Source of the DNA: Plumapathes pennacea
Taxonomy: Eukaryota > Cnidaria > Anthozoa > Antipatharia > Myriopathidae
DNA: 64,000 nucleotides
Assembly (NCBI GenBank): GCA_964036295.1
Contig: OZ038472.1
Span: 2,123,501 to 2,187,500, forward strand
Direction of reading: 5' to 3'
Part shown: positions 1 to 64,000 of the stretch, one piece after another
Numbering within the stretch: position 1 is the first letter of the stretch
Layout: the number at the start of each line of letters is the position of its first letter
Notes under the pieces: model-generated
Told to the model about the DNA's origin: nothing
Seen by the model: the letters and a program-made list of their open reading frames with translations, nothing else
Databases searched by the model: none
Program-made: the position numbers and the translations under genes

Positions 1-176
1 ATGAAAAAAGAAAGGAATTTTAGGGCTAGTGACACAAGCCTCTAATTTTCACCGCGTTGCATGATAAGCTGCCGTGGATAGCACATGACATCTTGCGTTG
101 CAAGATACATTGCCTCGAGTGAACCTAAAGGGGGTTTGTTTGATCTTTTCTTGTTGTCCTGTCTCTTGTTTTGCAG

Positions 177-2596
177 TGGTGAATTGTGGAGATCCAGGAG
201 TACCACCCCACGGAAAACAAGTGCAAGTTACAAACTTCAATTTTGGGGAATCAGTTGTTTTTGTCTGTGACGCTTCTTATAATTTAGTAGGCAGCAGGAA
301 GATCACCTGTCAACAAGACAAGAACTGGAGTGGAGAACCACCACAGTGTGTCCGTAAGTATATTGTCAGTACTAAACTGTCCGTTGCTTAAGGTTTTCCG
401 CACGTGTATCCTTAATTTGCGTCCAGCTTATGAAATTTGGTTTGTGCATTTCAAGTCTCCCCAATTAGCACGGCAGTGCTAAATACATTGAGACTTGATC
501 ATCACTCAATCCTCAAAGTAAAATAACCAAGCTACGTCTAGAAGCTTTTGAAAACGCATTTTTCTCTTTACGTTTTGGCATTCCGTCCACACCATGTCAG
601 CTTTTTCGGTCACGAAATGCGTCCAGTTTATGATATTTGGTTTCTGCATTTCAAGTCTCCCCATTCAGCACGGCAGTTCTAAATACATTGAAACTTAAAT
701 AAAGTGATTTTTTTTAAATTTATATATTTATTTTTTATTTATTTTTACCTGCTTGAGTAAAGTTCGTATACTGGTACGTTAGTTATAAAGAATAGCATGT
801 AACGGTTTATGTTTTAATTCAGCATCTAGCCATTCGTTTCACTTGTGCAATGTTAAACATGGGTCCAGCCACATTGGCTCATTCATTACAAACATTGCCA
901 AACCAGCTGTCAGATGATGCTTCAAGATTCGTCTGACGAATTATCCATATCTGGTCAGTATACTTTCGGCCAATATCTACTCTAATCTCAAGGTCACTCA
1001 TATCATTTCTCACTCAGAACTTTGCTCTAATCCTGGCCAGCCAAAGAACGGGATGAGAATGGATCACAACTTCAGTTTTGGACAAGTCGTGAGGTTTCGA
1101 TGCAACCCTTACTTTTTACGGAAGGGTCCACGCGCCATTAAGTGTCAAAACGGGAGATGGGACGGTCCAGTACCACAGTGTTCAGGTGTGTGAAACTGCC
1201 GTGATGTTTACGTACAGTCGTGAAGTCTTGGGCAAAAGGAACATGGACTGAAGGCAATTGCAATTAGGTTATCAATCAAAATATACACACTTCTAGATAT
1301 TTGCTTCACATATTGTATACAGTAGTGATGCACGTGTACACATATATACATTGAACGAACCAGGTTGTAGAATTGAATCAACAACCCTCAGTGCTAATCA
1401 TTTCTTCTTATTTCATCAGAATGCGCCGCTACACTAACACATACCATACAGGATAAGTCTGGTGGCTCCATAACTTTGAAACTGCATGAACCTACACTGA
1501 TTACTGGGCTAAAAATGAAGATGAAGGCAAAAGCACGCGCGTGTAAGTTATACTTGAAACTTCAATTCAACAAAGAAAAGAAAGAATGGAAAACGACCTA
1601 CAGAGTTGGAGGTCAAGATAAGGTACTTGTCACTTTCTGTAAAATTGCGAAAGTTTGGTAGAGCTCATCTTGTGTAATGTGTTTTGAAAGTTGAAATAGA
1701 AAGATTGCAAAATCATGCTTTCATAAAAATAGTTCAAGAGATGGCCTGAGAATTCCACCTCGGCTAGCAATATCGATTTTATATTTCTTTTCATTTTTCT
1801 GCCCTCGCGCATTCTAACCAAACTGTCTTTCCCTTTATCTCTCTGTCAGTATCTTATCATTCTGTTATTCTTGTTTTCTTTGTATCTCCGTCTGTGAGAT
1901 TAAGGCCTGAAATTAATGTTTTGTTTTTCAGATCTTTGAAGACATTTCAGGAACATCTTTGAAACACTTAATTTTCAAGGAGCCTTTTATTGCTCGGCGG
2001 TTACAACTCAAATGCCAAGGGGAAAAGAAGCCTGACCTGAAGAGTGCAACACTTGTGGGCTGTAAAAATACCAAAGGTGCGAAAATATGAGCTATAAAAT
2101 GTCTGCTCATCTTTGTCACAAATGTCACATTTTCTATTTCAATTGTGTATTTTAGTGTTTCCCTAGTCTGTATTCTACGTTGTCTTGTCCTTTTTGTTAA
2201 ACGTCTTTGTCACTACATCATTATCCCTCCCTACCACTGTATTTCTCAGGATTCTTCGACTGCATTCTGGTCGGTTCCAAGGTCTGGGTATCGGCCAACA
2301 CCGCCAATCGAACGGTTTATAAGCAGGAGTACGTGCACAGTCTTCAAACGGGGGAAGTTAAGATCAACCCAAAAGGAAAGTATATCAAGAATATTGTACC
2401 AGACATAATCGCCAGCAAAAATATGCTGAAACCTGGGACACGGGTGATTGCTAAGGATGGTGGGATGTTTTATGGTGGAACGGTTAAACGTGAAATGGGG
2501 AATTCCCAATGGAAGATAGAAAGCCCTGGTGGTGTTTGGATCAGTGACCTGAATAACATTCGCATTATTGAACAACCGAAATACTGCGCTCTTTGA
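177..2596 (+). CDS. Gene 1 of array: CCP/C-terminal-module secreted protein, 5' partial
   Basis: This is the 3' end of a gene that begins before the window. Exons read as 177-353 (CCP), 1018-1185 (CCP), 1420-1622, 1932-2076 and 2250-2596, all with GT-AG borders and compatible phases (1-1, 1-1, 1-0, 0-1, 1-stop), giving 345 residues plus TGA. Both CCP domains keep four cysteines and the NC-GDPG or LC-xxPGQP start. The last three exons form the C-terminal module shared by all four paralogues, ending in PKYCAL. CCP domains usually bind protein or glycan ligands outside the cell, so a secreted adhesion or recognition role is inferred. Nothing in the visible part is broken. The signal peptide and F5/8C exons expected upstream lie outside the window. 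Confidence 0.85.
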
Positions 2597-2776
2597 TATT
2601 TGAGTAAATTAAATCACCAGATAAACGCAAACTTGTCAACACTATTGAGTAAAAATGAATATCCTTCGCAGTTTCAAAGTCAACTCTGGTGGACATTTCG
2701 TAAACAATAGCATCTTACTTTTTAGCAGACTGAGACAATAACCACGCTATCATGTAACCTTGAGATCTTATAAGGA

Positions 2777-2782
2777 AATAAA
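2777..2782 (+). terminator. AATAAA polyadenylation signal of gene 1
   Basis: A canonical AATAAA hexamer lies 181 bases after the gene 1 stop codon. The same hexamer in the same context follows gene 2 at 16402. In gene 3 the equivalent position reads AATATA, so that copy has lost it. Confidence 0.55.
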
Positions 2783-4289
2783 ACTGTAGCAAAGGAATGT
2801 TTTGTCTTTTTCATGCAGTTTTCCATATTCCTTTCCATCGCGTATCTCGTCGTATTGGGTTGGCCCTTGCGTTAAAGTGAAGTTAGCGTCACTGTACTTT
2901 TGAACCACATTCTTGCAGTAACTGTTTCGTATTGGCCACAATGAAATGGCTTAAATGTTTTCTTTTTTAGGGAGCAACCTGTCGAACAAGCTCATTGTGT
3001 CAAGTTTCGTCGTGTATTGTGTTGTTGCCTGGTAAACTATGCGTTGTTTTCTTGCTATATCTCGTCAATGCTAAAGAAAACTAACACAATTGTATTGCAG
3101 AAAGTCTCGTTATAGTCCCAGGAAGATTTCCCGAAAGTTTCAAGAATTTTGACTTTTCCGTCGTCTTTTTTTTTCTTTCTTTTTTTCTTTTTCTTTTCTT
3201 TCTTCCGATACGGCCTCCTGGAAGAAGTTGTTTCTGTAAGCCACTTTCACAGTCATGTGCAGTAGCAAAAAGCACTTGTAAATCGTGTTTTGTGTCTATA
3301 GTTATACACTACCCGCCACGTTTTATCGTCTAGTGGCTCGCAGGAAAATCTGCACTCCGCGAACTGCGCATGACTGTGAAAGTGACTTGAGCTTGAGCGC
3401 AGTTTTTTCCGGAACCAACCCTAACGTCACGTAACAGCTTTGCATGTGTTAAAACCTCTACATCTCAAGCAATGATTTTCCAATCCGTTTTCGTTTGAAA
3501 AGAAATGGCCGAACTTTATATGCGTTTTTGCTTTTCGTTCATACTAAAACGACAACTTAAAGAATGGTTCAAATGAAACGAATTATGCGGGCGACTTTAA
3601 AACCGAGGATTATTGTCGACGGGCGAAAACGGAGGTTTTTGAAGACAACAAACCAACAGGAACCCTTTCGTGTGTATTGATTGATAACTTGCGTAGTGCG
3701 GAAATCGAAGCTGACAGGAGGCCATCAAAACAATTTGGAAGATGAAGGAAGAAATTATATCCGAAATCGTATAAGGAAATAAAATTGTAGTAAAGGAAAG
3801 TTGTTATCATGCAGTTTTTCACATTCCCTTTCTAACACGTTTCTCTCGTATTGGGTCGTCCCTTGCGTTAAAGTGAAATTAGCTTCACTGTAATTTTGAA
3901 CCAAAATTTTGCAGAACTTTTTTCGTATACCACGCACAATGAAATGGCATTGATGTTTTCTTTTTGTAGGGGGTAACCTACAATTTTGTCGAACAAGGTT
4001 GTTGTTGTCAAGCATCCTCTTTCCAGTTTCTTTTCCCTGCCCCGCCCCCTCTTCGTGCTGTCTACGAGTTACACAGGGAATGTGAGCCGACTTGCATGAC
4101 CTTAATGGAAGACCTTGTGTCAGCTTCGATTTCTGCTGCACGCAACTCTCATAATCAAAAAAATATATATATCGTTGTGCGAGCTGACTGAGTAAGCTTT
4201 TGTGAAATATTTCCAAAGAAGACACATTTAACCAGCCACAAACTACAACAGTTCTGACAACCTTTGTAACTTTGCTAGATACTGACGGT

Positions 4290-4473
4290 TTTGTATTATT
4301 TCCGTGTCAGCACACACATATTTATTTTGGCTTTTACTTTGGTGGTGAACCAATCATATGCCAGCCTACACGCCATGAAAGAAGACGCCGAACTTATATC
4401 ACTTAATACTGCCATCCGGGTCAAACCAACGGAAGCTAAAGAAAAGAGAAGCCAGAGTGAAGACATCACAAAG
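4290..4473 (+). promoter_or_regulatory. Candidate untranslated first exon of gene 2
   Basis: The sequence ends in a good donor (AAG|GTGAGA, intron from 4474), and a good acceptor (TTTTCGACAG, ending 4770) lies 14 bases before the gene 2 ATG. The matching donor (18506) and acceptor (18803) are kept upstream of gene 3. A long reading frame here resembles a signal peptide, but it starts at TTG and has no upstream ATG, so I read it as 5' UTR rather than as a protein. The upstream limit is unknown. Confidence 0.3.
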
Positions 4474-4784
4474 GTGAGAAGTTACTTCACCGGTTACTTC
4501 ACAACCCTTTTCAATCTTAAGGAACTTCTCCGCATTATTTAAGAGTTTCTTTTTCAGTTTGCATACAGTCTCTTGGATTTGATGCAGCGTACCATAGACC
4601 AATTTACTTTGTGATCGATGCTTAAACTAACTTATGGTCATTTGATTTGCCATGAGTAATTTCACAATTTCTAACTGCTCAGTATCTCGGAGCCTCCAAG
4701 TCTTTATCATTATATTTTCGACAGGACAGTGTCTGAATTTATATACTGACTCAGTTCGGCTTTTCGACAGAACTGATCGGGTTG

Positions 4785-7700
4785 ATGGCTGCAAGACCAG
4801 CCGTGCTTTTGCTGGCTGTGGAACTCATTTTATTTTCTGCTTCAAACTCGGCAGGTAACATCGTATTCAGTTCATTTTTCTCAAAGAGTTCCTGTGTAAT
4901 CCAACTTAGTAAATTTCTGCTTAATTATAAAAATAGACGAGAACAAGAGAACTTCGCCGATATAATATTTCAATCCTAGTTACCTTTGAAATTTGCTTGT
5001 GGTTGTTCTCATTCGTGACATGGGTTCTGCCGGGATGTCGATGGCGTTGACATTTTGATGGCGTTGGTCAGTAACTATGGCGTCAATTTTGGGAAATTTG
5101 CCCCAGTTTCATTGTGTGACAAATGTGAAGTACACAGTATGGAAAAGGTGATACTGGCTATTTAGTTATTGTAGTAATTCCCCATGCTCCTGATTTCATG
5201 CTACACTGCAAAATATGCAATTTAATCTCTCTAACCTTTCAGGGTTTTGCTAGTTTAGCTTTAGCTTCAGCACATTATCATATCATGCTCTCTGGCTATC
5301 GTCCAGAGGCTGACACAAATTTCAGCACGGTCAGCTCTAAAAACAAATAGTTTTACACACTTGAAAATGATCTTTAGTGAACACCAGTTCTTTTCCTTCT
5401 TCCTCCATCTTTATTTTTACAATAATGTTTCCAGGATGCAAGCAAGCTCTTGGACTGCAAGATGGAGGAATAAAAAACGAAGCAATCACCGCTTCGTCCT
5501 GGAAAGACGACAACCACAAACCTCAGTTTGCCAGACTGAACAGCGAAAAGGCCTGGTGCTCGGGGAACGAGACGTCGCCGTATTTACAGATATCTCTCAG
5601 TGAAGTTCACAAGATCACGGGTATTGCAACCCAAGGAAGCTTGCGTGACAAGCAGTGGGTGACTGAATACGAGATTCACTACACCACAAACGCAAGCGGA
5701 TGGAAAGTACACAAGGTGAGGTTTAAAATAAAACAAACAAGTACTATATAAGGGTTTACGATTTTAAGCTTGCTCTGCGATGAAGTAACGTCAACTGGCG
5801 AAACTGTCAATTTGGATTGGTTGGCATTTCGAGCATGCAGTCCTTCATCAGAGCCGAACTCAAAGTGGCATTGCAATTGAGCACAAGGAATAAATACTTA
5901 GGAGTCGCTTAGAAGTTGCGATTGCATTTTCGATTGGTCCAAACAAGTTTGGCATTATTCTTTGCCAATCAGAAACAAAGCCGGAAGAAAACCCGATTGC
6001 AAGCAAGAGTACGATGTCGTCTTAGTGAACGCATATAACATTTTTCACGTGACCACTGATAAACCTCGTATAATTATAATGAAATACATTACATCAGGAT
6101 GTTTATATAATTTACGGTTATCAGCCACCTAAACGGTGAAACATGGCCAACAAATTGGAGTATTTCCACCCTGTTGCTGGGTGAACATGCTTTTTTACGG
6201 CCTGTGATTAAGCTCTGTATACTTATATTGGTTTTGGACGTTTTCGACAGAACATGGAAAACCGCTCTGTTATAGACATTTAAGATATGTGGTGCGTGTC
6301 TATACAGACTAAACGGGTTTTTTTAATGCACCTTATAAAACAGGCTTCAAATGGGAAACAAATCTTCCAAGGCAACAGTCATTTTCAAAGAACTTCAAGA
6401 CACAAGTTCTGTGTTCCCCTCATCGCCAACGCAATTCGGATTTTTCCAACCAAGGCAATCAGTAGGTCTAGTGGATTTACAGAGTTTTGTCTCAGGGTGG
6501 AGATTTATGGGTGCAAAGGTGAGCCAACTAAATAGTGCCCCTCATATTGTTAGTTTCCAAACTCATCAATATTCATGACTTTGTATCAGCCAACCAGCGC
6601 ATCGCATTTGGTCAGGTGGATCAGGTTTTGAAACAGCGTCAAACACTGGTTTGAGTGATTGATACAACTGTTTCCAATTCTAGAGATAAAATTTCTTACT
6701 TTGCATACATTCCTTTGAGAAGTTATTAAAACCCGTGCTTCTATTCAAGGCATGTGAGATAGGGTTTAACTTTCACATTAGGTTGTTGTCCTGTCTCATC
6801 TTCTAGAAGTGACATGTGAAGATCCAGGAGTACCAACACACGGGAAGCAAGCACACGTTTCAAACAACTACAGATTTGGGGGATCCGTTATTTTCGCCTG
6901 TGACGCTTCTTATAAGCTAGTAGGGAACAAGGCAATAACTTGTCTTGAAGACAAGAGCTGGAGTGGAAAAGCACCACAATGTGTTGGTAAGTGTAAAGCA
7001 ATCGCTTATTAGTTGAGAAATGTGTGTAAAAGGCTTCAAAACTGTACGCCATTCCATATTTGTTACGCAGGATTATGCTCTGACCCTGGCCAGCCAAAGA
7101 ACGGGATAAGAATGGATCACAATTTCAGTTTTGGACAAGTCGTGAGGTTTCGATGCAACCCTTACTTTTTACGGAAGGGTCCACGCGCCATTAAGTGTCA
7201 GAGCGGGAAATGGGACGGTCCAGTACCACAGTGTGTAGGTGTGTGAAACTGTTGGGGTATTTGCGTACAGCGCCGTGAAGACTAGGGCAAAAGGAATATG
7301 TACCGTAGGCAATTGCTATTAGGTTATCAATCACAATAAACACGCAAAAGAATGATTAAAAATATTTATCTATGTAATTAGATCTTTGTTATTATTATAG
7401 TCGAATTGTCCTTAGTCCACACTATGCCGGCTTTTTTCGGTCACGAAAACGCAAGTTTTTGAAAACGCTCTTCAGAGTAGAACTCTTTGTAAACGCAATT
7501 TGATATTTTGTGCACGGGCGAAAACGGAACTTTTCGAAAACTCTGACGTCACTTTCTTTTCCATTTGGTGTTTGCAACTCATTTTTGCGTGGGCGACCAA
7601 AAACGAATCCAAAACGATTATTGTGGACGGAGAAAGTTTCGTAAACGGAAAAAGAAATGTTAGGGTTTCAAACGAAAACGGCCTAGTGTGGACGGGGCCT

Positions 7701-10700
7701 AATGTGAAACGATAAAAAGACGACCAAAGGACGATACTAACTATATACGGAACAAGTATGATGAACTAATTATAACTACTCTGATATGTCACGTTATTAA
7801 GGTTTTCTCTGTCCATTATACAGTGATTGACTGTGGCTCCCTGCCCGCTCCAGCTAATGGGAAGAAAATATCGGAAACCAAGACGACGTATCAAGGCGAA
7901 GTGGTGTTTGAATGTGAAAAGATAGGATACGAACTGAAGGGGCCCAAAATCCGATATTGTCAAAAAAACGGCGAATGGAGCGGATCCCGCACCACATGTG
8001 AAGGTGACAGTTTCAGATGTTATTAGTAGCTTTATTATTATTATTTTATTTTATTTTATTTTATTTACAGAAGAGATATCCAGTGGATCTGTTATAGTAA
8101 ACCATCATTTATAGTATTATTTATTATTGGCTAGAATGTCATACCGCTCCTATGAACGAACGTTGATAATAACAAGTTTTGTATTCATCTCTTATATTCG
8201 ACTTTATTTTTATTATTTTAGCGGTGAGTTGTGGTGACCCAGGAACACCAAGTAATGGAAGACAGGAGGTTGTCACGAAAAACTACCGCTACTCAGGAAC
8301 TGTAACTTTCGGTTGTGCAACTAATTACACGCTGATTGGAAACAAGGAAATAATCTGTAGGTACGACAAAAGCTGGACTGGGAATATTCCACGCTGTGCA
8401 GGTGAGGGAAGATTTCTGTCAGAGCGGTTTTCGGATGACGTTTCGTAAAACCAGAATCAAAGTAATTGCACCACCAATAACACAAGTTGTAAGAAAGAAC
8501 ACTTTGAGCTGATAGAAAAGCTGAAGCAAATAATATAAACATTTTCTTTGAAAAACAGGTGTGCGAGGAAACGCCATCGCCACTTGTCATTTGCTTGTGT
8601 GAGAAGATTGAATCAGGTTTCGATTTTGTTCCTGGCTGGTCTAAATGTTGCAAAATACACAATTCCTTTTGACTGTTGTCTGAAACTACTCTTGTCACAC
8701 ATTTCTGAAGTTATCAAAACAATATTTTGTAACATACACGACATAGAAACAAAACTAAGTGAGAAGGAAATATTACGTAATCAGATACACTTTATCTACA
8801 GAAATGATACGTTATATGAGTTCTATATAACTGGCCGAGTTCAGGACTTGGGTCAGTTTATGATTAAAGAACAAAAATTATTATTAGTTAATACTAATAC
8901 TAATACTAATACTTATTATTGTGTTGTGTATCATCAGCCCCTTGTCAAGATCCAGGTCACCCGGAAAACGGCACCACAGTTAGCAATGGCTTCATTCATG
9001 GACAATCTGTGCAGTTTGAATGTATTAAAGGATTCTTGTTTGTGGGCGCAAAGTCTTCTAAGTGTCAGGATGGACGCTGGAGCAACAGTGTTCCTAAATG
9101 TTTCAGTAAGTATGCATTTTACTTTCTTGAAATAATGTGTCTCAAAATTTGGGATTAACCCTTATGCTATTCAGACTGCTGACAGAACACTCTACGCCAC
9201 ACAACCAATGTCCCAAGTATAAGAGAGTTCCTGCTTGCAAGCATTTGTACTAACTGTTCGTCTAGTATACGAGGAAACACGAGGGTAATTGTTATAGAGA
9301 CGAGATCAATATCATAGCAAGTTATGGTCTGTTACTTAGAGAATAGACGAAACATGTCAGATTTTTTGCAAGATAGATCTTTATAGTCTTCCCTAGAAGG
9401 GACTTACTGAATAAACGACTGGCACTAACTCTAATTTGTTGTTTTTGTTCCCAAAAGGCCCCTGTCTGGATCCAGGCACTCCAGACAACGGGAGGCGCAG
9501 GTCTAGTAACCGTAATTTTGAGCATAACAACGTAATCACATTCACATGTGACAGGGGTTACGATCTTAAAGGGGCCAATGATATAAAGTGTCAGAACGGC
9601 CAGTGGAGCAGCATAAAACCGCGCTGCGAAGGTAAACTTGGATCGACAGCGAATACAGTATTAAAATGGTGAAACAAAAAGGGGGGGGGGGGAATTAGAT
9701 CGTAGTTCAAAATCGTTATAATTTTAATTTTATCGCCTTTTATTTTTAATCATAAAATTAAATTTGAATGCTGACCAACGGGAGTGACGTCAAGAGCTAC
9801 ACGGGCTAAGGCTTCTCTAATTGTTCGACATTTTATCGCTCTTATTCTCCTGTGCAGTGAAAGCTTGCCCAGCTCCATTAGTGCCCTCCAATATGAGAAT
9901 AAGTCGACCTTTAAAATTACCGTCAAGCTTCCAGTTAATGCAGCGTGTTATGTATGCGTGTAAACCCGGCTACTACCGATATCAAGGGAGTCCCATTAGA
10001 GAGTGTGGTATAACAGGGGAGTGGAGCAAGCTGACCCAGATATGCAGACGTAAGTACGACTCTTTCTCACATCCAGAGAAGTACGAAAAGTCTGCCAGTC
10101 AACATTGAGCATTTAGGTTGTTTTACGAAGAATGGCCGCCAAATCTTTCCATTTCAGCAAGACCTACACCTCTATTTAAAGGTTTAAATTCATCCCTAAG
10201 TTCAAAATGTAGATTTTCTTAGCCATTCATTTCAGCCAAGACTTGCGGGGACCCGAAAACACCCATCAACGGGAAGAAGCACGGCTACGAATACACATTC
10301 GGAAAGAGGGTGCACTACAGCTGCGACAATGGTTTCAAGCTTGTGGGCTCAAAGTATCGCAACTGTCAGTCAAACCAGGTTTGGAGCGGCTCATTGCCAA
10401 AATGCAAAGGTACATATCCTTAATGGAGCCATGCATGATCATCGCACGAAGGGGTGCTCCTCAAAGTAAATTAAGTAAGGCTACGTCCAGAAGCTTTTGA
10501 AAACGCATTTTTTCCTTTTTACGTTTTGGCATTCCGTCCACACTATGCCGGCTTTTTCGGTCACGAAAACGCAACTTTTTGAAAACGCTCTTCAGAGTAG
10601 AACTCTTTGTAAACGCAATTTGATATATTGTGAACGGGCGAAAACGGAACTTTTCGAAAACTCTGACGTCACTTTCTTTTCCATTTGGTGTTTGCAACTC

Positions 10701-13700
10701 ATTTTTGCGTGGGCGATCAAAAACGAATCTAAAACGGTTAGTGTGGACAGGCAAAGGTTCGTAAACGGAAAAATATGTTAGGTCTCAAACGAAAACGGCC
10801 TAGTGTGGATGGGGTCTAATATGAAACGATAAAAAGACGACGAAAATAACTATACAGACAAGCTAAAGGCCAATAACGGTTATGATGAACTAATTATAAC
10901 TACTTTAATATGTCACGTTATTAAGGTTGTCTCTGTCCATTATACAGTGGTTGACTGCGGCTCTCTGCCCGCTCCAGCTAATGGTAAGAAAATATCAGAA
11001 ACCAAGACGACGTATCAAGGCGAAGTGGTGTTTGAATGTGAAAAGATAGGATACGAACTGAAGGGGCCCAAAATCCGATATTGTCAAACAGACGGCGAAT
11101 GGAGCGGATCCCGCACCACATGTGAAGGTGACAGTTTCAGATGTTATTAGTAGCCTTATTATTATTTTTTATTTTATTTTATTTACAGAAGAGATATCCA
11201 GTGGATCTGTTAGTAAACCATCATTTATAGTATTATTTATTATTGGCTAGAATATCATACCGCTCCTCTGAACGAACGTTGATAATAACAAGTTTTGTAT
11301 TCATCTCTTATATTCAACTTTATTTTTATTATTTTAGCGGTGAGTTGTGGTGACCCAGGAACACCAAGTAATGGAAGACAGGAGGTTGTCACGAAAAACT
11401 ACCGCTACTCAGGAACTGTAACTTTCGGTTGTGCGGCTAATTACACGCTGATTGGAAACAAGGAAATAATCTGCAGGCACGACAAAAGCTGGACTGGGAA
11501 TATTCCACGCTGTGCTGGTGAGGGAAGGCCTCTGTTAGAGCGGTTTTCGGATGACATTTCGTAAAACCAGAATAGAATTGCAGCATCAATCACATAAGCT
11601 GTAAGAAAGAACACTTTGAGCTGATAGAAAAGCAGAAGGAAAAAATATATACATTTTCTTTGAAAAACAGGTGTGCGAGGAAACGCCATCGTCACTTGTC
11701 ATTTGCTTGTGTGAGAAGATTGAATCAGGTTTCGATTTTGTTCCTGGCTGGTCTAAATGTTGCAAATTACACAATTCCTTTTGACTTTTGTCTGAAATTG
11801 CTCTTGTCACACATTTCTGAAGTTATCAAAACAATATTTTGTAACATACACGACATAGAAACAAAACCAAGCAGATACACTATATCTGCAGAAATGATAC
11901 GTTATACAAGTTCTATATATGGGTCAGTTTATGATTAAATAATAATAATAATTATTAGTTAATACTAATACTAATACAACTAATAATAATTATCGTGTTG
12001 TGTAACATCAGCCCCTTGTCAAGATCCAGGTCATCCGGAAAACGGTACCACAGTTAGCAATGGCTTCATTCATGGACAATCTGTGCAGTTTGAATGTCTT
12101 AAAGGTTTCTTGTTCGTGGGCGCAAAGTCTTCTAAGTGTCAGAATGGACGCTGGGGCAACAGTGTTCCTAAATGTTTCAGTAAGTATGCATTTTACTTTC
12201 TTGAAATAATGTGTCTCAAAATTTGAGTGTAACCCTTATGCTATTCTGACTACTGACAGAACACTCTACGCCACATAACCAATGTCCCAAATATAAGAGA
12301 GTTCCCGCTGCTCGCGAGCATTTGTGCTAACTGTTCGTCTAGTATACGAGGAAACACGAGGGTAATTGTTACAGAGACGAGATCAATATCATAACAAGTT
12401 ATGGTCTGTTATTTAGAGAATAGACGAAACATGTCAGATTTTTTGCAAGATAGATCTTTAAAGGTTGGTGTCTTCCCTTGAAGGGACTTACTGATTAAAC
12501 GACTGGCACTAACTCTAATTTGTTTAATTTGTTTTTGTTTTTTGTTTGCAAAAGGCCCCTGTCTGGATCCAGGCACTCCGGACAACGGGAGGCGCAGGTC
12601 TAGTAACCGTAATTTTGAGCATAACAACGTGATCACATTCACATGTGACAGGGGTTACGAGCTTAAAGGGGCCAATGATATAAAGTGTCAGAACGGCCAG
12701 TGGAGCAGCACAAAACCGCGGTGCGAAGGTAAAGTTGGATCGACAGCGAATACATCAAATTCAGTGTCAAAATGGTGAAAAAAAAAAAAGGATGAGATCG
12801 TAGTTCCACATCATTATATTTTTAATTTTATCGCGCCGCGAAGAAGCTACAGAATAATTGGGGGGGGGGGGGGGGCGTGTAAGGTTTTTATCCGAAAGTC
12901 TTCACAAACGGACATCCCGTATCCCGCCACTAAGAAATCCCGCCTCCTACTCTCTCTGCTCCCGCACACCTTCCCGTTTCCCCCTTCCCTCCCACTAAGT
13001 TGCACTTCCTGTCTCACAATGAAGAAAGAAAGGAATTTTAGGGCTAGTGACACAAGCCTCTAATTTTCACCGCGTTGCGTGATAAGCTGTCGTAGGGTAA
13101 TTGCCTCGGGTGAACCTAAAGTCATTTCCAGTGGGGTTTGTTTGATCTATTCTTGTTGTCCTGTCTCTTGTTTTGCAGTGGTGAATTGTGGAGATCCAGG
13201 AGTACCATCCCACGGAAAACAAGTGCAAGTTACAAACAACTTCAATTTTGGGGGATCAGTTGTTTTTGCCTGTGACGCTTCTTATAATTTAGTAGGCAGC
13301 AGGAAGATCACCTGTCAACAAAACAAGAGCTGGAGTGGAACACTACCACAATGTGTCCGTAAGTGTATTGTCAGTGCTAAACTGTCCGTTGCTTAAGGTT
13401 TTCCGCACATGTATCCTTAATTTGCGTCCAGCTTATGAAATTTGGTTTCTGCATTTCAAGTCTCCCCAATTAGCACGGCAGTGCTAAATACATTGAGACT
13501 TGATCATCACTCAATCCTCAAAGTAAAATAACCAAGCTACGTCCAGAAGCTTTTGAAAACGCATTTTTCTTTTTACGTTTTGGCATTCCGTCCACACCAT
13601 GTCAGCTTTTGCGGTCACGAAATGCGTCCAGATATTTGTTTCTGCATTTCAAGTCTCCCCAATCAGCACGGCAGTTCTAAATACATTGAGACTTAAATAA

Positions 13701-16160
13701 AGTGATTTTTTTAAATTTATATATTTATTTATTATTTATTTTTACCTGCTTGAGTAAAGTTCGTATATTGGTACGTTAGTTATAAAGAATAGCATGCAAC
13801 GGTTTATGATGTTCTAATTCAGCATCTAGCCATTCGTTTCACTAGTGCGATGTTGAGACTGGGTCCAGCCACATTGGCTCATTCAATCATTACAAGTATT
13901 GCAAAACCAAGCTGTCAGATGATGCTTCAAGATTCGTCTGACGAATTATTCGTATCCTGGTCAGTATGCTTTCGGCCAATATCTACTCTAATCTATAGGT
14001 CACTCGTATTATTTCTCACACAGAACTTTGCTCTGATCCTGGCCAGCCAAAGAGCGGGGTAAGAATGGATAATAATTTCAGTTTTGGACAAATCGTGAGG
14101 TTTCGATGCAACCCTTACTTGTTACGGAAGGGTCCACGCGCCATTAAGTGTCAGAACGGGAAATGGGACGGTCCAGTACCACAGTGTTCAGGTGTGTGAA
14201 ACTGTCGTGATGTTTGCATTTTCAAGATGGCAACTATTTAGCAGTTTGATTGAAAATTATGCCTGGAGTGTCCGCTGTAACCAGAGTCAAAACAATGGAA
14301 ATGTTGCATTATTGGCCATAAACAGCGAGAATCCGTAATTAAGGGCAGTTGTTTTCAGTCAAATCCCTATACTTTTCGCCGTGGGTGCTGTCCGTATTAC
14401 CGGGGTGTCCGCAAGGTGAGAGTTGACTGTATACATTAAATACTTTGTTCTACACATTTGTGAGTACCATATGCATTTCAACGAATCTGGCTGTAGATAT
14501 TGAATCAACAGCCCCCCCTCCCCCAAATGATACTGATTATTTCTTCTAATTGTACCAGAATGTGCAGCTCCAGTACAACATGTCACTCGAGAAGATCAGC
14601 CTAAGACTATAACTTTGAAATTGCGAGAAGCTGCATTGATTACTGGGCTAAAACTAAAGATGAAGGCAAATGCAGGCCCGTGTCAGTTATACTTAAAACT
14701 TCAAGTTCCCAAAGAGCAGAAAAGTTGGAGAACAGTCTACGAAGAAGGAGGGTCGGATAAGGTACAAACTATGCTTTAATCTGCAAGGAACTTTCGTGCG
14801 AAAGTTTCATGCTGGTCGCATTAAGAGCAGTTTTTGTTGGGGTTAGGGTTTGTAAAACCTGAAACCTCTCTTCCCGACTTTCAGTTGTGGTAGCGTGGGA
14901 ATTTTGCATCTATTCTTGCAGCGGTGGGGTACATTGCATAATGTGTTTTGAAAGTTGGAATGGAAAGTTTACAAAATAATGGTATCATAAAGATAGCTCA
15001 GGAGATGGCCTTCCCCAAGAATTCCATTTCGGCTAGCAATATTGTCTATTTATTACCTTCCTTCCTTGTTCCTTCCTGTACTCTATCCAACCTTTTTTCC
15101 CTTTTTAATTTATCTGTCGTTACAGTTTTCACTGTGTGTCTCACTTAAGAAATTGAAGCCATTAATATTTTATTTTTCAGGTCTTTCCAGTAAAACCAGG
15201 AACACCGAAACACTTTAAGTTCAACGAGCCTTTTATTGCCCAGGGGTTAAAACTCAAATGCAGCGGGAAAAAGAAACTTGACCTGGAGAGTGTAACACTT
15301 GTGGGCTGTGAAGATTTGAAAGGTGCAAAAATATGAGCTATGAAATGCCTGCTCATCTTTTTCTGTAATTCTACGTTGTTTTGGCCTTCTTTTTAAAGGG
15401 GCCCTTTGAACCAATTAGATGATTCTGTTTACTCCAAGGCATAATTTGCTTCCCAACACGAGAGAACGTAATTAATTGAAAAAAAAAAAAAGGTTCAGGT
15501 TAGCATCTTAGATAAAAAGAAACTTGTATTATTCTGAAGCAAGTCGGATGAAATGAAAGGCAATTCATTGATCCGCCATTTTTAGGTCCCTGAAAGTCGA
15601 AAGATGAATAGCAAAGATTTTCATCTTACTCGTCTTGGAAGAAGATTAGCCGTTCTTTTGATCTAAAAGTGTTTTTATGTTTCTATCCCTTGCTTTTTTT
15701 TGTTGTTGTTGTTGATTAATTTACAGTGAATGGGCTGACTGAAGAGCCCTTTTGATGTGCTCTGTCACTCCTTCATCACTCTCTCTTTCTCTATTATTTC
15801 CCAGGAACCTTCGACTGCATTCTCGTCGGTTCTAAAATCTGGGTGAGAGAAAAATCGGCCAACAACGAGAACCGAACGGTTTATCAGCAGGAGTACGTTT
15901 ACAAGATTCAAAATCAAGAAGTTGTAATCAACCGAGGAGGACCTTTAATCGCGAAAATTGTACCAGACATAATCGCCAGCAGAAATATGCTGACTCACGG
16001 GACACGGGTGATTGCTAAGGATGGTGAGACGTTTTATAGTGGAACAGTTAAAGGTGAAACAGAAAATTCCCAATGGAAGATAGAAAGCCAGGGCGTTGTT
16101 TGGACCAGTGACCTGAACAACATTCGCATTATTGAACAACCGAAATATTGCGCTGCTTGA
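4785..16160 (+). CDS. Gene 2 of array: secreted F5/8C - 14x CCP - C-terminal-module protein
   Basis: Twenty coding exons join in frame to 1230 residues: 4785-4854, 5435-5715, 6344-6518, 6807-6986, 7071-7238, 7824-8003, 8222-8401, 8938-9105, 9458-9631, 9858-10049, 10236-10409, 10948-11127, 11338-11517, 12012-12179, 12555-12728, 13179-13358, 14024-14191, 14559-14761, 15181-15322, 15805-16160. Residues 1-24 are a signal peptide (MAARPAVLLLAVELILFS...). Residues about 25-175 are an F5/8C domain (starts GCKQALGLQDGGI, ends LRVEIYGC). Residues about 176-997 are 14 CCP domains, one per phase 1-1 exon, each with four cysteines. Residues about 998-1230 are the C-terminal module. No transmembrane segment is seen, so the product should be secreted. 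F5/8C domains generally bind lipids or glycans and CCPs bind proteins, so a recognition or adhesion role is inferred. The TGC-GG start and matching phases support the chosen ATG. Confidence 0.85.
7411..7702. mobile_element. Intronic MITE, GTCCACACTATGCCGG family
   Basis: The element lies in intron 5 of gene 2. It begins near AGTCCACACTATGCCGG and ends near CCTAGTGTGGACGGGGCC, which are imperfect inverted termini. The interior is rich in GAAAACG and CGTTTTC. Related copies lie at 10480-10818, and partial ones near 535-620 and 13540-13625. No coding capacity is seen. Confidence 0.6.
7411..9660 (+). repeat. Four-CCP block duplication inside gene 2, copy 1
   Basis: Exons 6-9 of gene 2 and their introns (7824-9631, with flanking sequence) are repeated as exons 12-15 (10948-12728). 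Matching extends through the introns, including the same MITE at the 5' end and the same ATT/AAT-rich tracts. Exon 6 and exon 12 proteins differ at very few positions (QKNGEW against QTDGEW). This is a recent tandem duplication of about 2.25 kb, separated by exons 10 and 11. Confidence 0.85.
10480..10818. mobile_element. Intronic MITE, GTCCACACTATGCCGG family, longer copy
   Basis: This is the intron 11 copy in gene 2, duplicated with the CCP block. It starts near CTACGTCCAGAAGC and ends near TAGTGTGGATGGGGTC. It is longer at its 5' side than the copy at 7411, so that copy may be truncated. The interior has repeated GAAAACG and CGTTTTC words. Confidence 0.55.
10480..12780 (+). repeat. Four-CCP block duplication inside gene 2, copy 2
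   Basis: This is the second copy of the block at 7411-9660 and carries exons 12-15. Compared with copy 1 it has small indels in introns, such as a shorter ATT tract before exon 14 and a different leader before exon 15. The exons keep the same lengths (180, 180, 168, 174). Both copies are in frame and unbroken. Confidence 0.85.
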
Positions 16161-16401
16161 TCTAATCCACATTAAGAAACGTTTCTTTGGTCAGTTCCAG
16201 TACAGCGGAGTAATATTTGAGTAAATTAGAGTCAGCAGAGAAATGCAAATTTGTCCACACTTTTGAGTAAAAATAATATCCTTCACAGTTTCAAACTGAG
16301 TCAACTCTGGTGGACATTTCGTAAACAAATAATAGCATTTTACTTTTTAGCAGACTGAGACAATAACCACGCTATCGTGTAACCTTGAGATCTTATAAGG
16401 A

Positions 16402-16407
16402 AATAAA
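16402..16407 (+). terminator. AATAAA polyadenylation signal of gene 2
   Basis: The AATAAA hexamer lies 242 bases after the gene 2 stop, in the context TAAGGAAATAAAATTG that is also seen after gene 1. Confidence 0.5.
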
Positions 16408-17116
16408 ATTGTAGCAAAGGAAGGTTCTGTTTTTTTATTTTATTTTATTTTATTTTTCATGCAGTTTTCCATATTCTTTTCCATCACGTTTTTCGTCGTA
16501 TTGAGTCGGCCTATGCGTTAAGTGAAGTAAGCGTCACCGTATTTTTGAGCCACATTTTTGCAGTATAACTGTTTCGTAATGGCCACAATGAAATGGCTTA
16601 AATGTTTTCTTTTTTAGGGACAACCTGTCGAACAAGCTCATTGTGTCAAGTTTCATCGTGTATTGTCTTGTTGCCTGGCAAACTATGCGTTGTTTTCTTG
16701 CTATATCTCGTCATTGCTAAAGAAAAATAACACAAACGTATTGCAAAAAGTCTCGTTATAGTCCCAGGAAGATTTCCTGGAAGTGGCAAGAATTTTGAAC
16801 TTTTCCGTCGGCGTCAAAATCAGCTATTATATTGTTGTCACGTTTCTGAGGAAAGCTATATGCACAACATCATTGTTAAATACAGTGGAATGCATCCGGA
16901 ATTTCCGAAAACCACATATGGGAGAAAGCCGTTACAGCCTCCTGGAAGAAGTTGTTTCTATAAGCCACCTTCACATTCATGCGCAGTAGCAAAAACACTT
17001 GTAAATCCATTTACTGAACTTAGTTCTAATGCAATTATGTAGACACAAAACGCAAAATTTGAAAACCTTGGACATTGAATAAGTCTTAACACTCTGCCCG
17101 CCACGATTTATCGTCT

Positions 17117-17357
17117 GGGCCCAGTTTTTCAAAGCACGATTAGGCTAATCCTGGATTAGGTCTAAACTTTCTTGTCATTTACAAGCTTGAAAACGTGAAA
17201 GTTTCGTCCACAACGACTTTCTTGATAACGTTTTAAGCTGGAACAAGCTTACTAATCCATCTTCTAACAAAACCCTGCAGTTTATTGGGAGAGATGTCGA
17301 GAGAAAGAATTTCGTTAATCCTGGATTAGCTTAATCGACTGTCGAAAAACCGGGCCC
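17117..17357. mobile_element. MITE with GGGCCC termini, present only in duplication copy B
   Basis: The 241-bp element has imperfect terminal inverted repeats: GGGCCCAGTTTTTCAAAGCA at the left and TCGAAAAACCGGGCCC at the right. A subterminal TAATCCTGGATTAG motif occurs near both ends. The corresponding site near 3330 in copy A and near 23450 after gene 3 is uninterrupted (ATCGTCTAGTGGC), so the insertion followed the duplication. The target duplication is short (possibly TGG) and cannot be fixed because the ends are palindromic. Confidence 0.7.
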
Positions 17358-18817
17358 TGGTGACCCGCAGAAAAATCTGCGCTCCGCAAACTGCGCATGA
17401 ATATGAAAGTGACTCATTGCGGAGCTTGAGTGCAGTTTTTCCCGGAACCAACCCTCACGTCATGGCTATTGAAACCCTTAAATCTCACGCAATGATTTTC
17501 CAATCCGTTTTCGTTTGAACAAAAATTAGCCGAATTCTTATATGCGTTTCTGCTTTCCGTTCATACTAAAACGAAAACGTAAAGAATGGTTCAAATGAAA
17601 CGAATTGTGCGGGCGAATCTAAAACCGAGGATTATTGTCAACGGGCGAAAACGGAGGTTTTTGAAAACAGCAAACAAACAGGACCCCTTTCTTGTGTATT
17701 GATTCATAACTTGCGAAGTGCGGAAATCGAACCTGACAGGAGGCCATCAAAACAATTTGGAAGATGAAGGAAGAAATTATATCAAGGAAATCGTATAAGG
17801 AAATAAAATTGTGGTAAAGGAAAGTTGTTATCATGCAGTTTTCCACATTGTTTCCCTTTCTAACACGTTTCTCTCTTATTGGGTCGGCCCTTGCGTTAAA
17901 GTGAAATTAGCTTCACTGTAATTTTGAACCAAAATTTTGCAGAACTTTTTTCGTATATCACGCACAATGAAATGGCATTGATGTTTTCTTTTTGTAGGGG
18001 GTAACCTACAATTTTGTCGAACAAGGTTGTTGTTGTCAAGCATCCTCTTCTCAGTTTCTTTTCCCTGCCCCGCCCCCTCTTCGTGCTGTCTACGAGTTAC
18101 ACAGGGAATGTGAGCCGACTTGCATGACCTTAATGGAAGACCTTGTGTCAGCTTCGATTTCTGCTGCACGCAACTCTCATAATCAAAAATATATATATAT
18201 CGTTGTGCGAGCTGACTGAGTAAGCTTTTTGTGAAATATTTCCAAAGAAGACACATTTAACCAGCCACAAACTACAACAGTTCTGACAACCTTTGTAACT
18301 TTGCTAGATACTGACGGTTTTGTATCATTTCCGTGTCAGCACACACATATTTATTTTGGCTTTTACTTTGGTGGTGAACCAATCATATGCCAGCCCACAC
18401 CGCGCCATGAAAGAAGACGCCGAACTTATATCACTTAATACTGCCATCCGGGTCAAACCAACGGAAGCTGAAGAAAAGAGAAGCCAGAGCGAAGACATCG
18501 CAACGGTGAGACGTTACTTCACCGGGTTACTTCACAACCCTTTTCAATCTTAAGGAACTTTTCCGCATTATTTAAGAGTTTCTTTTTCAGTTTGCATACA
18601 GTCTCTTGGATTTGATGCAGCGTACCAAAGACCAATTTACTATGTGATCAATACTTAAACTAACTTATAGTCATTTGATTTGCCATGAGTAATTTCACAA
18701 TTTCTAACTGCTCAGTATCTCGGAGCCTCCAAGTCTTTATCATTATATTTTCGACAGGACAGTGTCTGAATTTATATACTGACTCAGTTCGGCTTTTCGA
18801 CAGAACTGATCGGGTTG

Positions 18818-21800
18818 ATGGCTGCAAGACCAGCCGTGCTTTTGCTGGCTGTGGAACTCATTTTATTTTCTGCTTCAAACTCGGCAGGTAACATCGTATT
18901 CAGTTCATTTTTCTCAAAGAGTTCCTGTGTAATCCAACTTAGTAAATTTCTGCTTAATTATAAAAATAGACGAGAACAAGAGAACTTCGCCGATATAATA
19001 TTTCAATCCTAGTTACCTTTGAAATTTGCTTGTGGTTGTTCTCATTCGTGACATGGGTTCTGCCGGGATGTCGATGGCGTTGACATTTTGCGGATGGCGT
19101 TGGTCAGTAACTATGGCGTCAATTTTGGGAAATTTGCCCCAGTTTCATTGTGTGACAAATGTGAAGTACACAGTATGGTGATACTGGCTATTTAGTTATT
19201 GTAGTAATTCCCCATGCTCCTGATTTCATGCTACACTGCAAAATATGCAATTTAATCTCTCTAACCTTTCAGGGTTTTGCTAGTTTAGCTTTAGCTTTAG
19301 CACATTATCATATCATGCTCTCTGGCTATCGTCCAGAGGCTGACACAAATTTCAGCACGGTCAGCTTTAAAAACAAATAGTTTTACACACTTGAAAATGA
19401 TCTTTAGTGAACACCAGTTCTTTTCCTTCTTCCTCCATCTTTATTTTTACAATAATGTTTCCAGGATGCAAGCAAGCTCTTGGACTGCAAGATGGAGGAA
19501 TAAAAAACGAAGCAATCACCGCTTCGTCCTGGAAAGACGACATCCACAAACCTCAGTTTGCCAGACTGAACAGCGAAAAGGCCTGGTGCTCGGGGAACGA
19601 GACGTCGCCTTATTTACAGATATCTCTCAGTGAAGTTCACAAGATCACGGGTATTGCAACCCAAGGAAGCTTGCGTGACAAGCAGTGGGTGACTGAATAC
19701 GAGATTCACTACACCACAAACGCAAGCGGATGGAAAGTACACAAGGTGAGGTTTAAAATAAAACAAACGAGTATTATATAAGGGTTTACGATTTTAAGCT
19801 TGCTCTGCGATGAAGTAACGTCAACTGGCAAAACTGTCAATTTGGATTGGTTGACATTTCGAGCATGTAGTCCTTCGTCAGAGCCGAACTCAAAGTGGCA
19901 TTGCAATTGAGCACAAGGAATAAATACTTAGGAGTCGCTTAGAAGTTGCGATTGCAGTTTTCGATTGGTCCAAACAAGTTTGGCATTATTCTTTGCCAAT
20001 CAGAAACAAAGCCGGAAGAGAACCCGATTGCAAGCAAGAGTACGATGTCGTCTTAGTGAACGCATATAACATTTTTCACGTGACCACTGATAAACCTCGT
20101 ATAATTATAATGAATTACATTACATCAGGATGTTTATATAATTATTTTATCAGTCACCTAAATGGTAATACATGGCCAAAAAAATTAGAGTATTTCCACC
20201 CTGTTGCTGGGTCAACATGCTTTGTTACAGCCTCTGTGACTTAGCTCTGTATACTTATTTTGGTTTTGGACGTTTTCGACAGAACATGGAAAACCGCTCT
20301 GTTATATACATTTAAGATATGTGGTGCGTGTCTATACAGACTAAACGGGTTTTTTTAATGCACCTTATAAAACAGGCTTCAAATGGGAAACAAATCTTCC
20401 AAGGCAACAGTCATTTTCAAAGAACTTCAAGACACAAGTTCTGTGTTCCCCTCATCGCCAACGCAATTCGGATTTTTCCAACCAAGGCAATCAGTAGGTC
20501 TAGTGGATTTACAGAGTTTTGTCTCAGGGTGGAGATTTATGGGTGCAAAGGTGAGCCAACTAAATAGTGCCCCTCATATTGTTAGTTTCCAAACTCATCA
20601 ATATTCATGACATTGTATCAGCCAACCAGCGCATCGTATTTGGTCAGGTGGATCAGGGTTTTGAAACAGCGTCAAACACTGGTTTGAGTGATTGATACAA
20701 CTGTTTCCAATTCTAGAGATAAAATTTCTTACTTTGCATACATTCCTTTGAGAAGTTATTAAAACCCGTGCTTCTATTCAGGGCATGTGAAATAGGGCTT
20801 ACTTTCAAATTAGGTTGTTGTTCTGTCTCATCTTCTAGAAGTGAAATGTGGAGATCCAGGAGTACCAACACACGGGAGGCAAGAGCACGTTTCAAACAAC
20901 TACAGATTTGGGGGATCCGTTATTTTTGCCTGTGACGCTTCTTATAGGTTAGTAGGGAACAAGGCAATAACTTGTCTTAAAGACAAGAACTGGAGTGGAA
21001 AAGCACCACAATGTGTTGGTAAGTGTAAAGCAATCGTTTATTAGTTGAGAAATGTGTGTAAAATTAAAGGCTTCAAAACTGTACGTCAATCCTTATATTT
21101 GTTACGCAGGATTATGCTCTGATCCCGGCCAGCCAAACAACGGGATGAGAATGGATCACAACTTCAGTTTGGGACAAGTCGTGAGGTTTCGATGCAACCC
21201 TTACTTGTTACGGAAGGGTCCACGCGCCATTAAGTGTCAGGACGGGATCTGGGACGGTCCAGTACCACAGTGTTCAGGTGTGTGAAACTGTCGTGATGTT
21301 TGCGTACAGTGCGTGAAGTCTAGGGCAAAAGGAACATGGACCAAAGGCAATTGCAATCAGGTTATCAATCACAATATACACACTAGATATTTGTTCCACA
21401 TATTGTATACAGTATTGATGACATTCATTGAACGAATTTTGGTGATTTTGAATTAACAACCCTCAGTGGTGCTGATAATTCTTTTCTATTTTCATCAGAT
21501 TGCGCCGCTACACTACAAAATACCAGAGAGGATCAGTCTAGTGGCGGCATAACTTTGACATTGCGAGAAGCTACACTGATTACTGGGCTAAAACTAAAGA
21601 TGAAGGCAAAAGCACCCAAGTGTAAGTTATACTTGAAACTTCAAATCCACGAAGAGAAGAGAGAATGGAAAACGTTCTACAGTGAAGAAGGTCGGGATAA
21701 GGTACAAATTATGCTTACATATAATCAAAAATAAGAACTTATGACACTTTCTGTAAAAATGAAAAAGCTTTGTTGCCATGCTTGTTAAGAGGGGCTTTTT

Positions 21801-22765
21801 CGAATAACATTTTTCGGTAAAACCAAAGTTCCCTGTCTTGACTTTCAGATAGCTGTAGTGTGAGAATTTTGCACCCATTCTTGCAGCGGTGTGGTACACT
21901 GTATAATATGTTTTGAATAGAATGCACCTCGGCTGACAATATCGACTTTATCTTCCATCCTTCTCCCCTCATATAACTTCTTTTCCTTCTATACCTCTGT
22001 CATTATCTTATCTGTCATATCTGTCATTCTTGTTTTACTTCTGTCTGTCCGATTTGTCTGTGAAATTAAAGCCTGAAATCAATATTTTGTTTTCCAGCTC
22101 TTTCAAGTAAATTCAGGAACATCTTTGAAACATTTAAGTTTCAAGGAGCCTTTTATTGCCCAGCAGCTAAGACTCAAATGCTTAGGAAAAAAGAAACCTG
22201 ACCTGGAGAGTGTAACACTTGTGGGCTGTAAAGATATCAAAGGTGCGAAAATATGAGCTATAAAATGTCTGCTCATCTTTGTCATAGTTGTCATATTTTA
22301 TATTTCAATTGTATGCATTTTAGTGTTTTCTTAGTCTGTAATTCTACGTTGTCTTGTCCTTCTTGTTAAACGTTTTTGTCACTATATCATCATCTCTCTC
22401 TATCTCTGTATTTCCCAGGATTCTTCGACTGCATTCTCGTCGGTTCCAAAGTCTGGGTATCGGCCAACACCGACAAGCGAACGGTTTATAAACAGGAGTA
22501 CGTGCACAAGATTCAAAATGAGGAAGTTAAGATTAACCCAATAGGAACGTATATCAAGAATATTGTACCAGACATAATCGCCAGCAGAAATATGCTGACT
22601 CCCGGAACACGGGTGATTGCTAAGGATGGTGGGACGTTTTATGGTGGAACGGTTAAACGTGAAATGGGAAATTCCCTATGGGAGATAGAAAGCAACGGCG
22701 TTGTTTGGGCCAGTCACCTGAATAACATTCGCATTATTGAACAGCCAAAATACTGCCCTGTTTAA
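18818..22765 (+). CDS. Gene 3 of array: secreted F5/8C - 2x CCP - C-terminal-module protein
   Basis: Eight coding exons join in frame to 522 residues: 18818-18887, 19465-19745, 20376-20550, 20839-21018, 21110-21277, 21499-21701, 22098-22242, 22419-22765. The order is signal peptide (1-24, identical to gene 2), F5/8C domain (about 25-175), two CCP domains (about 176-291) and the C-terminal module (about 292-522, ending PKYCPV). This is the shortest complete member and shows the minimal plan of the family. Its first five exons match gene 2 exons 1-5 closely, while its C-terminal exons resemble those of gene 1 (for example GTSLKH and DIKG). All frames are open and it is probably functional. No membrane anchor is seen, so secretion is expected. 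Confidence 0.85.
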
Positions 22766-24392
22766 TCTGAATCCACATTAAGAAACGTTTCTTTGGTCAG
22801 CACTAATGCACGGAATAATATTTGAGTAAAATTAAATCACCAGATAAATGCAACTATTGAGTAAAAATGTATATCCTTCACAGTTTCAAAGTCAACTCTG
22901 GTGGACATTTCGTAAACAATAAATAGCATTTTACTTTTTAGCAGACTGAAACAATAACCACGCTATCATGAACCTTGAGATCTTATAAGGAAATATAATT
23001 GTAGCAAAGTTTCGTCGTGTATTGTGTTGTTGCCTGGAAAACTATGCGTTGTTTTCTTGCTGTATCTCGTCAATGCTTGCTAAAGAAAAATAACACAAAT
23101 GTATTGCAAAAAGTCTCGTTATAGTCCCAGGATGACGTCCTGAAAGTTTCAAGAATTTTGAACTTTTCGGTGTCAAAATCGGCTATATTTTGAGCAAAAA
23201 GCTTATTGTTTACACGTTTCTGAGGAAAGCTATGCGCATACTATCATTGTCAAATACAGTGGAATACATCCGGAATTTCCGAGAAACACATATGGGAGAA
23301 AGCCGTTACAGCCTCCTGGAAGAAGTTGTTTCTATAAACCACAATTATGCGCAGTAGCAGAAAAAACTTATAAATCTGGTTTTGTGTCTACATAATTGCA
23401 TTATAATCATAAAATAAGTTATGCACTCTACCCGCCACGTTTTATCGTCTAGTTGCCCGCAGGAAAATCTGCGCTCCGCGAACTGCGCATGACTGTGAAA
23501 GTGACTCATTGCGAAGCTTGAGCGCAGTTTTTTTTCCGGAACCAACCCTCACGTCATGGCTATTATTGAAAGCTTAGCATGTGTTAAAACCTCTAAATCT
23601 CAGGCAGTGATTTTCTAATCCGTTTTCGTTTGAAAAGAAATGGGCGAACTTGTTTTATGCGTTTGATTGCTTTTGGTTCATACTAAAACGAAAGCTTCAA
23701 ATTAAACGAATTATGAACAATATGTGAGGGCGACTCTAAAACTGAGGATTAGTGTCGACGGGCGAAAACGGAGGTTTTAAAAAACAAACAAACAAACAGG
23801 ACCCCTTTCGTGTGTATTGATTGATAACTTGCGAAGTGCGGAAATCGGAGCTGACAGGAGGCCATCAAAACAATTTGGAGGTCAAGTATTCGATTCTATA
23901 GTGACAAATTCCGTCACGTTTGCCGCAGTGACGAATGTAGGAGATGTTCTTTAACCTTTGACGGGAGGGCTACTCGTTCAATCAAGCCAAAACAAGAAAT
24001 CGGTAAGTAAAATTTGTATAAACATCGATCCTGTTAAAGCAGGCGTCCCGTTCCGATTGTCGAAGTTGATCGCACGTAGCCACTGGTTATTCAATGCATA
24101 TAGACACACAGAATGAACCCTGACGCCGCATGATGTCGACGTCGATTAAACGAAGACCTGAGACCTACAAGACAAAGACGGCGCAACGAGTAATATCTTC
24201 ACTTTGATCGCTCCGTGTGAAAAGCAGCCAGACAAATCCCGAGAAGGGATCGATGCCCCGGGGCGCAACTCCTCTTATCCCCTCAGTGCGCCTCCAACGT
24301 CAATGGTGTTTGCTATTTTCAAACCTGCATATCTTCTTTATGCAGAGTCATTCGAGCGGTAGTGAGAGTTGGAGAGTGACATTGATCGACAG
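22766..24392. other. Intergenic region between genes 3 and 4
   Basis: The first part, to about 23880, matches the other intergenic spacers (for example the TTTATCGTCTAG context and the CGGAAATCGGAGCTGACAGG motif), with deletions. From about 23880 the sequence is unique. It holds no gene, only the presumed promoter and leader of gene 4. The short frame at 24217 is not supported. Confidence 0.55.
22918..22923 (+). terminator. AATAAA downstream of gene 3
   Basis: An AATAAA occurs 153 bases after the gene 3 stop. It probably replaces the ancestral signal, which has mutated to AATATA near 22992 in this copy. Confidence 0.4.
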
Positions 24393-24572
24393 ATGGCAAG
24401 ACAATTGCTTTTGCTGGCTGTGGAACTTGGGGTGTCTATAAAACGAAGACCGAAGACCGAAGACCCAAAAACGAAGACCCCCCTTTTTTCTGTTGTATCA
24501 TCATGAAAAGTCACTAAATGTCGTAAAACACAACTTATACAACGAAAGGACCATTCAGCGTTGAAATAACTA

Positions 24573-24918
24573 GGGTCTTCGTTTTATAGTTTACCCCCAC
24601 CAAAACTATAAAACGAAGACCCCTTCCAATTTGGTTCAAAGTTTCGTAAACAACCTTAAATGCGCTCGAAAACTACATTTCAGCAACCAAAAACACTAGA
24701 AACGCGCATATCTTATAAATTGATCAGGGTCTTCGTTTTATAGTTTACCCCCACCAAAACTATAAAACGAAGACCCCCTTCAATTCGGCTCGAGATTTGT
24801 AAGACAATGTATAATGCATTCGAAAACTACATTCACTAGAAACGCGCATATCTTAAAAATTGATAGGGGTCTTCGTTCACCATAGTTTGCCCCCACCAAA
24901 ACTATAAAACGAAGACAC
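24573..24918. repeat. Three hairpin units in the transposon left arm
   Basis: Near-perfect palindromes of about 50 bp lie at 24573-24623, 24727-24778 and 24866-24918. Each reads GGGTCTTCGTTTTATAGTTT, then ACCCCCACC, then the inverse ending ACGAAGACCC. Unique spacers of about 90-105 bp separate them. The third unit is decayed (CTTCGTTCACCATAG). Transcripts across them would fold into stable hairpins. Confidence 0.85.
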
Positions 24919-25376
24919 CTTAAAAATGCGCACGGCTAAAAATACGCACACATTTAAGTGCTTGCTGTATTTTGCGGAGAACAATGAGCAAGTAACATGT
25001 TATTCGATCATTTCCGGAAGCTCGTTTGGACAATAGACAATGAATAAATAAACCGGCAAATGAATAAGTCGATAAACCGACGCTGTGAGTGGAAGAACTA
25101 AAAAGGAAAAACACCGTATCTGAGGATATTAGTATAATTTTTGTCCTTGTCGCATTGAATCAGCATTGAATCAGCACGCTCACAGCTTTATTTAACGTTT
25201 TTCGCTGCAAAAGTACTGCATATTAAAGAATCTGACACATCTGTTAAGCGTCATGTATTAGCTGACACCCGGCTTTGTTCAAAACTGTATCGACCCCATG
25301 TAGCAGCAGTTATATAGCATCATCATATCAGCGGAAACCTCGTGTTATCGAGGTTTCTTCTGGCAGTCCATTTAAT

Positions 25377-25857
25377 ATGGCTTCAAAACTACCGTGTATC
25401 ATACATAAAAGTATTGACTGTTCGGGCATTTTTGTCTACGATTACCGAAAATTCTTTGACAAAGAAGAAATCAGTAAAGACAGCTTCGGTTCCGTATACA
25501 CGGCCAATATTCCGAGTGATGATGGTGGGCGCAGTGAGAAAGTTGTGATCAAGAAATTGCTCAGCCAAGACTTGGAAGTTAAGAAGAACTTTGTCAAGAG
25601 GCAAGAATCTTACAGAATCTAAAACACGCAAACATTGTGAGTTTAAAGGGAATTTGCAATGCATCATTCGCCCTGGTCATGGAATAATTATGTCTTCTTT
25701 GACTTTGAGCCCTTTGGCGGCAAGACCAAAGTCAGCTTCCTCGAGGATTTTGTATCTTATGTTGGACTGCTTTGATTTAGGTTTAACAGTGCGCATTTGT
25801 ACAAGAAAGTCTGCAAAGACATTGCCTTGGCCCTGGAGTACCTGCACGGCAAAATTG
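25377..25857 (+). pseudogene. Protein kinase domain fragment carried inside the transposon
   Basis: The first frame opens with MASKLPCIIHKSIDCSG and contains a glycine-loop-like stretch (ISKDSFGSVYTA) and an ATP-lysine strand (EKVVIKKLL). After a frameshift near 25600 the next frame reads LQNLKHANIVSLKGIC and FALVME. A further frameshift near 25684 leads to NYVFFDFEPFGGK and, after a TGA, to CKDIALALEYLHGKI, typical of kinase subdomains IV-VIa. It stops just before the expected HRD catalytic loop, where the right arm begins. It has at least three lesions and is non-functional. It was probably captured from a host gene. Confidence 0.75.
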
Positions 25858-25860
25858 GAG

Positions 25861-26064
25861 GGGGTCTTCGTTTTATAGTTTTGGTGGGGGTAAACTATAA
25901 AACGAAGACCCTGATCAATTTCTAGATATGTGCGTTTCTAGTGTTTTTGGTTGCTGAAATGTAGTTTTCGAGCGCATTTGAGGTTGTTTACGAAACTTTG
26001 AGCCGATTTGAAGGGGGTCTTCGTTTTGTAGTTTTGGTGGGGGTAAACTATAAAACGAAGACCC
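25861..26064. repeat. Two hairpin units in the transposon right arm
   Basis: Palindromes lie at 25861-25911 and 26013-26064 and are inverse copies of those in the left arm. The spacer between them matches the left-arm spacer in reverse complement (GTTTCTAGTGTTTTTGGTTG against CAACCAAAAACACTAGAAAC). Confidence 0.85.
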
Positions 26065-29000
26065 TGGTTATTTCAACGTTGAATGGTCCTTTCGTTGTAT
26101 AAGTTGTGTTTTACGCCATTTCGTGACTTTTCATGATGATACAACAGAAAAAAAGGGGGGTCTTCGTTTTTGGGTCTTCGCGGGTCTTCGGTCTTCGTTT
26201 TATAGACACCCGTGGAACTTGTGCTGTTTTCAGTCTCGTGCTGGTCAGGCAAGTAAACGAGACTAAATGCTCGTGTACATTTACGCTCTAAAACTGTGCA
26301 TTACAGGGATAAATCAACTATGATAATTTCTTTTTTCTTTTTTTCTTTTTTTTTTTTTTTCACAATTTCTAGTATTTAGCTTTTATGATGCAGTATGTGT
26401 TTATAGTGATTGCAAATGTCTGCTACGTTATTCACATTAAACAGTTCTATCCGTTAATCTTCACGTTGGATTTATTTTGTTTTATATTCAATTTCAGATA
26501 ACAATTCATTATGCTCAGCCCCTCTTGGCATGGAAGACTCGCGTATTCCTGACGAAAACATAAAGTCCTGGTCTCCTCTGTTAAGAAAATACCATTTAGC
26601 GAAAGCAAGGTTGAACGGTGTTTTTGCATGGTGCACCGCGGAGAGTCTTGATTCCCTAAAGGGTCCTTATCTTCAAATAACCCTGGACAAGCCTCGGCAA
26701 ATTACAGGCATAGCAACGAGGAGTTTCAACAACTTCTGGGTGACTATGTCGAGTATAAAGTAGGCGACTCATTCAGAAGATACAAAGATCCTACCAGCCG
26801 CAAGGAGGTAGAATTATTTTTTGTTTTGACACTGCCACTTCCACCATCCTGCTCAAAGACCCTGTTTTATATGAACCGCGACAATCTACTTCGCCAGAAA
26901 ATTTTGGGCATTACCTTTTTTTATCGGCGTATCGCGCAACACAGTACATTTGTATCACCGAGTGAAAGTACTCCATGATACGGTTTCATAAAGATCTTCT
27001 TACATTACTTATTGACAAAATGATTATGTGTACTGTCGTCTCTCTACTTTGAGAGAAAAACGCGACAGAAGTAAATCAAATGGGCACAAACCCTATTAGC
27101 ATCTGTTTTTCAGTCTTCATGCCATTTTTTAGAAGAACTATCGAGTCCTGACCTAATAAGTGACTTATTATTTTTAGACGATTCGAGGGAACTCGGATGA
27201 AGGGGGCCTGGTCACAAACACATTTACGGCTCCTTCGTCGCGCAGATCATTAGAGTGATCCCTGTCGCTAAACATGGTTTGGCCTGCATGACCATGGAGC
27301 TGTATGGCTGTAACAAGTCACAAGGTTAATAATTAACGTTCACTGTCACTTCTGTCATTGTGTGCCCGAGTATACTGTCGTGACTGCTACTTTCGGCTTT
27401 TGAACATATTGGTGTTGATGACGTCATATAACCCCCACCCCACCCCACCCCCCCCCTCCCCCCATTATGTCAAATTAACTCAACTGAATTTGTTTTTCAG
27501 AAATTTGTTCAGCTGGGAATAAATGTTCAACAAAGCCGACAATACCTACAACTAACCCCGCATCCCCTGTAACTTCAACATCCAGCACTAACAAGATAAA
27601 CCCCACAACTACAAGCGGGACTGCTCCACAAGGTAACATTCTCCTGTACAAGTCAACTAGAATGCAGTAAAACGACGAAGGTATGCATCAAATACCTCGG
27701 ACAAGACAGTTTAGCACCGTCGTATTTGGCAAAATAATAGCAAGATGTTTTCCAGAACTTGGACTTTGACCAAGTGGCCATCAGTCTTCGTGTGGAGATT
27801 ACGGCAGCTCGTATGTGAGTTTGCTATCAATTGGCAGACGTTCTTTATCGAATAAGTCAAAATCGAGGCACAGAAGCCGTTTCACAGTCGTAAATCTTTC
27901 AGATGTTTGTTTGAAATCGTTCAACCTTTCAATTCCAAGAGTGACCAACTTCAATTTTCCCCTTCAGTTTCTCACTAGATATACATATAGAATTTTCTTT
28001 TTCTAAAAAAGGATGAACTAAAACCTGCATTTTAGTGTGTTATATATGCTAAACCTTTCACTTCCAAGAGGGATCAACTTAAACCACAAACAATCATATT
28101 GTAAAAGTAAAAATATCTGACTTGACTTTTGGCTGAACACAATTCTCACTATTTTACTAATACATTTTCTACATCAAATTGTGTGCTTCCATAGTACATA
28201 CTTGTAGAGCGCCGTCATTACCACTCAACTTGCGAGTACTGAGACCCCAGATACTAAAGCACGAGTTTAATGACGGAGAGCTCATCCTGTACGCTTGCAA
28301 GTTGGGCTATTATCGATTTGGAGGAAGCCCAATTCAGAAATGCGGGCCCCAAGGATGGAGCAGAATGACATTACAATGCAAGCGTGAGTGTTATATGATT
28401 CCATGATACAAATTTTAAAGGGAGCTCCCCCTTGTGAAAGTCAATTTCGCTCGAAAGGTTGGTCGTTCCAAATTGCGACAAAAAATTTCCTTGTCAGTGC
28501 TATTAACCAAGAAACACTGCTATCATTCAAAATGTCTCAGTGAAGTCTTGTCCCAACTATGTTGTCTTTATACAGCGAAAACGTGCGGGGATCCCGGAGT
28601 TCCTCTGAATGGCAAAAAAGTCGGCTATATATATACATTCCAAAGTAAGGTCTTTTATAACTGTGATCCCGGCTACACACTCCTCGGTCCAAGGTACCGT
28701 GAATGTCAGGCTAACCAGACTTGGAGCGGGTCAATACCAAGATGTGAAGGTAAAGAGTTACAAACATATAGAGACAAAACAGGGACCACAGAGACATGGA
28801 CATACGTTCTAAGGTCGAGACACAGATCCAACGAAAAAAAAAAAAAAAAAAAAAAAAAACATAGACAGAAGACAACGGCACATAGGCTGAGCAAGACTAG
28901 ACGCATACCGAACGATGAGCAGACAAACGACGAAACAAACAGATAAGCAAAAAAATAGGTGGAGACACTAAGAATGAACGTACATACGGTTGGAGAGGAG

Positions 29001-29569
29001 ACGCGACATATAAGAGTATGAGGAAAAGAGAAGAAAGGGACAACAAGATCAGACAGGCGGACACAGTGGTATAAACCCTTATCCAATTCATTATACCTGG
29101 CATAAAGCAAGATTCTCTAGCTTGAGAAACGTAGCAACTAGGGATAATTATTTTAACAAAATTTATCTGGAAATGAGTGGTTGAATCATTTACTCTTGTA
29201 TTTTTTTCATGCAGTACTCTGTTCTGATCCTGGAAAACCGGTCAACGGGAAAAGGGTTGGTGACGACTTCAGAATCGGAAAAGTGGTGAAGTTCAAGTGC
29301 AACGCGCGATATAACAGAAGAGGCCCTCGCTCTGTGCAGTGTCGGGGCGGGAACTGGGACGATTCGATCCCAACATGCATTGGTAAGTTTAAACTACAAT
29401 CAAACCCACGTGACTTTATGCAAGGCGAATTATCAACGTCACATATAGCGAACGGACATTGTTGTTAATGGAAAGACCAAACTCGTTCCAGGTGCCTCCA
29501 CTGAGTTTTGAGTCTTGAAAGTACAATTGACATAAGTAACAATACCTGACCTCAAAACCAGTGCCTGCT

Positions 29570-29797
29570 ATCTCGAACTCGGTTATCTCGAACTCCGCGC
29601 TATCTCGAACTGAATCCAATTTCCCTTATGGTAGAAATTTACCTTGCTAAATCTCCGCTATCGCGATTTCCCGCTATCGCAAACTCGGTTAGGATCGGTT
29701 GGAACAGAATTCGATTTCCCTTGGAAATTACGTTAGAAATTTCCCGAATTATTTCTCGCTTCCCTTGAGAGTTCGAAATAGCGGGGTTCAAGTGTAT
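29570..29797. mobile_element. MITE-like element with CTATCTCGAAC motifs
   Basis: This lies in the gene 4 intron before the C-terminal module. It contains several TATCTCGAACTC and CTATCGCGA words at the left and GTTCGAAATAGCGGGGTTCA at the right, which are roughly inverse. It ends 15 bases before the splice acceptor at 29812. Such ends resemble Tc1/mariner-pogo derived MITEs (inference). No coding content. Confidence 0.45.
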
Positions 29798-30510
29798 CTT
29801 CTTTTTCATCAGAGTGTAACAAACTGTTTCGTTACGCGAGAAACAACGCACATGCCTGGAGAAGGAACCGCGTTGAGTTGAAGTTTCCTGAGGCGCGTAA
29901 GATAACAGGACTGACGGTATCCGTGAAGTTGCAAACAAAGAACTGGAAATTCCTCCTCAGACACAAAACGAACGGACAATGGATCACATACGCTGAACAG
30001 GGCAAAACAAAGGTACGTACATGCGGTGTTCATTGCTGAAAAGTGGCTTGTATAAATGTGTAACACTTGACCCGTTTTAGGCTTTCAGAGTAAGAAATGG
30101 AACATTAGTCAAGAAGCTCACTCTGGCAGAACCCGTCATCACCAGACAGGTGTCGCTTCAAGTGTTATCGAGACAAACTGTGTCTATGAAGCAAGTGACA
30201 GTTCAAGGATGCAAGGCGCCATCTGGTAAGATATCGAATTCTCCCTCAAGTCATACAGTCTCACATCTCTCCCACTGTATACACCCTATGGCAAAACAAA
30301 AATAGCTCTTTAAAGGACAAACGCCCCGACTCGCTAATAAATAGGACATTTTTGCCCCTATAAGTCTGCACCTTGCGTTTCAGCTGTTACTAGACAATTC
30401 CTCTTCTAATTCTGAGGTTTATTACAGTATGAGCGAACTTGAATATGTGGATTGGACATTCGGTGACATATTGTGCATGTTGTGCGTTGCGCACAGAGGA
30501 ATATCAGTTT

Positions 30511-30710
30511 TACCGGAGTGATCAATTTCAATTTTCTCATTCAGTCCCTCACCAGAGATATATGACACAGTATGGAGAATCTGCCATTTGATAATTCACT
30601 CAGACAAAAGCTGATTGGCATATAAATTCTGACTACATCACTGTATATCACTCAGAAATGTCTTCGTAAACAGTTAATGTAATTTGTATTCTGAGCTCAG
30701 GAGTGAAAGA
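30511..30710. mobile_element. MITE of the CCCTTTCACTCCCAAG family (diverged copy)
   Basis: This copy lies in the last intron of gene 4. It begins near CCGGAGTGATCAATTTCAAT, has the internal TTCAGTCCCTCACCAGAGAT, and ends GAGCTCAGGAGTGAAAG. It is one of at least eight copies in the window. Confidence 0.6.
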
Positions 30711-31093
30711 AGTACAAAGCAATATTTCTCTCACTTTCAGATTCTTCCGACTGTATTCTCGTTGGCTCTAAAGTCTGGATAAAAGGAAAGTCGGCCAGAA
30801 ACGAGAAGCGAACAATTTATCACAAAAACACCGTGAAAGGAATCAAAAACAAAAAAGTCATAGTTTCCACATCCCGACTCTACGCCAGCGAAGCTATCCC
30901 GGATGTTATAGCCACAGAGAGTTCACTGAGGACCGGGTTGAGCGTGATTGCAGTGGATTCTGGGAAGTACTACGGTGGAAGCGTTCGCCGTGAGGTTGGC
31001 AAGTCCGTGTGGGAGATACAGAGTCATGACGTCACGTGGAGAAGTCAAACAGCTGACATTCGTGTTATTGAAAACCCAGAGTATTGCTTTTAG

Positions 31094-32011
31094 TTTTATG
31101 TCAAGATTTTAAGGTTACCAACTTCAGTATGAATACTAGCTATTTTGGCAATTTATTACTGACTGTAAATCACAGGCAGCCCAATCTTGTTGTGAGACCA
31201 CTACCAGATGAAATATTGCTCAGAATTGCTCAAATTGGCCCACAGTCAGCGCACGAGGGATAAAACAACACAAGGAACAAGAAGGGTTCAGTATTTTTTT
31301 AATTTTCAAAAAAATAACATTCTAACAGAATCTTACAACAAGACTGGCTGCCTGTGACATAATTTGCTTACAAAAACTCAGTCTATAAAAGTACAGGTAT
31401 GCATCTTAGCAAATGAGAATTTTACACAGTATTATTTTAGCTGCAAATTACACTTCTATTTTATTATTTTACAATGTATCTTTAGTAAAGTTAATTCAAC
31501 AACAATAATAATTAGCACATACTGTACTAAAACCAACAAAAGAACACATGGCACCTGGTTTAAATCTCCTGTTTACATCCAACTACAGTATTATTATACA
31601 ACCATGCAATTTGATACATTTCTTGAATGTCATTTCCTGTTAAGCTCTCGTTATTTGCTGATATTGCTGCAACAGTGCTGACTGTCATCACTTGGCAACA
31701 AGCAACAATAATCGTCTTTTCCTGGATGTTTGTAAATGTTAAACCAATGAATTACAAGATGTCTGGTGATTTTTCTTCTATACATTATTTTGTCCTCAAT
31801 GTAATATTTGAGAACAAAACAAGAAAATGTTACTGTTGGTAGTGGCATCTCATCTGAAAGTGTTATTTACCTAGGTTTGACATCAATATTTACCATACAT
31901 ATATTTCCCAAACCAGTCAAATTTGCCATATGCGAAAAAGACATCAGATTGGCTGATCCAAAGGGGCCCCTCTAACAACATGGAATCCACTGACCTGCTT
32001 TCTTGAAGCCA
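31094..32011. other. Convergent intergenic region, gene 4 and ATG5
   Basis: No gene is supported. The region holds the 3' ends of gene 4 (+) and ATG5 (-). A minus-strand AATAAA (TTTATT at 31460-31465) could end ATG5 about 550 bases after its stop. The rest is AT-rich unique sequence. Confidence 0.5.
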
Positions 32012-39237
<7,226 letters not shown>

Positions 39238-39559
39238 CTTGGCCAGGGAAGCGAATTCCCACGTAAGGATGGTTACCCCCTCCCGCAGTCTGATTATATT
39301 ATGTCAGCGGTCGCCCCTCAACAGTAATAACTGACTGACAGAAGTGCAGTGATAAATAAACGTCACATCGGAGTGAAATAGCGTGTACGAAGAAAGACGT
39401 AAAGTATAAAATAACTAAGTTCCAAAAGCGTCTTATTTGAAACGTGCATACAATACTATTTTATAGAAAATTAGCGCTTCGTGTAAATTTAGTATAAAAT
39501 GTAACTAAAATCAACGTGAATCAGAGAAAAATATCCCGGAGGGGGGAGGGGAAGGTCCC
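39238..39559. other. Upstream region of ATG5
   Basis: This holds the presumed ATG5 promoter (minus strand) and about 300 bases of unique AT-rich sequence. No TATA box or other gene is evident. Confidence 0.4.
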
Positions 39560-40165
39560 ATCAATACACGGTTGCTGGTCCCCATTCCCCCAAGGGTCTG
39601 AAGTTGCCAACCTCGTTCCCAGGGCCATCCGCGGCAGAAGCTTTCTGCCGCGGATGGCCCTGGGAACGAGGTTGTGAAGTTGCTGGTCCCCATTCCCCCA
39701 AGGGTCTGAAGTTGCTGGTCCCCATTCCCCCAAGGGTCTGAGGTTGCTGGTCCCCATTCTCCCAAGGAGCCTGAGGTTGCTGGTCCCCATTCCCCCAAGG
39801 GTCTGAGGTTGCTGGTCCCCATTCTCCCAAGGAACTTGAGGTTGGGTTGTGCCTAAATCGTGACAGAGCTGACAAACGCCCTGTGCATGCGGAGGAGGGG
39901 GGAGGGGAGGGTCCCATCAATACTCGGTTGCTGGTCCCCATTCCCCCAAGGGTCTGAAGTTGCTCGTCCCCATTCCCCCAAGGGTCTGAAGTTGCTGGTC
40001 CCCATTCCCCCAAGGGTCTGAAGTTGCTGGTCCCCATTCCCCCAAGGGTCTGAAGTTGCTGGTCCCCATTCCCTCAAGGGTCTGAGGTTGCTGGTCCCCA
40101 TTCTCCCAAGGAGCCTGAGGTTACTGGTCCCCATTATCCCAAGGAGCCTGAGGTTGGGTTGTGCC
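39560..40165. repeat. GC-rich minisatellite, unit about 32-33 bp
   Basis: Units of the form GGTTGCTGGTCCCCATTCCC plus CCAAGGGTCTGA are repeated about 15 times in two blocks (39568-39845 and 39925-40165). A segment GTGCCTAAATCG...ACAGAGCTGACAAACGCC follows each block, which suggests a higher-order duplication. The last units vary (CTCCCAAGGAGCCTGAGG). A 67-bp hairpin element has inserted in the first block. Long frames over the array are translations of the repeat and not genes. Confidence 0.9.
39608..39674. mobile_element. 67-bp hairpin MITE with 9-bp target duplication
   Basis: The element is a nearly perfect palindrome from CAACCTCGTTCCCAGGGCCA to its inverse, with an AAGCTT centre. It sits inside a minisatellite unit and is flanked by TGAAGTTGC on both sides (39599-39607 and 39675-39683). 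It is the smallest member of the CAACCTCGTTCCCAGG family here. Confidence 0.85.
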
Positions 40166-40198
40166 TAAATCGACAGAGCTGACAAACGCCCTGTGCAT

Positions 40199-41314
40199 CA
40201 ACCTCGTTCCCAGGCTCTTTCATCTCCCGGGCCCCGCCCCCGAAGAAAGACCCTGGTTCAGGCTGGTCACGTGTCGGCCAGAATCTGGCCGGTTGCAAAA
40301 AAAGAAACCAAGGGAGGGGCCGTTAAGTCGGAAATTTACTTTACTTTGTCTACTGGGGAAAGAAAAATTTAACACCTCCCATGAAGTTTACGCTGCGTCT
40401 GAACAAGTCAAGTTGTTGCAGGCCTTGTAGTTCTGTGGGAGACCACTGCAAAAACGTATGCGGAAAACTGAGCTAATAAGGCACTTCTCGAAACAGCGAA
40501 AGAGTTTTACAGCAGCTCGTTGCCACAGAGCGAAGGTTTGCCGCATTTAATCTGCAGACCATGTGAAAGACGCCTTGACAACCTCAGAGCTTTCAAAAAG
40601 GTAATTTGAAGAGTCAAGGCTCCTTCGGAAGGGTGAAAAGATGCATTTAGCCGCCTCTTTCGACATCAAATTTGCATAATGTTTGATTGAATCGCACGTG
40701 CGTCCACAGCGTTCAGAAGTCGCTCTGTCCATGAAATTTCTCTGCAGCAACTAAAAGTATACCTAAAATTAAACACATACGGGCAACTTTAATGTGGAGT
40801 CCTGGACGGAAGGGTTTGAAACGAAATTTTTCTCTTGGCTGCCAAAATACATTTTGAATTTCGCGGTGCAATACGACCACCAAGCATATTTAATTTTTAC
40901 TTTGAAGATTATTCTTGGATTTTACTCAAATTGCACTCAAAATGAATGTTTATGTGATGGAAAATTGGTGAGGCAACATTATCTTGTTTTGCGTGGTATT
41001 CAAGTACAAGGAAAACAAAATTTGGACAGTTTTGGCTTTTTACTAATTAGGAGCTGTTGTCTCGGTCGCTGTTGATTGACAAGTGGCTCTGCGCTTCCCA
41101 GGGGAGCGCCCTTTTTTGCCAAAAAGCGTGGCTGATTTGTGTCGTTTGTACCAGCCTCGTTTTGATTTGACAAACGCACAGCACGACAAATTTCTTTGAC
41201 AGGGGGACCCCTCCCAACGGATTATCTTTGTGAGCAAGGCACGTGACCAGCCTGAACCAGGGTCTTTCTTCGGGGGAGGGGGCCGGGAGATGAAAGAGCC
41301 TGGGAACGAGGTTG
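40199..41314. mobile_element. 1.1 kb TIR element with 9-bp target duplication, CAACCTCGTTCCCAGG family
   Basis: Inverted ends of at least 75 bp run from CAACCTCGTTCCCAGGCTCT to its inverse and include CCCTGGTTCAGGCTGGTCAC. The flanks are CCTGTGCAT (40190-40198 and 41315-41323), a 9-bp target duplication. The empty site appears in the repeated context GACAAACGCCCTGTGCATGC near 39885. Internal frames are short and unrecognised, and no transposase was seen. Long TIRs with 9-bp duplications suggest a Mutator-like non-autonomous element (inference). Confidence 0.85.
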
Positions 41315-41323
41315 CCTGTGCAT

Positions 41324-42205
41324 GCGCGGCCGCGCAGCCAAACTGTTTCCCGCGGAAACTGGCGCGGGTGTCCGCTCCACTGAATCCCTCCTTTGTATTT
41401 TTGAATTATGTACGAAACACAACTTCCGGCGGGGTTTTTTTAAAAAAGTTAAGAGCAGAAGCAAAAGTTAAACTACAAATTTTTAGAGTTTGCAGTTCAA
41501 TAGTTTTTCTCTTCCTGAGCTTTTGCACCTACCACTTTCCTCCTTGCACCCGTGGTGAAAATTGCAAATGAATTCGTCCTTGTCAGAGTGTTTTCATTGC
41601 CATAGCGGCTGTGGTACTGCTGCGTACCGTTAAAGTCGCAGATGGTATAAAAGGACAATATACTCAAGGCGAAAGGACTGGTCAAGCAGAGCAATGAAAA
41701 AGAAAGTTCTACTCCTTGTCAGAAGGACTGGCCAAAGGTTCTGGGCTTCGAGACTAATGATCCAGTAGTTTGCCGTCACCACTGGGACGAATTACGACGG
41801 AGGGACTGTTCGTTGCTCTTGTCCCAGAGAGGAACTTAAAAAACATTACACCAGAAACCAATCCCAGGAAGATTTCATTCCGTATTTGACTGCATTGCCA
41901 TTCTACCGACCTGGGACTCGCTAGTGCCGTTTTAGCTGCAAAGCCTCTCCAGATAATGTTGATAAAACCCACCCACTGTACAGATCTCCTGCTCTCCGAG
42001 CAACTCACCAGGTGAGCCAAGCTCTCAGGCTTTAATGCAGAAATGTAAACTTTCGAAGGTTGGTGAATTAAAATATTGACCTCAGTGACTCAGAACAAGA
42101 TAAACAAACGGACGGACTGATGACGTCACCAACATGCGCAATGCGTTTGTCAGCTCTGTCCCTAAATCGTACCAACGGTAAGGACAGCCGCGCAAGACTG
42201 AAAAC
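41324..42205. other. Intergenic stretch without a supported gene
   Basis: Mostly unique sequence. An 88-codon minus-strand frame at 41754-42020 has no recognisable motif. Part of 42130-42175 (TTTGTCAGCTCTGTCCCTAA) is the inverse of the tail that follows the minisatellite blocks. Confidence 0.4.
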
Positions 42206-43019
42206 GAGTTTAGACCCGATTGCCTCACGACTGAGAACCGGACGATGTCGGTAAATCCGAGATGGCTGTCTTCTGTGTATTTCATCGAACGATGAAATGA
42301 ACAAGCCTTATTGAGTTAAGTGAAATAACATCGCTTCCTTTCATCATAGTTCAGACGATTATAATACATATTGAACCTCGTGGCGAACTAAGCTGTAAAA
42401 AATGTGACGTGTCCTTCCCGCTGGTACGGTGTAATCGTGTCGTACCAACGGGAAGGACAGAGTGAAATAGCTCGACTATACTAGTCGAGGATCATTTTAA
42501 GTGAAGAGTAAGTGTATCTTCAATAAAATCAAGTAGCATCTCTTCCTTTGATGGTGATTTAGACAACTGAGGGGGACTAAACTGTGGAAAATGTGTCCTT
42601 CCCGCTGGTACGATGGAGTTCGATCTTACCAGCGGGAAGGACAGCGGGAAATAACCAGACTATTTTTTAACCGCCACGCCGACGCAGTCAACCTAGTTCT
42701 CTTAAGAGCTGGTATTACATTATCTTTAACCGTATCTTACACCGTACCAGCGGGAAGGACACGTCACATTTTTTACAGTTTAGTTCGCCACGAGGCTCAA
42801 TATGTATTATAATCGTCTGAACTATGATGAAAGGAGCGATGTTATTTACAGAAGACAGCCATCTTGGATTTACGGCCGGATTTACCGACATTGTCCGATT
42901 CTCGGTCGTGAGGCGATCGGGTCTACAACCTCGTTCCCAGGGCCATCAGCGGCAGAAGCTCCCGACCGGGAGCTTCTGCCGCGGATGACCCTGGGAACGA
43001 GGTTGTCGGGTCTAAAGTC
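42206..43019. repeat. Large inverted repeat with nested internal hairpins
   Basis: The left arm (GAGTTTAGACCCGATTGCCT ... ATAACATCGCTTCCTTTCAT ... GTGACGTGTCCTTCCCGCTG) is matched in inverse order by the right arm (to GGTCTAAAGTCG). Inside, copies of GTCCTTCCCGCTGGTACG and its inverse near 42410-42465, 42595-42645 and 42735-42765 make further hairpins. The right arm has been invaded by the 80-bp hairpin at 42926. It looks like a foldback-type element. The outer boundaries are approximate. Confidence 0.7.
42926..43005. mobile_element. 80-bp hairpin MITE with 9-bp target duplication
   Basis: The palindrome runs from CAACCTCGTTCCCAGGGCCA to its inverse and has a GAAGCTCCCGACCGGGAGCTTC centre region. 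The flanks are TCGGGTCTA at 42917-42925 and 43006-43014. It is the same family as 39608-39674 and is nested in the inverted repeat at 42206-43019. Confidence 0.85.
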
Positions 43020-43029
43020 GCACAACCGA

Positions 43030-43219
43030 CTGATTTGTGTCGTTTGTGCCAGCCTCGTTTTGATTTGACAAACGCACAGTAAGACAAACTTCTTTGACAG
43101 GGGGACCCCTCCCAACGGATTATCTTTGTGAGCAAGGCACGTGACCAGCCTGAACCAGGGTCTTTCTTTGGGGGTGGGGGCCGGGAGCCGGGAGATGAAA
43201 GAGCCTGGGAACGAGGTTG
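43030..43219. mobile_element. Right-end fragment of the 1.1 kb TIR element
   Basis: This matches 41129-41314 from CTGATTTGTGTCGTTTGT through CAACGGATTATCTTTGTGAG to the terminal CCTGGGAACGAGGTTG. No left end is seen, so this copy is truncated or internally deleted. Confidence 0.7.
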
Positions 43220-43866
43220 TCCTTCACGTAAAATGTGGGAAAATGCATGCAAGGACTCCTGAAAACAGGATGCGGATGTCACTCAATATTCTCAGAGTAT
43301 GACTTTTGAAATGTTGAATAGAATCTAGCACCACAATAAAGCACCATTCACCATCACCAGCCACATGCATTCGCTGTTTTATTTACCATCATTGGGCATT
43401 ATTTACCATCATTCTGCAGAAAGCATTTTATCATGTGGTCTCTTACAAGATATTTCACTAATAGAAATTTGACCGAGTGACCAATCGATCATTTGGTAAG
43501 TGGTTGCTTATGAGAGGTTGTCCCTTACAGGAGGTGGTTGCTCAGGGAGGTTCCACTGTATTGAATTGTAAAACGTAAACAGGATGCGGATGAACTGAAA
43601 ACGTAAAATGAAGCAACAAGAAATAATCATCTAGATTGATCATCAGCACAGAGCCATTTTCAGATGACAGTAAGAATATAACCACGTGGTTGCTTACATT
43701 GGCTTTGTATTTGCTTCGCTTTTCAACAATTTGGTCAAAAACATTAGTTCACTAAACAGCAGATATTGGCCAATCAAGAGCAAAAACAAAACCTAATTGC
43801 AAGAAAGCAATCAATTAAAACAATGTTGTTTTAACATTGCTGATTGTATTTTTTTATTTCAACATA
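43220..43866. other. Intergenic stretch without a supported gene
   Basis: No gene is seen. Around 43640-43760 there are fragments related to the MITE at 43867 (GAGCCATTTTCAGATGACAG and TTTGCTTCGCTTTTCAACAA). Confidence 0.4.
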
Positions 43867-44180
43867 GAGCGGTTTTCCGATGACTGTCGAAAGTAATTGT
43901 GTGATTGCTTTGGTTTTGCGTTTGCTTCGCTTTCGGATTGGTCCACACTAGTTTGTCAGCATGCTCAGCCAATCAGGAACAAAACCAAAACCAAAACCAA
44001 ACACTTCTCACGCAAGCGATGGCATGTACTCACACTGCTGGTTGGAAAGTAAAACCAAACGCAAGACCAAACACAAATTACTTTGGCTTCCAATTGGCTG
44101 AACTTTTTTCTCTTAGTCTTTGTGATTGGCCCTTGTGATTAATTTGGTTTTGGTTTTCGACAGTCATCCAAAAACGGCTC
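43867..44180. mobile_element. 314-bp MITE with GAGC...TGACTGTCGAAA ends
   Basis: Inverted ends GAGCGGTTTTCCGATGACTG and GTCATCCAAAAACGGCTC bound the element, and both flanks show TA, which fits a Tc1/mariner-type target duplication. The interior contains repeated AAACCAAAACC and GCTTCGCTTT words. A related right end lies near 44270-44300 and another in introns near 6240-6275 and 20270-20305 (TTTCGACAGAACATGG). Confidence 0.7.
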
Positions 44181-44400
44181 TAAAACAACACAGATTACCT
44201 TGGCTAATTCTGATTGGTTGAAAACATGTTTCTGCCTCTGCGTGTGGTGGGGTACTTGCTTTAGGTTTTGGTTTTTCAACAGTCATCAAAAAACAGCTCT
44301 ATAGTAGTTTGCAATAATAGAATAATACTGCTTTATACATTTTTAATTTGCTGATACTGTATGACACCATGAACATATAAACATTAAACTACTTTTGGCG

Positions 44401-44543
44401 AGGAAATATGCACGGATAATTCTCCGAGGATATTATCTGTTCCGAGAAGTGAACAGTTGCCCAAGAGCAAAGCCCAAGGGCAACTGTGAGCTTCGAGGAA
44501 CAGATAATGTCCAAGGACAATTTTTTTTATCCATGAATATTTC
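44401..44543. repeat. Imperfect palindrome
   Basis: The arms GGAAATATGCACGGATAATT...ATCTGTTCCGAGAAG and CTTCGAGGAACAGATAATGT...ATGAATATTTCC are inverse. The centre (GTTGCCCAAGAGC...GGGCAACTGTG) forms a second hairpin. It is probably a MITE or an end of one. Confidence 0.6.
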
Positions 44544-44759
44544 CAAAGCTAAAAGTAGTTTATTGTCTTTATTATCCTTCAAAATATTTCCTCTCGCAGC
44601 ACAAATAATGGCACAAGAACTGTGAAGCTCTTTGGTGCTTTCTGGAACTGCTTTTTCGACAAATGAGTTGATGTCCTCCTCTGTAGTCACCTCATAAAGG
44701 TTTTTTGTGATTAATATATAAAACTGTGTTTGGATGTTATCAATAAACAGCGACAGTTT

Positions 44760-47119
44760 GCCAGGCGGGGGTAAATCCCTGAGTGGACATTATTTGGTCA
44801 CGTGTCACAATTTCACCAATCACATGTGAGAGGAAATATTTGATGGTTAATAAACATCACTAACAGTTCCTGCATGCTTAGAGGATGTCCCTGGACACTT
44901 GAGTTGATGAAGTAGTTCTTATCTTCTGGCTGGCTGATTGACTGATACACAGACACCACTGTCTTTCCATTCTGGCACGAAGCTCCTTAAATGAAAAGGG
45001 GGTCATTGCATTAAGGCACAAACATGAAATGTAGAATCATGCATTTTTAAAAAGCACAAAACTGAACCTAAACTTTCTCACCAAGTGTTGCTATTAGAAC
45101 TATAGCAAACAGCTTTTGTACATAATACCAATACGATGTTGTTTATGCACAATCGTCATATATTGCAAAATAAAATAAATGACCATCTGGCCATGATTTG
45201 CAAATAGTTAAATAAGTGCCTCTCTTCCCTTCCCATATTTTATCATCAACTTGAAATTATTGTACAATTATTTTATGGTACTTCCCTGAACATTTAAAAT
45301 TACTTTTCCCATGTTTTACCTGTTAATGCATTTGTCCACAGTCACTGTCCAAGATTGGCCCTATAACAATGTCCGACTAAAAATAGGCAGCCCCTTTGTA
45401 ATATTGTTCTTCACCAGGAAGTATGGAACAGCCAGCTCTTTTCCAGCACACAAGTCTAGTGCGAATTCTGGGATCTGTCCGTCTAGCCTTGACAAAAAAT
45501 GAAGAATACATTATTAATTATCAGAAATAGAAACCTTAAGAACTAAATAATATATTTATTTAACAAAGTCTAATTTACCTGGAAACATGATCACAGTGCA
45601 CAGTATGACAATCACAGCAAGTAGAATGCAGAGGGGTAAATATGCACTTGTCCACACACTTCCAAGCTTGACCCTATAATGTCCGACTTAAAATAAATGC
45701 CTTTCGTACTTGCTCTTCACCAAGAAGTACTGGAAGGTGAGCCAGCCTCGTTCCACCTCAAAAGCCCAGTGCAAATCCTGGGATCTGCCTTTCAACAACA
45801 ACAACAACAACAAAGAAAAAAAAACAAACAAACAAAACAAAAACAAAAACAAAAACAAAATACATTACCAGTAATAAAAACCTGAAGAACTCACTTAAAC
45901 TTTCAAAAATGAGATTTGGGACATATGGACTGATCACTGAATATTAGCAATTTATTATTTTTTTTCTACCAGATGTGATCTTGTAGTTAATTTTGTTTCA
46001 ACTATACATATCACCCACCTGATACAAAACTCCAGGAAAGTAGGAAGTCACTGCAGCCTTGTGCTCAGGAAATCACTGTTTGAAAAACTTTGAAGTCTGT
46101 GGAATAAAATAATGGACTTGTCAAGTAGGACATCACTACAGCCTTGTCAAATAAATTATGCTAAGTAAACAACTGTTTAAACACTCTGAAGTCTGTGGAA
46201 TAACATAGTAGACTAAGTCAAGTGAATTTTTGTGAGGTACGTCTTGGTATATAAAAAACTATGTACAACTTCAAAATTTGGCACATGAGATATTTTCATG
46301 ATTAACATCACCCACCTGATACAAAACTCCAGGAAAGTAGGAAGTCACTGCAGCCATCTACTCAGGAAATTACTGCTTGAAAAACTCTGAAGGCTGTGGA
46401 ATAAAATAATGGACTAGTCAAGTGGATTTTATGGGTACACTGGTATTCAACAAACTATGTGGGGATACGTGCAAAGACCTCAACAGAAATTTAAGAGCCC
46501 CATGGGTACCACCCTTCTCAGCATGCATTAACAATCTATCAAATCTATCAGAGATCCATTACAGTCCTCAGCAAACAGGCCTACCAACTCTGAAAGTGAC
46601 TTACTTCACAACTCAACCCCCCTGATTTTTTTCTTTTATATTCATTGGGGGGGGGGGGGGGTACTCCTCAAAATTTTGGGTGGGGTTGTGCTGCCTAGGA
46701 CTGAAAACCCTTACCCTATTTCAGATCATAATTTGTAATTTTTGACCATATTTCAGACCAAAAAATGTGATTTTCAGCCCTATTTCAAACCTAAATTTGC
46801 AATTTTTGACCCTATTTCAGACCAAATAACAAGTCTCCAACCTATTCCAGACTAAAGGTTAAAATTGATACCCTATTTCAGACTAAAATGCTGAAAATGA
46901 TACCCTTTGGGGTGGCACATACCTATATGGTAGTATCACCTCCCCCCCCTCTCACCCTTGGGCCATGCCCAATATTCTGCCTGGACCTGAAGCATGCTGA
47001 AGATGCGAATTTTGGGTGACGGTAGTTTGAAATTTAGACTTACCCTTCTTCCGCAAGTTCCTTTCTTTACTTCAGCCATCATCTGAAGGGCAAGGCCAAC
47101 ACAGCTTTCAACAGCATCT
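44760..47119 (-). pseudogene. Scattered exon-like pieces of an unrecognised minus-strand gene, partly triplicated
   Basis: Pieces with good splice borders lie at 47119-47044 (reads DAVESCVGLALQMMAEVKKG), 46393-46316 and 46096-46019 (two copies, both ending SYFPGVLYQ before GTGGGT, both with stops), 45487 downward (LDGQIPEFALDLCAGKELAV, with a second decayed copy near 45790-45700), and 44985 downward (ASCQNGKTVVSVYQSISQPE). Stops and local direct duplications of about 300 bp suggest a decayed or rearranged locus. I cannot name the family. These could be unrelated chance frames. Confidence 0.25.
46647..46950. mobile_element. MITE with poly-G ends and repeated CCTATTTCAGACC words
   Basis: The element starts with a G tract then GTACTCCTCAAAATTTTGGG, and ends near GGTAGTATCACCTCCCCCCC. 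Inside, the phrase CCCTATTTCAGAC is repeated about five times at a loose 40-60 bp spacing. It has no coding content. Confidence 0.55.
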
Positions 47120-47149
47120 CTGTTTAAATAGAAATTCTCTCTTTTGGGA

Positions 47150-47610
47150 ACTTGTCCCTTATTTATTCATTCCTTCAATTTATTTAATTTAGTAATTAAT
47201 TTATTCATTATATGAATAATTAATCAATTCATTTAATAAATTAATTTATTCATTATATGAATAATTAATCAATTCATTTAATCAATATTCATTTATTCAT
47301 TATATGAATAAATGAATAATTAAATAAATGCATGCATGAATGAATACATCAATTCTGACTGGCCCAATGGAATTATGGGTGTATGGTAATTTGAAATTTG
47401 GATTTGAATAAATCAATTCATTCACTTATACAATATTTAATTATTCATTTTTTGTTTTATTCATTTTTTGTTTTGTTCATTTTATCGTTTATTCTTTTGT
47501 TCATTTCTTTACTTGTTATTCTTTATTCCTTTATTCATACATTAAAGAATAAAATAAATAAAATAAAATAAAATAAAATAAAATAAAATAAAATAAATAA
47601 ATTTTAATCA
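47150..47610. repeat. AT-rich simple sequence
   Basis: Tandem variants of ATTCATTATATGAATAATTA and, at 47545-47600, about a dozen AAAAT units. No gene. Confidence 0.8.
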
Positions 47611-47889
47611 TTGGGTGTGTTGGGTTAGGTTATGGCGCCATGGTTAGGGTCAAGTAGTGTTAGGGTCAGCGTTATGGTTACTTAGGGTTATGGTTATGGG
47701 TTATGGGTTAGGAATGGGGCATCCTGTCGGGGGAGGGGGCCTGGGATGGTGGAAGTACACCAAGGGAGGTGACAGTTGCACAACCACGTTCACGGTCATC
47801 CCAGGCCCCCTCTCCCACCCCTCCCCTCAAATCCCATCCCTCCCAAATCACCTGTACAATCCAGTCCCTATCCACCTACCCTCCGACCA

Positions 47890-48490
47890 ACAGCCAACCC
47901 CACTGAAGGAGGAAGAATGCAGATGAATATCAGCGAGGAGATAGACAGGAAGAGAGTCAAAACAGGGCCCTGAGGGGGCCGTGGGTGCATTGCCTCCCCT
48001 CTGATGAGTTGTAGGAGTAAGATGAGAAAGTTAGGGCTAGAATGGGGAGAATTGGCCAAAGCAGTGGTACGCATAACAACCCTCTCGACAAGTTAAATGG
48101 GTGGACCACCCCTCGGCGACGAGATCTGGAGCTGCAAGTAGTCCTTTGTAGAGGATGGCACCCTCCATCCGGAGTACAAGCAAATGCGACTTGGCGGCAG
48201 AGACCCGCCCATACAGAGGTGCCATCAATGTTGTTGAGGTCTATGTTGCCTGTAAGCCGACCAGTCTCGAGTCACCTGCCCATTCTTCTCATTTTGAGGA
48301 TTGAAATGCGTACCACTGCTTTGGCCAATTCTCCCCATTCTAGTCCTAACTCTCCCACCTAACTCCTACAACTCACCAGAGGGAAAACAATGCGCCCACG
48401 GTCTCCTTAGAGTCCTGTTTCAAACCTCTTCCTGCCTATCCCTTTGCTAACATTCATCTGCACCCTTCCTCCTTCAGCAGAGTTGAATGA
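47890..48490. repeat. 600-bp inverted-repeat element
   Basis: The arm 47890-48071 (for example GGAATGGGGAGAATTGGCCA region, AAAGCAGTGGTACGC) is matched inversely by 48306-48490 (GCGTACCACTGCTTTGGCCA). The arms are about 180 bp and diverged. The 235-bp centre has no recognised coding sequence. It is probably a non-autonomous DNA transposon. No target duplication was identified. Confidence 0.6.
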
Positions 48491-48959
48491 TGGTCATCAT
48501 CAGGTTGATGGAAGGCACACAATGATCATACAGGGGACGAGGGACTTGAGGGGACATAGAAGAAGAACATATAGTCAGGAAGAACAATGGATGATAATAT
48601 TGGAAGAGAGCCTGGAACAGTATGCTGGAGGAATGTCCACAACAGTCTGCAGGAATTGAGCCCAGAAGAGTCTGTCTCCAACAGTCTGAAGGAAGTCAGC
48701 CTGGAACAGTCTGCATCAGCTTGAGGAGAACATCTGACTATAGTTGGAAAAACAGGAAACATGGGGTAAGAAAACGGTATAAAATAATAATATTGAAATG
48801 GATGAAAATTGAGCATGGGTACTTACAAAAATAGAATATAATAGGGGAGAACTATATTATGTATTTTTTACTGTCTATGATAAAGGACAAGAACATTGAT
48901 AGTGAAAAGTGAAACTCTGAAGGTGACCTCAACTCAGGAGAGATAAGAGGTTCAAGCAA

Positions 48960-49125
48960 GTTTAGTCTTCCACCAAAGGTATATAACAAAGTATAGAGAA
49001 CTTGGGATTTGATACCTTACTCAAATGACAGCTGATTAAAACATAAATTCTCTTTTCATTACTCATACATTTTCTTATTTTATGATTAGGAGAATCTGCA
49101 TTTTGAACTTGGGAGTGAAAGGGTT
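48960..49125. mobile_element. MITE of the CCCTTTCACTCCCAAG family, 5'-decayed copy
   Basis: The right end CTTGGGAGTGAAAGGGTT (49107-49125) and the internal GAACTTGGGATTTGATACCT are clear, while the left end is decayed. Apart from this, 48500-49980 holds no supported gene. Confidence 0.55.
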
Positions 49126-49981
49126 ACTATCATTGCAAAATAGAAGTTTGATGTACCAATCCTTCTGTTTCTTGGAGACTTTTGTGAAATATCTTTTGGT
49201 GTTACAATAAAGGATGCCTAGCATCAAGATCTTCAAGGAGGTGGCAAAATTATCAATTATTGGTACAAGAATTGTTTCGTTACCGTGATAGTTTACCAAA
49301 CAGTTCATTTGAATCGGAAAACAGTTTCAACCACCAAAAAGAATCTGTATTAAAAAATTAAATTCCATTTTACTACAACAATGATCGCACGCTTTTGAAT
49401 TTCAAGAAGTTCGATCTTCCACAGCAGTGAATCGCAACAAAAATACAATAGATATAACTATATATGTTGGTAAACAAATAAATGAGAATAAGATGGAAAA
49501 CCGGGAAGCAAACCAGGAACGGAAGAAAGCAACAGAAGTGAAAATACAGCAAAAGAAAAAAATGCAATGTGACTGGTTGAACAAAAAAACAAGAAAACCG
49601 GGGACAAGAAAAATGAAAAAGAATATATATACATATATATAGAAGATTAAGGACAAAAACGAAATGATGCGAACTCTTATTAAGGCGACCATAAAACAGG
49701 GGAAGTTGTGCAGGCAGAGAAGTATGTAAAAAGTATCCCGAAAAGCAAAGGGAAACAATATATGGGGAAAATACACTAGACCAGTATATGATGCAGTAAA
49801 TAATATGAGTGTGTGACACTAAGGAACAGGCGACAAGGGAGAAACGAGTGCGATCGAGGTGACAAATGGGTTTTGCATAAATGACACGGGAAGGAAACTT
49901 GAGCTCGCACATGGCCTGAGAAGGAGAAATGAAAGAGATTGAGATAACGGGGAGAAGCGACAGAACCTAAAAATAAATTAC

Positions 49982-50145
49982 CTGTAAAAGGGAGCTTCTT
50001 TTAGGCGTGGAGGCGGACGCTTGGTGGCGCTTTAACGGTGGTACTGTTCTTCAGTTGCAAACGAGGTGGATGCCCCAGCCGAGGGAAGTCGAAAAGCAGA
50101 GGTGTTTGGGACGACTATGGAAGTTTCTTTTCTGCTGGAAATCAT
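49982..50145 (-). other. Possible minus-strand first exon divergent from TFB2M
   Basis: Read on the minus strand, an ATG at 50145 opens 37 codons (MISSRKETSIVVPNTSAFRL...) to a TAA at 50034. The frame stays open beyond that stop (RPPPRLKEAPFYR) to a good donor CAG|GTAATT at 49982. It lies 385 bases from the TFB2M ATG, which suggests a shared bidirectional promoter. No downstream exon could be linked with confidence. Confidence 0.2.
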
Positions 50146-50529
50146 TCCAACATTGGGGAACGTTGAAAATCTTGTGAAGCAACGCGACAGCGAACTTCCA
50201 ACGCTTCGCTCGAAAGGTCTAAAAATTCCCGCCCTAAATTTCCCGTGATGCTCGGCCTCGTCAGGAATAAGAAGAGCATGCGCTAGTTACCATACCACAA
50301 ACGGCAGACCAGGAAATGCTTTTGTCAGGGGGGTAGGGGTGAGGCGAGGCAATAGCTGCGCGGGAGGGGGGGGTGGGGGGCTGCGATAAAATCCCGCAAC
50401 AACTGACAAACGCATTTTGAACTCATGGGTTCATCCAGTCTCGTTACCCTGATTTAATTCAAAATTTGTTGGCAAGGTGAAGTCTGGCGGGCGTGTTGCC
50501 TCACTTTCAGGTGCAAAACCGAACCCAAG

Positions 50530-51621
50530 ATGGCGGCTTGCTCGCGCAGTCACGGATTGGGAGGATTTTGGATAAATCCTGTCAGCCACGGAACTTTCAC
50601 GCCTCTGTTTTCGGCAATGCCCTTCTCTACGAGGACAGCTCTGGTGGAGAGATATAATTTAAGTCCGAAGAACAAAAACAAAAAATATAAGTACATCGTT
50701 GACCAGGAGTTGGCAAAGAGAGTTATCAAGAAACTGGGAAATTTGAAAGACAGTTTGATCGTCGAATCCAGCCCTGGGCCGGGTGTGCTCAGTGAAGCAT
50801 TGTTGAACGCTGGAGCTGGTAAGGTCCTTGGTCTGGAGCCTGATAAACGCTTTCATTCAGCTCTCAAAGACGTGCAAAAGAAGTTTGGGGTGGACAAATT
50901 CGCCTTCCACCGAGCAGATTTCGCCAAGATTGATCCGCATTTGAGTTTGACTGGATTGGACGAAGGCAGGTGCATTCCCCCAGCTATTTCTTCAACTGAG
51001 TTGTTCAAAGGAGTCCAAAGGATTCCTTGGGAATCTAAAAATCTCGTAGCTCGATTTATTGGAGTAGAAAGCGGCAGTCCGTCCACGTTGCCCAAAGTAT
51101 TGCTGGGGCATCTTGCGCGAATTTCTGGCCGTGAAAGTATCTTTGCCTGGGGGAGGTGTGAGTTAGCATTTTTTTACACGGAACAGCGAGCCAAGAAAGT
51201 TATGGCAAGGCATGGGACGAAGTACTTTAACCGTCTGGCTGTTTTGGTATCTCTGCTTTGTGACGTAAAAGTTCTGCACAGTGAACCCTGTATAATGTTT
51301 GATCCACATTTTGATAAAGACAGTGAGCAATACTTGCACTTAGTAAGTTTGGTACCAAAAAGGAACACTGGGCTTCAAGTCACCAAGGACGAGTTAACTC
51401 ATATTAATTACTTTGTTCGACTACTCATGGTGAAGCCACGGGATCCGCTGGCAAGAGTTCTTGATGGTATCAGTCCAGGTAGCCATGTGGTGTTGGACCA
51501 GCTCAACTGGTCATCTGATACTTGCATAGCAGACCTACCAGCTGAAGAAATTGGCAAACTGATAAGTGTCTTTTTTCAGTGGGGTGGAAAGTCACTGGAC
51601 TGGTTCAATTCCCACACATAA
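50530..51621 (+). CDS. TFB2M: Mitochondrial transcription factor B2-like (rRNA adenine dimethylase family), intronless
   Basis: A single open frame gives 363 residues. The N-terminus (about 1-45) is basic and hydroxyl-rich, fitting a mitochondrial targeting peptide. Residues about 78-91 hold the SAM-binding motif I (VESSPGPGVLSEAL), followed by GLEPDKR (about 101-107) and HRADF (about 128-131). The catalytic NLPY-type motif of KsgA/TFB1M is not visible, and the region reads VARFIGVESG, as expected for TFB2M. KVLHSEP and the C-terminal half also fit. TFB2M helps mitochondrial RNA polymerase melt promoters in the matrix. The ATG context AAGATGG is good. Human TFB2M is somewhat longer (about 396) and has introns, so the single exon is notable. 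TFB1M is the main alternative. Confidence 0.85.
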   Translation: MAACSRSHGLGGFWINPVSHGTFTPLFSAMPFSTRTALVERYNLSPKNKNKKYKYIVDQELAKRVIKKLGNLKDSLIVESSPGPGVLSEALLNAGAGKVLGLEPDKRFHSALKDVQKKFGVDKFAFHRADFAKIDPHLSLTGLDEGRCIPPAISSTELFKGVQRIPWESKNLVARFIGVESGSPSTLPKVLLGHLARISGRESIFAWGRCELAFFYTEQRAKKVMARHGTKYFNRLAVLVSLLCDVKVLHSEPCIMFDPHFDKDSEQYLHLVSLVPKRNTGLQVTKDELTHINYFVRLLMVKPRDPLARVLDGISPGSHVVLDQLNWSSDTCIADLPAEEIGKLISVFFQWGGKSLDWFNSHT

Positions 51622-53094
51622 AAACATAATATTGAACAAAGTTTGATTATGCGACATTTAGCCCATGGCATACCTGTGTGGAGGGAAAACCATCCAGAGA
51701 TACTCTTGGTACCAACGAGGGCAAATGAAGGAATAATTTCACTCCCAAGTTCAAGATGGAGATTCTCCCAAACATTCAGGAGAAAAATGAATAAGTGAGG
51801 ATTGACAGTTCAATCAGTTGTCATCTGAGCAAGTTATGAAAAGCCAAGTTCTCCTTACTGTATAAGATATCTCTGGTGAGAGACTAAAAAAGAGAAGTGA
51901 CACTCTGATCACTCTTGGGAGTGTAAGGATTAATACAGTATTTAAACAAGGAAAATTCAATGACATAAAATTAGCTTACATGAATGCTCAGATAAAAATG
52001 TGTTATAGCATATGCTGACCAACAATATGAAGGCCTATATAAAGTAATAGAGTGTAGATATCCATTCAACCAACAAGCTTGATTGCCTTCAATTTGAAGG
52101 ATGACAGAGAATTTGTATAGTGCATGTCAAAGAGGAGCCTGTCCATAATTTACTGTAGCTCTACTGAAACTAAAGCTGTTTTTGAAGAAAACTCTTGTTT
52201 GCGTGGCCTTGGGAGTAATTGGAGCTTAGTCGAGTAACCTCTTCTCACACTTTTGAAGGTATGTGCTATAATGCTGTGCATTTTATTTTTTAGTGCGGAA
52301 TTATTAGCTGTGGATGTCATCAGCTTATCTTGATAGCCTCTTGAAACACATCCCCAATCTTCTTCAGCATTTTACCCATGGTCAGCTGACCTGAGGTCAG
52401 TCTTTTATTGAAACCTGGTTAATCCAGGGTTTTCATGGTCATGAAAAGCCTTGGTGTTTGAAACTTGCATTCCAGCTGATTAGAATTATCATGGAATTTA
52501 GGAAAATGTGATTCATATGATTCACTGTAAAAATAATACTTGTCAATTTCCTCGAGAAGACATGATTGAGGGTTTTGGAACAAGTACAAGTTTGATATAC
52601 TGAAACTGGAAAGGTACAGAGTGTTGTGGGAAAAGGGAATTACTAAATAAATTTAACTGTCATCTTGAACAACTTGTCTTGGTAGCCAATGCAAACCAGC
52701 TACTAGTTCATGGCATTGGAAATGCTAATTTACATTTCCTACTACTTTTACATTAGAGTGTTTTGTTGAGTCAATTTATCAGTTTGGTTCCTTTCATTTT
52801 GCGGTTATATTTTTGAAGGATTCCAAAGTTAAGGCACCACATCCAAAGAGCTGCTGTATGTTCATGAGAGGAGTGTCAGATTTTACCAGTGGTTGATTCC
52901 CCAAGTTTGTGATGCAGTTGGAAAATTGACCACGCAGTGTTGTTTTCATTTGGTAAGTAGAAGACAGTTTCTGAGAGTTATAGCTGCTGCAATTTGTTTT
53001 ATTGCCAGTTGCCAGCATATAATCTCATTAATTAATTGATCTGGCTGTCAATATCTCCAATTGGAAACCAGTTGCACTTTTTATTCACTATAAT
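51622..53094. other. Region downstream of TFB2M without a supported gene
   Basis: This holds the TFB2M 3' UTR (an AATAAA lies at 52646-52651, rather far), a MITE copy at 51735-51932, and unique AT-rich sequence. A minus-strand AATAAA (TTTATT, 53080-53085) could serve the gene at 54111-57536 if the minisatellite is in its 3' UTR. Confidence 0.4.
51735..51932. mobile_element. MITE of the CCCTTTCACTCCCAAG family, inverse orientation
   Basis: It starts TTTCACTCCCAAGTTCAAGA and ends GATCACTCTTGGGAGTGTAA. The inner AAAAGCCAAGTTCTCCTTAC is the inverse of the family sequence. Confidence 0.65.
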
Positions 53095-53865
53095 CCGTAA
53101 CATGGTCGGTATGTAGTCGGTAACATGGATACAGTTCGTAACATGGTCCGTACACAGTCCGTAACATCGTCGGCATGAAGTCCATACGTGGTCGGTATAT
53201 AGTCGGTAGCATGGTCGGCATGCAGTCCGTATGTGGTCGGTATGTAGTCGGTAACATGTGGTCCGTATACAGTCCGTAACATAGTCGGTACACAGTCCGT
53301 AATACGGTCGGCATGCAGTCCGTATGTGGTCGGTGTGTAGTCGGTAACATGTGGTCCGTATACAGTCCGTAACATAGTCGGTACACAGTCCGTAACACGG
53401 TCGGCATGCAGTCCGTATGTGGTCGGTATGTAGTCGGTAACATGTGGTCCGTATACAGTCCGTAACATAGTTGGTACACAGTCCGTAATACGGTCGGCAT
53501 GCAGTCCGTATGTGGTCGGTGTGTAGTCGGTAACATGTGGTCCGTATACAGTCCGTAACATAGTTGGTACACAGTCCGTAATACGGTCGGCATGCAGTCC
53601 GTATGTGGTCGGTGTGTAGTCGGTAACATGTGGTCCGTATACAGTCCGTAACATAGTTGGTACACAGTCCGTAATACGGTCGGCATGCAGTCCGTATGTG
53701 GTCGGTATGTAGTCGGTAACATGTGGTCCGTTACACAGTCCGTAACATAGTCGGTACACAGTCCGTAACACGGTTGGCATGCAGTCCGTATGTGGTCGGT
53801 GTGTAGTCGGTAACATGCGGTCCGTTATACAGTCCGTAACACTGTCGGTATGTAGTGGTCTGTAT
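53095..53865. repeat. Minisatellite with a 93-bp higher-order unit
   Basis: Short words (GTCCGTAACATGGTCGGTAT and AGTCGGTAACATG variants) build a 93-bp unit that recurs at exact 93-bp steps (GGTCGGCATGCAG starts at 53213, 53306, 53399, 53492 and on to about 53770). Because 93 is a multiple of three, long frames stay open on the minus strand. They encode only the repeat (TVYGPHVTDYIPTTYGLHAD) and are not taken as genes. The array lies 3' of the minus-strand gene at 54111. Confidence 0.9.
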
Positions 53866-54110
53866 ATTATATTATAATATATTATATTTATAGTCGGTGT
53901 AACGTGGTTGATATATGTAGTTGCATGGTAGCGTGGTCGGTAAGCGACCAGCCCGGTCAGTATAACATTATCGAATGATTATCTTAATATACTGTGTGAT
54001 GTTCTCACTTATCAGTATGAAACTTTCCATAAGGTGTGACTACGTAATACACAAATTATCAAAAGAAAGTAACGTTTTATGATACTGATTCACGTGATGA
54101 AGAAGATGCT

Positions 54111-57536
<3,426 letters not shown>

Positions 57537-58027
57537 GTTAACTTTGCGTACAGGCAACAGCTTCGTCTACTCGCTTGTGTGTTTTAAAATGGCTTCACGT
57601 TTGCTTGTTTGCATGAAGAAGGGATTCTGGTTAGCTATACTAAAATTATTCGCACGATTGACAGCTAAGCCAAAATATTGTGGAGTCTGATCTTAAAAAC
57701 TGTTTTGAGCTTTTAAAATGCACCTGTCTGCCATACCGGCGCCTGATTGGCCATTGAAAAAATATGGATGTTCTCATTTGGCATAAAAGCATTGTCCTTG
57801 GTTCCACTAATGATGTCCGCGTCAATCGAGAAGCATAATCATTCTGTTACAGCTGTTGGTATTCCTATAACGATGAATAATGCAATGTCGTGTGTTCACT
57901 ACAACAAAATGCAAATTATAACGTACGGACTTAAGAGCGAGTCCCACATAATGTTTTCCTGTGCTGTCTTGGTAATTATGTAGCCGTCACGCATGGAACG
58001 AAATTTGATGAAACTAGCGGTCTTTCA

Positions 58028-58492
58028 CATGGTAAGAACGCTGGTGTATCAACTGAAAGTTGATCGAGGTTCTTGAACGCCGTAAGAGTAACAGTAGCTG
58101 ACGTTTCGAGCGTGAGCCCTTCGTCAGAGCGAATGGAAATGATATCTGGATATGTTTTGGGCGTGTTCCAGCATAAACATATTGGGATGAAGAGAGACCC
58201 ATCAACGAGAGCTTGTTTGCAGTTAGTTTCCTGATAATTATCAGCGCTTCTCTAACTTGCAGCACTTCGTAAATGAATAAAATTATTTAGGTTGCATTAA
58301 GTTGGGCAGAGCGAATGGAAATGATATCTGGATATGTTTTGGCCGTGTTCCAGCATAAACATATTGGGATGAAGAGAGACCCATGAACGAGAGCTTGTTT
58401 GCAGTTAGTTTCCTGATAATTATCAGCGCTTCTCTAACGTGCAGCACTTCGTAAATGAATAAAATTATTTAGGTTGCATTAAGTTGGGCAGA
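58028..58492. repeat. SINE/MITE-like fragment followed by a 183-bp tandem duplication
   Basis: The first part (ACGCTGGTGTATCAACTGAA ... ACGTTTCGAGCGTGAGCCCT) also occurs in part near 35120-35215, and its end resembles 5795-5865 and 59468. Two near-identical 183-bp copies follow (58125-58307 and 58308-58490), each containing GATATCTGGATATGTTTTGG. Confidence 0.7.
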
Positions 58493-59265
58493 TTGACATT
58501 TTGCATATTAAAGTAATAGAGTGAACGAGAAGTCAGATATTCAAATGATGAAGGATCTAACGTCGACTTGAAGAAGAACATGTAATGAAATATACCATAA
58601 CCATAAAAAATAGTGAAGGTTTATCATTTCACTGCAATAGCTGCCTTCAACTGAACGTTTAAACACCTAAAATGGCCTTACTTACAACGGAGTAGTATAC
58701 TTAGTATGATGGCCAGGCACTTTATCATGCTAGGCCAAATTGAACTTAGTCAGTACAGTATATAGATGCTCAAAAATCTAAAGAGAAATTTGCTCATCAG
58801 GAGTAAAAGAGAGAGTAATCCGGCAATTGCTTGGATGCAGTTGAATGCGTGGCACGGTTTGCAAATGTTCATGTTGCCCAACAAATAACATTCGCGAGTT
58901 ATCAATAATTCATGTAAAGTGCTTATAAGGGTTCCGAAAATATGACGCATGTCAAATTTTATAATTGAAACTTACTAGGGGATATTAAAATAAGTCTGCT
59001 TAATTACACACGAGGCTGTTACAAATCCAGAGCATAGTGCACGAGAGTAGTATTACTTTGTGCTAATAATTCTCACGATCAAATGAGGGTACTATCAACA
59101 CTCAAAAGTATAATTTGTGGCAGATCCGCGAGGCGTTTGATCATTTCCCTGTCATTCGGCAGGCTGACAAATTAATTGAATGCGAAGGTGGCTGGCTCAA
59201 TGCTGTAGCGCGGGCGTGTCGACTGACAGAACATATGTATTATGTATCAATCTAGAGTGGTTTAA

Positions 59266-59465
59266 GCGTTTCACTCCCAAGAGTGATCAACTTTAATTTC
59301 CGCCTTCAGTGTCCCCCAGAGATATATTATGCAGTAAGGAAAACTTGGCTTTCGATGCCTTGCTCAGATGACAGCTGATTAATAAAATTATCAGTTCTCT
59401 CTACATCACCCATACATTTTCTTCTTAAAAGGTTGAGAGAATCTGTATTTTGAGCTTGGGAGTGC
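59266..59465. mobile_element. MITE of the CCCTTTCACTCCCAAG family
   Basis: It starts GCGTTTCACTCCCAAGAGTG and ends TGAGCTTGGGAGTG, with inner AACTTGGCTTTCGATGCCTT. The right end abuts a CTTCGAGCGTTCACCCTTCG fragment of the SINE/MITE-like repeat at 58028. Confidence 0.7.
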
Positions 59466-62400
59466 GCTTCGAGCGTTCACCCTTCGTCGGAGAAAGTCAC
59501 TTACAGTAAATCAGTCTTGCAGTGACTTGGTAATTGGCTTTTTATTGCATTCTGTGACACAATGTATAAGTTGGAATATTTTGCTTTTGAGTAACTTTAA
59601 CATTTAAAAAATCATTAATTTACAAGTGTAATTCCATCGCAGCTCAGTTTTGTCTTCTTATTGGAATTGTCGAGATATAGATTTCATAGTTAGTTTTTTT
59701 GCTAGTTGTACAAGGTACCAAACGTACTGAATATCTACAGTTTGAATTTGAAAACAAAAACCGTAACTGGATTGAATAAACATTAACTTTCTAACTTTTA
59801 AGAATGAAGATGTTTGTTTGTCGCATGCATTCGAATTTACAACAACGAACAATTTTTATAGGTATGAAACATTTTCTACAAGCTCACTGGACTAAAACGT
59901 TCCGAGGTCTATATTGGTCTAGCGAAGTGTTTCCCTGGAAAGAGGGCGGATCACCTCTGGGAGACTCGTTTCCATGCCCATTTTTATAAAACGTCCTGAA
60001 ACAGAAGATATGCGAAGATCCGGGAACATCCGGGGCCTTTAGGTCAGCAGTTTCCCGGGTTAGGAGAGAGCCTTTACTTTGGTGCGCCGTTTGCAGCTGA
60101 CATCAACAGTTCCTTCCTTGCTCTGAGCGAGGGAAGAGACTGAAGCCTTGTAAACTGTTGTGTAGCGAATTGGCAGATTTCTCGTGTCCTTGTTCATACG
60201 GAACGAATCTGCGCCTGACAAGAGAAGAGTTTATCAATTATTCAAAGCCAATCAAAGTTGCAAATGATCTAAAAAAGAGGACACAGGACGGACAGAGAGG
60301 GACACACACACACATACATGCAGGGAAACAGACACAGGCAGTGACAGAGAAAACGACTGAAACAGACAGACAATTAACGACAGACAGTCAGACTGAGTGG
60401 GTGTGCTGAGACAGAAAGAGGATACTGCGATTGAAAATGAGAGACACCCAGAGAGAAATAATCAACTATAGGGACTCGTGTTTTCAACAAAAGGCAGCGA
60501 CCAATCTTCGGCTGAATTTCAAGGTTACTGAGAGATGGCACACGTTTTCAAACTACAAAACGTTATTGTACCAGGCCTGCTGACTTCTTGAGAAAGAGCA
60601 CAGCAGTTGTATTTATTTTGTCTAGACCTCCTGTAGGGGCGATTCAGAATGTAGGTTCTCTTTTTGACTACACACAAAACAACATCGCACATGGTAAGCA
60701 CATTTTTCGTTTCATTGCGAGGCATATTCTTGCCACAACAGTACCCTAACAAAAAAATGGAGACAGACTCTAATATTTTAAAACAGTGGTACATCTTTAG
60801 TACCAGTTGTGTTAGTTCTGCTTTTTTGCTGTCACCCTGCCGGAGCTTCTCTCCGAAAGGCGAATTCGTTTTTTCCAAGAAAACGTTAAGCTCCTGACCT
60901 GTCATTGTGATGAAAAACTTGCTAGAGAGGAACGAATTTTGCTTTTAATTTGCCACACTTTCTTGTGTGCAGCCATTGTGTATTAGGTGAATCGCGGTAC
61001 CAGTACAGCTTTTCAGTAAATATGGCAGAAGACAAAAAAGAGCATTGTGGTTAACAGCTGGAGGTCACATAAAACACCTTCATAAACTTGAAATAAGTTT
61101 TCTTGATAATCTTGCACTTATGCAAAACAAAACTGTCCAAAAAATGGAACCTCGAAAAAGGCATTTCAGGAGATTTAACCAACTCCAAATTAAAGAGTGT
61201 GGGACCAGCGCATATTACTGAAATTTTGTTTTATAAACATGAATGTATGTAAACAAACAAATAAATATACTGAGCAAGTATAGAGTAGTTTAACGTATGT
61301 TTATATCTCAGATATATAATTGGGTTATATTTCTTTTTTACACATCGCATGCAGTGTAGAGCTTTGTATTGTTTGTTCATCGCGTGCCATGCATTTAACA
61401 TCTTGGTCGACTGATTTCTGGACAATTAAACTGCAATACCAAACACCTTTCAGGCCCAAAAGCAAATAAGAAACAATAAAAAAACTGATATAGTCCCCCA
61501 AAAGAAGACACGCCACGGCGCGTGTGGTTGATTTATGATATTGACGGTCTATTCTAGATATTGTTGTGCCAGCATACGATGTCTTTGTGAAGATATAGTT
61601 AAAGGCTGTGACTAGTATTTGTTGTGACCCAAGAGATGTAACTTTCTAAGGGTAGTGAAAAAAAAAAAAAAAAAACATGCACATCTCAATATATTTGTTA
61701 ATGAATTTTACATACTCATCTTCGTGTACCTGTTAAGACTTTCTGGGGTAGCATGATTATTTTCAGCTTAGAAGTATTTAAAAGGATAATACCACGTAGA
61801 AAGAACCTTGTATTCATTTCACTAGTTTGATTATTTTCTCTCCGTAGAATTTCAAAACGGTAGTCGTTATCGTTTTGTCACTTATCACAGCAAAAACTGT
61901 GTTCTGTAAACATCGGCTAATTAAACTAAGCGGACTCCATTAAGGCTTTACAAGTTTGTTTACATCATGATTTGGCTTATAACTTATTGTGCTGTTGAAA
62001 TAAAATTGTCATTTTCAAAAAAGTATTGAAAGTATTTTAGAGATAAATATCCAATCAGAAGATGCCGCAGCTGGGCAATTATTGATGAATAGTTACGAAA
62101 GCCACGGCTTTCTTCTTTGATATTTAGATTTTAATCTAATTGACCTCATCCTGCGTCGAGTAACTCGTTCTTTATCAAACCCTCTCTTTTGAAAATCAAT
62201 CCAATTCACAAGATTCCTGACAAACAGTGCTGTTTCAATTCTGTCGGTAAAGAATTTGTTTACCGAATGACAGAAAACATGACGCTACGGCCACTACTTG
62301 AATAAAGCAAAGATTTTATTTGTATACATAAAAATTCTACGGTACAAAAGAACACCTGGCTCTCAAAAGTATTGTTAGCATTGAGACTCGGTATACACCA

Positions 62401-64000
62401 AACGCCTTTTTGTTTAAAATATAGGATTTGAAAGAAGTCCTTTACAACTGAACTACTTTATCTGCTTAAAGCTGGGGCGATGTGGACAACTCAGATCAGT
62501 TAGCCGAAACTCTTCCAGAACATTTCATCCCATAAACACGTGTTCCCGCGCTCACAGCGTTGTGTGTGTGTACTCATTCGTTTCCAAAGAGAACACTGAA
62601 AGTTGATTTATTACGATGCGTAGTGCTTTCTCGTAGCACAGGCACATTGTGCTGTAACCTGCAATGACTTGTCGTCTGTCAGTATAGCCGGGTGTCATTA
62701 AGTCGAACACATAGATGCCGAGGAACATACTAGATATGTTTTACTCAAAAAAATGTCTTGCGGCGGCTAACGATGTTGTTTCAACTTCGCTTCGCCATGC
62801 AACGACTCGACTTTTAGAACAATAGGATCGCCGATGCTGCTTTTCTCCCGATTAACTGAATTGAGAGCGGGTCAGAAACAGACGGATGAAAGGAAGCAAA
62901 GCTAACATTCAGTAAAGTTCCGTCTTTATTTAAGAAATTTAGTATGTCTTCGGATATTGTCAAGAAAGGGATCATACTGTCATGATTTATGTTATGAAAT
63001 GACGGTACTTTTCATGTTAGCAATCAACGTCGATCCAAGCTTACACTCAACACTCGGCGTGTTGGCCTTCAGAATGAAATATTGTTTGTCCAAGTCTGTG
63101 GGTTATCTGAATTTTACTGAAGAAAAGAGTGTATAGTTTTTGACATCCCACAGTGAATTCGCTTTTTGATTTCGCATTTCTTTTCATGTCAATTATGAAA
63201 ATTGTCTTCAGTGACTTTGTCATTGTTGATTAGCTGAAATTAAGACTGATGGACCGTCAAGAAACTGGCTTAGCACGTGGTTTATTTCTGTTACAGAAAA
63301 CAAAACAAAATAGGCTTTTTTTTTCGCGTAAAACTCAGTTTTTCGACCATGCGACGTTAAAATCTTGTTTCGGACAAAACGTTGCGGATTTTTAAAGGAA
63401 TATTTATAATTTTCAATAACTTCTTTTCATGATGTATCGCCTGAGCGAGCTACAAAGCACATATTGAAGTAAACAAAAGCTAGTACTATAGTTTTATCTG
63501 CAAGGATTATTTCCTGTCAGCATGTGAATGCTTGCCTTCAAAGAAAGCCCTTTCTTGACATATTAAAATAAAACGAGTACTGATTTGTATGTAAATTAAC
63601 AATTAGTTTCTTTTCATAGATCAGATTTCATGGCTATCCTTGCAAAGCATAAAGGATGACATTTGCTTTTATGGAGTCCCTCTCAAATAATCGAGTTCAA
63701 CAGTACTTTTAAAGGCTTTCAAGAGGTAAGAAAACGACCTAAGTGTATTTGATTTTGAATCAAGTTTTTACACTTCATTTGAAGCAAGAAATAGCCAAAC
63801 AATGCGACCGGTTCACGAGTTTCTTCCTCGTTAAAAGGACACGGTTACATAACTACCAGAAGCGTCTGCAAGATATCGAGTTTTACACACTAATAGTCGA
63901 AAATCATTTTAGAAGAATCATTATTCCCTCTATAAAGCCGTTTTAAAGGCTATTATAGTTGAATTTGATTCAGCTGTACAAAATCATTTGTGGAAGAAGA

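Follow-up and report, generated by a model that had tools for sequence, protein, structure and literature searches.

The window analysed here, 64,000 nucleotides of contig OZ038472.1 from Plumapathes pennacea (Antipatharia), carries a tandem gene array on the plus strand between 1 and 31.1 kb. Genes g1, g2, g3 and g4 of the array end in the same three-exon module, whose exons we call M1, M2 and M3; all lie on the plus strand. M1 and M2 encode the first and second parts of a putative shortened F5/8C-like (discoidin-like) domain, and M3 a predicted tandem Tudor pair. In g1, M1 (1420..1622) and M2 (1932..2076) are supported by splice edges, frame and matches to PF00754, and M3 (2250..2596) by splice edges, frame and alignment. 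In g2, M1 (14559..14761) has the same three supports, M2 (15181..15322), which ends in LVGC, is supported by frame, PF00754 and a PDB profile match, and M3 (15805..16160), which includes the stop, by frame, predicted fold and profile homology. In g3, M1 (21499..21701) and M2 (22098..22242) are supported by splice edges, frame, PF00754 and assembly of the gene, and M3 (22419..22765) by alignment, a folded model and assembly. In g4, splice edges, frame and PF00754 support M1 (29813..30012) and M2 (30081..30225), and splice edges, frame, the better of two folded models and structure comparison support M3 (30741..31093). An earlier note on this DNA had proposed that the four genes share the module, and AG/GT splice edges with no internal stop in g1 to g4 bear this out. 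The exon dimensions it gave for g2 also hold, M1 being 203 nt (phase 1 to 0) and M2 142 nt (phase 0 to 1).

Gene g3 could be assembled from its leader exon to the stop, giving a protein of 522 aa. Residues 1-23 are the leader; F5/8C follows to 175, two CCPs to 291, the F5/8C-like part from 292 to 407 and the last exon from 408 to 522, so that residues 292-522 are the module, as had been stated. Pfam recognises both F5/8C and sushi in this protein. The true F5/8C domain is encoded by two exons (19465..19745 and 20376..20550; assembly and Pfam) and the sushi/CCP repeats by one each (20839..21018 and 21110..21277; PF00084). Two stretches of the protein match PF00754 at E <0.01; the best one was located, and we infer that the second is the module part. 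The leader-peptide exon of g3 (18818..18887; MAARPAVLLLAVELILFSASNSA, phase 1 at its end) was judged by eye. In the computed assembly this putative hydrophobic leader joins g3 in phase, and an exon of identical sequence is present for g2 (4785..4854, coordinates by hand), so that leaders are recognised for these two of the four genes. The g3 product looks like a secreted protein, as judged from its leader.

About 14 CCP exons were counted by eye in g2 (positions 6782-14193) against two in g3, and several of them stem from a roughly 3.1-kb internal duplication, with 300-nt pieces 91-98% identical (for example at 7757 and 10881). At positions 3824-6501 and 17852-20533, 300-nt pieces scattered through the 5' regions of both genes and the DNA ahead of them are 98-99% identical, whereas the modules of the two genes are far more divergent (M1M2 protein identity 67%). 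Either mosaic divergence or gene conversion could account for the likeness of the 5' parts beside the divergence of the modules. Upstream of g4, inverted repeats at 24478-26159 (236-nt arms, 94% complementary, 1210 nt apart) flank pieces of a frame that appears by eye to be protein-kinase-like (25266-25619 and after), and this segment looks like a mobile element with a captured gene fragment. Tandemly repeated units spaced 93 nt, 32 nt and 9 nt apart occupy 53093-53824, 39637-40176 and 54882-55500, respectively.

The M1M2 pair had been described as a shrunken discoidin fold, and profile matches support this, although below the family threshold. Against PF00754 all four isolated copies score 19.4 to 22.8 bits (E 1.1e-4 to 1.2e-3), and none reaches the gathering cut-off of 28.2 bits. 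The match runs from profile position 30-35 to 114-117 of 127. When a profile of the four copies was compared with PDB sequences, factor VIII (6.6e-5) and lactadherin (7.8e-5) ranked first. With the F5/8C domain of g3 itself the profile aligns in register, though only weakly (probability 14, E 0.002). Like the C domains of factor VIII and lactadherin, the F5/8C-like part has cysteines close to both of its ends (C2 and C112, unchanged in all four copies) and a final G-C; g1-g3 have a second cysteine pair, which by eye is no longer a pair in g4. It differs from them in lacking the first ~30 profile positions, and is ~116 residues long compared to 151 for the F5/8C domain of g3. By these matches, the M1M2 pair is a degenerate F5/8C relative without the N-terminal quarter; because the cut-off is missed, we place it outside Pfam F5/8C membership. 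For g4 M1M2, a Gemini_coat match (E 8.1e-4) beats the F5/8C match, but it is below its cut-off and was taken as chance, as were the sub-cut-off Pfam matches to the MOV-10 barrel, IBV_3C, STIV capsid and CBM_AftD.

The likeness of the module to the true F5/8C exon pair goes only part of the way claimed for it. The phases are the same (1-0 and 0-1), but within the shared loop the true pair has its internal intron 6-7 codons further upstream (by eye); given this distance, common descent of the internal intron is unsupported. The landmark residues were likewise retained in part. All four copies keep ITGL, the W, T and Y, the E-P pair and the closing G-C unchanged, but ITLKL is exact only in g1 and g2, LVGC and FxEPFIA are found only in g1-g3, and g4 has W-x-T-Y. 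In a genome search with the g2 F5/8C-like part, the best candidates were matches in g1, g2 and g3 exons only, g4 being missed. Genome searches with g2 M3 and g4 M3 gave, among the best candidates, no further M3 copy beyond the four in the window. No relative of M3 was found among 47 pattern matches in IMG/VR or among 25 in GTDB genome contigs.

One predicted model, together with structure comparison, supports the proposal that the last exon encodes a Tudor/SH3-like barrel pair. AF2 was given an alignment of four M3 sequences; the best of five models scored 78.1 and the other four 55-60, and the best one predicts two SH3-like barrels packed as one unit. In the model with g3 first, the first half of M3 folded poorly. 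The nearest fold to the predicted model by Foldseek is the SETDB1-type tandem Tudor (PDB 7cd9, 6bhg). The suggestion that the exon consists of two similar halves did not survive: hhalign gave E 0.07 and probability 0.8 (splits at columns 58, 60 and 62), and 129 of 500 shuffles reached the half-repeat score, which is not significant. The sequence repeat was dropped as evidence. The DUF4537 label fared differently in the window and in the rest of the genome. In scans at a maximum E of 10, in which HMMER's filters remove most matches above ~0.1, PF15057 matched none of the four M3 exons, no curated Tudor model was listed for any of them, and the genome scan found no PF15057 match in the window. 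The label thus fails for the window exons, but it suits seven of nine related exons elsewhere, as described next.

Across the genome (290 Mb, 24 contigs), PF15057 found 10 matches and PF18359 found 15, many lying in short open frames (about 120-136 aa). When two of the short Tudor frames served as queries, each produced 26 matches, which together mark 28 places, some partial. We refer to them as sister exons and name places by contig handle and position. Nine sister exons were compared with curated models: Tudor_5 matched all nine (best 1.1e-13) and DUF4537 seven (best E 5.2e-7). The halves of the sister exons do match each other (E 8.2e-9, none of 100 shuffles). All nine sister exons with the 5' edge displayed start in phase 1 (by eye), as do those that were joined to other exons. 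We do not claim a uniformly symmetric 1-1 exon, since the sister 3' ends are of several kinds (by eye, phase 1, phase 2 or terminal).

The DNA context was read at 18 of the 28 places; the other ten are C1:330k, 333k and 349k, C2:3.36M, C6:7.43M, C3:21.953M (two), C11:15.157M, C11:15.158M and C11:4.65M. Two of the 18, C12:13.8M and C4:13.3M, look by eye like intracellular frames, as do C10:2.6M and C1:0.21M, which came from the family searches only. At eight of the 16 other places a nearby exon on the same strand reaches the Pfam cut-off for an extracellular domain. The neighbours are trefoil, EGF and REJ at C8:17.469M, F5/8C at C8:17.494M (where only the second barrel is kept in an open frame), C-type lectin at C3:26.97M, F5/8C and laminin G at C11:2.003M, REJ at C1:5.68M, fibronectin type II at C1:6.19M, Ig at C1:42.083M, and EGF at C1:340k. 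C1:42.081M and C1:344k are, by eye, near-copies of such Pfam-supported places. At C4:10.823M a leader exon, a Cys-rich exon and an EGF-like exon splice to the Tudor exon in a 267-aa frame; the EGF-like exon is below cut-offs, and the Cys-rich exon, which we take to look PAN-like, has no Pfam match. At C2:19.14M and C11:0.98M a leader is joined to the Tudor exon with matching phases and a coiled-coil-like frame between. The remaining three of the 16, two exons at C3:21.96M and the second C4 copy, have no assignable context. Full leader-to-stop splicing, by computed joins, was obtained at C4:10.823M and the first C1:340k gene only; elsewhere the extracellular setting is that of gene neighbours, which do not prove one transcript. 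The general picture is that extracellular-type settings of Tudor exons in this genome look wider than the M3 module alone.

Two further observations concern individual places. A leader exon, a coiled-coil-like frame (for example ALQKEVEELKNEIEVLKNENEELK) and a tandem Tudor exon occur together at loci L038 and L039, which may perhaps encode an oligomeric secreted Tudor protein. On the reverse strand at C1:6.193-6.195 Mb, long Arg/Lys/Trp-rich repeat frames lie upstream of the Tudor and fibronectin type II exons.

The profile match between M3 and the sister exons supports Tudor homology for the second barrel and the linker. With hhalign, the M3 profile matched the nine-exon sister profile over columns 42-109 (probability 87%, E 3.8e-6); the score of 37.6 was reached in none of 200 column shuffles (best 19.9), and the reversed profile gave 11.5. 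This alignment takes in linker and second barrel, and the second barrel alone gives E 4.6e-5. The first barrel of M3 matches the sister first barrel at a score reached by 54 of 100 shuffles, which is not significant; against the complete sister profile it aligns best, though weakly, with the second barrel of the sisters (E 0.006, probability 6). The exon start is in phase 1 in all four M3 copies, as in the sister exons. An alternative explanation is that M3 belongs to another class of small beta-barrel, such as the bacterial-type SH3 or KOW fold, and converged on the Tudor shape without being related to the Tudor exons. The missing Pfam Tudor model would agree with convergence, as would the PDB profile search, in which Tudor chains (53BP1) appeared only at E 0.12, and the presence of KOW6-KOW7 of DSIF at E 0.026 in the Foldseek list. 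Convergence is nonetheless quite improbable in our estimate, since the hhalign match to the Tudor exons is colinear through the linker and second barrel and the exons share the phase-1 start. M3 seems instead to belong, as a divergent copy, to the single-exon tandem Tudors that start in phase 1, as far as profiles and phases can tell. Taken together, the discoidin relation and the tandem Tudor give a structural identity of the module that we hold with high confidence.

M3 differs from its sisters in the residues that would form an aromatic cage. These were compared in an alignment of 12 sister exons (two of them near-identical duplicates) and two M3 copies (g1 and g4), at positions whose cage roles we take from JMJD2, PHF1 and 53BP1. 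In the sister first barrel the cage-type positions hold W in 9 of 12, Y in 12 of 12 and F/Y before D-D-G-D in 12 of 12; in the second barrel they hold W in 10 of 12 and Y in 12 of 12. In g1 and g4 M3 the W and both F/Y-D-D-G-D loops are absent, and only the first Y is kept. Eleven of the 12 sister exons have no cysteines, and M3 has two that are invariant in all four copies, one near each end, which probably form one disulfide (a guess from conservation). We do not class M3 as a DUF4537 member, because the family model does not match it, nor as a methyl reader, because the aromatic cage residues are missing from the aligned copies.

The two parts of the module also seem to differ in constraint. 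Among g1-g3, dN/dS is near 1 in the F5/8C-like part (0.94, 1.04 and 1.22) and lower in M3 (0.65, 0.50 and 0.64); over all six pairs M3 gives 0.39-0.65, and the CCP exon of g2 against g3, the only pair computed, gives 0.73. With 11.5-20.3 synonymous changes per pair, these values are no more than a hint. One could suppose that the genes are decaying duplicates in which the module drifts without function, considering the values near 1 in the F5/8C-like part of g1-g3 and the many local duplications in the window. Frames and splice edges, however, are intact in all four genes even though g4 M3 is only 42-48% identical to the other copies, and M3 dN/dS does not exceed 0.65 in any pair; we regard decay as quite unlikely. 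A different possibility, which we consider somewhat unlikely although less so than decay, is that the Tudor pair is an inert, disulfide-clamped C-terminal cap that stabilises the discoidin-like domain and has no ligand of its own. Such a cap would fit the absent cage residues in the two aligned M3 copies, the invariant cysteines and the stronger constraint on M3 than on its neighbour. It fits less well with constraint that is moderate, not strong (0.50-0.65 in g1-g3), and with a sister set that mostly keeps the cage residues and adjoins many kinds of domain.

The established role of Tudor domains is to read methylated histones and other proteins of the nucleus or cytoplasm. The tandem Tudor of SETDB1 is a nuclear histone reader with aromatic cages; M3, unlike it, lies in a protein with a putative leader, is without the cage residues in the copies aligned and carries two cysteines that never vary among the four copies. 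The Tudor domains of 53BP1, PHF1 and JMJD2/KDM4 are intracellular histone readers, in contrast to the putative secreted setting of M3. DUF4537 (PF15057) is a tandem barrel family that matches sister exons but not M3. A parallel in setting is MIA/OTOR, secreted SH3-like barrel proteins of animals, although these have a single SH3-like domain of another family. Such barrels had been flagged as usually intracellular. Among the literature matches listed, a set that most subscription papers and all preprints fall outside, there was none for extracellular or secreted Tudor domains. The accessible part of PMC12147562 contains no occurrence of extracellular, secreted, sushi, immunoglobulin or signal peptide, and that of PMC8162421 uses Tudor as a marker of mitotic host cells. 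Neither the fold nor the parts (F5/8C, tandem Tudor) are new; the novelty lies in their apparent use outside the cell.

The best explanation overall, which we consider probable, is that the module forms a knob at the C-terminus of a multidomain protein that is secreted and whose gene is tandemly duplicated, with a divergent tandem Tudor exon at its end. The protein would run from a leader peptide through F5/8C, a variable number of CCPs and the shortened F5/8C-like domain to the tandem Tudor, and Tudor exons would have spread by exon shuffling into extracellular gene settings. As for how such a protein might work, we offer a tentative scheme drawn from structure and homology. The N-terminal F5/8C would dock on a surface of glycan or lipid, with the string of CCPs as a stalk whose length varies, and the knob at the other end would be a recognition or partner-binding head. 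Contact would be made by the faster-changing discoidin-like part, with the Tudor pair as a rigid platform that has no aromatic cage and is probably pinned by one disulfide. Relaxed constraint accounts equally well for dN/dS near 1 in the discoidin-like part.

A bolder reading, to which we give a fairly low probability, is that the tandem Tudor is a general extracellular recognition module, exon-shuffled beside trefoil, EGF, REJ, C-type lectin, F5/8C, Ig and fibronectin type II domains. Since most of the 12 aligned sister copies keep the aromatic cage, they may read methyl-lysine/arginine or quaternary-ammonium groups such as phosphocholine outside the cell, be it on microbes, released chromatin or self proteins. 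The window genes would then be a derived branch, in which the cage was swapped for a disulfide-pinned platform beside a rapidly changing discoidin-like head. If tandem Tudor exons do sit in secreted and membrane ectodomains, the Tudor fold would have moved outside the cell, and an intracellular reader domain would have been recruited by exon shuffling into recognition proteins, which raises the question of what methylated or quaternary-ammonium ligand is bound there.
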